DNA from: Methylocystis sp.
Lineage (GTDB): Bacteria; Pseudomonadota; Alphaproteobacteria; Rhizobiales; Beijerinckiaceae
Direction of reading: 5' to 3'
Assembly: GCF_021731785.1 (NCBI RefSeq)
Contig: NZ_JAKFWS010000011.1
Coordinates: 1 to 49,322 of the forward strand
DNA length: 49,322 nucleotides
Under the pieces are notes generated by a model. That model was given only the letters and a program-made list of their open reading frames with translations. It ran no database searches and had not been told where the DNA came from. This document shows positions 1 to 49,322 of this stretch, piece after piece; the stretch's first letter is position 1, and every line of letters begins with the position of its first letter. The translations under genes and the position numbers were made by a program.

Positions 1-1
1 G

Positions 2-139
2 CTCGCGCGATCGGCACTTCGCCATATCCGCGTCGCGTCCAAACAGGAGTTGAAGGATCGAATCATTGAGGCAATCGACGACGTTAACCGTGAGCCTGTC
101 GTTCATACCTGGACTTACAAGATCGACATCGCGGCATGA
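2..139 (+). pseudogene. IS630-family transposase, C-terminal end (partial at window edge)
   Basis: An open frame runs in from the left edge and ends in TGA at 137-139. Its 45 residues contain ALRHIRVASK, LKDRIIEAIDDVN and PVVHTWTYKIDIAA, which matches my memory of the C-terminus of IS630-family DDE transposases. The DUF3987 gene on the opposite strand loses its family sequence at about 168, next to a TA at 168-169. TA is the target duplication of IS630/Tc1-type elements. I infer that 1-167 is the right end of an IS630 copy inserted into that gene; the rest lies outside the window. Family from recognition, not a search. Confidence 0.75.
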
Positions 140-926
140 TATGAGTCGATCCAAAGAAACGCTCTACTAGGAAGGTTCCACCTTCGTCGCTGAATAATCC
201 GAGGGCGGGCTGGCCTTTCTCAAAAAGTTTGTGCAGCCCCTCGATCGTCGGCTCGTCACTTGTAAGAATTGGAAGGAGAGGGGCGACTGGCTCGTCGCCT
301 ACATCCCTAATTGCCGCCTCTATTTCATGGCGATCGCCTTTGGCCTTTTCTGCCTTGGCGAGCGAGGCGTCGAATGCGCGTTTGGCGCGCCGGTAGACGA
401 GCAGGTCGCCGTCGTACAGTTCCCGCAGCGCTTTTTCCCGTTTGCGGATTGGCCATATCGCCTCGCCGTCGGCTGCGCTCTTGCGTTCGCCGGTTCCGGC
501 CACGGATACGATATACAGAGAGAGCGGACGAGCGCTCCCTGTGGCGGGAATCTCCACGTCGGCATGTGATTGCGCCGCGAGCGATGCCGCCGCGAGAATG
601 GGCGACGCCGCCAACGCATCGGCGCATCTCACTTTATCGATGATTGCGGACGCGGCGCTTCCCAACACCTCGCCAAGAGCGTCGATCGGGAACGGCTCGG
701 CCGGGGGCGCATCTCGCCGCAATGGCCGTGGCGCTTCGCCATGCTGCGATTCCCGCGATTCCTGAGATTCTGACCCAACGCGGAATGGAATGCTCGGCGG
801 GTTATATGCGCCTGCCGCGTCGCCGTTCGCAGCCGTTTTAGGGGAGAGTTTGCGGTATTCGTCCGCAAACCATTCGTCGCGCTTCGCGGGCGGCCAAGAT
901 GAAAATTCGGGGGGCGCGCCGGTCAT
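84..926 (-). pseudogene. DUF3987 (YfjI-type) protein, truncated by IS630
   Basis: The N-terminal part reads as a DUF3987 protein, a primase/helicase-like family common on prophages and islands. Recognisable pieces are PFPIDALGEVLG, LAASLAAQSHADVEIP, RPLSLYIVSVAGTGERKSA (a Walker-A-like segment) and LGLFSDEGGTFL. The family match stops near residue 253 (about position 168). The last 26 codons (84-167) are read from the IS630 end on the other strand and are not native. DUF3987 proteins are normally well over twice this length, so this is an interrupted gene. Its start overlaps the stop of the 923-1225 gene in an ATGA arrangement, which shows a former operon. Confidence 0.7.
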
Positions 927-1225
927 GATGCGCCCTCGGCATTGTCAGCGGAAATCGCCTTATACACCGCGATTCCCTCAACAATGGTCGCGCGCATCTG
1001 TCGTAGCGCCATTTCGATGACGACGAGGTTTTCCGCCGACGCAGCAGCGCAGAGAGCCGCGCCCAGCGTGACGAACGAGTCGCCGACCTCGCCGAGGAAA
1101 TCGAGCGACAAGAGACGTTGATCGCGTTCCCGTGAGGGAGTAAGCTCTGCGCGCTGTCTTGGAATATTGCCCGCGCCCGATGCTGCAACGTCGGGGCGGG
1201 CTTTTCTGTTCGGGGGACCGTCCAT
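923..1225 (-). CDS. Hypothetical island protein (100 aa)
   Basis: No family recognised. The protein has a charged N-terminal third (RKARPD, RQRAELTPSRERDQR) and a helical C-terminal half (FVTLGAALCAAASAENLVVIEMALRQMRATIVEGI). It overlaps the DUF3987 start by 4 bp and touches the upstream HTH gene, so the three genes form a compact minus-strand operon (HTH, this gene, DUF3987). The position suggests a replication or regulation accessory of the island. The function is unknown. Confidence 0.55.
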   Translation of the reverse strand: MDGPPNRKARPDVAASGAGNIPRQRAELTPSRERDQRLLSLDFLGEVGDSFVTLGAALCAAASAENLVVIEMALRQMRATIVEGIAVYKAISADNAEGAS

Positions 1226-1437
1226 CAGGCGACCTCCCCGAGCAGTCGGCGGATTTCGCTCATACTGACGAGCGTGCGGGAGCCAAGGCGAGACAACCGG
1301 ACCTCACCTTTCGAGGCCAACGCATATAAGTGCGATCTTGAGACGGACAACGCTCGGCAGGCGTCGGCGACGGAAAGCGCAAGACGTTCGTCAGCGCTCT
1401 TGCGATCCTCGCCCTTTGAATTAACGGAAGACGACAT
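1225..1437 (-). CDS. Small helix-turn-helix protein (excisionase/MerR-type HTH_17)
   Basis: A 70-residue protein. The segment LALSVADACRALSVSRSHLYALASKGEVRLSRLGSR matches the excisionase-type winged helix: AxxxLxVSRxxLYxLxxxGxLxxxRxGxR. Residues 1-20 are a polar leader. Such proteins act as recombination directionality factors for tyrosine integrases or as small repressors. The window does carry a tyrosine integrase at the island's right end, but that gene is 7 kb away. Xis versus regulator cannot be decided from sequence. Confidence 0.7.
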   Translation of the reverse strand: MSSSVNSKGEDRKSADERLALSVADACRALSVSRSHLYALASKGEVRLSRLGSRTLVSMSEIRRLLGEVA

Positions 1438-1519
1438 GTGCTCTGTCCCCGGCCGCCTCGGGATTGAGTCGGCTGCTTAGGGACAGAGCAAAGACGATGA
1501 AAATTACGCAGTCTATTTA

Positions 1520-1566
1520 CGCAACTGCGCTGCGGAATTAATTTTTGCGGAGTTAATTTTGCGGAG
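1520..1566. repeat. Short direct repeat TTTTGCGGAGTT
   Basis: TTTTGCGGAGTT occurs at about 1544-1555 and a near copy (ATTTTGCGGAGTTTT) follows at about 1556-1570. It lies at the 3' end of the 273-aa gene, and the second copy overlaps its last codons. The upstream bases are AT-rich compared with the surroundings. It could be an operator for the minus-strand HTH operon's neighbour or a slippage duplication. Function unknown. Confidence 0.35.
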
Positions 1567-2374
1567 TTTTTTTGGGGCGACCCACTTTCAGCCAAGTGTC
1601 GGGGATAACACCTTCCCGCCGTGCCTCCCGCAGTTGATTGACTCTTGTGTTTGGCTCGATTTTTCGCACGGCCGCCAGCAGTTCATTTTCCTTTGGCCGA
1701 CGGTCAGAAGCTTTGTATTGATTGGAGACAGTTCGCAATGCGGCGTCCACTTTCTGTTGTGAGACGCCGTTCCCCGAAGGCAGTTCCCGCGGCTCCAAGT
1801 GCTGAAGAGCCGCAGCGCCCACAGATTGCGCCGGCCACAAACTCACAATCTTCGCCGCGTCCCGCGCCTCCACCCTCGGGAAAAACCACTCCGCATCTTG
1901 CGCCAAGCAACCTTCTTTCGGCCACAGAATCGGAGGGTCGTCGGGCGCGAAGAGATGTTCCGTCATGAACGCTTCTTTTGGGATCGGTCTGTAATTCGTG
2001 GCGATCGGCGCAGAGTCGCCGTCGCGACGATCTTCCCTTGGGCTGCGAGCGTGAATGCAAATCGTGCCGGCTTCGGCATGTCCGAAAATAAAGTCCCGGG
2101 CATCACAGTAGACAGGCGATCGCAACGCCTCGTATCGGCGCTCATCAGCGCGCTCGTCATATTCCGGGTCGACGTAGGTCACGCCGCCAACGTAGACGTT
2201 GATCCCGCCCGATAGATCGCGCGACCCCAATTCAAGCCAGCCCCGCCTTTTGGAATCTGCCGGAACGCAATTGTTGTCGCGCTCAAAAGCGATCATGTCG
2301 GCGTAGCTCATCCTCCGGCCGTATGCCAACTCGCAAATCAATTCATTGAGAGTAACTGGCTTCCTTGAGTCCAT
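1553..2374 (-). CDS. Hypothetical island protein (273 aa)
   Basis: I place the start at ATG 2374 (MDSRKPVTLNEL) because a GAGGAC sits just upstream. The longer frame to 2617 adds an Arg/Ser/Cys-rich stretch unlike coding sequence. There is a helical N-terminus (ICELAYGRRMSYADMIAFER), a Tyr/Asp-rich middle (YVGGVTYVDPEYDERADERRYEAL), PILWPKEG, and a basic C-terminus ending in VGRPKKTP, an AT-hook-like GRP motif. The C-terminal block RPKENELLAAVRKI suggests a DNA-facing helix. No family recognised; an island-encoded DNA-binding role is only a guess. Confidence 0.6.
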   Translation of the reverse strand: MDSRKPVTLNELICELAYGRRMSYADMIAFERDNNCVPADSKRRGWLELGSRDLSGGINVYVGGVTYVDPEYDERADERRYEALRSPVYCDARDFIFGHAEAGTICIHARSPREDRRDGDSAPIATNYRPIPKEAFMTEHLFAPDDPPILWPKEGCLAQDAEWFFPRVEARDAAKIVSLWPAQSVGAAALQHLEPRELPSGNGVSQQKVDAALRTVSNQYKASDRRPKENELLAAVRKIEPNTRVNQLREARREGVIPDTWLKVGRPKKTPQN

Positions 2375-2931
2375 CGCGTGTCCTCGCGAATGTCCGATGG
2401 GGCGCAGGGAAACGAGTGGACATGCTCGCTTGTCGGCTGGCCGGCCTATCCCCGCGTTTGGACAGATATGGACGCACGAGGAACGACGCAAGGCGAGGCT
2501 GTGCATAGGTGCCGAGCACAATGCAAGGCTGGTTCGCGGGCCGCCGATCGACTCCGAAGACCTTGGCGATCGAATAGATGTTTTAGCCTTTCGACGAGGT
2601 GTGCGCGATTGCAACACCTTTTAGCTTTTCGAAGCGATCGGGGTCGGGCTGTGGAGGCGCCGGCCCCTATTGCAGGTGAGCCCAGCGCGTGGCGAAACGT
2701 CAATCCACAGCTTTTTTCGCGCTCCTCGTGGACAAGTTGTCGTTTAACATGCGATAAATACATCGTTTTACAACACCGACATCCTGGCGCCCGTCGGCTT
2801 AACGGTCGACGGGTTTTTTGCGTAATTCCCCGCCGGCGCGCGCCTGTTGACCGTCAGGCGTGCCAGACGGTGGCTACGGTCGCGGGCTTTTTGAGCGCTC
2901 CAAAAGAAGTGACAAGGAATAGAGAAACCGA
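2375..2931. other. Intergenic region, no convincing gene
   Basis: A gap of 557 bases. A plus-strand frame from ATG 2397 to 2624 (75 codons, starting MGRRETSGHARL) has even amino-acid composition, but it has no ribosome site and no recognisable domain, so I leave it uncalled. The right part is AT-richer (2750-2775) and is followed by the hairpin terminator at 2790-2819. The remainder up to 2931 carries the leader of the bufferin-like gene. Confidence 0.4.
2790..2819 (+). terminator. Rho-independent terminator with GCTTAACGGT loop
   Basis: A 7-bp perfect stem CCCGTCG/CGACGGG encloses the 10-base loop GCTTAACGGT and is followed by six T residues on the plus strand. The same loop occurs in a second terminator at 5086-5116 with a different stem. 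No confident gene lies directly upstream, so it may end an unannotated small transcript or insulate the following gene. Confidence 0.75.
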
Positions 2932-3177
2932 GTGAAAAACGGATCAGCGCTCGCGATCGCGGCTGTATCGCTCATTTTATCCGGCGCGGTTTCCACAATG
3001 GCTTCGGCCACGACCGGCAATGTCCGTTGCCTTGGAGTGAATAGTTGCAAGGGTAAGTCGAATTGCCATACCCCCAAAAATTCCTGCAAGGGAAAGAACG
3101 CTTGCAAGGGTCAGGGCTGGATTTACACAGAATCGGCTGAGGCTTGCCGAGATGCTGGCGGTAAGGTTCGGGACTAG
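2932..3177 (+). CDS. BufA2-like bufferin precursor (periplasmic RiPP metallophore)
   Basis: An 81-aa protein starting GTG at 2932. It has a Sec signal peptide (basic MKNGS, hydrophobic LAIAAVSLILSGAVS, likely cut after ASA) and a mature region with seven Cys: VRCLGVNSCKGKSNC, NSCKGKNACKGQGW, EACRDAGGK. The repeated (N/A)xCKGKxxC pattern and C-terminal GGK fit the BufA2 family as I remember it. Bufferins are copper-binding peptides matured by BufB (DUF692) and BufC, which modify core cysteines. No bufB, bufC or DoxX-type bufD gene lies anywhere in the window. Either maturation enzymes act in trans or this is an orphan. It sits on the tRNA-Glu island. The family call is from pattern recognition. 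Confidence 0.7.
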   Translation: MKNGSALAIAAVSLILSGAVSTMASATTGNVRCLGVNSCKGKSNCHTPKNSCKGKNACKGQGWIYTESAEACRDAGGKVRD

Positions 3178-3222
3178 CCTACGCAGCAAGCGAGCGATGG
3201 CGTCGAGGCGTCAATCCGCCGC

Positions 3223-3432
3223 GTGATCGATACGACGGCGCTGCTCGCCGCGAAGCAGCCTGAAGGCGTGCGCGCTGCGGCCGTTGCGTGGTTTCGGCAA
3301 GAGCTGATCGACGGACTTTCTGACAAGCCGGAATTTCGCGGCAAAGATTTGAGCGCAGTCGCCGACGCGCTGGCGCAGAGGCTTGTGAAGCATATCGATG
3401 AAATTGAGGCGCGCGCGGCGGGGCGCGCATAA
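3223..3432 (+). CDS. Hypothetical island protein (69 aa)
   Basis: A GTG-started frame. The protein is helical and amphipathic (GVRAAAVAWFRQELIDGLSDKPEFRGKDLSAVADALAQRLVKHIDEIEARAAG). It lies 45 bp after the bufferin-like gene, and its stop overlaps the next start in a TAATG junction, so 2932-3662 may be one transcript. No family recognised. Confidence 0.5.
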   Translation: MIDTTALLAAKQPEGVRAAAVAWFRQELIDGLSDKPEFRGKDLSAVADALAQRLVKHIDEIEARAAGRA

Positions 3433-3662
3433 TGAGCGGGATATCTGCGGAGCGGCGCGCCGAGGCTGTTGCGATGTATGCCAAGCGCAAAAACGTCCGC
3501 GTCGTCGCTGTGGCGTCCAATGTCTCGCACGAAAGCGTCAGAACATGGGTGCGTGAGGTGATGGCGGCGCCGCCATCATCGCCTGCAAAGGTGCGCGAGG
3601 CCGTGCGCGGTCCGATCTACGTGAACGGTGCAAGGCTGGGAAGATTGGCTCTTTGGACGTGA
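3432..3662 (+). CDS. Small HTH-like protein (76 aa)
   Basis: Residues 5-45 (AERRAEAVAMYAKRKNVRVVAVASNVSHESVRTWVREV) resemble the helix-turn-helix of transposase OrfA or terminase-small-subunit-type proteins: a helix, then AxxxNVSHESVRTWV as turn and recognition helix. The remainder is short and Pro-rich. The ATG overlaps the stop of the preceding frame. It could be a stand-alone island regulator or the remnant of a longer HTH protein. Confidence 0.5.
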   Translation: MSGISAERRAEAVAMYAKRKNVRVVAVASNVSHESVRTWVREVMAAPPSSPAKVREAVRGPIYVNGARLGRLALWT

Positions 3663-3728
3663 TGCGCCGCGCAGCCCTGACGACTCGCTGCCACTTGCAA
3701 CAATGATCGAATGCCATGAATCGCCGTC

Positions 3729-3998
3729 TTACGGTTCGCCTTCTGATGCTGGCTTCAGCGGACAGTTCCTTCGATTACATTTTTCATAAGAGAGAAGTGC
3801 CGTGCAGATGCCCGCGAAGGCAACCATGTGCCCCCCAGAATCTTTCACCCGAATAAACGCCCCGGTTTCAGTCTTTCGTAATTTGAGAGCTAGCTTCTCC
3901 ACGTTGCACCAGGCCGCTGCAAAGTCTGGCAACGACATTTCGTCGACGACTTGTGGATCTTCCCCCGCACGAATGATTTCAAAAATGAAGTTTGGCAT
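3729..3998 (-). CDS. DUF6894-like small protein (89 aa)
   Basis: I choose the start MPNFIFEIIRAG at 3998, although the frame extends to 4034. The layout of a short N-terminal strand, an acidic stretch EDPQVVDEMSLPDFAAAW, a helix VEKLALKLRK and the strand GAFIRVKDSGGHMVAF resembles DUF6894, whose members begin MPRYYF...D and pair a strand with a helix. Function unknown; such proteins are frequent in Hyphomicrobiales. The C-terminal tail (SYEKCNRRNCPLKPASEGEP) is less conserved-looking. Confidence 0.5.
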   Translation of the reverse strand: MPNFIFEIIRAGEDPQVVDEMSLPDFAAAWCNVEKLALKLRKTETGAFIRVKDSGGHMVAFAGICTALLSYEKCNRRNCPLKPASEGEP

Positions 3999-4174
3999 CA
4001 AAGCACCACTTCGCCGATGATACGGCCTGCACACTTAACTCGAACTGTTCTGAGGTGCGCCGGCGATTTCAACGCCGTCGCGCCCATGCATCAATTCGTC
4101 GCCATTTTCGTTCCGCGATATCTCCGTCGTGCTTCAAGATCATGGTTTCACCCCAGCGCGTGCGGCGCTGGAAA

Positions 4175-4528
4175 TCAGAATGGTCTGCGGCCGCGCCGAG
4201 AGGATGAGGCCCCGCTGTCCTTGCCCAATAGCTCCATGGCATCCTCGGCAATTTCCTCAGGCTCGTTCTGCCCCTCGCCTTCCCCGGCGACAGCAAGCAC
4301 AGCCCGCATCAGCGCAGTTCCGTCGAAGCTTATCCCGCGATCGGCGGCCATTCGATTGGCGGCCCGGAAGGCCTCGTCGATCAAATCCCTATGCATACCG
4401 GCTCCTTCCACGTTTTTCTCAGGTCTCGCCCTCGGATAGAAGCCTGACTGCAGATCGCCTTTAGTCAAATAAGGCGCTATGAGCCGAATTGAACCGACAA
4501 TAGGGTGGCTAATTTGAATTTCCGTCAT
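4175..4528 (-). CDS. Hypothetical island protein (117 aa)
   Basis: No family recognised. N-terminal strand-like segment (TEIQISHPIVGSIRLIAPYLT), then a helical acidic region (LIDEAFRAANRMAADRG, ALMRAVLAVAGEGEGQNEPEEIAEDAMELL) and a basic tail SSSRRGRRPF. It overlaps the upstream 65-aa gene by 20 bp, consistent with translational coupling in a minus-strand pair. It may start internally at MHRDLIDEAF, since the first 44 residues lack a clear ribosome site of their own. Confidence 0.45.
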   Translation of the reverse strand: MTEIQISHPIVGSIRLIAPYLTKGDLQSGFYPRARPEKNVEGAGMHRDLIDEAFRAANRMAADRGISFDGTALMRAVLAVAGEGEGQNEPEEIAEDAMELLGKDSGASSSRRGRRPF

Positions 4529-4706
4529 CCAAATTCCATGGCCGATCCAGCAGGATTTTCAGATCGGCGTGGCAGCGTTCGATATGCTCTCGAATGACAA
4601 CTCGGTCATCATGCGTCAGAGTATCCAGCCTGATGTTGAACCACTCGCGCCGGATAGTCTCACGCAGCGATTCTATTCCTCGTATTAGCTTCTCAGCTTC
4701 GGTCAT
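4509..4706 (-). CDS. Hypothetical island protein (65 aa)
   Basis: A small, strongly helical protein (MTEAEKLIRGIESLRETIRREWFNI, then DDRVVIREHIERCHADLKILL). A GGGA lies 10 bases before the ATG. The composition suggests two antiparallel helices. It is the first gene of a two-gene minus-strand unit with 4175-4528. No function can be assigned. Confidence 0.5.
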   Translation of the reverse strand: MTEAEKLIRGIESLRETIRREWFNIRLDTLTHDDRVVIREHIERCHADLKILLDRPWNLDDGNSN

Positions 4707-4893
4707 CGTATCGGTCCCTGCGGCGCTTGGCCTGCCACGCTTGCCTTGTCGCGCCTCAGAGCCAATTGGCTGGCGTCGCGTTGCATAGCGACACTTGGTT
4801 GCGCTTTTGCCCGCCGCTTCATGGTCACGGCCCTTGCTCGTGCGACGCTGTGCCTAATTGAAATTCGGTGCGCCTGCGCGCACAAATTCGCGC

Positions 4894-4983
4894 ATGATCC
4901 GCGCACCGATTGCGAACGCTGTGATCGCATCTATTGTCGTCGCCGAGATATTGGGCGGCATGATGCTGTTGCTTCAGCACTGA
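4894..4983 (+). CDS. Possible very short membrane peptide (29 aa)
   Basis: A frame of 29 codons reading MIRAPIANAVIASIVVAEILGG and then MMLLLQH, almost entirely one transmembrane helix. An alternative TTG start at 4858 would give 41 residues. It lies on the plus strand about 100 bp before the terminator at 5086-5116, which would otherwise have no gene to terminate. No ribosome-binding site is obvious. It could be a small phage-type membrane peptide or chance. Confidence 0.28.
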   Translation: MIRAPIANAVIASIVVAEILGGMMLLLQH

Positions 4984-5085
4984 CGACGGGTTTTTGCGGG
5001 AGCCCGGCGAGGCCACGCTTGCCATCAAGCGACCGACGGATAGTCTGGCGCTGCTGCCTGTCGACCGGCAGGCTGCTCTGTCCTT

Positions 5086-5116
5086 GCCCGCGGCTTAACG
5101 GTCGCGGGCCTTTTTT
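5086..5116 (+). terminator. Rho-independent terminator, second copy of the GCTTAACGGT-loop type
   Basis: Stem GCCCGCG/CGCGGGC (7 bp, perfect) around the loop GCTTAACGGT, followed by CC and a run of six T. The loop is identical to the one at 2797-2806 while the stems differ but still pair. The two are therefore related functional hairpins, not a simple recent copy. Confidence 0.75.
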
Positions 5117-5206
5117 CAGCTTCACGCCCGGGTTGTCCGCCATGCGTGTGATTGCCGTGGGAACAAAACCGCCGCCGAAGGGTTTGCGCCTTGGGCGGGG
5201 GGCGTC

Positions 5207-5389
5207 ATGACAGAACAAAACCGAAGAACCGACCCGCTCGCCTGCGCACCTCTGGAAATACCCTTCGCCAGTCTCCAGCAAATCGGCAAGGAGCTACGGA
5301 TTAAGCTCACCCTTATTGTCGCTGAGCCGTTGCCCGCCGAACTTCAGGCGCCGTTGCTGAAATTGGAACGGAAGCTGGAGGGGAAGTAG
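5207..5389 (+). CDS. Hypothetical island protein (60 aa)
   Basis: ATG at 5207 with GGGCGGGGGG upstream. The sequence (PLEIPFASLQQIGKELRIKLTLIVAEPLPAELQAPLLKLERKLEGK) is amphipathic and helical at its C-terminus, with good coding composition. It directly follows the terminator at 5086-5116, so it starts a new transcript. No family recognised; small proteins of this shape are common in phage regions. Confidence 0.5.
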   Translation: MTEQNRRTDPLACAPLEIPFASLQQIGKELRIKLTLIVAEPLPAELQAPLLKLERKLEGK

Positions 5390-5427
5390 GCGCAGAAACC
5401 GCCGAGTCCGCCGCTAGACCATAGCCG

Positions 5428-5781
5428 TCAATGGTCGCGTCGAACGTAGCCGATATAGAAACATGCGGTCATAACCGCGTAAGTGGCGTCCTGATTAGCG
5501 CCATCCGCCAACGCCGGCGGGGCCCGGTCGGCGACGCGACCACAATCAAAGACGAAATATCCGTCTGAGCCGCCATTCGAGTCGAAGGTCGAGAAGCTAT
5601 AGGCGGAACCGCCGCGGCCAAACTTTGTATCCAACAAACGGGCTGCCACGGTAGCCAACCCTGGAACATCGTCTTTGCCGCCGCAGGCTGAGGCATACGC
5701 CCATGCAAAGGAGTGGGACGCCAAAGTCGCGGTATCGCCGCGAACGCAATTCTTTTTGTCAACGAGCACGAGACGCGTCAC
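5428..5781 (-). CDS. Hypothetical protein (117 aa)
   Basis: GTG-started frame, protein beginning MTRLVLVDKKNCVRGDTATL. It has four Cys (NC, SACGG, FDCGR, TACF) and a Gly/Ser-rich middle (FGRGGSAYSFSTFDSNGGSDGYFVFDCG). The start MTRLVLVDKKNC is strand-like, so this may be a small secreted or cytosolic beta protein, but there is no signal peptide. It stands alone between plus-strand regions. No family recognised. Confidence 0.4.
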   Translation of the reverse strand: MTRLVLVDKKNCVRGDTATLASHSFAWAYASACGGKDDVPGLATVAARLLDTKFGRGGSAYSFSTFDSNGGSDGYFVFDCGRVADRAPPALADGANQDATYAVMTACFYIGYVRRDH

Positions 5782-6466
5782 CGCGCACCTCTCACAGCGA
5801 TGGTTGCGGTCTTATCTCTAGCACAAGGCTTTGTTGGACGGCTACACGGCAATGAACGCCGCGACGGCCAATTCATTGCTGCAGCGCATCGGTGGCGACT
5901 TCATAGATGAGCTTTGGCCTTTCGCGCCAGCTCTCAATCGCCTTTCGAAGTTGAACCAGGGGCCTTCGTGCAGGCTATCGCCTGGCGTTGACGGCGGCAT
6001 CGAGCCCCTGAATTTTTAAGGAAGTTGCATGACGATCATTCGGGGCTAGGCGAGCGCCCGAATTGGGCGCAGCTCAATTGGAGTCGCCCATGCAACGCAT
6101 TGTGTCCAGTTTTAGAATCTTCGCTGCTTCGTCTGCGGTTCGGGTCCTGGGAGAATTGCCGGCGCGTGTTTTCCGGCGCGTAAGGACTGCGCCCGAGGCA
6201 TTTGTCGACGCGATAGAGCGCCTTGCGAAGTATTAGGCGTTGCACTTTGAGGAACAGGAAACGCCCGCCAGTTCATCAATGTCGTGCGTTCTCGTGAACC
6301 GCTCGGCCACTGCTGACCGGGCCAAGGCATTGACGCCCCCTACAGCCCTGCAAGGGGCGAGAGCACGAAGACGCGGCGTCAATCCGTCGTGAAAAGCAAA
6401 AACGCCCCACCGCCGTTCTCGGCGACGAACTCGACGCCGGCAAGCTGGGTTACGTCGCTGACCGGA
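5782..6466. other. Intergenic region, no convincing gene
   Basis: 685 bases. A TTG-started plus frame at 5831-6019 ends RIGGDFIDELWPFAPA, faintly like the DELLPW tail of IS66 transposases, but the match is too weak to call. A hairpin CGCCCC...GGGGCG lies at about 6332-6356. The 3' flank of the cupin gene (6379-6466, minus strand) contains GCCG-AGAA-CGGC followed by a T-rich stretch and may serve as its terminator. Confidence 0.35.
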
Positions 6467-6982
6467 TCATTTCTGTTTTGAAGAGTAAAGGTCTGAACTT
6501 GGGTCAGGCGCCCCGTTGAGACGAGGATCATCTTTCGCATTGACATAGTCGATGCCCCAAGGCCCCGTCGCATTGACCTGCACGATCGAGTCTTCATCGA
6601 CGAGAACGTAATGGACTACTCCATGCGGCATAGACGCGAAACTGCCCGCCGGCAGATATTCGATGCTGACGCGGTCGGCCGACGGACCCATCCCTAATGT
6701 AATTTTGCCAGAGATGACCGTGATGGCTTCGGGGTTCGGGTGGGTGTGCGGAGGGATGCGATAGCCCTTCGGCGCCTTGAGCCGAAGCGCGAACATGCCC
6801 TCCTTGGACGGATCGCCATACAGCACCGCTGCCTCCGCACCGGTTGGCAGGTTAGGGGGCATCGGCCCCCACTTGATGTCCTGCGGCAGGAAAGCCTTAT
6901 GCGTGCCCACCGTCTCGGCCACCGCCGCCGAGCCGCAAACGATACCAACGCCGGTAATGAGCACCGCTAGTTTCCGTTTCAT
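6467..6982 (-). CDS. Secreted cupin-domain protein
   Basis: 171 aa from ATG 6982, with a good GGAGG 6 bases upstream. Signal peptide MKRKLAVLITGVGIVCGSAAVAE. The mature protein is one cupin barrel: IPPHTHPNPEAITVISGKITLG gives the first motif (two His, one Glu), and FASMPHGVVHYVLVDEDSIVQVN gives the second with a metal-ligand His. The family is close to the DUF4437/cupin_7 type of unknown function. Periplasmic location is inferred from the leader. It starts 1 bp from the stop of 6982-7263, so the two are likely co-transcribed. Substrate unknown. Confidence 0.75.
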   Translation of the reverse strand: MKRKLAVLITGVGIVCGSAAVAETVGTHKAFLPQDIKWGPMPPNLPTGAEAAVLYGDPSKEGMFALRLKAPKGYRIPPHTHPNPEAITVISGKITLGMGPSADRVSIEYLPAGSFASMPHGVVHYVLVDEDSIVQVNATGPWGIDYVNAKDDPRLNGAPDPSSDLYSSKQK

Positions 6983-7263
6983 CAGTGCCTCCTTCGGTCG
7001 CGAATTGAATCTGACGTCAGGCGTTCGCGCAAATCGGCGAAAGCCTCCTCCAGCGCGTTGACGTCCATCTCCTCGAGAGACCACTCGTCAAGAGACCACG
7101 CGCGAACGGCGTCATTCGCCAATTCGGAGTCCGTCTCTCCGTGCAGTAAATCGCGTTGGATGGCGTCGCCGTTGGCCCCGGCGGCACTCAAATATTCCTC
7201 TGCAGCGAGCGCGGCGTATTGCTGCATCGTGTCAATCAGCGTGGATTGAAAGACGTAGCTCAT
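6982..7263 (-). CDS. Hypothetical acidic protein (93 aa)
   Basis: I choose the start MSYVFQSTLIDTM at 7263, with AGGGGG upstream; the longer frame to 7350 adds atypical residues. Helical acidic protein (YAALAAEEYLSAAGANGDAIQRDLL, then DEWSLEEMDVNALEEAFADLRERLTS). Its stop overlaps the start of the cupin gene. No family recognised. The upstream 7320-7400 is AT-rich and probably contains its promoter. Confidence 0.5.
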   Translation of the reverse strand: MSYVFQSTLIDTMQQYAALAAEEYLSAAGANGDAIQRDLLHGETDSELANDAVRAWSLDEWSLEEMDVNALEEAFADLRERLTSDSIRDRRRH

Positions 7264-7661
7264 GGGATCCCCCTTTCGGCGCGCCCACACGGCGCGGCGC
7301 GCCGTATTCAAAACATGGGGGTAGCTTGACCGAACGACAATAGACGTCAAAGTATTTTAAGAAGTAATTTAAAAGTAATTTGATAGTTGCTCGACCGGAG
7401 CTGCTAATATTTACTTCGTTGCAAAGTTCAGGCTTTTCGTGCCTATGCGCACAATTAAGAACCGCCGGAAAGAAATAGATGCGGCCGAAGTCCGGATGCG
7501 CGGCGAGTGACGTTTGGCGTGGCTGCGTCCCCGGCAAGCAGACGGCGGAACCTGAAGGATCGCGAAGCAGAGCGCGTGTCTGGCTCTATGCCTGAGAGCG
7601 GCATCCGCCCGTCCGGCCAAGCGACGACGCTGGGGCATTCGTCGCTTGGCACGATGCAGGC
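7264..7661. other. AT-rich regulatory stretch and non-coding filler
   Basis: About 400 bases without a confident gene. 7340-7400 is notably AT-rich for this genome and holds the direct repeat AAGTAATTT (7355-7385 area), a plausible promoter or operator for the minus-strand 7263 gene. A 66-codon GTG frame at 7507-7707 overlaps the small membrane gene and is Ser/Arg-rich, so I do not call it. Confidence 0.35.
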
Positions 7662-7841
7662 TCAAAGCCCCCGCCTCAAATCATCCTTCTTGCTGTCTGC
7701 CTCCTGAGATTTCAGCCGTTCGAGTTCTTTCCGTCTATTGGCGAGGGTTAGAGCGCGACGGCTGAAGCTGGAGACAACTAAGACAACAATCACGAGGAAT
7801 GCGCCCGCGGCGAGGGTAAAAAGCAAGTCTTGCGCGCTCAT
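7662..7841 (-). CDS. Small single-pass membrane protein (59 aa)
   Basis: I take the internal start MSAQDLLFTLAAG at 7841 because the upstream part of the frame has no coding character. One transmembrane helix (LLFTLAAGAFLVIVVLVVSSF) is followed by a charged cytoplasmic tail (LANRRKELERLKSQEADSKKDDLRRG) with coiled-coil-like heptads. Phage Rz/holin-type and other small accessory membrane proteins have this layout, but nothing identifies it more closely. Confidence 0.5.
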   Translation of the reverse strand: MSAQDLLFTLAAGAFLVIVVLVVSSFSRRALTLANRRKELERLKSQEADSKKDDLRRGL

Positions 7842-7970
7842 GTCAGCCGCCGATCGCTTCGATTGCGACAAGCGCGGCGACACGACGCCGACTGCGATGA
7901 AAAACGCCCATGTAATTTTGCAACCCCCATGAGGAAGATTGCACCCCACGCCACGCCGGTTCAAGGGGCG

Positions 7971-8012
7971 GGAAAAAGGAAACGCCCCGCCGTTACATCC
8001 ACGGTCGGGGCG
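7971..8012 (-). terminator. Hairpin terminator downstream of the 8068-8594 gene pair
   Basis: Read on the minus strand, CGCCCCGACCGT and ACGGCGGGGCG pair around a GGATGTA loop with one bulged A, followed by TTTCCTTTTT. It lies 55 bp past the stop of the 45-aa gene ending at 8068 and is correctly oriented to end that operon. Confidence 0.65.
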
Positions 8013-8067
8013 CTCTGCGCCGGCAAAGAGGAGATCAAAACCGGCGACGTGTAAAAAGCTTAATCCG

Positions 8068-8205
8068 TCACAACTTGCGCCGCAAATCCTCGGGCATGAT
8101 CCATTCGGCAAGGCGGCGCGAGGCTCGGCTGAGGCAAAAAGCCCAACGCGCGAGCCTCAGCCGTTGAACGCGGAGCCATAACTGCGGGAGCGTGGCGTTG
8201 CTCAT
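8068..8205 (-). CDS. Short basic protein (45 aa), coupled to upstream gene
   Basis: The frame starts at ATG 8205, overlapping the TGA of the 8202-8594 gene in an ATGA junction, with a strong AAGGAG inside the upstream gene's last codons. The protein begins MSNATLPQLWLRVQRLRLAR, continues with helical basic sequence (FCLSRASRRLAEWIMPEDLRRKL) and ends before the terminator at 7971-8012. Junction, ribosome site and terminator together argue for a real gene despite its size. No function recognised. Confidence 0.55.
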   Translation of the reverse strand: MSNATLPQLWLRVQRLRLARWAFCLSRASRRLAEWIMPEDLRRKL

Positions 8206-8594
8206 GCCGGCTCCTTCGCAAGCCATTGCTCCGCGTCGAACGCCTCGGCGAGGCGTTCCATTTCCTGCGCGGGGTCATTAACGAGCTGTAACACTCCTTG
8301 GCCGACAGAATCGTCTTTCCCGTCCAAGGCGCCTTCCACCGCGGCGACGACGCCCCACATGCGGCGCGTCATGTTGTTAAGCTCGTCGTCGAACTGGCCG
8401 GGAGTGATCGGGTCGTCTTCGTCGGCATTGTAGAAAAGGCGCGCCGCCTTCGCGATGGCCGTGGCGCGTTCGGTTTCGATGCAGCTAAAAACCCGCATCG
8501 TCAGTTCACGGTCAACGCCGGCCTCGCGAAGCGCTTCGACTATCGCGCCAGGGCGCTCGTGCGCCTCGGTTGTGGTATCTTTGGTCTTAGCCAT
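8202..8594 (-). CDS. Hypothetical island protein (130 aa)
   Basis: Start at ATG 8594 (MAKTKDTTTEAHERPG); AAGGATAGAGG lies upstream and the longer frame to 8645 is not needed. The protein is helical: IVEALREAGVDRELTMRVFSCIETERATAIAKAARLF, then DDELNNMTRRMWGVVAAVEGALDGKDD and DPAQEMERLAEAFDAEQWLA. No family recognised. It is followed by the coupled 45-aa gene and sits just downstream of the integrase on the same strand. Confidence 0.6.
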   Translation of the reverse strand: MAKTKDTTTEAHERPGAIVEALREAGVDRELTMRVFSCIETERATAIAKAARLFYNADEDDPITPGQFDDELNNMTRRMWGVVAAVEGALDGKDDSVGQGVLQLVNDPAQEMERLAEAFDAEQWLAKEPA

Positions 8595-8665
8595 GATGCG
8601 AACCTCTATCCTTCGCGTTGTGGTAGGCCGGGTTTGGCGCTCCACCGCCTCGCCCGGCCGCTTTA

Positions 8666-9985
8666 TCAGGCGGGACCTCCGCCCGATTTCGAGCCCCTCA
8701 AGGGGGCAATGTTCGATTGCTCCACGATCCCGAGCGCTGGTAGAGCGCCGCGAACGGTCTCCGCGACATAACTCGGCGCCAGATGCGCATAGTGCTTCTC
8801 AGTCATGCGCGTGTCAGCGTGCCCGAGTTGCGCGGCGATGACGCCCATCGGCACGGCGCGCATGGCGAGCGCGCTCGCATAGCTGTGCCGCAGAATGTGA
8901 AAAGTCGCCGCTGGCGTGATCTTGGCGCGTCTGCTCGCGGCATCGAGGGGGCGTTGCTGATGCGACGGTCCCCATGTCGCGCCGTCGTCGCGGACGAAGA
9001 TCGGGTCGCGTCCTGTCTTGCCCGCTGTCAGCGTTGCAAAAAGGTGCTGACCTTCGTCGGTGAGCGCCACATGGCGAGGTTTGCCTGCTTTGCTCTCGCG
9101 GACTGCGATCGTTCCGGTCTCGCGACTGAAGTCGCTGGCGCGCATCCGCGTTAATTCGCCATAACGACAGCCGGTTAGAAGCGCCGCCCGCACAAGGTCG
9201 CGGAAGGGTCCGTCGCAGGCGTTCACAAGCCGACGTGACTCGTCGTCAGTCAGGAACCTGATTATTGGAGCGTCGGCCTCACGGAATGGCTTCACCTTGC
9301 GCCATGCGTCATCGCTGGCGACCCGCCCCTCATGGAAAGCGTGATTGAGCGCCGCCTTTAAGACGGTAAGCGTCCGGTTGGCTGTCGAGCGTCGTGCGCG
9401 CACCGCGTCAGTATCTTTCGGATCGATCGCGACAGGCTTGCGGCGCTTTCTCGTCATGCGGCCGGTGCGGGCTAGCTTCGGCGCGGTCGCCAAGGCGGAT
9501 TGCCAATCCCGAAGACGCTTGGTTGTGAGCTTGGCTACTTCGGTTTCGCCCAGGTGGGGCAGTATCCGGGCGCTGGCGGCTGCGCGATCCTTCGCGAGGC
9601 CCTTGGAGCCTTTGCGCTCTCGCTCGGCGAAATAAGAGTCCAATGCCTTGGCGACGGTATAGGGTCCGTCTTCCGGGGCGAACTCACCCGCCAGCTCTCT
9701 CGCCTTCCGTGCGAAGAACGCTCGCGCCCGCTCTTGCGCTTGCTGGATTGTGAACACCGTGAGGCCGTCCGCGTCGCGGGCGTCGTCGGCGGCTCCCAAA
9801 GCCTCGTAATTCTGCTTGCCGCTTTCGTCGCGCAGTCGGGCGACCCATGTCCCGCCTTTAGAGCCGCGCCTGTAGCCAACAGCGCAGCCCGCCGAAATGA
9901 CGGTCCAATAGGGCTCGCGCCGCTCCGCGAGCTTCGCGCGGGCCGAACGGGTGTCAATCTTCGCGTTTTTGACTGTCCGGGCCAT
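8666..9985 (-). CDS. Tyrosine recombinase (island/prophage integrase)
   Basis: 439 aa. An N-terminal DUF4102-less arm region with a GSKGGTWVAR strand is followed by a SAM-like core-binding domain (residues about 108-235) and a catalytic domain. The catalytic residues are all visible: Arg274 (TGCRYGEL), His363 and Arg366 (HILRHSYAS), His389 (LGHADTRM) and Tyr399 (TEKHYAHL). The gene faces away from the attachment site: its start at 9985 is 150 bp from the tRNA-Glu fragment at 10137-10180. Promoter-proximal 11-bp-spaced repeats and GCGGACA repeats lie between them and may be its operator and arm sites. Intact by sequence. Confidence 0.9.
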   Translation of the reverse strand: MARTVKNAKIDTRSARAKLAERREPYWTVISAGCAVGYRRGSKGGTWVARLRDESGKQNYEALGAADDARDADGLTVFTIQQAQERARAFFARKARELAGEFAPEDGPYTVAKALDSYFAERERKGSKGLAKDRAAASARILPHLGETEVAKLTTKRLRDWQSALATAPKLARTGRMTRKRRKPVAIDPKDTDAVRARRSTANRTLTVLKAALNHAFHEGRVASDDAWRKVKPFREADAPIIRFLTDDESRRLVNACDGPFRDLVRAALLTGCRYGELTRMRASDFSRETGTIAVRESKAGKPRHVALTDEGQHLFATLTAGKTGRDPIFVRDDGATWGPSHQQRPLDAASRRAKITPAATFHILRHSYASALAMRAVPMGVIAAQLGHADTRMTEKHYAHLAPSYVAETVRGALPALGIVEQSNIAPLRGSKSGGGPA

Positions 9986-10006
9986 TTTCGCGCGCCCTCG
10001 ATTCCG

Positions 10007-10062
10007 TATACGGACATTATACGGAAAAGGCGTGCGCGGACAAGTGCGGATAGCTGCGGACA
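10007..10062. promoter_or_regulatory. Repeat-rich int promoter / att arm region
   Basis: TATACGG occurs twice at 10007-10013 and 10018-10024, 11 bp apart (one helical turn). Three near-direct repeats of GCGGACA/GCGGATA follow at 10035-10062 with about 10-11 bp spacing. The reverse motif TGTCC...GTCCGCC lies at 10101-10118. The stretch separates the integrase start from the tRNA-Glu core, where integrase arm-type sites and an autoregulatory operator are usually found. The assignment is inference from spacing and position. Confidence 0.5.
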
Positions 10063-10084
10063 GAAAACATAGGAAAACCAGTTA

Positions 10085-11776
10085 TTATATCACAACCGCG
10101 TGTCCACCAGCGTCCGCCAAAGTGTTGGTTATCCCTCTCTCACGGCGAAAACAGGGGTTCGAGTCCCCTAGGGAGCGCCATTTGCGTATAAAACTGCGAA
10201 CACCCTTGCCGATTTGTTCTCCGGCCATGACGGCCTGTTCGAGGCTGACCTTGGAGCCGTGGATGCGAATGACCTTGTTGTCCACTTCGATCGCGTCGAC
10301 GATCGAACGGAGATAGGCCTTCCGGAACGTGGTGTCGCCGGTGGTTATCCGCTCTCGCATGAAAGCGCTGAAGCGCTCGACCTGATCCGCATCCAACGTG
10401 AGCTGAGGCGCAAGCTGAACCTTGATGCGCTCCAAGGCCGCCCTGGCCCGGTCGCGATCCGATTTGAGCGCGGCGAGCCGGTCCGCCAGCGTCTCGTCGA
10501 TATCCGTGAGGCCATCCTCGACCAATTTGTAGAGCCGGCAAAGCTTTTCGTCGGCCTGCGCGATCTCCTGTTGTAGGACGCGCGCCCGCTCCTGGACTTC
10601 GGCGTCGTTCGACGCGCGCTTTTCAGCTAGGGAGGTCAGAAGGCCGGCCAAACGGGTTGGGCCGAGCAACCGATCTGCGAGATGGGTTGTCACCAGTCCG
10701 TCGAGCCGATCCATGGCGATGGAGCGGCCTTTGCAGCCCGTCTTGCCGATCCGCGCGGCTGTCGAGCACGAATAATAACGGTGCACCTTGCCAGATTTTG
10801 ACGTCCCGGTGCGCAACGTCATCGCGCCGCCGCATGTCGCGCAGTGCGCCAGGCCTGTGAGGAGGATCGGCCCCGTGACGACGCGCGGCGGCAGGATGCG
10901 CGGATCGCGCGCTTTCAAGCTCGCCTGAGGCCTGTCGAAAACAGGCTGTACGATGATCGCCGGAACCGCAACTTCGATGATCTCATTTGCGGGCTTGGCT
11001 CTCCCTGTCTTGGCTTCGCGCTGATTGAAGCGCCAACTCCCGGCGTAGACAGGATTGGTCAGTATCTTGTGGACCGAAGCGACGCCGAAACGGGCGCCAA
11101 GCCGTGTCCGTAGCCCTTTAGCATTCAACGCCTTGGTCACCTCCTTGACGCCCATCGGGCCTCTGCCGCCATCGCCTTCGAGATAGAGGCGGTAGATCAA
11201 CCGCACCGTCTCGGCTTCGACAGGATCGATGACGAGCTTTTTCTTGGTGCGGTGACCGCGCTTGTCGACTTCGCTCAGCGCATAGCCGAGCGGCAGGCGC
11301 GAGCCATTGTAGAAGCCTTGGCGGGCGTTCTCCTTCATGGCGCGGAGCACATGCTTGCCGTTCTCGCGGCTCTGATATTCGTCGAAGAGGGCGATGACCT
11401 GCCGCATCATGACCTGCGCGGGGTCGTCGCCAAGCTCCTGAGTGATCGAAACCAGTCGCACGCCATGTTTAGCGAGTTTCCTGACGTACATCTCCAACCC
11501 AAAGGCTTCGCGAAAGAAGCGCGAGAAGGAATGGACGACGATGGCGTCGATCGGATGATCGTCGTCGCAAGCGCGCTCGATCATGCGCTGGAACTCGGGC
11601 CGGTTGTCGTCCATGGCGGAGGCGCCCGGTTCGACATATTCGGCCACCACTCGCCAGCCTTGGCGGCCGCAATAGGCGCTGGTCTGCGCCTGCTGGTCAG
11701 GAATGGACAGATCGACCTCCGCCTGTCGCGTGGTTGAAACGCGCAGATAGAGAGCGGCTCGAACAGGGTCGGTCAT
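10085..11776 (-). CDS. Large serine recombinase (resolvase + recombinase + zinc ribbon)
   Basis: 563 aa. Resolvase domain at the N-terminus with nucleophile Ser14 (ALYLRVSTTRQ) and SRFFREAFGLE; recombinase domain about 170-290; zinc ribbon (CATCGG...YYSCS...GCKG); a long coiled coil (about 390-450); and a C-terminal segment IVDAIEVDNKVIRIHG. From about residue 532 the frame enters the antisense of the tRNA-Glu copy (WRSLGDSNPCFRRERG) and ends inside the neighbouring island, so the last 30 residues depend on the junction. The preceding 95-aa gene ends 27 bp upstream. It probably mobilises the element carrying the relaxase at 12687-14759. Confidence 0.9.
   Translation of the reverse strand: MTDPVRAALYLRVSTTRQAEVDLSIPDQQAQTSAYCGRQGWRVVAEYVEPGASAMDDNRPEFQRMIERACDDDHPIDAIVVHSFSRFFREAFGLEMYVRKLAKHGVRLVSITQELGDDPAQVMMRQVIALFDEYQSRENGKHVLRAMKENARQGFYNGSRLPLGYALSEVDKRGHRTKKKLVIDPVEAETVRLIYRLYLEGDGGRGPMGVKEVTKALNAKGLRTRLGARFGVASVHKILTNPVYAGSWRFNQREAKTGRAKPANEIIEVAVPAIIVQPVFDRPQASLKARDPRILPPRVVTGPILLTGLAHCATCGGAMTLRTGTSKSGKVHRYYSCSTAARIGKTGCKGRSIAMDRLDGLVTTHLADRLLGPTRLAGLLTSLAEKRASNDAEVQERARVLQQEIAQADEKLCRLYKLVEDGLTDIDETLADRLAALKSDRDRARAALERIKVQLAPQLTLDADQVERFSAFMRERITTGDTTFRKAYLRSIVDAIEVDNKVIRIHGSKVSLEQAVMAGEQIGKGVRSFIRKWRSLGDSNPCFRRERGITNTLADAGGHAVVI
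10137..10180 (+). repeat. attR: 3' half of tRNA-Glu(CTC)
   Basis: From the anticodon loop CTCTCAC (anticodon CTC) through GGCG, the T arm AGGGG-TTCGAGT-CCCCT, the acceptor strand AGGGAGC, discriminator G and CCA, this is the 3' part of an alphaproteobacterial tRNA-Glu. The 5' half is absent: the sequence before 10135 does not pair. A fragment that begins at the anticodon loop is the classic attachment core of tRNA-targeting tyrosine integrases. The complete tRNA-Glu should lie left of the window. Confidence 0.85.
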
Positions 11777-11803
11777 GTGGAGCTCCCAGGCTCTATCGAA
11801 AGC

Positions 11804-12091
11804 TCAATGACGCGGTCGAAGAAAGGCGTCGAGCATGTCGCCGAGATACATTTCCAACACATCGACTTCGGCCGCGGTAACGGGAATATCTTCGGGCCAA
11901 TCGTCGGTGACGGCGATTTCGCCAGCGGCGTTGATCGTTCTCGAAGCCGAATCATACCGCCTCAGTCCGCCAACGCCATCGCCATTTGCGTTCCCGCGGG
12001 CGGAAACTTGTTGATGCGCGCGACGAGGATGAGCCATGCCGAAACCATGGCGGCGGATCGTCGCCAATTGAACGGCCCAATTCTCCGACAC
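11804..12091 (-). CDS. Small protein upstream of serine recombinase (95 aa)
   Basis: The C-terminal half (DDWPEDIPVTAAEVDVLEMYLGDMLDAFL) looks like the short acidic proteins that often precede this recombinase type. The N-terminal half (HPRRAHQQVSARGNANGDGVGG) is less convincing and the true start may be internal. It ends 27 bp before the recombinase start on the same strand and is probably co-transcribed with it. Function unknown. Confidence 0.5.
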   Translation of the reverse strand: MSENWAVQLATIRRHGFGMAHPRRAHQQVSARGNANGDGVGGLRRYDSASRTINAAGEIAVTDDWPEDIPVTAAEVDVLEMYLGDMLDAFLRPRH

Positions 12092-12288
12092 AGCGCGAAG
12101 CGCAGTTTGGAGAAGGATTGGAAATGCCCGCGAACGACAGCGGGGCTTCGATCCTTCGCGGCGTCGTCATGGCGGCTGGGAACGCGCGCGTTGAAGGCCG
12201 CAGGGATCAGATTCTCGCAAGTTGCGCGGCCGAAAAAGAGCGAATAATCGTTAGGTTTTCGGCAAAATCATCGCACTGGAGTGTGGCC

Positions 12289-12675
12289 ATGAGCGTTTTT
12301 GGAGGCGAGCGTGCAAGGTTTGGATCAACTGCCGGCGTTCGCATGCTGAAGAAAAGCGACGGAGTGCGCACTTTCACACGACACGACTTGCGAGCGGCGA
12401 TTTATAATTGTTGCCCGGCGCTGTCTCGAGCCGAGGCTCGCAAGATTTTCGATGAGACCTTCGATGAACTGGCCGACGCGCTTGTTCGCGGCGAACCGGT
12501 CAAGCTGCGCAATTTTGGAACGTTCAACCTCCGCGCCAAGCGGCAGCGCACCGGACGCAACCCCAAGACCGGGGCGGAGGCGGTCATTAGCGCTCGCAGG
12601 GTCGTGACCTTTCACCCGTCGCCGGCGCTTCTTACGCAAATGAATCAAGACTCTGCCGACTGCCTTCCCAATTGA
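12289..12675 (+). CDS. IHF/HU-family DNA-bending protein, island-encoded
   Basis: 128 aa from ATG 12289 (GGAG 9 bases upstream); ATG 12343 would give a 110-aa form. Residues from about 27 on are a full HU/IHF fold: TRHDLRAAIYNCCPALSRAEARKIFDE, the LRNFGTFNLRAKRQRTGRNPKTG arm with the diagnostic GRNPKTG, then VVTFHPSPAL. The form GTFNLRxKxxRxGRNPKT is closest to the IHF-alpha type. The N-terminal extension MSVFGGERARFGSTAG is unusual. Placed between recombinase and relaxase genes, it is likely an element-specific accessory for recombination or relaxosome assembly (inference). Confidence 0.8.
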   Translation: MSVFGGERARFGSTAGVRMLKKSDGVRTFTRHDLRAAIYNCCPALSRAEARKIFDETFDELADALVRGEPVKLRNFGTFNLRAKRQRTGRNPKTGAEAVISARRVVTFHPSPALLTQMNQDSADCLPN

Positions 12676-12686
12676 GCAACGATCGC

Positions 12687-14759
12687 TCAAATGCCAATTC
12701 CCCGCGACCGGGTGAAGTCCCATGAGATTCCCGAGTTTCGGACGACGCCGCTGATCTGGCGTCCGAGGCGGTCATCCATGACCGGTCGCCAGGGCACGAG
12801 CGTGAACTCGTAGGCGTTCTCGATGACGGCGTATTTGCCGGAAACGAGACTAGTCGTGCCGGTGAAGACGCCCGAGATGCGCTCGCCTTCCGCTTTCATT
12901 TTGAAGGGGGCGTGCTTGTCCGCCGCCATGGATTTGCCGACGCGTTCGATCTCGCTCCTCTCCAGTCGGGCGACCAGGTCTCCCGGCACGCGGATGACGT
13001 TATCCGGCGTACGCCGGGCGTGGCCCATTTCGACAAGCATCTCTCGGCGTTGTTTCATCGCCCGGTCGACGTCGGCGCCAAATCCGGCGCGCACGATGGG
13101 AACGCGTCTGGACGACGTCATCTCCCGGTCGAGCCAGGTGGCGCCGTCGGTGCCGATCTGGGACTCGAGATCGAGACTAGAAAGGACACGCAGCGTCATG
13201 CGTCCGCGCCGCTGGGCGTCATAGTCGGCCGCGCGCTGCTCGAAGTCAGGCGGCACGCGCCAATGGTCGGCGTCCAGCCGCTCCACGATCCCCGCCCGGC
13301 GCAGCGCCTCCAGTCGCCGCACATGGCTCTCGACATAGGCGTCGTTGTCGCCGCCCGGAACGCGGATGCGGCTTGCCTCGGCGATCGCGCGGTGGATGCT
13401 GGGGCGATAGTCGCCTGAGTCGCCGGCGAGCTGGGCGATGTTGCGGTCCGCCGGTCGCGGCCCGGCGGGCGCAGGGGCGATCTCGACGATTGATCCGATG
13501 GACGCCTCCTCGGCGGCGTTGGACATTGCCTCGGAGCCGAGCGCGACATGATGGACGCGCCCGTCGACGCCGTCGACGACGAGGCCAAGTCGCTCGCCAA
13601 GTTCATCGGTCAGCCGCTTGTCGATCACGCGGCCTGTGATCCGGGCCGTGGCCTCCTCCCCGTGAAGGGAGTAGCTTTCCAGGGCGCGCTCTTCTCCCCG
13701 CGCCTTTAGCGCCCTGTTGATCGCCTTGATGATGTCGCCGCGCCCACTGAGTTCCCGCAGCGTCGGCTCCAACTCGTCAGACAGTTTCCACACGCCCGGC
13801 TCGCTCTCCGTGGCGAGGCCATAGCGCGACAGCGTCTGCAATCTGCCGATGCGCAGCGTTCGATCGAAGTCGGCGCGGACCTGACCGGCTTCCGGTCGCA
13901 AGTTGAGCGTTCCCTCGCCGGCCTCGGCGAGCATCGCCCGATCGATCCGGGTGAAGCGCTCGGCAGTGATTTCCGCCGTGAGTTTCGATCGCAGTTCAAG
14001 GTCGGTCTCCGGTCCCAATTCCAGCGTCGCCAGCTCCTGCGCGCGCAGCCTAATTCCGTCCGTGATGTAGTCCTGGGCGATGACCAGATCCTTGCCGGCT
14101 TCGTCCTTGCCTCGGATGACGACATGGCTATGTGGATGGCCGGTGTTGAAGTGGTCGACCGCGACCCAGTCGAGCTTCGTTCCGAGGTCCTCCTCCATCT
14201 GCTTCATCACATCGCGGGTGAAGGCGCGAAGGTCGGAAAGCTGATCGCCGTCTTCGGGCGCGACGATGAACCGAAACTGATGCCGATCCTCGCGCCCGCA
14301 CTCCAGAAACTCACGACCATCCGCGGCGTCAGTATCCGCTCCGTAAAGCCTCCCTTTCTTTCCTTCCCGGTCGGTTCCGTCCCGCTGCAAATAACGCAGA
14401 TGCGCGTCGGCTCCCTTGCTCCCGAGTTTCAACCTGACGATCCGCGCCTTCACGACGACGCGCCGCATCCGCTCGCCCGGCTCGCGCTGCTGGGCCACAA
14501 GCTTCAAACGATCGGCCGCCGCCTGTCCCCGACCGATGCGGCAACATCTCCCTTTCCGGTGTCGACTCGCCGCACCATCGCGTCGCCGATCGGAGCGACC
14601 GCCGCGCTTCGGCGCCGGCCCGATCTCGGCGCCCTTCGTCTTCGTCACGGCCTTCATCACCTGCGCGAACAAGGAACGCGGTCGCCGCGATGGCGAACCG
14701 CCTCGATCACGGATTTTCCCGGCGCGGAGTCGAAGGTCGGAAGTGTCGTCGCTGCTCAT
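12687..14759 (-). CDS. Relaxase (VirD2-like) with DUF3363 domain
   Basis: 690 aa from MSSDDTSDLRLR. The N-terminal 100 residues are basic. The relaxase core follows, with LKLGSKGADAHLRYLQRDG, the region FRFIVAPEDGDQLSDLRAFTRDVM, and the metal-binding three-His motif HFNTGHPHSHVVIRG. The C-terminal half is DUF3363, ending FTLVPWRPVMDDRLGRQISG. It nicks at an oriT and starts conjugative or mobilisation transfer. No coupling protein or type IV secretion genes are in the window, so the element looks mobilisable rather than self-transmissible. The gene appears intact. It converges on the IHF-like gene with 11 bp between. Confidence 0.85.
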   Translation of the reverse strand: MSSDDTSDLRLRAGKIRDRGGSPSRRPRSLFAQVMKAVTKTKGAEIGPAPKRGGRSDRRRDGAASRHRKGRCCRIGRGQAAADRLKLVAQQREPGERMRRVVVKARIVRLKLGSKGADAHLRYLQRDGTDREGKKGRLYGADTDAADGREFLECGREDRHQFRFIVAPEDGDQLSDLRAFTRDVMKQMEEDLGTKLDWVAVDHFNTGHPHSHVVIRGKDEAGKDLVIAQDYITDGIRLRAQELATLELGPETDLELRSKLTAEITAERFTRIDRAMLAEAGEGTLNLRPEAGQVRADFDRTLRIGRLQTLSRYGLATESEPGVWKLSDELEPTLRELSGRGDIIKAINRALKARGEERALESYSLHGEEATARITGRVIDKRLTDELGERLGLVVDGVDGRVHHVALGSEAMSNAAEEASIGSIVEIAPAPAGPRPADRNIAQLAGDSGDYRPSIHRAIAEASRIRVPGGDNDAYVESHVRRLEALRRAGIVERLDADHWRVPPDFEQRAADYDAQRRGRMTLRVLSSLDLESQIGTDGATWLDREMTSSRRVPIVRAGFGADVDRAMKQRREMLVEMGHARRTPDNVIRVPGDLVARLERSEIERVGKSMAADKHAPFKMKAEGERISGVFTGTTSLVSGKYAVIENAYEFTLVPWRPVMDDRLGRQISGVVRNSGISWDFTRSRGIGI

Positions 14760-14910
14760 GCGCAAGAGCTCGCGCCGGCGCGCCTGCAAAACAAGCGCAA
14801 ATCCGCGCAGCTCGCATCATGGCGTTGAAAAAGAAACGATAAGCGAAAGCGCCCACACTGCAAAAAGTCTCATGGCCGGCAAATAACAATGTGCAGACAA
14901 AACCTTACAG

Positions 14911-14930
14911 GCAAGCGGCACGCTTGCTTT
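14911..14930 (+). terminator. Short perfect hairpin, possible terminator
   Basis: GCAAGCG and CGCTTGC pair perfectly around a 3-base loop GCA, with TTT following on the plus strand and CTGTAAGGTTTT following on the minus strand. It could act in either direction between the relaxase start and the 14929-15309 frame. Confidence 0.45.
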
Positions 14931-15309
14931 AATCTTGCCCTCTCAATCGGGTGCATTTGGCAAGACGTTTTCGACATCGTCGTCTCTCCGATATATCACG
15001 ACATTCTACTCTGGTCTTTTCTGCACTGAGAAGCTCGTTGACAGGCGAGAGTTCTGGCGCGCCGTGCACTCTTCCGCGCTCATCGATGGCTTGTTTTTTG
15101 TCACTCGGCGGCAACAGCCAAACGACATCGGATCCGCCGCGGTGCATATTGCCATCGGATTCATGGGGCACCGTCACAGGCATTCCGGCGTGGTCCGGAC
15201 GACCGGCCACAGGCAACGTATGGCCTGCCCCGACTGCAAGCGTTGTGTTCAAAATCGACCTCACAATCTGCATCAACGTATCCGGCCTCGACGTAGATTG
15301 TCCGGCCAA
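14929..15309 (-). CDS. Doubtful hypothetical protein (up to 126 aa)
   Basis: Possible starts are MAGQSTSRPDT at 15309 or MQIVRSILNTTL at 15273. The middle (DHAGMPVTVPHESDGNMHRGGSDVVWLLPPSDKKQ) has reasonable composition and the C-terminus is basic (CRKRLAKCTRLRG). A hairpin directly after the stop (14911-14927) could terminate it. No family recognised. A competing plus-strand frame covers the same bases, so the call is weak. Confidence 0.3.
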   Translation of the reverse strand: MAGQSTSRPDTLMQIVRSILNTTLAVGAGHTLPVAGRPDHAGMPVTVPHESDGNMHRGGSDVVWLLPPSDKKQAIDERGRVHGAPELSPVNELLSAEKTRVECRDISERRRCRKRLAKCTRLRGQD

Positions 15310-15485
15310 GATGGAGAGTCGCGCGCGCGGTTCCTGATAAGATACGCGGCCTCGAATGGGCCCTTGCCTGATGACAGGTTTACCGAACGCCGATCGATTG
15401 TTGGGCCATCTTTGTCACGCCACCCGCAGACTTCTTGCAATCGGAATGCAGCTTGGCGGCATTTCCGTTGTCATTCCTATAGCCG

Positions 15486-16515
15486 TCAGGCGGCTACCAG
15501 ACGGGCATCGAATATGCGCGCCGACCGCGCAACGGCCCATATGATCCGAGCCAGTTTGTTCGCCAGGGCGACGACAACGACGTTGCGTTTCACCCGTTCG
15601 AGCAATGCGCGAAGCCAGCTCCCGGGACGAGTCTCGCTCTTTGCCAAACTCGGCAATGCCGAGCGAGCGCCGTGGATCAGTAAGATGCGCAAATAGCTAC
15701 TCCCTCGTTTCGTAATTCCGACGAGCCGGGGCTTCCTCCAGTCGTCACTTGACGGGGGACGAGCCCGAGCCACGCAGCGAAGTCGCGCCCTTTCGCGAAC
15801 GCCGACCCACGCCAATTGCGGCGCCGATTGCCGTGGCGTTGATGACGCCGACGCCGGGAATCGACAGCAGGGAGCGTATTATTTCGTTGCTTCGGCTCAA
15901 TTCGGCGAACTCACGGTCGAATGCTGCGATCCGCTTATCAAGTTCCCGAAGCTCGAGCATCAGGTCACTCACGAGCTGCTGCATACGGGGGCTCAGGCCG
16001 CGCGCGTTTGGCAGTTCTTCCCGCAACCATCGATCCAGCTTTGTTCGGCCTTTGGGAATAACCAAGCCGCGCTCGAAAAGAACTGCCCGCAGCTGATTGA
16101 TGAGAGCGGTTCCTCCCCCGACGAGACGGTCTCTCGTGCGGTGGAGCGACTGGAGATCGAGCTGTTCTCGCTCTTAAGTGTACCGAACTGCATCGTCGGC
16201 CTGGTCGCGGCTTCCGCGATTCCTTCGGCGTCCCGGTCATCGTTCTTCTGCGCCTTAACGTAGCACTTGACGTATTCAGGCGGCATCAATCTGACCGTGT
16301 GCCCTAGAGCCGCAAATTGACGTCCGAGGTGATGGGTTCCGCAGCATGCCTCCATGCCGATGGTGCACGGCGCAAGCTTCTCGACCAATTGCGCCTGCGG
16401 CGAAGAACGACTTCGCCTTTTTCGTCGAGTCCAACGAGACGACCGCGAGCTTGCGGGCGACGGCGGCGGTCGCTTGCGCCGGCAACCGCGTTTCGCCAAC
16501 ATCAATCCCCAAGCT
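15486..16515 (-). pseudogene. IS110/IS1111-type transposase, frameshifted
   Basis: Pieces of one transposase lie in three frames. N-terminal: KLAVVSLDSTKKAKSFF, near 16450. Middle: LAPCTIGMEACCGTHHLGRQFAALGH, LMPPEYVKCYVKAQKNDDRDAEGIAEA. Then VIPKGRTKLDRWLREELP and the IS116/IS110/IS902 domain IRSLLSIPGVGVINATAIGAAIG. The C-terminal KPRLVGITKRGSSYLRILLIHGARSAL is in yet another frame, ending at 15486. The order is that of an intact IS110-family protein, so at least three frameshifts have killed it. Ends of the element cannot be placed because this family lacks terminal repeats. Confidence 0.8.
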
Positions 16516-16769
16516 TTGAGCTTGTCCTTGAATCGCGTCGGCGACTTCATTCAGCGACGCGTCGAATAGCAAACGTATGATCTCTACACGCTCTCTTTGG
16601 AGGTGAAATTTCTCGACACATACGGTTCCATCGGAGATGGGAGGATCTCCGGTGGGTTCGAAACGATCCCAGAACACGGCACGGCGCGCGTATTGGTCGA
16701 GCATGTTGAAGTGTACGCCGAGGCGCTACGTCACCCCGACCGCTCCGCGCGCCCCAATGCGTCGACTCG

Positions 16770-17030
16770 CCATGCGATTTAGGGGCATGCTCAAAAGCAA
16801 GAGCGTTGGCAAGCTCGGCGTCTGGCTGAAAGACGCCCAGAAGTCGGGCCTCTAATGCGATGCAACGTTTTGCTTGCACGCTGCAGAGACACATCGACGC
16901 GCTGAGAAGTGCGATCACTGAGCCTTGGAGCAACGGCCAGACGGAAGGACAGATCTATCGGCTGAAAGCGCTCAAGCTCACGGTGTCACACAGCCTTCAC
17001 CGATCCAGAATAGGATCGACAGGGCGCTGA
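16770..17030 (+). pseudogene. ISL3-family transposase C-terminal remnant
   Basis: Residues RFRGMLKSKSVGKLGVWLKDAQKSGL end at a TAA near 16856. The continuation AMQRFACTLQRHIDALRSAI, then TEPWSNGQTEGQIYRLKALKLTV, lies in the next frame. Together they match the C-terminal WSNGQTEGQIxRLKxxKRxM segment of ISL3 transposases, broken by one frameshift and lacking the N-terminal part. Another dead IS in the decaying right part of the element. Confidence 0.65.
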
Positions 17031-17214
17031 CAGAAATTATCCGGGGCACATGTCACGAGGTTCCTGAACGAGGCAGAGCGCTCCAGAGGAGGCGATGAGC
17101 CCCAAATCGCCGCCAACGGATCATTTGCAAAGCTCGGCCTTGTCTGAAACGCCAGATGGGCACATATTTTCGCAAGGTCGGCCGCCATTTGGGCAGTGTC
17201 GGCTTGGTGGAGAC

Positions 17215-17471
17215 ATGACAATGATCGAAACATTGATAGGACTGATCTTTCTCGTCATCATCATCGGCGTTTTTGGTGGGCCGCGACGACCTTGCTCCGT
17301 ATCATTCCTCTCGCGGAGCCATTTCGGACTGTTGTTAACGTGCTCGTCGTTTTGGTCGGGGTGTTCATTGTTCTTTATGTGGCGCAGATGTTCCTGACGG
17401 CAGCCGGCATTAAAGTGCCATGGCCTAAGTTTGGCGAAGCGAAGTCAATACACTCGATTATTCGGGCCTGA
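17215..17471 (+). pseudogene. Small two-helix membrane protein, frameshifted by one base
   Basis: ATG 17215 with GGTGGAGA upstream starts MTMIETLIGLIFLVIIIGVF. After the T run at 17270-17274 the frame runs into unrelated sequence. The next frame continues as WWAATTLLRIIPLAEPFRTVVN, then VLVVLVGVFIVLYVAQMFLTAAGIKVP and a stop at 17471. Adding one T (GTTTTTTGG) rejoins the halves into a typical short membrane protein of the IPLAEPFRTxV type common near prophages. A real frameshift or a sequencing error at the homopolymer are both possible. Confidence 0.65.
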
Positions 17472-17847
17472 CCGATCTGTTCATACTGACATGCGCAGCC
17501 GAAACCGCTCGAAATGTGGCTGACTAGCCTCCTAACCTCGGTCGGGGGTTAGGGGCACCGCCCATCCGGAGGGCGTGCGACGAACGACCATCTGATACGC
17601 AGAAGGGGATTCTTCCGGGCGCCCCACTTCCTAAGATCGTCTCGTCATCAATGCTTTGCTTCGTCATCGACTTGAGCATGGACTGGGATCGCGTCGATGA
17701 CGCGCTTTCCAGCGGAAAGAACTTCAGGCCGCCGCCGACATTTTCCGCGCGAGCGCAAGCGGGCTAAGATGGGTAAAACTTTAGCGCGTTGCGTTAAAGT
17801 AGACCTAAACCTGCATGATTGGCGCGGGTTCGAGAGGAGAAACGGTC
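17472..17847. other. Intergenic region
   Basis: 376 bases between the frameshifted membrane gene and the DUF5132-like gene. An inverted repeat CCTAACC/GGTTAGG (about 17531-17553) has no T tract. I see no further gene. GAGGAG directly before 17848 is the ribosome site of the next gene. Confidence 0.4.
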
Positions 17848-18432
17848 ATGTCGCGACCGTTGGCGCGCGTGGCGCTCGGAGTTCTGATAGGCGCGGCGGG
17901 CGTCGCGCTATTGGGCCCGCACATAGCGCGACGCACACGTCCGGCCGCGAAAGCCGCGCTGAAAGCAGCGCTGGCAGCAATACGTGAGGCGCGGATCCGG
18001 GGCGGCGAAATCGCCGAAGCCGCCGAGGATCTCTACGCCGAGGCAAAGGCCGAGGCCGAGACCGAAGCCGCGGGGGGCGCGGCGCCTGTCGCAGAGCCCA
18101 CGGCCGCGGCCGTTCTTGAAAAAATCAATTCCCCTATTTCCCATCGACCCGAGGTAACGGTCATGACAAAGCAACAGGGACTCGACGGCCGCCATCGGGA
18201 CAAGAACGGCAGAATCAGCAAGAAACATGGCAATGCGCTTATATCCACATTGCGTCAGACCTATGGGGCCGGATTCGCCCCGGGGCGGTCTGACGATGAG
18301 AGATTGGCAGATGTTCTGCACGACCTCGACGAGCCGTCTCTCAGTCATCTGATCCATGATCATCGCGCGTCGAAGTCAGTGATGAATATGAAAGCTGTCG
18401 ACGCATGGGTTGATGCTGTGGGCCAAAGCTAA
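17848..18432 (+). CDS. DUF5132-like membrane protein fused to a KQGLDGRHRDK-type domain
   Basis: 194 aa from ATG 17848, GAGGAG upstream. Residues 1-75: a membrane-associated helix (VALGVLIGAAGVALLGPHIA) then an Ala/Glu/Lys helix, as in DUF5132/YtxH-like proteins. After an Ala/Pro linker, residues from 106 (MTKQQGLDGRHRDKNGRISKKHGN) match a small protein that I know as a separate gene in rhizobia and relatives. An internal ATG at 18163 preceded by GAGG could express that half alone. The 3' end overlaps the convergent TPR gene by 57 bp. Function unknown. Confidence 0.6.
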   Translation: MSRPLARVALGVLIGAAGVALLGPHIARRTRPAAKAALKAALAAIREARIRGGEIAEAAEDLYAEAKAEAETEAAGGAAPVAEPTAAAVLEKINSPISHRPEVTVMTKQQGLDGRHRDKNGRISKKHGNALISTLRQTYGAGFAPGRSDDERLADVLHDLDEPSLSHLIHDHRASKSVMNMKAVDAWVDAVGQS

Positions 18433-19566
18433 AAGCGCCACGCTTTTCGACGAGTTTCCCGCAGCCGAATAGATTTGCGCCGCCTGGTGATGAAGCTTGG
18501 CGGAAGACGCGCCGGAACTGAGCGCGCGGTCGCTCCATTGGACGGCGTCGGCGAAACGACCGGCCCGAAAGTAGGCCCAGGCCAGCGCCGACTGCGTCGA
18601 AAAATTCTCGCGCAGCGCGATGTCCTTAAGCGCCCAGATCGTCGCATTCACGCCATCCTCGGCGACGTCGGCGTAATAATCGACCAGATGGTGGTAGTAA
18701 TGGACGTCGCCAGACTGCGCCGAGCGCAGATAGGCCGCGAGCGCTCTTCCCTTCCAAATCTTTGCGGTCTCCTCGCGTCCCGCGAGGTCGTATAACTCGC
18801 CGATCGCTTGCGCCAAGTCCGCGCGATCGGCGCAGGCCACAATGTCTTCCAACAGCGCGGCCGCTTCCAGATAGCGCCCCTGCGCGCCCCATAATTCGGC
18901 GATGTGTTCCTTGACGAACCAGTAGCCCGGATAGGATTTGTCCGCCCGGGCATAGCGGCTCTCGGCCTCCTTGTAGCGTCCGCGTTGGAAATCCATCAGT
19001 CCGATTTGCGTCTCGAGCCAAGCGAAGTTTCGCATCTGCTTTGCGGTCAGCTGGTCTTCGGCTTCCTCGTAAAGAAGCGCGGCGCTCGCGTCGTCGCCCA
19101 TCTTGAACAGGAAATGTGCGAGACGCGCGAGGCCGTCCCAGCTTCGCTCCTCGACGATCAATTCGTCGTAACCTGCACGCGCGGCATCATAGCGCCCCTC
19201 CTGAAAGGCGAGATCTGCAGCGAGCATGCGCGCCTCCCGACTGTCGCGCACCAGGGGCGCAGCCGAGAGCGCGGCGCGCACGTCGTCCAGGCGATGGAGC
19301 TTAAAGGCGACATTGGCCTTGAGCAGATGGAGGTCGGAGGGATCGGCGAGAAGCGCGATGGCCTTGTCCAACAGGCTATCAACAGTCGCGAGCTCCTTTA
19401 AATCGCCCGCGACGGCGGCCTTCTGATACCGCCGCCAAGCATATCGGGTGATCTGTTCGGCGTCGCCTGAGCGATCGAGCGCATGATCGCCCATCTCATC
19501 CAGCGCCTGCTCGATCCGGCGCATCTCCGTGTCATATCCTTCAGGTGTTTCAACCAGGGAGATCAT
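18376..19566 (-). CDS. TPR-repeat protein, partner of the DUF4331 protein
   Basis: 396 aa from ATG 19566, chosen because GGAG lies 7 bases upstream (ATG 19611 gives 411 aa). No signal peptide. Successive tetratricopeptide repeats are visible, e.g. DLHLLKANVAFKLHRLDDVRAAL, MLAADLAFQEGRYDAARAGYDEL, QIGLMDFQRGRYKEAESRYARA, HIAELWGAQGRYLEAAALLEDI and SALAWAYFRAGRFADAVQWSDRAL. It lies 117 bp downstream of the DUF4331 gene on the same strand, a pairing I recall for DUF4331 proteins in methanotroph-type genomes. Probably a scaffold or assembly factor; function unknown. Confidence 0.75.
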   Translation of the reverse strand: MISLVETPEGYDTEMRRIEQALDEMGDHALDRSGDAEQITRYAWRRYQKAAVAGDLKELATVDSLLDKAIALLADPSDLHLLKANVAFKLHRLDDVRAALSAAPLVRDSREARMLAADLAFQEGRYDAARAGYDELIVEERSWDGLARLAHFLFKMGDDASAALLYEEAEDQLTAKQMRNFAWLETQIGLMDFQRGRYKEAESRYARADKSYPGYWFVKEHIAELWGAQGRYLEAAALLEDIVACADRADLAQAIGELYDLAGREETAKIWKGRALAAYLRSAQSGDVHYYHHLVDYYADVAEDGVNATIWALKDIALRENFSTQSALAWAYFRAGRFADAVQWSDRALSSGASSAKLHHQAAQIYSAAGNSSKSVALLALAHSINPCVDSFHIHH

Positions 19567-19683
19567 GCTCAGCTCCACCTCCGATTGGGCGATCTCTTGG
19601 GATCGCTTCACGCCTCATTGCCAGCGAGGCGAAGCGAAGCAATCCGAAAGCCGAGACCGGTTTGCTTCAGTGAGCGCTCGCGG

Positions 19684-21249
19684 TTACCAAGGCTCGGCCA
19701 GATAGGGGAAACTCGTCAAAAACGCCTTGTCGTTTTTCATGGGATTGGGCGGCGTTTTCGGCTCAATCGGCGCACTCTGCCAAAGCGCCGGGTCGTTGAG
19801 CAGCTCGACATGATATTTCTTCTCGTTCAGCGTTGCGGTCATGTCGAGGAAGAGCGAGAGGAAGCGGGTCGCCACCTGGTCTTCCAAGCGCCGGCCAAAA
19901 GGCCATGTGCCGGTCGTGTCCATGTCGATCGAATTCACATTGGGAATGAAAACGTCGACCGGCCGACGCAACGGGATCGGCAGGCCCTTAGGATTCCATG
20001 AGTCGTCAGGCATGTTGAGTTCCTGGAACAGCATCTTCTTCACGCGCGGGAAGGCCTCGATGACGGTCGTATAGGTGCGGTGGACCGATATCGGCGAATT
20101 GTCGTGGTCGAAGGCGCTGGCGAGCCCGAGCGCGGTGATCGACGGGCCGAAGCCCCAGCCGAGATGGCCGAGCCGCCTGACGAAATGCGGCGCGAGCCAG
20201 AAATTATTCGCCCCGAGCTGGCGGTTATCCTCTCGTTCGCTCAACGCGGCATCGGCGAACGCCTGTCCGTCGGTGTCGACGAGCTTGTATTTTTTCAGCT
20301 CGTCGTCGAGCGTCCAGGCGTCGAGCAGCACATGCGGGTGCTCGAGCCAGAACGGATCGTCGGGGATGGTCTCGATCTTGTTCGCCGCCTTCAACACCCA
20401 GCTCTCGCCCCAGGTGTTGACGATACGGTGCTGCGCCGGATTGTCGGTGAGGAAGGCGAGCGGAATTTCAAGGATGATCGCATTGCAGTTTTGACCCGCG
20501 CGCGCATCACTGCCGGAATAGACGAAGCGGAAATTGCCCTTGGCGTCCTTCTTGAATGTCGTGCCCTTCCACTCATAGGGCCCAGGCGGCAGCTCCTTCT
20601 TGAACCCATTGCCCCAGTCGGGAAAGGCGGGATCATAATTGAAGAGATCATTGCCTTCGAGTTCGATCAGCGTCTTTGGAATTTTCAGCTCGCGCAACTC
20701 GGGCAGCGAGTGCGGCACATGATAATATTGCGGCGCATAATTGATGGAGCGGAAGAACCCCGGCAGATCGTTGAAGAAAGCGTCGTCGCGCCCCCCGATG
20801 AAAGCCTGGATGACGTGGCCCTTTGGCGATCTCAGCGTCGTGTTGGCGTTGGCGTCGATCACCTCAGAGAAATCGCCGCCCGGAAAGTTGAAGAAGCGGA
20901 TATGGGCGCGATTGTCGCGGTCGACGGTTACGCGGATCTCCGCGGGTTTGAGAACGCTGAGGTATTTCGACTTCACGCCGTCGAGATATTTGAGCAGGCC
21001 CTCGAGACTTTGATCGTCCTTGCCCGGCCGCTCGATGCGTTTGTCCGGCGCGATCAAAATGCGATAGAGCATGTCCGTATCAAACACGCCGGCGTCGGGG
21101 ACGGACGCGAAAGTCAGCGCGATGACGACCTTCTCGCCGCCATCCTTATCGTCGGAAGGGAAGCCGAATATGTCGTAGAGATCGGCGGCGCTGACATCGA
21201 TGTCGGAAAAAATCGAATTTACGGCATTCGGGTCGTTGTGGTCGGCCAT
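19684..21249 (-). CDS. DUF4331 family protein
   Basis: 521 aa from ATG 21249, with an ideal AAGGAGGG 7 bases upstream; the longer frame adds shadow sequence. DUF4331 hallmarks: DVSAADLYDIFGFP near the N-terminus, ALTFASVPDAGVFDTDMLYRI, FIGGRDDAFFNDLPGFFRSI and the C-terminal PVDVFIPNVNSIDMDTTGTWPFGRRLEDQVA. No signal peptide, which is unusual for a family often predicted to be exported. The role is unknown. It is the first gene of the DUF4331/TPR unit. Confidence 0.8.
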   Translation of the reverse strand: MADHNDPNAVNSIFSDIDVSAADLYDIFGFPSDDKDGGEKVVIALTFASVPDAGVFDTDMLYRILIAPDKRIERPGKDDQSLEGLLKYLDGVKSKYLSVLKPAEIRVTVDRDNRAHIRFFNFPGGDFSEVIDANANTTLRSPKGHVIQAFIGGRDDAFFNDLPGFFRSINYAPQYYHVPHSLPELRELKIPKTLIELEGNDLFNYDPAFPDWGNGFKKELPPGPYEWKGTTFKKDAKGNFRFVYSGSDARAGQNCNAIILEIPLAFLTDNPAQHRIVNTWGESWVLKAANKIETIPDDPFWLEHPHVLLDAWTLDDELKKYKLVDTDGQAFADAALSEREDNRQLGANNFWLAPHFVRRLGHLGWGFGPSITALGLASAFDHDNSPISVHRTYTTVIEAFPRVKKMLFQELNMPDDSWNPKGLPIPLRRPVDVFIPNVNSIDMDTTGTWPFGRRLEDQVATRFLSLFLDMTATLNEKKYHVELLNDPALWQSAPIEPKTPPNPMKNDKAFLTSFPYLAEPW

Positions 21250-21573
21250 GGACGGGCCCTCCTTAAAAAAATTTCTTGGGACAGCCGGCGAGTTGCAAAA
21301 AAATTGGCGCCGCCGCCAAACTTCGGCCCCGCCGCGATGAAACCGATGCGCGCCTCTCATTTGCGTCGCGCGCGAGACGCTTACAAAAACAATCGCCGTC
21401 TTTTTTGGTTCCAGTTTCCCGCAAAGATTCTGCTGCCTAATTCGCGTCCTGGGACGGGGGCGGGGATGCCCCGTCGCATCGATGCAACTTTGGCGAGCGC
21501 TCACCCTTCCGGCCGCTGGTCGAAGCTCCTCTCTGCTCCGATCCGGTCGAACGGATGTTTTATGGGTTCGCCC
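21250..21573. other. Intergenic region
   Basis: 324 bases upstream of the DUF4331 gene and downstream of the Mg2+ ATPase, both on the minus strand, so it probably contains the DUF4331/TPR promoter. I see no hairpin with a T run and no coding frame of note. Confidence 0.4.
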
Positions 21574-24273
21574 TCAGGGCCTGCGCGACCTATCGAACCA
21601 TTGATAAAAGCCCTTTTTGGCGAATTGCACAATCGCCAAATAGGCGACCGCCATTGCGGCGAGGATCAGATAAAATTGACCCGGCGGCGGCACGAATCCG
21701 AAATAGGACGCGAGCGGGCTGAACGGCAGCAGTGCGCCGATGAGGACGATCGCGCAGGACGTAACGGCAAGGACGGGATTTGCGCGACTCTTAAACGGGT
21801 TTGCGCGCGTGCGAATAATGAAGATCACCAAAACCTGAGTGGACAGCGATTCAACGAACCAGCCGGTGCGAAACAAACTCTCGTCGGCGTTCAGCACGAC
21901 CAGCAGGATGTAAAACGTCAGAAAGTCGAAGACGGAGCTGATCGGACCGATGACCAGCATGAAGTTGCGAATAAAGGTCATGTCGAGAATTTGCGGCCGG
22001 CGCAGGTCTTCGACGTCGACCTCGTCCAAGGGAATCGGCACTTCCGAAATATCGTAAAGGATGTTGTTGAGAAGGATTTGCGTCGGCAGCATCGGCAGGA
22101 ACGGCAGCAGGAGCGATGCGCCCGCCATACTGAACATGTTGCCGAAATTCGAGCTGGTTCCCATCATGATATATTTCATGATATTGGCGAATGTCCGGCG
22201 ACCCTCCAAGACGCCTTCGTGGAGCACGTGCAAATCCTGGTCGAGGAGGATCATGTCGGCCGCTTCCTTGGCAACGTCGACAGCCGAATCGACCGATAGA
22301 CCGACGTCGGCCGAGTGCAGGGACGGCGCGTCGTTAATTCCATCCCCTAAATATCCGACGACGTGATCGCGCGCTTTCAGCGCGAGAATGACCCGATCTT
22401 TTTGCGCAGGATTGACTCGGCAAAAGAGATTCGTCTGCTCCACTCTGACGCGCAGCGCCGAGTCGTCCATGTCGCCGATCTCCTTGCCGGTCAGCACGCC
22501 CTCAACGGGGATATTTAAGCTGGCGCAGACATGCTGAGTGACCAATTCACTGTCGCCGGTCACGATCTTTACCGTCACGCCGCTTGCGGCGAGGGCCGCG
22601 AGCGCAGGCCCGGCGCTGGTTTTGGGAGGATCGAGAAATCCCGCGAACCCCTCGAACACCAACTCCGCCTCGTCGCCGACCACGGCATGCGGGTGGTCGA
22701 GCGGAACGCGGCGCCAGGCGATGCCCAGGAGCCGAAAGCCGTCTTTTTCGAGGGCGATGCGCTGGCCGCTGATCTGCGCGAGCGCCGAGGGTTCAAGCGC
22801 GCGCTGCGCGTCATTTTGCGAATCCTGATAGAGATTGCAGAGTGCGATGATTTCCTCTGCGGCGCCTTTGACCACCAGCAATCGTTCTCCGCCCTTTTCA
22901 AGGAGCACGGAGACGCGCCGCCTCTCGAAGTCGAATGGAACTTCGTCGATCTTCTTCCATTCATGCACGTCGATATTTCGATGGTCGAGGATCGCGTCGT
23001 CGAGCGGGCTCTTTAAGCCCGTCTCAAAAAAACTGTTCAGATAAGCGAGTTCGAGAACCCGGTCGCTGGGCCTCCCGGCCGCGTCCACATGCCGCTCCAG
23101 CCTTATCTTCGCTTCGGTCAACGTGCCGGTCTTGTCCGTGCACAGAATGTCCATCGACCCTAGATTTTGGATGGCGGTCAATCGTTTGACGATGACACGC
23201 CGCTTCGCCATGTGCAGGGCGCCACGCGACAAGGTGACTGACACCACCATGGGCAACAACTCGGGGGTAAGCCCCACGGCAAGAGCGACGGCGAAGAGGA
23301 ACGACTCGAGCCACGGCTTGTGCAACAAGGCGTTGACTAGGACAACGAACAACACGAGAAGGATCGTGAGACGCATGATGAGCAAGCCAAAGCGATGCGT
23401 CCCGATCTCGAAGGCCGACGGCGGCGGCTGACGCCTGACGCGATCGGCGACGGCGCCGATCGCCGTGTCGGCACCGGTTTTCACCACGCGTATCTTGGCG
23501 CTGCCGCTGATCACGCTGGTTCCCATGAACACGGCGTTGGCGGCGTCCTGAATATCGGTTGCGTCGGCCTCAACCGGCCCCGGCCGTTTCTCGACGGGAT
23601 AGGGCTCGCCGGTTAGCAGCGCCTGCTTGACGAATAGATCGCGCGCTTCCAAAACCAATCCATCGGCGGGAATCATGTCGCCAGCGGACAATATGACGAG
23701 GTCGCCCGGAACGACGTCGGCGACGGGCGCCTCGACCTCTCGGCCATCGCGAACGATGTTGGCGCGCACCGAGACCGACTGACGCAATCGCTCCGCGGCT
23801 TTGCCGGCGCGATGCTCCTGAAAAAAGTCGAGCGTGACGCTGAACAGCACGATCGCGGAAATGATCACAAAATTGGCGACTTCTCCCGTGAACGCCGAAA
23901 TCGCGCTGGCGACGAGCAGCAGAATGACGAGCGGATTCCTGAAGCGCGAAAGAAATTGCAGGAACAAAGGCTGCTGTTGACGAACGTCGAAGCGATTGGG
24001 GCCGAACTCGGCGAGACGCGCGCGCGCCTCGGCGCTCGTTAAACCGGTCGCCGCGGTCGCATTGTGCGGGGCGCCCGCTTTGAAGGAGAGCCACCAGGCG
24101 GAGTCGTCACGCCGTGCCTTCGAAGAAGCGCTGGTCCTCTCCCGCATTAAAAATCGGCGTCGCAACCAGAGGATTGCAATAAGCGCAAAGTAGCCGGCCA
24201 AAAAGTAATAGAGAAATCGAGGAATTTCCGAAGCAACTGCGGTCGAGGCGACGGCGACGTCAGCGACATTCAT
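21574..24273 (-). CDS. mgtA: P-type Mg2+-translocating ATPase (MgtA/MgtB type)
   Basis: 899 aa from ATG 24273 (a TTG at 24291 is possible). It imports Mg2+ across the inner membrane at the cost of ATP. Domains: cation-transporter N-terminus (TGLTSAEARARLAEFGPNRFD), actuator loop with TGEP, phosphorylation motif CTDKTGTLT, nucleotide domain with VVKGAAEEI, and hinge VGYLGDGINDAPSLHSADVGLSVD. The six C-terminal helices include LLNNILYDISEVPIPLDEVD, typical of MgtA. Odd: an extra hydrophobic helix (FLYYFLAGYFALIAILWLRRRFL) before the usual N-terminus. I see no mgtA leader structure upstream. Functional by sequence. Confidence 0.85.
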   Translation of the reverse strand: MNVADVAVASTAVASEIPRFLYYFLAGYFALIAILWLRRRFLMRERTSASSKARRDDSAWWLSFKAGAPHNATAATGLTSAEARARLAEFGPNRFDVRQQQPLFLQFLSRFRNPLVILLLVASAISAFTGEVANFVIISAIVLFSVTLDFFQEHRAGKAAERLRQSVSVRANIVRDGREVEAPVADVVPGDLVILSAGDMIPADGLVLEARDLFVKQALLTGEPYPVEKRPGPVEADATDIQDAANAVFMGTSVISGSAKIRVVKTGADTAIGAVADRVRRQPPPSAFEIGTHRFGLLIMRLTILLVLFVVLVNALLHKPWLESFLFAVALAVGLTPELLPMVVSVTLSRGALHMAKRRVIVKRLTAIQNLGSMDILCTDKTGTLTEAKIRLERHVDAAGRPSDRVLELAYLNSFFETGLKSPLDDAILDHRNIDVHEWKKIDEVPFDFERRRVSVLLEKGGERLLVVKGAAEEIIALCNLYQDSQNDAQRALEPSALAQISGQRIALEKDGFRLLGIAWRRVPLDHPHAVVGDEAELVFEGFAGFLDPPKTSAGPALAALAASGVTVKIVTGDSELVTQHVCASLNIPVEGVLTGKEIGDMDDSALRVRVEQTNLFCRVNPAQKDRVILALKARDHVVGYLGDGINDAPSLHSADVGLSVDSAVDVAKEAADMILLDQDLHVLHEGVLEGRRTFANIMKYIMMGTSSNFGNMFSMAGASLLLPFLPMLPTQILLNNILYDISEVPIPLDEVDVEDLRRPQILDMTFIRNFMLVIGPISSVFDFLTFYILLVVLNADESLFRTGWFVESLSTQVLVIFIIRTRANPFKSRANPVLAVTSCAIVLIGALLPFSPLASYFGFVPPPGQFYLILAAMAVAYLAIVQFAKKGFYQWFDRSRRP

Positions 24274-24342
24274 TGCGCGGCGCTTTCTCAAGGAGCCGCA
24301 TGCGGTCGCGTCGCGGGTCGGCTCACGCGATGCGCAGGGAGG

Positions 24343-24370
24343 TCATGGGCTCGAAATCATGGGCTCGAAA
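24343..24370. repeat. 14-bp perfect tandem duplication
   Basis: TCATGGGCTCGAAA occurs twice head to tail (24343-24356 and 24357-24370) in the gap upstream of the Mg2+ ATPase. It could be a slippage duplication or a paired operator; nothing else marks it. Confidence 0.5.
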
Positions 24371-24454
24371 GTCTGTCGGCCAGTCGGGATTTGCTGGGAA
24401 AGAGCGCCCAGCGTCAAGCTGGCGCGCCGATCCGTGCTTTGTATCATTAAGGCG

Positions 24455-25720
24455 CTATGCGTGATCCTGCGACTCCCGCGCGGCGACCTCGCGCTCCTCC
24501 TTTGCTCTCGTCTCTCGCGTGCTCAGCGCATATTTGCGACAATGTTCCAAGTAAGCCCTTTCATGTATGCCGAGTAGCTCGACGACCGCTTTCCATAGCC
24601 AAGTGGGCGCATCGAGCTGTGACGTGCGATTGCGTTCGAGGTCGGTCAGCCAAGCCTTCCTCGACGAGGCGTCCAATTGGCGGCTGTGCGCCTTGCCGAC
24701 AACTGCGGCAAGATAAGCGGCGATTCTGACCGCCTCCAGGTCCGTCAACTTCTCGACTTCGACTTTGAGATCTTGCGGAAGCAGCTCTCTGACAAAAACC
24801 GGCTTGCCCAGCAGGCTCGTCGCACGGGCGCGTTTGCCCAAATAAGGCGAAAGATATCGCGCGCCTTCCACCATACGTTCCGCTTGGTCGAGCGGCATTT
24901 TGGCGCCCTTTGCGCGTGGCGCGGCGGCGGTCTTCGCCTCTTTGAAATCCATCAGGCAATATTGTTTGTCCGATCGACGATTGCCCACAGACAGTAGGGC
25001 TGCGTATCTCAGCAGCCCAAGCGAGCTACAGCCTTTCATCCAGTATGCAGCGTCCTGAAGCTTGACGGCCGCGTCGTCATCGCGCGATCCAAGCATGGTC
25101 GCCAGGCGCCTGATTTCGTCGCTCTGGGCAAGTTGTGTGAGTTGGTCATTTTCCTGTTTGGAGATGGGCCAGAAGCGCCGGCCTAAGGGGATTTGCGGCT
25201 TTGGGCCATTGATGCGTTCATTCGCCAATGTTTTCCACGTCGCACCGGACGACTGTCGAATGATAAGCCGGACCGTGTCGGGAGCCTCGAGGTCGCTTTC
25301 CACGTCGAAATCCGGCGCGAAGGACTTCTCATAGCCCTCCATCATGGCTTCCAACATGAGCGCGGTCGTCACGCCGGGCAGGTCAGAGCCGCGAGCCGCG
25401 GAAGCGAGAGAAAGAGCGAGGCGCAAGAGATCGTGCGCCGGGTTGCCAATGACAGTCTGATCAAGATCTCTGATCTGAATTTCAATGGCGCCACGGTAGT
25501 TCGCGACCGGGCCGAGATTTCCAACATGACAATCGCCGCAAATCCAAATCGATGGCCCTTCCGGAATTGCGCCCGCCTTGATTTGGTCCAGCCATTCATA
25601 GAATTTTACGGTGGACCCGCGCACGTAACGATGCGCTGAGCGCGCCATTTTTAGGTTTCGTGTGCTCTCCAAAATTGCCGAGCGTTGCTTCGGTTGCGGA
25701 TATTTCGCCTTGCTTTGCAT
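24455..25720 (-). CDS. DUF2252 family protein
   Basis: 421 aa beginning MQSKAKYPQPKQRSAILE. The family has a kinase-like fold resembling aminoglycoside phosphotransferases. Here the signature is clear: KMARSAHRYVRGSTVKFYEWL, then WICGDCHVGNLGPV (catalytic-loop-like) and IEIQIRDLDQTVIGNPAHDLLRLALSLA (metal-loop-like). A second conserved block is QYCLMDFKEAK. The C-terminal tail is charged (KYALSTRETRAKEEREVAARE). Substrate and function are unknown. It lies between the ATPase and the permease on the same strand, but gaps of over 160 bp argue for separate transcripts. Confidence 0.8.
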   Translation of the reverse strand: MQSKAKYPQPKQRSAILESTRNLKMARSAHRYVRGSTVKFYEWLDQIKAGAIPEGPSIWICGDCHVGNLGPVANYRGAIEIQIRDLDQTVIGNPAHDLLRLALSLASAARGSDLPGVTTALMLEAMMEGYEKSFAPDFDVESDLEAPDTVRLIIRQSSGATWKTLANERINGPKPQIPLGRRFWPISKQENDQLTQLAQSDEIRRLATMLGSRDDDAAVKLQDAAYWMKGCSSLGLLRYAALLSVGNRRSDKQYCLMDFKEAKTAAAPRAKGAKMPLDQAERMVEGARYLSPYLGKRARATSLLGKPVFVRELLPQDLKVEVEKLTDLEAVRIAAYLAAVVGKAHSRQLDASSRKAWLTDLERNRTSQLDAPTWLWKAVVELLGIHERAYLEHCRKYALSTRETRAKEEREVAARESQDHA

Positions 25721-25986
25721 GAGCCTTCGCCGAGTTGCTTTTCACGCAAGATCCAACAAGTTTCCGAGTAGTTCCAATTTGTAATGATCGCGCAAGGTCG
25801 ATGACCCCAAGCGCGCCATCGGCTTCCGCAACTCGGCCGCGTTAGCAAGCAATAGACAATATGAAACAATGCAAACTGTCTAGATGGCGCAACGGGTCGC
25901 CGGCGCGACGCTGGCATGGAGTCCGACTCAAACCTTCTGGTAACGGCATAATTCCGTTAAGGATTACAAAGTTTGCGCGGGTCTGG

Positions 25987-27420
25987 TCATGTTGGTTTGT
26001 CGCGATGAACAATTGGGGGATTTTGGCGCGCGAGCAGACTCTTCTTTCGTCCATAGAAGAAATAGACGGCCAGCCCGATCGCCATCCAGATGGCGAAGCG
26101 CTCCCAGGCCACGGCCGGCAGGCGCGACAAGAGCCAAAGCGAGAAGCCGACCCCGGCGAGCGGCGTGAAGGGGACGAGGGGCGCGCGAAAGCTGCGCCGC
26201 GCGTCAGGCCGCGTGCGGCGCAGCACGATGATCGCCGAACAGATGACGACGAAGGCGGAAAGCGTGCCGATATTCACAAGCTCCGCCACTTCCTTGATCG
26301 GGTAGAGCGCGGCGACGAGCGCGGTCAGCGCGCCGGCGATCAGCGTCGGCCGATAGGGCGTAGAAAAGCGCGGATGGAGCTTGGCGAACCATTCGGGGAG
26401 CAGCCCGTCGCGGCTCATCGCGAACCAGATGCGGGCGCAGGCAAGCAGAAAGGCGAGCATCACGCTGGCGATGCCGGCGACCGCCGCAAGCGACACGACG
26501 AAGGCGACCCAGGGCAGGCCCAGCGAAGCGAAAGCGGTCGCAACCGGCGCCGGCGTGTCGAGCGTGTCGTAGCGCACGACGCCGGTGAGCACGAGCGACA
26601 TCGCGATATAGAGGGTGAGCGCCACGCCAAGCGACAGAAGCACGGCGCGCGGCACGTCGCGCTGCGGCGCGCGGGCTTCTTCGGCGGCCGTCGTCAGCGT
26701 GTCGTAGCCAAACACCGCGAAGAACACCACCGCCGCGCCTTGCGCCACGCCGGAAAAGCCGAAAGGCATGAAGGGCGTCCAGTTCTCGACGCGCACATAG
26801 GGGATGCCCGCCGCAATCACCAGCAACGCCGCGGCGATCTTGACGACGACCATCGCGGTATTGAATCCCGCGCCAAGTTCGATGCGCAGCGTCAGCAGGC
26901 CGGCGACGCCAAGCGCGCCGAGCGCGGCGAAGAGATCGACGACGCGGCCGGGGCCGGTTCCAGGCGCGCCGCCCGCCCATTCCGGAAGCGTGAGGCCGAA
27001 TTGCGCGAGCAGCGCCTGCAAATAAGCAGACCAGCCGATCGCCACCACGGCGACGACGAGCGCATATTCAAGCAGAAGATCCCAGCCGATGATCGAGGCG
27101 GCGAGCTCGCCAAGCACGGCGTAGGCATATGTATAGGCGCTGCCGGCGACCGGAATCATGCCGGCAAATTCGGCATAGGAGAGCGCCGCCGCGGCGCTCG
27201 CGACGCCGGCGATCACGAAGGAGAGGGCGACGCCCGGTCCCGCCTGAGTCGCCGCGACAACGCCGGTCAACACGAAAATGCCGACGCCGATCAGGCCGCC
27301 AAGGCCGATTCCGGTGAGCTGCCAGACGCCGAGCACGCGACGGAAACCGCCCGGCCGGTCGGCTTCGGCTTGCAGCGACTCGATCGATTTGACGCGCAGC
27401 AGCGAGGAGAACAGCTTCAT
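25987..27420 (-). CDS. APC-family amino acid permease (CAT type)
   Basis: 477 aa, start MKLFSSLLRVKSIESL at 27420; the frame to 27504 is longer but atypical. Inner-membrane transporter with about 12-14 helices. First helix IGLGGLIGVGIFVLTG carries the GIGxGIF-type substrate motif. PVAGSAYTYAYAVLGELAASIIGWDLLLEY and FFAVFGYDTLTTAAEEARAPQRDVPRA are signature blocks of the cationic amino acid transporter (YfnA-like) branch. Substrate cannot be told from sequence. A terminator-oriented hairpin at 27523-27555 separates it from the upstream SmbP gene. Confidence 0.85.
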   Translation of the reverse strand: MKLFSSLLRVKSIESLQAEADRPGGFRRVLGVWQLTGIGLGGLIGVGIFVLTGVVAATQAGPGVALSFVIAGVASAAAALSYAEFAGMIPVAGSAYTYAYAVLGELAASIIGWDLLLEYALVVAVVAIGWSAYLQALLAQFGLTLPEWAGGAPGTGPGRVVDLFAALGALGVAGLLTLRIELGAGFNTAMVVVKIAAALLVIAAGIPYVRVENWTPFMPFGFSGVAQGAAVVFFAVFGYDTLTTAAEEARAPQRDVPRAVLLSLGVALTLYIAMSLVLTGVVRYDTLDTPAPVATAFASLGLPWVAFVVSLAAVAGIASVMLAFLLACARIWFAMSRDGLLPEWFAKLHPRFSTPYRPTLIAGALTALVAALYPIKEVAELVNIGTLSAFVVICSAIIVLRRTRPDARRSFRAPLVPFTPLAGVGFSLWLLSRLPAVAWERFAIWMAIGLAVYFFYGRKKSLLARQNPPIVHRDKPT

Positions 27421-27522
27421 CAAGGGCCCGTCGGCGGACGCTCCGCCGAGACGTGCATAGGCGATCCGAACGGCGCTGTCATTGCCTGCGCCGCGCTTCA
27501 ACAAGGCGCATAAATCGGCGCA

Positions 27523-27555
27523 AAAAAAGAGCGGCCTCGGAAAGACCGCTCTCTT
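27523..27555 (-). terminator. Rho-independent terminator of the SmbP gene
   Basis: On the minus strand AGAGCGGTC and GCCGCTCT pair around a short loop (TTTCCGAG area) and are followed by seven T. It lies 21 bp past the stop of the SmbP gene and just upstream of the permease. Confidence 0.8.
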
Positions 27556-27575
27556 CTCATGTCTGACCGGCGCCG

Positions 27576-27914
27576 CTATTTCTTGGCGGCGTCGAGATGG
27601 GTCAACGCTTCTTCGGCGTGCTTCGTCGCGATGTCGGCATGCTTCTGCTTGCCGTGATCAATGGCCATTTCGAGATGCGATACGCCCTGTTTGGTATGCT
27701 CGTTGGGCTTCTCGGCCTGGGAAGCCTTTGCGTGCTTTAAAGCTTCTTCCGCGTGCATCGTCAGCGCGTCGGCCTTTCCAGCCTTGCCTTCGCCGATCGC
27801 CTGCTTGGTGTGGGTGATGGCCTCAGCCAGATGATCTTCGGCGTAGGCCAGCCGTGGCGCGACAAAAGCTGCGATGGATAGAGCCAGCGCCGTTGCAAAG
27901 ATTCTGCGATTCAT
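27576..27914 (-). CDS. smbP: Small periplasmic metal-binding protein (SmbP family)
   Basis: 112 aa from ATG 27914, with GAGGAGACC upstream. Signal peptide MNRRIFATALALSIAAFVAPRLAYAE. The mature protein is a His/Lys/Glu-rich helical repeat: HLAEAITHTKQAIGEG, DALTMHAEEALKHAKAS, GVSHLEMAIDHGKQKHADIA, TKHAEEALTHLDAAKK, i.e. repeats of the H-EEAL-H type. This is the pattern of SmbP from Nitrosomonas, a copper-binding four-helix protein. It probably buffers Cu2+ (or Ni2+/Zn2+) in the periplasm. Own promoter and terminator. Confidence 0.85.
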   Translation of the reverse strand: MNRRIFATALALSIAAFVAPRLAYAEDHLAEAITHTKQAIGEGKAGKADALTMHAEEALKHAKASQAEKPNEHTKQGVSHLEMAIDHGKQKHADIATKHAEEALTHLDAAKK

Positions 27915-28043
27915 GGAGGTCTCCTCAACGTTCGCCGCATGACCGTAATATGGTCGGTTTCGCCGGCGTATCGAGGTTCCGTCCGCCATTCTTCGATCTT
28001 GTCGCCAAGAAGACGCCACTCAGCCTTTCGCTTCGCGGCACGC

Positions 28044-28445
28044 TCACTGCCGGTCGGAGGCATAAAGGGCGCAGCTTTCGCCAAATTCCTCGAGGCCGCC
28101 CTCGAGGAATGAGGCGAGAAGCGGAACGCCGAGCAGATAGGCCGACGTCGAGCCTTCATGCCGGGCCCGCGCTTGCGCCACCGCCTCGCTCCATTCGCTG
28201 GCGGCGAAATCGCCTCTCCCGACCCACATCAGCGCGACAAGCTCGATCTGCTCGTCAATGTCCATCGATTCGATGAAGGATGACACTTCGTCGCGAATGG
28301 TGGGGAAGGCGTCTTCCGTCAATACGCTGACGAAGCCGTCGTCCGTCGCGTTAGAGGCGTCCGCCTCGATGCCCTCATCCTCGCTTTCAAGCTCGCGAGC
28401 CTTGACGGCGACAAAACACACTTTGTCGGTATTGATGGTCGGCAT
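28044..28445 (-). CDS. DUF3775 protein
   Basis: 133 aa from ATG 28445 with GGGGGAGAG upstream. The DUF3775 pattern is seen: PTINTDKVCFVAVKARELESEDEG at the N-terminus, SFIESMDIDEQIELVALMWVGRGDFAASEWSEAVAQAR in the middle, and TSAYLLGVPLLASFLEGGLEEFGESC at the end. The family is widespread in alphaproteobacteria and uncharacterised. Divergent from ald across 124 bp, so the two may share a promoter region. Confidence 0.8.
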   Translation of the reverse strand: MPTINTDKVCFVAVKARELESEDEGIEADASNATDDGFVSVLTEDAFPTIRDEVSSFIESMDIDEQIELVALMWVGRGDFAASEWSEAVAQARARHEGSTSAYLLGVPLLASFLEGGLEEFGESCALYASDRQ

Positions 28446-28569
28446 TTTTTCTCTCCCCCGTTTTGACGCTCGCTTGACCTTCGCCCTTGTGGCGAAAGGC
28501 CGCCCTCTGCATATATTCCCTCAAGGCGAGATTGATACCGAGGTCGACGCCGTATTTTTGGAGCCGGAA
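28446..28569. promoter_or_regulatory. Divergent promoter region of DUF3775 and ald
   Basis: The only non-coding stretch between two divergently transcribed genes; it must hold both promoters. GGAGCCGGA just before 28570 is the ald ribosome site. I cannot point to clear -35/-10 boxes. Confidence 0.45.
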
Positions 28570-29700
28570 ATGCGCGTCGGCGCGCCGAAAGAAATCAAGG
28601 ACAACGAATATCGCGTCGGGCTGACGCCCTCTTCAGTCGCCGAACTCGTTCATACGGGACATGAGGTGTTCATCGAGCGCGGCGCAGGCGCGGGCGCGGG
28701 GCTTTCCGATTCGGATTACGCCGCCGCGGGCGCGAACCTCGTCGACGGTCCGGAAGCGCTCTTCGGCGTGGCGCAATTGATCGTGAAGGTGAAGGAGCCG
28801 CAGCGGCGCGAAATCGCCTATTTGCGCCCCGACCATGTGCTCTTCGCCTATCTCCATCTTGCCGCGGACGCTGAACTCACGCGCGAGCTGATGGCGAGCG
28901 GCGCGCATTGCATCGCTTATGAGACGGTCACTGCGCCGGGCGGCGGGCTGCCGCTGCTTGCGCCAATGTCGGAAATCGCCGGGCGGCTCGCGACGCAAGT
29001 CGGCGCGCATTTTCTCGAAAAGCAGGCGGGGGGCCGCGGCGTGCTGCTCGCCGGCGCGCCGGGCGCGCCGCCTGCCGACGTCCTTGTTCTCGGCGCTGGC
29101 AGCGTCGGCGTTCAGGCGACGGCGATTGCGCTCGGCATGGGCGCGAGCGTGCTGGTCGCCGACCGCAACCCCGACGCGCTTCGGCGGCTAGAAACGCGTT
29201 TCGGTTTCTCAGCCCGCACCATCTATTCGACTCGCGCGGCGATCGCCGAATCGGTGAAGCGCGCCGATCTCGTCATCTGCGCGGCGCTCGCCCCGGGCGC
29301 CAAGGCGCCGATCCTGATCACGCGGGACATGCTGGCGACGATGAAGCGCGGCGCCGTGATCGTCGATGTCGCGATCGACCAGGGCGGCAGCTGCGAGACT
29401 TCGCGGCCGACAAGCCATTCCGACCCGGTCTATGTGATCGATGGCGTCGTGCATTATTGCGTCACGAACATGCCTGGAATCACGCCGCGCACGTCGACTT
29501 TCGCGCTCAACAACGCCACATTGCCTTTCGTGCGGGTGCTCGCCGACAAGGGCTGGCGTCGTGCGCTGGAGGACGATCGACATCTGCGGGCGGGATTGGA
29601 GATTTCCGGCGGGCGGATCCTTTCCGCGCCGGTCGCCGCCGCGCACGGCCTGCCGCTGTCATCGAGCCTCGAGGCGTTGGACAGCGCGGGGGCCGCATAG
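28570..29700 (+). CDS. ald: Alanine dehydrogenase
   Basis: 376 aa, start MRVGAPKEIKDNEYRVGLTP, the classic Ald N-terminus. It interconverts alanine with pyruvate and ammonium using NAD. Visible: the substrate-binding Lys/His loop (VKVKEPQRREIAYLRPDHVLFAYLHLAAD), the NAD-binding Rossmann motif LGAGSVGVQATAIALGMGASVLVADRN and the C-terminal TNMPGITPRTSTFALNNATLPF. Length and motifs are normal. In methylotrophs it helps assimilate ammonia. It lies 237 bp upstream of phaC in the same direction, but that gap suggests separate transcription. Confidence 0.92.
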   Translation: MRVGAPKEIKDNEYRVGLTPSSVAELVHTGHEVFIERGAGAGAGLSDSDYAAAGANLVDGPEALFGVAQLIVKVKEPQRREIAYLRPDHVLFAYLHLAADAELTRELMASGAHCIAYETVTAPGGGLPLLAPMSEIAGRLATQVGAHFLEKQAGGRGVLLAGAPGAPPADVLVLGAGSVGVQATAIALGMGASVLVADRNPDALRRLETRFGFSARTIYSTRAAIAESVKRADLVICAALAPGAKAPILITRDMLATMKRGAVIVDVAIDQGGSCETSRPTSHSDPVYVIDGVVHYCVTNMPGITPRTSTFALNNATLPFVRVLADKGWRRALEDDRHLRAGLEISGGRILSAPVAAAHGLPLSSSLEALDSAGAA

Positions 29701-29937
29701 CGCGTTCCGAGGCCCTTCCACTTGCTCGCGTGCGACCTTTTCGCCTACCGGCGTCAGAGGCGCGTTTCGACGCCGAATGATCAACATTGCATTGTTATAT
29801 TTAAAGCTTATGTCTCAAGACACAGCTACTATCGGCTGTGCGGCTAGAGCTTTTCTCCTCGGCGGGCAATTGTTAGACGAGTGGGACGCGGCGATGCGGC
29901 GCGGCGGCCCCTCATTTGGACACAGGCGGTTAAGGGC

Positions 29938-31956
29938 ATGAGCGCGACTGAGGACCAGGACCCCGCGGCCAGCCCAACGCGACCGGGCCGAGCGAAAAAG
30001 GCGTCGTCGCGCGGCAAGGCAAGGCCGCCAGGCAACGCGCCAGGCGACGCGCCAAGCAAGGCGCCGCGTAAGGCCGGGAAAAAACCTGCAGCGGGACCGA
30101 CTTCCGGCATCAGCGCTCCGGCGCAGAAGACGCTTCCCGCTAAGACCGACGGCGGCGCGCCAACGCTCGCAACTGGGGGGACGTTCGGCCGTCTCGACTA
30201 CGAAACGATCGCCGACAACATGGCGCAGCTTGTGGACCAGGGGCGCAAGGCGCTGGCCGCGGCGATCGGCGGCGCCAATCCTGAGGAAGCGCGCAGCGAA
30301 CTTGCCGCGAGCGTCGCCGACGCCACGAAAACGCTCGGGGCGGTCGCCGAATATTGGCTATCGAAGCCTGAACGCGCCGCCGCCGCCCAAGCGGATCTAT
30401 ACAAAGGACTGAGCGAGGTCTGGCGACAGACGATGCGCCGCTACAGCGGCGAAGACGTCGCACCGATCGTCCCGTCGGATCTTTCCGACAAGCGCTTCGC
30501 GGATTCGGAATGGAACGAGAATCCGTTCTTCGATTGGCTGCGGCAATCCTATCTGCTCGCGTCGCGCTGGGCCGGCGACATGGTGGAAAGGGCCGAGGGC
30601 CTCGACCCGCAGACAAAGGCGAGGGCCGCCTTTTATGCGCGGCTGATCTCAAGCGCGATCTCGCCATCGAATTTCGTGCCGACCAACCCCGAACTGCTGC
30701 GCGCGACAATCGACGCCAAGGGCGAAAATCTTGTTCGCGGCTTGAAGATGCTTGCGGAAGACATCTCAGCGGGCGGCGGCGTGCTGAAGATTCGTCAAAG
30801 CGCGGCCCGGAGATTCGAACTCGGCGCGGATATCGCGAATACGCCCGGCAAAGTGGTCTGGCGCAATGACGTGATGGAGCTCATCCAATATGAACCGACG
30901 ACGGCGGAGGTCTATGCGCGACCGCTGCTCATCACGCCGCCCTGGATCAACAAATTCTATGTGCTCGATCTCAATCCCGAAAAAAGTTTCGTGCGCTGGG
31001 CCGTCGAGCAGGGCTTCACCGTCTTCATCATTTCATGGGTCAATCCCGACGAGACCAAGGCGGAAAAAGGCTTTGAGGCCTATATGCACGAAGGCGTGCT
31101 AACCGCGCTTGACGTGATCGAGAGGGCGACCGGCGAGCGCAAGGTCACGGCCGCGGGCTATTGCGTCGGCGGCACGCTGCTCGCGCTGACCCTCGCCTAT
31201 ATGGCCGCGACCGGTGACGATCGCATCGACAGCGTGACCTTCTTTGCGACGCAGGTCGATTTTTCCGACGCCGGCGATCTGCAGATTTTCGTCGACGAGG
31301 CGCGGCTTGCGGCGCTTGACGAAAGCATGGCGCGCACCGGCTATCTCGAAGGCGTCAAGATGGCCAACGCCTTCAACATGCTGCGGCCGAACGAACTCAT
31401 CTGGAATTATGTCGTCAACAATTACATGAAGGGGGTCGAGCCTGCGGCATTCGATCTCCTGTATTGGAATTCCGACTCGACGCGCATCCCGCGCGCCAAT
31501 CACTCCTTCTATCTTCGCGGCTGCTATCTCGAAAATCGCCTGGCGCGCGGCGAGATGGTCATCGACGGCGTGCGGCTCAATCTGCGTCAGGTCAAAATAC
31601 CGGTCTGTGAGATCGCAGCGAAGGACGATCATATCGCGCCGGCGCAATCGGTGTTTCGCGGCGCGAAGTTTTTCGGCGGCGAGGTGACTTTCCTGTTGGG
31701 CGGCTCGGGCCATATCGCGGGCATCATCAATCCGCCTTCCAAGGAGAAATATCAGTATTGGGCTGGAGGATCCGTGAGTGGTTCCTTCGAGAACTGGGTC
31801 AAGACGGCGAAGGAGACGAAGGGTTCCTGGTGGCCGCACTGGTTGTCCTGGGTGACGGCGCAGGCGCCCAGGAAAGTCCCCGCGCGCCAGCCGGGCGGCG
31901 GCAAGCTCAAGATCATCTGCGACGCGCCGGGCGAATATGTGCGGGTGCGGGGATAG
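29938..31956 (+). CDS. phaC: Class I poly(3-hydroxyalkanoate) synthase
   Basis: 672 aa. Polymerises hydroxyacyl-CoA into PHB granules. The PhaC box is intact (GYCVGG with Cys409), with Asp564 (AKDDHI) and His592 (GGSGHIAG) completing the triad. The N-terminal domain includes NPFFDWLRQSYLLASRW and the core begins at VWRNDVMELIQYEP. Odd: residues 1-75 are a low-complexity Pro/Ala/Lys/Gly extension (SSRGKARPPGNAPGDAP...) that makes the protein longer than usual class I enzymes (about 590-600 aa). I prefer ATG 29938. No phaA/phaB/phaP genes are adjacent. Confidence 0.92.
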   Translation: MSATEDQDPAASPTRPGRAKKASSRGKARPPGNAPGDAPSKAPRKAGKKPAAGPTSGISAPAQKTLPAKTDGGAPTLATGGTFGRLDYETIADNMAQLVDQGRKALAAAIGGANPEEARSELAASVADATKTLGAVAEYWLSKPERAAAAQADLYKGLSEVWRQTMRRYSGEDVAPIVPSDLSDKRFADSEWNENPFFDWLRQSYLLASRWAGDMVERAEGLDPQTKARAAFYARLISSAISPSNFVPTNPELLRATIDAKGENLVRGLKMLAEDISAGGGVLKIRQSAARRFELGADIANTPGKVVWRNDVMELIQYEPTTAEVYARPLLITPPWINKFYVLDLNPEKSFVRWAVEQGFTVFIISWVNPDETKAEKGFEAYMHEGVLTALDVIERATGERKVTAAGYCVGGTLLALTLAYMAATGDDRIDSVTFFATQVDFSDAGDLQIFVDEARLAALDESMARTGYLEGVKMANAFNMLRPNELIWNYVVNNYMKGVEPAAFDLLYWNSDSTRIPRANHSFYLRGCYLENRLARGEMVIDGVRLNLRQVKIPVCEIAAKDDHIAPAQSVFRGAKFFGGEVTFLLGGSGHIAGIINPPSKEKYQYWAGGSVSGSFENWVKTAKETKGSWWPHWLSWVTAQAPRKVPARQPGGGKLKIICDAPGEYVRVRG

Positions 31957-31992
31957 GCGCTGGCGACGCCCCAGCCGAGAGCGTCGCCGTTG

Positions 31993-32214
31993 TCAATGGG
32001 CGCGGCGTCTCACTTGGGCAGCGAGCTTCGCGGCCATGCGCTTCACTTCCCTCGGATGGTAATCAACCTGCTCGGGCTGCGCCTGCGTCTCGGCGCTCCC
32101 AATCTCCTCGCCATCAGAGCCATAAGCGAACCGCTTGCCCGCAGGCGTGAAGGTCACGACGATGTGCAAGCCATCGCGCTCGATGCGAAAATCATCCGGG
32201 TGAGGGGTCTTCAT
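31993..32214 (-). CDS. Hypothetical protein (73 aa)
   Basis: Start MKTPHPDDFRIERDGLHIVV at 32214, GGAG 7 bases upstream. Strand-rich N-terminus (DDFRIERDGLHIVVTFTPAGKRFAYG) and a helical, basic C-terminus (HPREVKRMAAKLAAQVRRRA). No named family recognised. It converges with phaC (36 bp apart) and lies downstream of the HupE-like gene on the same strand. Confidence 0.55.
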   Translation of the reverse strand: MKTPHPDDFRIERDGLHIVVTFTPAGKRFAYGSDGEEIGSAETQAQPEQVDYHPREVKRMAAKLAAQVRRRAH

Positions 32215-32278
32215 GGCGGCTCCATTCCGACCGGATAAGTAGCGCGCGCAAGCCTTGGACAATCCGGTCAGATCCCCT

Positions 32279-33373
32279 TCACCCCGGAAGAACGCCGATC
32301 CGCTCCAGGAACCAGTAGACGCCCGCAATCGCAATCAGCGCCGAGACCACGTAGACGAGCTTCTCGCTGCGCCTGCCGCCTGTCTGCTTGTCGATGAAGA
32401 ACAGGAGCGGCATGACCGCGAAGACGATGGCGATCTGGCCAAGCTCGACGCCGATGTTGAAGGCGGCGAGCGCAGGCACGACGCCGCCTTGCGGCACGCC
32501 CATCTCGGTCAGCGCCGAGGCGAAACCGAAGCCGTGGATGAAGCCGAAGAGGAAGGTGTTGCGCCAGCGGTTGTCGACGTCGCGCGAGAAGTAATTCTCG
32601 ACCGCGACGAAAACGATCGAAGCGGCGATCAGCGCTTCGACCAATGTCGAGGGCAGCGTGAAAATGTTGAGCGCGGCAAGCGACAGCGTGATCGAATGCG
32701 AAATGGTGAAGGCGGTGACGATCTTGACGACCGGCCAGATCCGGGTAGCCCACAGAATGAGCGCGAACAGGAAGCACAGATGATCGTAGCCGGTGACAAT
32801 GTGTTCGACGCCCGCCTTGAGAAACTTCCACATCAACTGCGCCGTCGTTTCCATCGGCTTTGACAGATCGAGCGGCGGATCGTCCGGATAGAGCATGGTC
32901 TGGCCGGCGTTTTCGGTTCCCTCAAGCGTGACCAGATGCTTTCCTTTTGCGCCATGCGCGGCGAGAAGCTTCGTCGCGTCGTAGAAGAGCGCGCCGTCCG
33001 TTGCGCCGCAATCGAAGCGCACGACGATGAGGGCGCTGTCCTGGTTCTCGGGATCTTCGCCGGATTTGATGACATTGGCGACGCAGGCGCGGCCGGTTGC
33101 GTCGCGCATCGCGATGCGTTTTTCGACAAATTTGCCGATTTCCGCCTCAAGCGCGCCCGGCGCCGAGAGATCGAGGCCGGCGCGTTCGCTCATCGTCTCA
33201 CGGAACATGCGTTCGAGGTCGGTGGCGAGAAAGCCGACGTCGACGACATAGACGCGATTGTCTTTGGGCGCGATCTTGCCCGTCGAAATATCGGGCGTAT
33301 GCGCCAGGGCCGGGGCCGCGAGACCGACGCAAAACAAGATCACGGCGGCGACTATCCTGAAAACCCCGGTCAT
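32279..33373 (-). CDS. HupE/UreJ-like membrane protein
   Basis: 364 aa. Signal peptide MTGVFRIVAAVILFCVGLAAPALA is followed by a periplasmic region of about 150 residues and then a HupE/UreJ_2-type membrane domain. Conserved membrane pieces with possible metal ligands: VEHIVTGYDHLCFLFALILW, VTAFTISHSITLSLAAL, FGFIHGFGFASALTEMG, FNIGVELGQIAIVFAVMPLLFF. HupE and UreJ relatives are nickel (or cobalt) transporters linked to hydrogenase and urease, but the version with a large N-terminal periplasmic domain is uncharacterised and no hydrogenase or urease gene is near. Confidence 0.75.
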   Translation of the reverse strand: MTGVFRIVAAVILFCVGLAAPALAHTPDISTGKIAPKDNRVYVVDVGFLATDLERMFRETMSERAGLDLSAPGALEAEIGKFVEKRIAMRDATGRACVANVIKSGEDPENQDSALIVVRFDCGATDGALFYDATKLLAAHGAKGKHLVTLEGTENAGQTMLYPDDPPLDLSKPMETTAQLMWKFLKAGVEHIVTGYDHLCFLFALILWATRIWPVVKIVTAFTISHSITLSLAALNIFTLPSTLVEALIAASIVFVAVENYFSRDVDNRWRNTFLFGFIHGFGFASALTEMGVPQGGVVPALAAFNIGVELGQIAIVFAVMPLLFFIDKQTGGRRSEKLVYVVSALIAIAGVYWFLERIGVLPG

Positions 33374-33693
33374 GCGCGCTCCCTTCGTTGGTTGGCGCGC
33401 ACCATGCCAAACGCGGCCGCGCCGGACAAGACAGCGCGAGCGCGAGCATTGGTCCGCTCCCGCCGCGCATCGCCGGCTCAAGCGAGGGAGATGAATCGCA
33501 TCGGCGTGGGCGCGACCGCGACCCAAGTTCTCAGCTTCGGAGCGCCGACGCTGCAGGAGCGCGCTCCCGACTGCTATTATGCTATGGCTTCGCCGTGGCG
33601 CTCCCGCCTCCACAGACTGAGCCGCTGCGATAATGCTTAATCGCGATCTCTACGGAGGCACGCTCGACGGCCTCGGCGCGTTCGGAGGGCAGT
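33374..33693. other. Intergenic region between divergent genes
   Basis: 320 bases between the HupE-like gene (minus) and the ClC gene (plus), so promoters of both should be here. An in-frame TAA for the ClC reading frame at 33631-33633 limits how far upstream its start can be. No other gene is convincing. Confidence 0.4.
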
Positions 33694-34953
33694 CTGACAG
33701 TTCTCGCGACGCTGGCGCTGTTGGTCGGCGCCGTCGCGGGTCTCGTCTGCGCGCTTTTCCGGCTCGCGCTGCAGCGGGCCGACGTTCTTCGCGCAGCCGC
33801 CATCGATTGGGCGCACGGCCACTCGCTCGCGGGTTTCGTTCTGCTCGTCGGCGCCTGCGCGTTTGCAGCCGTCGCCGCGGCATGGCTGGTTCGGCGGTTT
33901 TCGCCACATGCGTCGGGGAGCGGGATTCCACACGTGGAAGCGGTCTTGCACGGACAGGCGGCGCCGGCGCCTTTTGTCCTTTTGCCGGTGAAATTCGTTG
34001 GCGGATGCCTGGCGATCGGTTCGGGCCTTGCGCTCGGCCGTGAAGGCCCCAGCGTGCAGATGGGAGCGGCGCTCGGCCATCTCTTCGGCGACGCCTTCCG
34101 CCGCGACTGGGCGGATTGCCGCGTTCTGCTGGCGGCGGGCGCGGGCGCGGGCCTGGCGACGGCCTTCAATGCGCCGATGGCCGGCGCGGTTTTCGTGCTG
34201 GAAGAGCTCGTTCAAAAATTCGAGCACAGGATAGCGATCGCCGCGCTGGCGGCGTCCTCGACGGCGATCGCCGTCGCCCATCTCATTCTTGGCGATGCGC
34301 CGGATTTTCAGCTGCCGGCGCTGGCCTATCCCGCGCCGGCGATCGGGCCGATGTTCTTCGTCCTTGGCGTCGTTTGCGGGGCCGTTGCGGTCGCCTACAA
34401 CAGGGCGGTGCTCGCGACGCTGGCTGCAGTGGACCTCATGCGCGGACTGCCGGCGGAGACATGCGCCGCCGCGATCGGCGCGGCGACGGGCGTTATCGCC
34501 TGGTTCGGACCCGAATGCGTCGGCGGCGGCGACAATCTCACCCAGACTGCGCTGCTCGGCGCGCCGCATCTTTTCGTCCTGCCATATCTCCTTCAACTGA
34601 GGTTCTGGTTCGGCGCATTGTCCTATGCGGCGGGAACGCCAGGCGGTCTTTTCGCGCCGCTGCTTGCGCTGGGCGCTCAACTGGGGTTGCTCTATGGCGC
34701 CGGTTGTGGTTTGGCGTTCCCGGACCTTCCCATTCAGCCGCAGGCTTTCGCAGTCGTGGGGATGGCTGCGTTTTTCGCAGGCGTCGTGCGCGCGCCGCTC
34801 ACGGGGCTCGTGCTGGTTACGGAAATGACAGGCAGCGCGCTCCTGCTGCTGCCGATGCTGGCGGCGTGTTTCACCGCCATGCTCATTCCGACGCTCATGG
34901 GCGACGCGCCGCTCTACGAGGCCTTGCGCGCGCGCTTGCGCTTCCTGCGCTGA
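33694..34953 (+). CDS. ClC-family chloride channel or Cl-/H+ antiporter
   Basis: About 420 aa. ClC signatures: SGSGIPHVEAVLHG, GREGPSVQMGAALGHLF (gating Glu) and GTPGGLFAPLLALGAQLGLLYG. The start is unusual: no ATG, GTG or TTG lies between the stop at 33631 and TTG 33721, which would cut the first helix (LTVLATLALLVGAVAGLVCAL). A GGAGGG precedes the CTG at 33694 by 4 bases, so I place a CTG start there. ATG 33633 is out of frame. A frameshift near 33633-33690 is an alternative. No C-terminal CBS domains. Probably an inner-membrane anion transporter for pH or osmotic balance. Confidence 0.8.
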   Translation: MTVLATLALLVGAVAGLVCALFRLALQRADVLRAAAIDWAHGHSLAGFVLLVGACAFAAVAAAWLVRRFSPHASGSGIPHVEAVLHGQAAPAPFVLLPVKFVGGCLAIGSGLALGREGPSVQMGAALGHLFGDAFRRDWADCRVLLAAGAGAGLATAFNAPMAGAVFVLEELVQKFEHRIAIAALAASSTAIAVAHLILGDAPDFQLPALAYPAPAIGPMFFVLGVVCGAVAVAYNRAVLATLAAVDLMRGLPAETCAAAIGAATGVIAWFGPECVGGGDNLTQTALLGAPHLFVLPYLLQLRFWFGALSYAAGTPGGLFAPLLALGAQLGLLYGAGCGLAFPDLPIQPQAFAVVGMAAFFAGVVRAPLTGLVLVTEMTGSALLLLPMLAACFTAMLIPTLMGDAPLYEALRARLRFLR

Positions 34954-35053
34954 TTGAAGAATCAGGAGAATTTCGATGCTGCGAGGATCGAGGGGGGAAG
35001 TAGAAGCAGAGTATATTTATAGAAAAAATGTATTGACGAAAGGTGTGCCCAAA

Positions 35054-36100
35054 ATGGACGCATTGGTCGCAAAAAGGTTTTTTGCGCGTTGGGCGCACCC
35101 GAGACGCCAGCTCGGAAGGCAAAAACTCCGGATCTTCATCCCGACGCGCGACAGCGCCAAATGGGTCGGCATCTTTCTCGACGCCTATCGCGCGATCGGG
35201 GTCGAACCGCTTTATATCGTCGACGCCCGCAGCGCGGACGGGACGCTCAAGCTGCTGCGCGCCAAGGACGCCGATTGCGTCGTCTTCACGCCGAGTGGCG
35301 ACTATGCCGAAGCGGGGATGGTCGAGTTCGGCGCACGCGCGGCGGGCGGCGGATGGCTGCTGCGGCTCGACGACGACGAATTCCCGACCCGCGCCTTGCT
35401 CGACTGGATTAGGAGGGTCGGCCGCAAATCGCTCAATCAGGTCTGGCAGGTCTCCAGACGCGAGCTGTTTTGCGACGAAGCCGGCGCGATCTCCTACAGC
35501 CGGTCTCAGACGCGCTATCCAAACCCATACCGTCGCGACTATCTCCACCCGCAGCCGCGCTTCTTTCACGCCGGCCGGGTGAAGTTTCTCGAAAAGGTCC
35601 ATACGCCGGGATTTGTGGACGCTGAATATTTCGACTTCGCGCCGGAGGAGGCTTTCATCATCCACTGCAATTGCCTGCTGCGAACCCCGGCAGAGCGGCT
35701 CGACAAAATATTGCGTTACGAAGACATCAGGCCAGGATCGTCATTCATGCTCGCCGATGAGTATCTTCCCGAATTGTATTCCAGTTTCGCGCACCATAAC
35801 GCGGGTCGCGATGGCCTCGAAGAATTCGCCGGGCTCTTCGCGGCCCTGCCGATCGCGGCGCGCGGCGCAGGGCTCGAAATTTCCGGCGCGATGGTCGACA
35901 CGCTGACCAGCGAAACCGAAGGCCACCGCCGCCGGATCGACGCCGTTCCGCGCCTGTCTTTCGATTCCGCCGATGATCTTTGGCCGCTCAGATTCACCCC
36001 GCACCCGTTCCGTCGTCGGCTCGCCGAACTGCTTTGCACGCTTGGCGCGCGCCGGATGGGAACGCGAATCTGGAACTATTTGAAGGCTACGCAGCGCTGA
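35054..36100 (+). CDS. Glycosyltransferase family 2-like protein
   Basis: 348 aa. Start MDALVAKRFFARW at 35054, chosen over ATG 34976 because the 78 bases between are AT-rich leader; GAAAGG lies upstream. A GT2-type Rossmann start (LRIFIPTRDSAKWVGIFLDAYRAIGVEPLYIVDARSADGTL), the LLRLDDDEFPTRALLDWI acidic motif that would hold UDP-sugar and metal, then YSRSQTRYPNPYRRDYLHPQPRFFHAG. Likely transfers a sugar in cell-surface or glycolipid synthesis. The acceptor is unknown and there is no sugar operon nearby. Confidence 0.75.
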   Translation: MDALVAKRFFARWAHPRRQLGRQKLRIFIPTRDSAKWVGIFLDAYRAIGVEPLYIVDARSADGTLKLLRAKDADCVVFTPSGDYAEAGMVEFGARAAGGGWLLRLDDDEFPTRALLDWIRRVGRKSLNQVWQVSRRELFCDEAGAISYSRSQTRYPNPYRRDYLHPQPRFFHAGRVKFLEKVHTPGFVDAEYFDFAPEEAFIIHCNCLLRTPAERLDKILRYEDIRPGSSFMLADEYLPELYSSFAHHNAGRDGLEEFAGLFAALPIAARGAGLEISGAMVDTLTSETEGHRRRIDAVPRLSFDSADDLWPLRFTPHPFRRRLAELLCTLGARRMGTRIWNYLKATQR

Positions 36101-36293
36101 AACAAAGCCCCGCCGGCCGGGCCGACCCGCGGCGCGCGATCTTCGGCTGGCGTGGCGACCGCATGGCGTCGCTCTCCACCCGGTCGGCGAACCGCGAGCG
36201 GATCGCGCTCGGCGCGGGCGACAAGCTCGAACAGCGCAAGTCTAGGGGCGCACCTTCAGGGGCGGATGGGCGCGCCATAAAGGAATTGGCCAA

Positions 36294-36378
36294 TGGTGGG
36301 GGAAGTAGGACTCGAACCTACGAAGGCTTAGCCAGCGGATTTACAGTCCGCCCCCTTTGCCGCTCGGGACATTCCCCC
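36294..36378 (-). tRNA. tRNA-Tyr(GTA)
   Basis: Read on the minus strand: acceptor GGGGGAA pairs with TTCCCCC, followed by A and encoded CCA (36294-36296). The anticodon stem-loop GGACTGTAAATCC gives anticodon GTA, and the long variable arm GCTGGCTAAGCC is typical of tRNA-Tyr. T loop TTCGAGT. 85 bases with CCA. Confidence 0.95.
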
Positions 36379-36492
36379 ATCGTCTCGTTTTAAGAGACGG
36401 CGGACGCGTCAGAGCGCGGCCGATGCAGCGGCATATGCGGCCCCAGCCAGCCGGTGTCAACTCCCGCCGCGCTGGCGCGTGGCGAGACGGCC

Positions 36493-36940
36493 TCAGCGGT
36501 TGCGGATCGCGTCGCGAATTTCTTCGAGCAAGACCTCTGTCCGCGGCTGGGACGGCGGCGCCGTCACGGCCGGCTTCTTCAGCCTCTCGAACAGTTGGAT
36601 CACCAAAAATAGAACCCCGGCGATGATGAGAAAATTCACCGCGACAGTTATGAACTGGCCATAGCCGATCACGGCGCCGACCTTCTTGGCTTCGTCATAG
36701 GTCATTTCGCTGTGCACCGCTTTCGACAGCGGCGCGTAGTAATTCGAAAAATCCAGTGGACCGGTTATCGGGTGCTGTCCCCGAAATTAGGACAGCACCT
36801 GTTATCGCCCCGATGATCGGCATAAAAATGTCGCCGACGATCGAATCGACGATCTTGCCGAAGGCGGCGCCGAGATAACGCCGACGGCGAGATCAACGAC
36901 ATTCCCGCGTAGAAATGAAATTTTTGAAATCCTGAAGCAT
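36493..36940 (-). pseudogene. mscL: mscL, large-conductance mechanosensitive channel (broken)
   Basis: The minus strand begins MLQDFKNFIS at 36940, but one extra A just after codon 10 runs it into a TGA. One base is missing in the expected GVIIGAAFG, and a 30-bp palindrome plus a 7-bp duplication sits in the expected AITGGLDFSNYY. The remainder to 36493 (KKVGAVIGYGQFITVAVNFLIIAGVLFLVI and the C-terminal helix) is good MscL. With three lesions the gene is dead. The product is the pressure-release channel that opens on hypo-osmotic shock. The nearby tRNA-Tyr is intact. Confidence 0.85.
36764..36807. mobile_element. 30-bp palindrome with 7-bp target duplication inside mscL
   Basis: GTTATCG occurs at 36764-36770 and 36801-36807. 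Between the copies, 36771-36800 contains GGTGCTGTCC and GGACAGCACC as perfect 10-bp arms around CCGAAATTA. Outside the duplication the mscL reading continues, so this 37-bp block is an insertion. It looks like the abutted ends of an IS left by excision, or a minimal MITE-like unit. The parent element is not identifiable here. Confidence 0.7.
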
Positions 36941-37086
36941 GACAAGCCTCCGAAACTGAGGGATCGCGCCGCCGTTCACGCGAAAGGCGGCGGCCACCGC
37001 AGTTGAGTTTTAGTTCTGAGTCGAGCGCCGCAGCTGACGATCGTTCGCTACAAGTAGCCGTTCCACTGGATCCGTCAATTTAGGCC

Positions 37087-37491
37087 TCAATGCGCGCTGA
37101 GCGACACGAGCCGCGCCAATTCGGCGTCGGAGAAGAGTCGCGAGCGCGTCAGGAATCGCAGGCCGGCGCCATTGTCGAGCGAAAACATCCCGCCTTGCCC
37201 CGGCACCACGTCAATGATGAGCTGCGTGTGCTTCCAATACTCGAATTGCGCCGCCCCGATGTAGAAAGGCGCGCCGCCGATCTCGCCGAGCAGAACGTCG
37301 CTGTCGCCGACGAGGAATTCCCCTTGCGGATAGCACATCGGCGCCGAGCCGTCGCAGCAGCCGCCCGACTGGTGGAAGAGAAGGTCGCCATGTTCGCGGC
37401 GCAGGCGCTCGATCAATTCGAGCGCTGCAGGCGTGGCGAGGACTCTTGCAGGAGAGTCTTCCTTCAATACGCAAACTCCCTCGTCGGTCAT
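37087..37491 (-). CDS. DUF779 protein, next to aldehyde dehydrogenase
   Basis: 134 aa if started at ATG 37491; TTG at 37467 (GGGAG 8 bases before it) is an alternative giving 126 aa. DUF779 features: ATPAALELIERLRREHGDLLFHQSGGCCDGSAPMCYPQGEF and IGAAQFEYWKHTQLIIDVVPG. The GGCCDGS...C cysteines suggest metal or redox binding. It usually sits with an ExaC-like aldehyde dehydrogenase, here upstream on the same strand. The ATG lies inside the end of the intergenic repeat 37488-37594, so the start appears to have been supplied or reshaped by that repeat. Confidence 0.8.
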   Translation of the reverse strand: MTDEGVCVLKEDSPARVLATPAALELIERLRREHGDLLFHQSGGCCDGSAPMCYPQGEFLVGDSDVLLGEIGGAPFYIGAAQFEYWKHTQLIIDVVPGQGGMFSLDNGAGLRFLTRSRLFSDAELARLVSLSAH

Positions 37492-37594
37492 TCCCGACGC
37501 GCGCCATGCGCGCGATCGGGAATCCAGGGCAAGACCAGCCATTCGCGACGCCGCCTCTGGATTTCCGCTCAGGCCATCGGCCTGTCGGGAATGA
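37488..37594. repeat. Palindromic intergenic repeat, copy 1
   Basis: 107 bp bounded by TCATTCCCGA and TCGGGAATGA, which are perfect inverses. Inside, CGATCGGGAATCCAG and CTCTGGATTTCC form a second nested inverted pair. A relative with the same ends lies at 42455-42560. Such TCATTCCCGA-ended elements are common in alphaproteobacterial intergenic regions. This copy lies between the aldehyde dehydrogenase stop and the DUF779 start and overlaps the latter's start codon. Confidence 0.8.
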
Positions 37595-37630
37595 CATTCC
37601 GCGGTGTCCCGCTGGGAAACGACAGCGGCG

Positions 37631-39148
37631 TTAGAAGAACCCCAGCTTCTTTTCGCTGTAGCTCACCAGCATGTTCTTGGTCTGCTGATAGTGATCGAGC
37701 ATCATCTTGTGATTCTCGCGGCCGATGCCGGACTGCTTGTAACCGCCGAACGCCGCATGCGCCGGATAGGCGTGGTAGCAGTTCACCCAGACGCGTCCCG
37801 CCTGGATGGCGCGGCCGAAGCGATAGCAGCGGTTGGCCTCGCGGCTCCACACGCCGGCGCCGAGGCCGTAGAGCGTGTCATTGGCGATGGCGAGCGCCTC
37901 GTCGTCGTCCTTGAAGGTCGTGACCGACACGACGGGGCCGAAGATTTCCTCCTGGAAAACACGCATACGATTGTGCCCCTCAAGCACCGTCGGCTTGACG
38001 TAGAAGCCGCCGGCGAGGTCGCCGGCGAGCCTGTTGCGTTCGCCGCCGGCGAGCACCTTGGCGCCTTCCTGCTTGCCGATGTCGATATAGCTCAAGATTT
38101 TTTCGAGCTGCTCGGAGGAAGCCTGCGCGCCGATCATCGTTTCGGGATCGAGCGGATTGCCCTGCTTGATCTCGCCGACGCGTTTCAACGCGCGCGCCAT
38201 GAAGCGATCGTAGATTTTCTCATGCACCAGTGCGCGGCTCGGGCAGGTGCACACCTCGCCCTGATTGAGCGCGAACATGACGAAGCCCTCGACCGCCTTG
38301 TCGAGATAGTCGTCGTCCTCGCGCGCCACGTCCTCGAAGAAGATGTTGGGCGATTTGCCGCCAAGTTCCAGCGTGACCGGAATGAGGTTCTGACTGGCGT
38401 ATTGCATGATCAGCCGGCCGGTCGTCGTCTCGCCGGTGAAAGCGATCTTGGCGATGCGGCTCGATGAGGCGAGCGGCTTGCCGGCCTCCAGCCCGAAGCC
38501 GTTGACGATGTTGAGCACGCCTTTGGGCAAAAGATCGCCGACAAGCTCCGCCCAGACGAGAATGCTCGCGGGCGTCTGCTCCGCCGGCTTGAGGACGACG
38601 CAATTGCCGGCGGCGAGCGCGGGCGCGAGCTTCCACGCCGCCATCAGGATCGGGAAGTTCCAGGGAATGATCTGGCCGACGACGCCGAGTGGCTCATGAA
38701 AATGATAGGCGACCGTGTCGTGGTCGATTTCGGAAACGCCGCCTTCCTGCGCGCGTATGGCGGCGGCGAAATAGCGAAAGTGATCGATGGCGAGCGGAAT
38801 GTCGGCGGCGGTCGACTCGCGGATCGGCTTGCCATTGTCCCAGGTCTCGGCGGCGGCGAGGAGAGCGAGATTGGCCGCCATCACATCGGAGATGCGGTTG
38901 AGGATATCGGCCCGCTCCGCCGGGCTCGTCTTGGCCCAGGCGTCTTTGGCGGCGTGGGCGGCGTCGAGCGCGGCTTCGACATCGTCCTTGTCGGATCGCG
39001 CAATCTCGCAGACCTTCCCGCCGGTGATCGGCGAGATATTGTCGAAGACCCGGCCGGATTTGGCGTCCGCCCATGCGCCATTGATGAAATTGCCGTAGCG
39101 CGCTTTGAACGGCGGCGTGAGCGCGGCGAAAGTCTCGTGCTTGGTCAT
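37631..39148 (-). CDS. NAD+-dependent aldehyde dehydrogenase (ExaC type)
   Basis: 505 aa. The enzyme oxidises aldehydes, with acetaldehyde most likely by family. Visible: [34 protein letters not shown] (cofactor binding), [30 protein letters not shown] with the general-base Glu, [17 protein letters not shown] with the catalytic Cys, and the C-terminal [25 protein letters not shown]. Length is normal. Upstream of DUF779 on the same strand, with the repeat at 37488-37594 between them. A small ald/DUF779 unit of this kind occurs in many methylotrophs. No pyrroloquinoline quinone alcohol dehydrogenase is near. Confidence 0.9.
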
Positions 39149-39241
39149 GGGGCGTTCCTCGCATTTCCGCCGACGGCGGCATTTTTTGGAGAGAAGGTAG
39201 TTGGAGCGCGCCGTTACGCCAAGTGCCCGAGCGAGGACGTC

Positions 39242-39874
39242 TTAGTCGAGACACGCCCGCGCCAGCGCCTGAAACGCCCTAGCGCGATGCGACAGCGCCT
39301 GCGAGCCGTCGCCCGGCAGCGCATGTTTTTCCGCCGACATCATCTCCCCAAAGGTCTTGTCGAGTTTGTCGGGCTTGAAAATCGGATCATAGCCGAAGCC
39401 TTTGTCGCCCTTGGGCGGAAAGACGAGAACGCCGTCGACCCGTCCTTCGAACTGCTCGATATGGCCGTCCGGCCAGACGACGGCGAGCGCGCAGGTAAAA
39501 TGCGCGCGATAGGGGGGCTTGGCGCCGCGCTTCTCAAGCTCGCGTTCGACCCGCGCGCAGGCGGCCTTGAAGTCGCGCGCCCCGCCGGCCCAGCGCGCCG
39601 AATAGACGCCGGGCGCGCCGTCGAGCGCGTCGACGCAAAGACCCGAATCATCGGCGAAAGCCGGGAGCCCCGAGGCCATGGCGGCGGCGCCGGCCTTGAG
39701 CAGCGCATTGCCGGCGAAAGTCGGCTCGGTCTCCTCCGGCTCCGGCAGGCCGAGTTCTCCGGCCGAGACCGCCTTGACGCCATGCGGCTCGAGCAATTGC
39801 CTCAGTTCCCAGAGCTTTCCGGGATTATGCGTCGCGATGACGAGCCTGCCGGCGATCTTGCGCGAATCCATCAT
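39242..39874 (-). CDS. rdgB: RdgB/HAM1 non-canonical purine NTP pyrophosphatase
   Basis: 210 aa. Hydrolyses dITP, XTP and related damaged nucleotides to monophosphates, keeping them out of nucleic acids. Family motifs: [63 protein letters not shown] and [11 protein letters not shown]. Complete. It is transcribed away from the sigma-54-type regulator at 40150, with the 275-bp gap containing the promoters. Confidence 0.93.
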
Positions 39875-40149
39875 GCTTCCCTCCGCCGCGGGCTTTTAGC
39901 GCCCGGCCGGCTTCGCCATAGCGCAGATTTCTCTGCAACTTGCAGCGATTTGTCGCCAGATCGCCAAGATCGTCCGTTCGGACCTTGGACGGCAGGACGG
40001 AAGGCGCTACAAAGTTTCATCTGGGCGTGGTTAACCCCGCCTTTACGATGCTTGGCAACGATTGAGCAGCCGCCGAGACGGTTCCGGGACGCGCCAAGCC
40101 TGACGCGGCGGGTATCGCCGCTCGATCTATCCCGGACGCAAGGGACGAA

Positions 40150-41649
40150 ATGACGTCAACGATTCTCATTGCCGACGACGATCCCGTTCAGCGTCGCCTT
40201 CTTGAAGCCATGACGCGGCGATTTGGTTACGAGGCCGAGACCGTCGAAAGCGGCGAACAGGCTATCGCCCGGCTGACCCAGCACGGGGCCAAGCCCATCG
40301 CGCTGTTGATCTTGGACCTCGTGATGCCCGACCTCGACGGCATGGGCGTGCTCACCCGCATGCGCGATATGAAACTCGCGACGCCGGTGATCGTGCAGAC
40401 GGCCCATGGGTCGATCGAGGCCGTCATCTCCGCGATGCGCGCCGGCGCCCATGACTTCGTGGTCAAGCCGGTCGGCGCCGAGCGCCTGCAGATTTCGATC
40501 AAGAACGCGCTCTCCGCCGACGCGCTCGCCGACGAAGTGCGCCGCATCAGCCGCCGGGCGCAGGGCGCGCTCACCTTCAAGGACCTCGTTTCGCGCAGCG
40601 ACGACATGGCGCGCGTCATTCGGCTCGGCCAGCGCGCCGCGCATTCCTCCATCCCCGTGCTTCTCGAAGGCGAGTCGGGCGTCGGCAAGGAAATTGTCGC
40701 GCGCGCCATCCAGGGCGCGTCGGATCGCAGAGGAAAGCCGTTCATCACCGTCAATTGCGGCGCGCTGCCGGCCAATCTCGTCGAATCGATTCTCTTCGGC
40801 CATGAAAAGGGCGCCTTCACCGGCGCCACCGAGAAGCACCCCGGCAAATTCGTTGAGGCGAACGGCGGGACGCTGTTTCTCGACGAGATCGGCGAATTGC
40901 CGCTCGACATTCAGGTCAAGCTGCTGCGCGCCTTGCAGGAGGGCGAAATCGATCCCGTCGGCGCGAAGCGTCCGATCCGGGTCGATATTCGATTAATCTC
41001 GGCGACTAATCAAAATCTCATCGATCTCGTCAAACGCGGCCTGTTTCGCGAGGATCTTTTCTATCGGCTCAACGTCTTTCCGATCGGCATTCCGCCGCTG
41101 CGCGGGCGCCGCGAGGACATCGCCGATCTCGCCCGGCGCTTTGCGGCGCGCTTCGCCGCCGAAGAAGGCCGCAACATCCGCGGCCTGACGTCGGAAGCGC
41201 TGGCGCTGCTGACGAGCTACGACTGGCCGGGCAACGTCCGCCAGTTGGAGAACGCCGTGTTTCGCGCCGTCGTTCTTGCCGACGGCGACGAGCTGACGGT
41301 CGCCGAATTTCCGCAGATCGCCGCTCATGTTGAAGGATATGAGGTCCGCGTGCCGCCTGCGCCTGCGCCGGGCGCCCTTGGCGCGCCGCGCGAACGCGAG
41401 ATCGTCCGTGTCGAAATCCGCGATCCGAATGCGATGCCGCTGATTGCCGCGAATGGCGAGATGCGCAGGCTAGAAGACATCGAGGCCGCCGCGATCCGCT
41501 TCGCTTTGGCGCATTACCGAGGCCAAATGTCAGAAATCGCGCGGCGGCTCGGCATCGGCCGCTCGACGCTCTATCGAAAAATGAAGGAATATGGGCTGGA
41601 GGAAGAGTCCGAAAGCGACTCGGAGCCATCCGGAACGCTCGTCGCCTAG
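40150..41649 (+). CDS. Sigma-54-dependent response regulator (NtrC family)
   Basis: 499 aa. Receiver domain (residues 1-120) with phospho-acceptor Asp56 (LLILDLVMPDLDG) and the acidic DDD near residue 10. AAA+ domain (about 155-390) with Walker A EGESGVGKE, the sigma-54 contact motif GAFTGA (ALPANLVESILFGHEKGAFTGA), GTLFLDEIGELPLDIQ and the arginine finger region. The C-terminal Fis-type HTH is MSEIARRLGIGRSTLYRKMKEYG. It should activate a sigma-54 promoter when phosphorylated. No sensor kinase gene is adjacent, so the signal is unknown. Confidence 0.9.
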   Translation: MTSTILIADDDPVQRRLLEAMTRRFGYEAETVESGEQAIARLTQHGAKPIALLILDLVMPDLDGMGVLTRMRDMKLATPVIVQTAHGSIEAVISAMRAGAHDFVVKPVGAERLQISIKNALSADALADEVRRISRRAQGALTFKDLVSRSDDMARVIRLGQRAAHSSIPVLLEGESGVGKEIVARAIQGASDRRGKPFITVNCGALPANLVESILFGHEKGAFTGATEKHPGKFVEANGGTLFLDEIGELPLDIQVKLLRALQEGEIDPVGAKRPIRVDIRLISATNQNLIDLVKRGLFREDLFYRLNVFPIGIPPLRGRREDIADLARRFAARFAAEEGRNIRGLTSEALALLTSYDWPGNVRQLENAVFRAVVLADGDELTVAEFPQIAAHVEGYEVRVPPAPAPGALGAPREREIVRVEIRDPNAMPLIAANGEMRRLEDIEAAAIRFALAHYRGQMSEIARRLGIGRSTLYRKMKEYGLEEESESDSEPSGTLVA

Positions 41650-41688
41650 CCGGAGAGCTGGCGCGCCTGTTAGCCATGCGAGGGTTGC

Positions 41689-42165
41689 ATGACGCTGTTT
41701 GATATCGAAGCGACGACAATCGACGGCGCAACAAAGAAGATCGGCGATTACGCCGGCAAGGTCATGCTGATCGTCAATGTCGCGAGCCGCTGCGGCTTCA
41801 CGCCCCAATACGCCGGACTCGAGGCGCTCTACCGCAAATTCGCTGATCGGGGACTCGTGGTGTTGGGTTTCCCGTGCAATCAGTTCGGCGCGCAGGAGCC
41901 GGGCTCGGAGAAGGAGATCGCGTCCTTCTGTTCGGCGAATTACGACGTGACATTCCCGATGTTCGCCAAGATCGACGTCAACGGCGAGAGCGCGCATCCG
42001 CTCTATCGCCTGCTCAAGCGCGAAGCGCCGGGAATTCTCGGATCGGAAGCGATCAAATGGAACTTCACCAAATTCCTTGTCGACCGCGAAGGACGTGTCG
42101 TGAAGCGCTACGCATCGACCGATAAGCCCGAGGAGATCGCCGGGGACGTGGAGGCGCTGTTGTGA
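41689..42165 (+). CDS. Glutathione peroxidase (BtuE-like)
   Basis: 158 aa. Reduces hydroperoxides with a thiol donor. Catalytic residues: Cys35 (NVASRCGFT), Gln in GFPCNQFGAQEPG and Trp in KWNFTKFLVDREG. It has Cys in place of selenocysteine, and no signal peptide. Starts 39 bp after the regulator; the following gene overlaps its stop (GTGA), so the two are coupled. Confidence 0.9.
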   Translation: MTLFDIEATTIDGATKKIGDYAGKVMLIVNVASRCGFTPQYAGLEALYRKFADRGLVVLGFPCNQFGAQEPGSEKEIASFCSANYDVTFPMFAKIDVNGESAHPLYRLLKREAPGILGSEAIKWNFTKFLVDREGRVVKRYASTDKPEEIAGDVEALL

Positions 42166-42443
42166 CCGCCATCGAGACGCGCGTGATCGACGATGGCGAT
42201 CCGCTCGTCTTGGAGGTGAAGGTGCAAGAGGGGGCAGGCGAAACTCGGCATCGCGTCACGCTCTCGCGAAAGGATTTCGAACGGCTGAGCGGCGGCGCCG
42301 GAGCGGAAAGACTGATCGACGCAGCCTTCCGTTTTCTGCTCGACCGCGAAGCGAAGGAGAGCATTCTCGCGCGCTTCGACGTCAGCGTGATTGCGCGATA
42401 TTTCCCGGACTTCGAGCAGAAGCTGCCGCAATATCTCAAGTGA
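42162..42443 (+). CDS. Hypothetical protein coupled to glutathione peroxidase (93 aa)
   Basis: GTG start overlaps the peroxidase stop. Strand-rich N-terminus (VIDDGDPLVLEVKVQEGAGETRHRVTLSRKDFERLSGG), helical middle (ERLIDAAFRFLLDREAKESILARFDVSVIARYFPDFEQKLPQYL). The FDVSVIARYFPDFEQKLP end is a pattern I recall from conserved alphaproteobacterial proteins without a function. Co-transcription suggests an oxidative-stress role, but this is only inference. Confidence 0.65.
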   Translation: MTAIETRVIDDGDPLVLEVKVQEGAGETRHRVTLSRKDFERLSGGAGAERLIDAAFRFLLDREAKESILARFDVSVIARYFPDFEQKLPQYLK

Positions 42444-42454
42444 TGGAGTCAATG

Positions 42455-42560
42455 TCATTCCCGAGCTTCGCGTCAGCGAGCGATCGGGAAACCAGAGCGA
42501 CTCCACGATGTTTGTTGCGGCTCTGAATTCCCGGTCATGCCTTGGGGCTGTCGGGAATGA
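42455..42560. repeat. Palindromic intergenic repeat, copy 2
   Basis: 106 bp with the same ends as copy 1 (TCATTCCCGA ... TCGGGAATGA) and a similar inner pair (CGATCGGGAAACCAGAGC / GCTCTGAATTCCCGGTC). It lies between two convergent genes, as expected for a transcription-ending or nucleoid-protein-binding element, and the flanking genes are untouched. Confidence 0.8.
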
Positions 42561-42577
42561 CAAGGGAGAAAGCCTTC

Positions 42578-44770
42578 TCAGAAAGCGCCGCGCAAACGCA
42601 GGGCGAAGACGTTGATTGGTCCGCGCGCGCTATTATGCGCCGGATTGACGAGGAGCTGATAGTCGAAGGTCGCGTCCATATTCTTGCCGAAGCCGATTTT
42701 GTAATAGGCCTCCATATTCTTCTCGCCTTCGTAGGATAGCGCCCCGTCGCCGATATAGACGCTCGTTCCGCCCAGTCCGAAATAGCGCACGCGATCGCCA
42801 TGCAGGCCGCCCAGGGCGCCGGCGAGGCCGACCTCGTCGTCGTCGCGTCCCCACAAAGCCCCGCCGGCGACGAGGCCCATTGAGAGCTGCCGGTCGACGT
42901 CCGTATAGGCGACCGTTTCATAGCGGCCGTCGGCCATGCTGGCGCGTAAGAAGAAGCCAAGATGCGGCATGAGCTGCTGCTTGATGTTTATCCCGCCGCC
43001 GGTTTTAACCGCACGCCCCCGCGCGGTGTCGAACCGAGGCGGAAAATCGTTGGCGAGATAGGCGTAACGGATGACATCGTCGATCTTGCTTATGTATCCG
43101 TTATCGCCATAGGCGAGGAATTTGATGGCGCCCGGCTGATTGATGAGCTCGTATCGCGCCTCGACTTCGACGACGCCCATGAATTGTCGAAGCAATTGGG
43201 GTTCAATTTCCAAACCGTTCGGGACAGTCGGGAGTTGAAACACGCCGCCGCGCGCCGTCCACCAGTCCCGCTTCCACTCCGCGGCGAGTCCGTAAGTATA
43301 GCCCCAGGCGTCGGCCGCGTAGTCGAAGGCGCCCATCGTGTTGAACGCGAAATTGAGGAAACCGGTCGTCGGATCATGGGCGTAGACATTGTCGTCGAAA
43401 ACGTCGCCGACGGCGAATTTTCCAAGCGTGACGACGATGCGATTCTTGTCGACCTTGCCCGAAATCTGGTTTTGCGTCGATTCCAGCACTTCGCTGCGCG
43501 AGCCTTCGTCCGGATCTCTTTCTGTCGCGCCGTCTCCGTTCAATCCGATGATCTGACGCAGAAAGTAGCGTTGGAATCGCATATAGGGCGCGGCGCGTCC
43601 AACCTTTGCGACCGCGCTGTTCACATAGGCCGCGGCGCCCACCGAGTTCGCCAAGCCGTAGCCCTGATCAATCTCCGGATTGAGATAGGCGGCGCCGCCT
43701 TCCCACAGCCGCAGGCCGAGGAAGATATTGGTCGTCGAGCCGACGTTCGCCTTGCCGCCGGACGGAAAGCTGTTGGGGCCGTCATAGAGCGCGCGAAATC
43801 GCGGATAGCCTTGCGCAACGAGAGTCGTCTGGGCGTGGACGCTATATTGCTCCGGAACGTCGCCGTTCCGCCCATGGCTTCCACTATGACCGTTGCCGTC
43901 GTGATGAGGCTTGCCATATTCGATCGCGCCTGGAATTCGATTGTCTTCGCCGAAGTGATAATTCAGGCCGAGCCGGATGAGATGGTTCTCATTGCGAACG
44001 CGCGATGCAAAGATAAAATCCGCGCCATTGTCGAAGACCTGCGTATTGAGCGATTGGTTGAGAAACAGATATTCCGCGCGCGCCGACCAATTATCGGCGA
44101 GGGCGTATTCGAAGCCTGCGCCGATCGCATATTTCATACGCGAGGCTTGCGACCAGGGCGCGTAAAAAATCGCATCCGGTCCGGCGCCGAGCGTCAAGGT
44201 CGCCGGGCCTCTTGCGCCGCCTGCGGCGACGCCGCCGGTAAGATAAAGAAGCGAGCGGTCCCATGCATAGCCGAGTCGACCGCGAATGCTTGCGAAGAAA
44301 TTGGCGCTCGAATTCGTCACAAGCGTGAAGACTGCCGGCGGCGGATAGGCGGGCGAAGCAGGATAAGCGCCAGTCGGCCCGCGCCTGCCGTCGAGAAGGC
44401 TCAAATCCGTCTCGAAACCCCAAACCCAGGGGCCGTTCTGCCAATTAAATCCTGCCCGCGCGCCGACGGCGACGCCTGGACGAGTTACGCTCGGAGGATA
44501 GAGATCGAAGATCGGCGAACCGAAGCCGCTCGTCGCCTGGAGCCGTTCGCCTGCGCGGAGCGGAAAGCCGCCGCCGAGACTTGCGCCGATATACATGCCG
44601 GCCCAATTGAAGACCGGCGGCGGCGCCTCCTCGCCACGCGCGGTCGAACCCAGCGCGCAGAAGGCGAAGCAAGCAGAAACGGCAGAAAAAACGCGAGCAA
44701 CGGCGATCGCCCGCGCCCGAGGGCGGGTAGCGGCGCCGCGCGAATGCGGGCAGGATCGCGGCCTATGCAT
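42578..44770 (-). CDS. Outer-membrane porin: Omp25-like barrel fused to OprB-type porin
   Basis: 730 aa from ATG 44770 (AAGG 6 bases upstream; TTG 44782 possible). Signal-like segment (VFSAVSACFAFCALGSTARGEE). Residues about 55-240 form a small Omp25/OmpA-like barrel (FNWAGMYIGASLGGGF ... GFEYALADNWSARAEYLFL ... LIRLGLNYHF). After a His/Gly-rich linker (HHDGNGHSGSHGRNGD), residues about 255-730 match an OprB-type carbohydrate porin (YSVHAQTTLVAQGYPRFRALYDGPNSF, IVVTLGKFAVGDVFDDN, NVFALRLRGAF with a terminal Phe). Outer-membrane uptake channel. Two barrels in one chain is unusual. Confidence 0.75.
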   Translation of the reverse strand: MHRPRSCPHSRGAATRPRARAIAVARVFSAVSACFAFCALGSTARGEEAPPPVFNWAGMYIGASLGGGFPLRAGERLQATSGFGSPIFDLYPPSVTRPGVAVGARAGFNWQNGPWVWGFETDLSLLDGRRGPTGAYPASPAYPPPAVFTLVTNSSANFFASIRGRLGYAWDRSLLYLTGGVAAGGARGPATLTLGAGPDAIFYAPWSQASRMKYAIGAGFEYALADNWSARAEYLFLNQSLNTQVFDNGADFIFASRVRNENHLIRLGLNYHFGEDNRIPGAIEYGKPHHDGNGHSGSHGRNGDVPEQYSVHAQTTLVAQGYPRFRALYDGPNSFPSGGKANVGSTTNIFLGLRLWEGGAAYLNPEIDQGYGLANSVGAAAYVNSAVAKVGRAAPYMRFQRYFLRQIIGLNGDGATERDPDEGSRSEVLESTQNQISGKVDKNRIVVTLGKFAVGDVFDDNVYAHDPTTGFLNFAFNTMGAFDYAADAWGYTYGLAAEWKRDWWTARGGVFQLPTVPNGLEIEPQLLRQFMGVVEVEARYELINQPGAIKFLAYGDNGYISKIDDVIRYAYLANDFPPRFDTARGRAVKTGGGINIKQQLMPHLGFFLRASMADGRYETVAYTDVDRQLSMGLVAGGALWGRDDDEVGLAGALGGLHGDRVRYFGLGGTSVYIGDGALSYEGEKNMEAYYKIGFGKNMDATFDYQLLVNPAHNSARGPINVFALRLRGAF

Positions 44771-44987
44771 GCGCCTTCTCAAAACCTTGCCGGCGGCGTT
44801 TCCGTTGTAAAGGCGATGAGGCCGCGCCAGAACATGTCATACGTCGAGCGCGAATCATCGCTCGGCAATAGTAAAGCTGTGTGACGGATTTTCGCAGCGC
44901 TGCTGGCGCAGTCCTTGCTACGAACCGCAAAAAAGGCCGGCAGCCGAAAAAAGTGCGAGACGCCGCCGCCGAAAGGGAGTTCTCACG

Positions 44988-46448
44988 ATGGACTCACGCC
45001 TAACGCAGTTCGACGAACTGGCAGGAGCGGACGGCTGCACCCGCGCCCCTTACCGAAAGCTTTCGCAGTGGCTGGCCTCAACGCCGCCCGAGCTCCTCGC
45101 GTCTCGGCGCGAGCAGGCGGAGCTTTTGTTTCGGCGCATCGGCATCACTTTCGCGGTCTATGGCGCGCAGGAGGCTACCGAACGACTCATTCCCTTTGAC
45201 ATTCTGCCGCGTATACTCGCCCGTAGCGAATGGGCGGCGCTCGAAAAGGGCTTGATCCAGCGCGTCGCGGCGCTCAACGCCTTCCTGGCCGATATTTACG
45301 GCGCGGGCGACATCTTGAAGGCCGGAATCGTTCCAGCGGATCTCGTCTATCGCAACCCCGCCTACTGCCCGGACATGGCGGGACGGCGCGTGCCCTACGA
45401 CATTTTCGTCCATATCGCCGGCGTCGACATCGTGCGCACCGACGATCAGGGCTTCTTCGTTCTCGAGGACAATGCCCGGACGCCTTCTGGCGTCTCCTAC
45501 ATGCTCGAGAACCGCGAAGTGATGATGCGGCTTTTCCCTGAGCTTTTCGCGCTGCATCGGGTCGCGCCGATCGAAAACTATCCCGACGAGCTGCTCGCGA
45601 CCTTGCGCTCGGTAGCGCCGCCCCGCGCCAACGGCGATCCGACGATCGTCTTGATGACGCCGGGCCAGTATAATTCGGCCTTCTACGAACACTCGTTTCT
45701 TGCCGACAAGCTCGGCGTCGAGCTTGTCGAGGGACGCGATCTCTTCGTTCGCGATGACGTCGTCTATATGCGCACGACCGAAGGTCCGCGCCGCGTCGAC
45801 GTCATTTATCGGCGCATCGACGACGATTTCCTCGATCCGCTGTGCTTCCGGCCGGATTCGACGCTGGGCGTCGCGGGCCTGATGGGTGCCTATCATGCAG
45901 GCAATGTGACGCTCGCGAATGCAGTCGGCGCCGGCGCCGCCGACGACAAGGCGATGTATACTTACATGCCTGAGATCATTCAGTTTTACCTTGGAGAAGC
46001 GCCTCTCTTGCAGAATGTTCCGACTTTCCGCTGCCGCGAAGCGGAAGCGCTCGCTTACGTGCTCGATCGCCTCGATCAGCTTGTGGTCAAGGAAGTGAAC
46101 GGCTCGGGCGGCTACGGCATGCTCGTCGGTCCGCATGCGACCAAAGCGCAAATCGAGGAGTTTCGCGCTAAGCTTAAGGCGCATCCGCAGAATTTCATCG
46201 CTCAGCCGACGCTGGCGCTCTCGACATGTCCCATCGCTCTGGCGAGCGGCGTGGCGCCCCGACACGTCGATCTGCGGCCGTTCGTCCTTCAGGGCGCGAA
46301 TGGCGCGCGCGTCGTGCCTGGCGGTCTGACCCGGGTCGCGATGACGGAGAAATCGCTGGTGGTGAATTCCAGCCAAGGCGGCGGCACCAAGGACACTTGG
46401 GTGATCGACGACGCCTGGGTCGACGAGGAGGCGATGGGCCAAGCGTGA
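44988..46448 (+). CDS. Circularly permuted type 2 ATP-grasp protein
   Basis: 486 aa, ribosome site AAAGGGAG upstream of ATG 44988. Family formerly DUF404/DUF407. Key blocks: LYRNPAYCPDMAGRRVPYDIFVHIAGVDIVRTD, FVLEDNARTPSGVSYMLENREVMMRLFPELF, then VVKEVNGSGGYGMLVGPHATKAQIEEF (ATP-grasp core). Proteins of this type are predicted to make peptide bonds and occur with alpha-E and transglutaminase-like genes. Here it is the first of exactly that trio. Substrate unknown. Complete. Confidence 0.9.
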   Translation: MDSRLTQFDELAGADGCTRAPYRKLSQWLASTPPELLASRREQAELLFRRIGITFAVYGAQEATERLIPFDILPRILARSEWAALEKGLIQRVAALNAFLADIYGAGDILKAGIVPADLVYRNPAYCPDMAGRRVPYDIFVHIAGVDIVRTDDQGFFVLEDNARTPSGVSYMLENREVMMRLFPELFALHRVAPIENYPDELLATLRSVAPPRANGDPTIVLMTPGQYNSAFYEHSFLADKLGVELVEGRDLFVRDDVVYMRTTEGPRRVDVIYRRIDDDFLDPLCFRPDSTLGVAGLMGAYHAGNVTLANAVGAGAADDKAMYTYMPEIIQFYLGEAPLLQNVPTFRCREAEALAYVLDRLDQLVVKEVNGSGGYGMLVGPHATKAQIEEFRAKLKAHPQNFIAQPTLALSTCPIALASGVAPRHVDLRPFVLQGANGARVVPGGLTRVAMTEKSLVVNSSQGGGTKDTWVIDDAWVDEEAMGQA

Positions 46449-46516
46449 TAGAACGCTCGCAATGCTTCGCAATGAACGCAGATGACCGCCGAAGCGAATC
46501 GTAACCGGACGAGCTG

Positions 46517-47464
46517 ATGCTGTCACGCACCGCCGACAATCTCTATTGGCTTGCCCGCTACATGGAGCGCGCCGACTTTTTGGCGCGCGCGATTCAGGCG
46601 TCGCGCCGCCTCGCCGCGCTGCCGAAGGCCTATGGCGGCGACGAAACCGAGTGGGAAAGCGTCTTGCTGTCCTCAGGCGCGGCGCTGGCGTTCGAAAACT
46701 CCGGACGTCCGGTTGACGAAAGCAATGTCGTCGGCTTTCTCACTCTTGCGCCGGAGAATCCCGGATCGATCCGCAACTGCCTGGAGCAGGCGCGCGCCAA
46801 CGCCCGCGCCGTGCGCACGGCGCTGACCATCGAAATGTGGGAGTCGATCAACGACGCCTATCTCGAAATGCGCGCGCTCGAATCGCGCGGCGTCGTCCCT
46901 TGCGCCGAAGAGCTTGCGCGATTCCTTGAACTCATCAAGCAGACCTCGCTGACCTATGACGGCGGCGCCTATCGCACGATGCTGCGCAATGACGCTTATT
47001 GGTTTTCGCGCCTGGGCCTCTTCATCGAGCGCGCCGACAACACGGCGCGTCTGCTCGACGTCAAGTATCATGTGCTGCTGCCCGAGAAGGAGATTGTCGG
47101 CGGATCGCTCGACTATTTCCAGTGGTCAGCGATTCTGCGCGCCGTATCCGCGCATACCGCCTATCACTGGGTCTATCGCACCAGCATGAAGCCGTGGCTC
47201 GTCGCCGATCTCTTGATCCTGCGGCCGGAAATGCCGCGTTCGCTCATTTCGTGCTATGAGTCGATCGTGCGCAATCTCGACAATCTTGCGCGCGCGCATG
47301 GGCGCCAAGGCGCATCGCAGCGCCACGCCCGCGGCGTCTATGGCCGGCTCGAGAAACTCACCATGGAGAGCGTCTTCCAGGGCGGCCTGCATGAATTCGT
47401 GCAGTCCTTCATCGCCGAGAACAATCGGCTGGGCGCGCTGATTTCCGAGCAGTACCTCTTTTGA
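46517..47464 (+). CDS. Alpha-E domain protein (DUF403)
   Basis: 315 aa beginning MLSRTADNLYWLARYMERADFLARAIQASRRLA. A fully helical alpha-E domain, with the conserved SRTADNLYWxxRYxERAD start, the second-half motif IERADNTARLLDVKYHVLLP and the C-terminal HEFVQSFIAENNRLGALISEQYLF. It lies 68 bp downstream of the ATP-grasp gene and 10 bp upstream of the transglutaminase gene. The family is found only with that partner pair and probably works as a complex with them. Confidence 0.92.
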   Translation: MLSRTADNLYWLARYMERADFLARAIQASRRLAALPKAYGGDETEWESVLLSSGAALAFENSGRPVDESNVVGFLTLAPENPGSIRNCLEQARANARAVRTALTIEMWESINDAYLEMRALESRGVVPCAEELARFLELIKQTSLTYDGGAYRTMLRNDAYWFSRLGLFIERADNTARLLDVKYHVLLPEKEIVGGSLDYFQWSAILRAVSAHTAYHWVYRTSMKPWLVADLLILRPEMPRSLISCYESIVRNLDNLARAHGRQGASQRHARGVYGRLEKLTMESVFQGGLHEFVQSFIAENNRLGALISEQYLF

Positions 47465-47474
47465 GCAAAATCTG

Positions 47475-48305
47475 ATGCGCATTCGCATACGCCACGAAAC
47501 CACCTATCGCTATGCGGAGGCGCCGCGTATGGCCGTGCAGCACCTTCGCCTGACGCCGCGCAACCACGATGGCCAGCATGTCGTCGCCTGGCGGATCGAC
47601 GTCGACCCCGATTGCCGACTGATTCAGTCGGAGGACGCCTTCGGCAATACGCTCCACCGATTCTCGGTGGATGGGCCGATCGAGTCCATCTCAACAGTGG
47701 TCGAGGGGGAGGTCACGACCTTCGACATGGCCGGGGTCGTGTCGGGCGCGGTCGAGCGCTTTCCGCCGATCCTTTACATGCGCGAGACGCCGCTGACGAC
47801 GCCGAGCGCAGCGATCTGCGATTTCGCACGCGAGACGACATCGAAGGAAAGCGGAACGCTCGCGAAGCTCCACGCGCTGCTTGGCGCGATTCACGAATCG
47901 CTCACCTTCGACGCCGCCGCCACGCATTCGGCGACGACGGCGGCGGAATGTTTCGAGCAACGCAACGGCGTCTGTCAGGATTTTGCGCATCTCTTCATCG
48001 CCTGCGCGCGCGGGATCGACGCGCCGGCGCGCTATGTGAGCGGCTATTTTCTAAGCAGCGATGCGGAGGATCAGGTCGCCGGCCACGCATGGGCCGAGGC
48101 CTATGTCGAGGATCTCGGCTGGGTGGGATTCGATCCCACGCATGGCGTCGCGCCGCACGAAAATCATGTGCGCGTCGCCGTAGCGCTCGACTATCTGGGC
48201 GCGGCGCCGATCCGTGGCACGCACTCGGGCGGCGCGGGCGAAACGTTGGAGGTCAAAGTGCGCATCGCGCAGGCGGCGGCCTTCAGCCAGTCGCAATCGC
48301 AGTAG
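47475..48305 (+). CDS. Transglutaminase-like (papain-fold) peptidase or transferase
   Basis: 276 aa. N-terminal beta domain (MRIRIRHETTYRYAEAPRMAVQHLRLTPR, AGVVSGAVERFPPILYM) followed by the catalytic core: Cys in AAECFEQRNGVCQDFAHLFIACAR, then RYVSGYF, and the His/Asp pair in VAGHAWAEAYVEDLGWVGFDPTHG. The Cys-His-Asp triad is intact. Third gene of the ATP-grasp operon. It probably cleaves or transfers the peptides that the ATP-grasp enzyme makes (inference). It ends 6 bp before the IS5 remnant. Confidence 0.9.
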   Translation: MRIRIRHETTYRYAEAPRMAVQHLRLTPRNHDGQHVVAWRIDVDPDCRLIQSEDAFGNTLHRFSVDGPIESISTVVEGEVTTFDMAGVVSGAVERFPPILYMRETPLTTPSAAICDFARETTSKESGTLAKLHALLGAIHESLTFDAAATHSATTAAECFEQRNGVCQDFAHLFIACARGIDAPARYVSGYFLSSDAEDQVAGHAWAEAYVEDLGWVGFDPTHGVAPHENHVRVAVALDYLGAAPIRGTHSGGAGETLEVKVRIAQAAAFSQSQSQ

Positions 48306-48311
48306 CTGGTC

Positions 48312-48701
48312 TCAAAAGCCGATCGATTGACCGAGCGCCGCGCTCTCTCGCGCGTCAGCATCGGCGCGCGCGCGCTCGCGTAAGCCGATTTCGTCGCAAG
48401 GCGCGAAGCGCAACCCGTATTCGTCATAATGGAAATCGCATTTGCCATCGTGGCTGAGCGCGGCGACGACGCGCGGCCAGACGCCTTTGCGGTCCCAGCG
48501 ATGATAGCGGGTGTAGGCCGTGTACCATTTGCCGAAATGCGGCGGCAGATTGCGCCAGCCCGAGCCGGTGCGAAGAATCCAGAACACCGCTTCGAGGAAA
48601 AGCCGGTTGTCGCGTCCGCTACATCCGGGATCGCCGGCCTTTCCGGGAAGGACGGGGGCCACCGCCCGCCAAAGCTCGTCGGAAAAATAATTTTCAATCA
48701 A
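48312..48701 (-). pseudogene. IS5-family transposase OrfA, truncated
   Basis: 129 codons with the IS5 (IS427/IS1031-like) N-terminal pattern MIENYFSDELWRAVAPVLPGK, NRLFLEAVFWILRTGSGWRNLPPHFGKW and YTRYHRWDRKGVWPRVVAAL. Normal family sequence should continue into DSTIVRAH and then a DDE second half; here it degenerates (RERARADADARESAALGQ) and stops at 48312. So the 3' half is lost, and the remnant abuts the transglutaminase stop. Confidence 0.8.
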
Positions 48702-48957
48702 TTGATCCTCCGTCGCCGCGATGCGACGCCGAGCGGTTCGGACAGACCTAGACGCGAGGCCCGCCCAGATGCGAATAGCGGTAAATGCTACTTTAAGTTG
48801 TATTTTATTGCAATCACTACCTGACTGACCGGCGACGCCGGCGGAGGCGTGCAGACGTTGCAGAGTTGGAGGCGCGCGCGCTTGCGACTTGACCGCCCCT
48901 GTGGCACACGTTCGCCGAACGCGCCGACGCGGTTTCAGGCGTTTCGCGCGATCGAGC
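48702..48957. other. Gap with IS end and tRNA promoter region
   Basis: 256 bases. The start (48702-48730) is probably the outer end of the IS5 remnant. 48780-48825 is AT-rich (GTTGTATTTTATTG) and may be the promoter for the tRNA-Thr gene. No coding frame of note. Confidence 0.35.
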
Positions 48958-49032
<75 letters not shown>

Positions 49033-49322
49033 TCTGCCACACGAAGAACGCCAGCCAGCGAGAAAAGGACAGACCAGTTCCTGCGGGAAGGAGCGCCGCG
49101 CGTTGCGTTCGCGCGTCCGTCGATGCGCGTGAGACAGCTCGGGGCCCGACTGAGCACGGGGCCACGCCAGTGATCAATCCAGCGAATTCATGAAGCACCG
49201 ACATTGCGCGGCAGGGAAGCCGTGCGATGGCGCGACGGACGGTCGCTAAGCTAGTCGCGCTACATGCGATTCCCGCCGAGCAGGTTCAGTCGCATGCGCG
49301 CGCTCCGATCTGAGGGCGGGCG
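49033..49322 (+). other. Right edge of window
   Basis: 290 bases after the tRNA. I see no second tRNA, no complete frame with a ribosome site and no hairpin with a T tract close to the tRNA. The next gene starts beyond the window or is not visible. Confidence 0.3.

What the first reader, a model, noticed from the sequence alone, without database searches (positions are those of the whole stretch)
2932..3177. Orphan BufA2-like metallophore precursor on a mobile island
The gene encodes a signal peptide plus a Cys-rich core with repeated CKG motifs of the bufferin (BufA2) type. Bufferins are matured by BufB (DUF692) and BufC, which install modified cysteines for copper binding. Neither partner is in the window, and the gene sits among phage-like genes inside an element bounded by a tRNA-Glu attachment site. 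Either a mobile element carries a peptide that hijacks the host's maturation enzymes, or the peptide works unmodified. Both would extend what is known. The seven mature Cys, the absence of partners and the island context are seen; the family is my recognition.
Basis: partly seen in the sequence, partly recalled or inferred. Interest (0 to 1): 0.72.

Follow-up and report, generated by a model that had tools for sequence, protein, structure and literature searches.

The report
Orphan bufferin gene on Methylocystis island
A methane-eating bacterium carries, on a phage-like mobile island, a spare gene for a small copper-binding peptide whose modifying enzymes are encoded elsewhere in the same genome, so the peptide is probably finished by the host's own enzymes.

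Summary
The 81-aa ORF at 2932-3177 is a BufA2 bufferin precursor (NF050166, 91.6 bits, cut-off 60) with six (not seven) Cys and three CKG motifs. No bufB/bufC partner was found on its contig. It lies in an integrative element ending at 10137-10182, a 46/46 bp copy of the 3' end of an intact tRNA-Glu on contig C94. C94 appears to carry the other end (RuvC-like, TerS, second half of an IS-split DUF3987 gene), so the element looks like a phage satellite. A relative has the same backbone without bufA2.

The genome (Methylocystis) has two BufB/DUF2063 pairs elsewhere, C14 and C63. Of 37 genomes of the genus, 24 have this BufA2 subtype only as orphans and 4 have it beside BufB of the C14 lineage. 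C14-lineage BufB keeps a residue tied in print to Cys-Lys substrates, yet in this genome its neighbour precursor has no Cys-Lys pair. Best reading: maturation in trans by C14 BufB/BufC, the window copy being an extra mobile copy. Stand-alone Buf2 genes and the trans/unmodified question are in print (PMC12452194). Added here: a named partner, a split-cluster history, the mobile context. No wet-lab proof.

The parts
2932..3177 (+). bufA2: 81-aa BufA2 bufferin precursor, GTG start, Sec-like leader, 6 Cys, 3 CKG
   Evidence: NF050166 91.6 bits, cut-off 60; translation; Cys contexts
10137..10182 (+). attachment-site copy: 3' end of tRNA-Glu; right end of the element
   Evidence: 46/46 bp identical to the end of tRNA-Glu(CTC) on G000:C94
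8666..9985 (-). tyrosine integrase of the element
   Evidence: PF00589 2.6e-23; phrog_1; 81, 77 and 73% identical homologues in G020, G034, G009
1225..1437 (-). excisionase-type HTH
   Evidence: TIGR01764 29.8 bits, cut-off 28.8; PF12728; homologue in the G020 element
84..926 (-). N-terminal half of a DUF3987 (phage helicase/primase-like) gene, interrupted
   Evidence: PF13148 profile positions 2-157 of 364, phrog_2373; a second half, positions 170-363, is on C94 = L132:266-1111
1..143 (.). end of a multi-copy insertion sequence (IS630-like by my reading) at the contig end
   Evidence: 11 places in the genome, all 100% identical
4496..4812 (-). cargo stretch with 65-aa ORF 4509-4706, also found near the orphan bufA2 of G036
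   Evidence: 84.9% DNA identity to L057:11570-11886 = L138:3069-3385
6467..7084 (-). cupin-domain protein, other cargo of the element
   Evidence: PF14499 and PF12973 above cut-off
2789..2814 (+). terminator-like hairpin upstream of bufA2
   Evidence: pattern scan; 3 sites in the stretch against 1.2 (sd 1.3) in shuffles, so weak

Best explanation
A functional BufA2 (Buf2-type) bufferin precursor carried as cargo, between xis and int, of a satellite-like integrative element at a tRNA-Glu gene in Methylocystis. It belongs to a BufA2 subtype (called O-type here) whose gene is detached from its maturases in most genomes of the genus that have it. The precursor is expected to be made in the cytoplasm, recognised through its shared leader by the BufB/BufC pair encoded at the C14 locus, converted at Cys of CKG motifs to copper-binding heterocycles as proposed for other bufferins, and exported by Sec to buffer excess periplasmic copper. 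Shown here: the family, the right end of the element and the matching tRNA, the orphan state, the partners in the genome, the kinship of C14 BufB and its specificity residue. Inferred: expression, modification, copper binding, any benefit to the element, and that C94 and C26 are neighbours.
For: Family. Partners: BufB at C14 and C63, both over the curated cut-off, each with a DUF2063 gene over cut-off beside it. Lineage: in a tree of 57 BufB, 26 C14-type and the 4 BufB linked to O-type BufA2 form one clade (0.998). In the linked clusters (G007, G033; G034; G024) the order is 2-Cys protein, O-type BufA2, BufB; at 25 of 26 C14-type loci a His/Cys-rich precursor was found in the slot (G006 gave no ORF in that scan), and one search lists no BufA2 over cut-off at any of the 26. 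Specificity: ERDD in 26/26 C14-type and 4/4 linked BufB and in 10 of 12 BufB linked to other BufA2, against EWDN in 12/12 of the C63 (Buf1-type) clade; the second Asp fits the Cys-Lys determinant of PMC13097082. The window BufA2 has 3 CKG; the own C14 neighbour precursor has 0 Cys-Lys among 6 Cys. G010, G011 and G025 have orphan O-type BufA2 and a single MNIO-DUF2063 pair, of C14 type. Co-occurrence of intact O-type BufA2 and C14-lineage BufB in 37 genomes: 28 both, 0 BufA2 only, 2 BufB only, 7 neither. Leader motif in 83 of 12,970 unique ORFs, all 83 short and with at least 2 Cys. Pairwise dN/dS 0.06-0.17 in the 10 of 16 comparisons where dS could be computed. Element.
Against: No expression or mass data. 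No sigma-70 promoter match in 2600-3300 and two terminator-like hairpins upstream. The window copy has a short leader start, a GTG start, and GC3 0.58 against 0.75 and 0.76 for the other two own copies, so it may be recently acquired, silent or decaying. dS is near saturation (6 of 16 comparisons not computable) and the window branch was not isolated. The O-type clade has only 0.75-0.77 support, and the four linked members do not form a clade of their own. The C14 pair has its own precursor in cis and may serve that alone. Co-occurrence is not corrected for kinship; among the 30 genomes at least 90% complete it is 26/0/2/2, p 0.014. The specificity residue is not decisive: FonB F250D stayed active in PMC13097082. 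Two other O-type copies have lost a Cys (G001_C147, G031_C1c) and one has an internal stop (G017). C26-C94 adjacency is inferred through an IS present in 11 places.
Confidence: 0.6

Rival explanations
1. The peptide is made but not modified: a Cys-rich secreted thiol peptide that binds metal as it is.
For: No partner gene on the contig; PMC12452194 lists this as an open alternative.
Against: The genome has BufB over cut-off with the Cys-Lys residue; each of the 28 genomes with intact O-type BufA2 has that BufB lineage; in the paper 0 of 864 genomes with Buf2 lack MNIO genes.
Confidence: 0.15
2. Matured in trans, but by the Buf1-type pair at C63, next to which another BufA2 lies, or by both pairs.
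For: C63 holds a DUF2282 (Buf1) precursor, BufB, DUF2063, DoxX, a sigma factor, NrsF and a second BufA2 within about 4.4 kb.
Against: C63 BufB has EWDN, not ERDD; the C63 Buf1 leader shares 6/26 residues with the window leader, against 13/26 and 15/26 for the two C14-type precursors compared; G010, G011 and G025 have the orphan and no C63-type MNIO-DUF2063 pair.
Confidence: 0.12
3. A silent or decaying passenger gene on a dead element.
For: The element's DUF3987 gene appears split by an IS; low GC3; no promoter match; decay of some other copies.
Against: Reading frame, leader, 6 Cys and 3 CKG intact; low pairwise dN/dS, though near saturation.
Confidence: 0.13

Closest known systems
BufA2 / Buf2 bufferins (NCBIfam NF050166; Buf_6/12Cys of PMC12452194)
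   Same: Sec-like leader, 6 Cys, CKG motifs, above the curated cut-off
   Different: bufA2 not followed by bufB/bufC; such stand-alone genes are already reported as a sizeable proportion
Cys-Lys captophorin group (PMC13097082, sections 13 and 14 read)
   Same: Cys-Lys precursor; candidate partner BufB with the Asp next to the catalytic Asp
   Different: precursor and enzyme lie at separate loci; in this genome the enzyme's neighbour precursor lacks Cys-Lys
Phage-inducible chromosomal islands and other phage satellites (class recalled, no call)
   Same: tRNA att site, integrase, excisionase-like gene, replication-type gene, small terminase subunit, no ORF of large-terminase size seen
   Different: replication-type gene apparently broken by an IS; no helper phage, excision or packaging shown; carries a bufferin precursor

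Membership tests
BufA2 / Buf2 bufferin precursor | match to the curated profile above its cut-off | tested here: met
   91.6 bits, cut-off 60, profile positions 2-78 of 79
BufA2 / Buf2 bufferin precursor | six conserved Cys | tested here: met
   6 Cys, aligned with those of relatives in alignments of 59 and 17 sequences
BufA2 / Buf2 bufferin precursor | Sec signal peptide | tested here: inconclusive
   pattern with ASA before the core read by eye; no signal-peptide program on hand; leader motif found in 83 ORFs, all precursor-like
BufA2 / Buf2 bufferin precursor | gene next to bufB (MNIO) and bufC (DUF2063) | tested here: not met
   none on the contig, which ends 2.9 kb upstream; unlinked members are accepted in the published family
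BufA2 / Buf2 bufferin precursor | MNIO and partner protein in the same genome | tested here: met
BufA2 / Buf2 bufferin precursor | Cys-derived modification and copper binding | not testable with these tools
   needs protein chemistry
Phage satellite (PICI-like) | integrase and att direct repeat at a tRNA | tested here: met
Phage satellite (PICI-like) | small terminase without capsid or large terminase | tested here: inconclusive
   TerS on C94; no ORF of large-terminase size listed in window 1-10136 or C94 1-5804; not every ORF was scanned with profiles, and the C26-C94 join is inferred
Phage satellite (PICI-like) | mobilised by a helper phage | not testable with these tools
   -

The most novel reading that the evidence does not exclude
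A phage-satellite-type element spreads a bare RiPP precursor gene among methanotrophs that keep one multi-substrate maturase pair on the chromosome: the element supplies only the substrate, the host supplies the chemistry, and the gain in copper buffering rewards carriage. In this genus the canonical Buf2 cluster has been split, its precursor slot refilled by a His/Cys-rich peptide, and the displaced precursor has become a freely moving gene.
Probability: 0.35. Interest if true: 0.72.

Novelty: new variant of a known kind. Interest (0 to 1): 0.52.

Why it matters
Whether unlinked bufferin precursors are modified in trans is an open question stated in the literature (PMC12452194). Methylocystis gives a natural test: one BufB with the Cys-Lys signature in this genome, three scattered CKG precursors, and relatives where the same precursor subtype is still linked. 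It also suggests that copper-buffering peptides can travel as single genes on integrative elements, in organisms whose methane oxidation depends on copper (recalled, no call).

Tried and rejected
Rejected: 'not a bufferin'. Rejected: 'no partner enzymes in the host'. Rejected as far as tested: 'a fragment of an island that normally carries bufB/bufC'; the one related element compared (G020:C1:2767232-2787401) has tRNA-Glu, TerS, RuvC-like, xis and int, but no BufA2, MNIO or DUF2063 match. The integrase homologues of G034 and G009 were not followed. It shares a stretch with the window and lies between a degenerate tRNA-Glu match and a tRNA-Glu occupied by a closely similar serine recombinase/relaxase element, but a FYDLN_acid gene in between, which I recall as chromosomal, makes its extent unsure.

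Led nowhere: BufA2 in IMG/VR viral contigs, 15 pattern matches and no relative, with only two patterns used; in 50,697 phage records, none. Plasmids: 13 records, all below 60% identity; I opened 3 of 13, and all 3 have a DUF692 gene and a DNA-binding-domain gene directly after it. No PDB relative of BufA2 at E <= 1. No structure prediction was run. The first paper search and one search were swamped by the word 'buffering'; one search listed 5 of 5,153 papers, none with 'bufferins'; (whole word 'bufferins' with copper) found 7 papers, 6 listed. The main text of PMC12452194 has no occurrence of mobile, plasmid, phage, horizontal or Methylocystis. I found no report of a bufferin on a phage-like element, which is not proof of absence.

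Count notes: O-type presence was compiled by hand, and C14-lineage presence; G017 was counted as lacking O-type because its copy has an internal stop. In one search the regular expression picked a wrong stretch in the C20 enzyme (it printed ERDF; the alignment shows ERDE at the place); of the 12 BufB linked to other BufA2, one has ERDE and one (G009_C1b) is cut before the motif; two further BufB have ERDG. 'Buf1-type' for the 12 EWDN enzymes means their place in the clade of C63; only the C63 precursor was itself checked as DUF2282. Four orphan loci lie close to a contig end (G011_C174, G032_C99, G028_C187, G001_C147), so linkage on one side is untested there. The starts picked are too far downstream for several S-type and some O-type proteins; only leaders are affected. 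The leader motif was tuned by me on these proteins, and the loci are enriched for bufferin genes.

Full report
What is there. The ORF at 2932-3177 (+) encodes 81 residues with a GTG start. It matches the NCBIfam model for BufA2 bufferins at 91.6 bits against a cut-off of 60; Pfam has no model above cut-off. It has six Cys in the contexts CLG, CKG, CHT, CKG, CKG, CRD. A search of 5.8 billion proteins gives 272 relatives at E <= 1e-10 among 560 candidates (120 listed); the ten after the window's own are 68-78% identical.

Where it is. The window is a whole contig (C26) of a 197-contig, 4.2-Mb genome. Its genus contains G022, whose bufA2 contig agrees in length (81,648) and BufA2 sequence with a Methylocystis record. 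Window 10137-10182 is identical over 46 bp to the 3' end of an intact tRNA-Glu(CTC) on contig C94. The orientation puts the element to the left of this repeat on C26 and on the 1-5804 side of C94. On C26 it has a tyrosine integrase, an excisionase-like HTH, a cupin and the first half of a DUF3987 gene; on C94 the second half of a DUF3987 gene, a RuvC-like protein and a small terminase subunit. The first 143 bases of C26 are the end of a sequence found in 11 places; the start of C94 reads to me like the other end of an IS630-type element. I infer, and have not shown, that C94 and C26 are neighbours. G020 has a 20-kb element with the same backbone at tRNA-Glu(TTC) without bufA2; there the interval between xis and int is about 2.5 kb, against 7.2 kb in the window. 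So bufA2 looks like cargo.

Partners. The genome has three BufA2 over the cut-off (C63, C5, C26), four MNIO and two DUF2063 proteins. C14 and C63 MNIO are BufB over the curated cut-off, C29 is MbnB (methanobactin) over its cut-off, and C20 is BufB-like below it. C63 is a Buf1 operon: DoxX, DUF2063, BufB and a DUF2282 precursor, with a divergent sigma factor and NrsF, and a BufA2 beyond them. C14 is a His/Cys-rich 76-aa precursor, BufB and a DUF2063 protein.

The subtype. In a tree of 61 BufA2, 32 sequences including the window copy form the O-type clade, support 0.75. Of the 32, four are linked to BufB and the others, the window copy included, are orphans by the contig positions. Gene neighbourhoods show two conserved sites: 12 loci (one, G017, a pseudogene) share clusters c3-c6, and 7 share c11. 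This genome's C5 copy is at the first site; the window copy is at neither.

The split cluster. In a tree of 57 BufB, the 26 C14-type enzymes and the four linked to O-type BufA2 (G007, G024, G033, G034) form one clade, 0.998. In the linked clusters the order is a small 2-Cys protein, then O-type BufA2, then BufB. At the C14-type loci the slot holds a His/Cys-rich precursor, found in 25 of 26 (G006 gave no ORF in the scan); in 8 of the 26 a 2-3-Cys protein was again found in front of it. The simplest history is that the precursor in the slot was replaced and the O-type gene moved out. Which state is ancestral is not resolved by the trees.

Specificity. PMC13097082 (passages and sections 13 and 14 read) reports that Cys-Lys MNIOs have Asp next to the catalytic Asp, modelled to contact the substrate Lys, and that the Lys-Cys enzyme FonB did not process a substrate with NACKG, a 5-mer that the window peptide contains. 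C14-type BufB has ERDD in 26 of 26, linked BufB in 4 of 4, BufB beside other BufA2 in 10 of 12 (one ERDE, one cut), the C63 clade EWDN in 12 of 12. The mapping rests on my alignment and on the presumed catalytic Asp falling at residue 249. FonB with F250D stayed active, so the residue does not decide alone. This genome's C14 precursor has no Cys-Lys pair, while its three BufA2 have three or four each in the mature part: the enzyme with the Cys-Lys signature appears to have its Cys-Lys substrates only in trans.

Controls. The leader motif, which I tuned on these proteins, was found in 83 of 12,970 unique ORFs, all short and with at least 2 Cys after it; the loci are enriched for bufferin genes. 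Co-occurrence of O-type BufA2 and C14-lineage BufB is 28/0/2/7 in 37 genomes and 26/0/2/2 in the 30 that are at least 90% complete, uncorrected for kinship. Pairwise dN/dS of the window copy is 0.06-0.17 in 10 of 16 comparisons; in 6 dS could not be computed.

What was known. PMC12452194 (abstract and outline, Results parts 1-2 of 4, sections 20 and 21, passages) reports that sizeable proportions of Buf1 and Buf2 precursors are not linked to MNIO genes, that 0 of 864 assembled genomes with Buf2 lack MNIO genes, and that such precursors may be modified by enzymes from another locus or not at all. The mechanism proposed here is therefore a specified case of a published hypothesis. The mobile context is, as far as searches show, not described. 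Other papers were seen only in the listing.

Verdict. The family is known; the arrangement is a new variant. Maturation in trans by the C14 pair is the best-supported mechanism and needs one co-expression experiment.

Noticed in passing
L089, L094, L095, L101, L103, L105, L108, L109 and, in linked clusters, L123, L118, L084, L085 (upstream of BufB): A small secreted-looking protein with 2-3 Cys and, in most, a His-containing stretch and an Ala/Pro/Lys-rich tail sits in front of the precursor in C14-lineage BufB clusters; the one tested has no Pfam match. It may be a further MNIO substrate.
   Followed up: partly
L014:8455-8685 and its counterparts: His/Cys-rich precursor (5-9 Cys, 6-13 His) in the BufA2 slot; the one of this genome has only a weak NF050166 match (25.4 bits, cut-off 60), and the two tested have no Pfam match.
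   Followed up: partly
10085-14789: Right of the att copy lies another element: serine recombinase (10085-11776), HU-like protein (within 11986-12675), DUF3363/RlxS-type relaxase (12687-14789; RlxS model below its cut-off). The recombinase ORF runs through the tRNA-Glu repeat; G036 has a recombinase whose end is 88.8% identical in DNA at its tRNA-Glu.
   Followed up: partly
G007:C1:3513047-3513608: A weak BufA-type match directly followed by DUF2063 with no MNIO match listed next to them.
   Followed up: no
L016:6277-7104 (G000:C29): The same genome encodes MbnB over its curated cut-off, so it may make methanobactin as well as bufferins.
   Followed up: no
1553-2617: 354-aa ORF of the element without a Pfam or NCBIfam match at E <= 0.01.
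   Followed up: no
L079 (G009) and L077 (G033:C7): bufA2 next to an incomplete BufB match, signs of decay of linked clusters.
   Followed up: no
G020:C3:76485-76718: An O-type orphan bufA2 on a 166-kb contig of a 4-contig assembly, possibly a plasmid.
   Followed up: no
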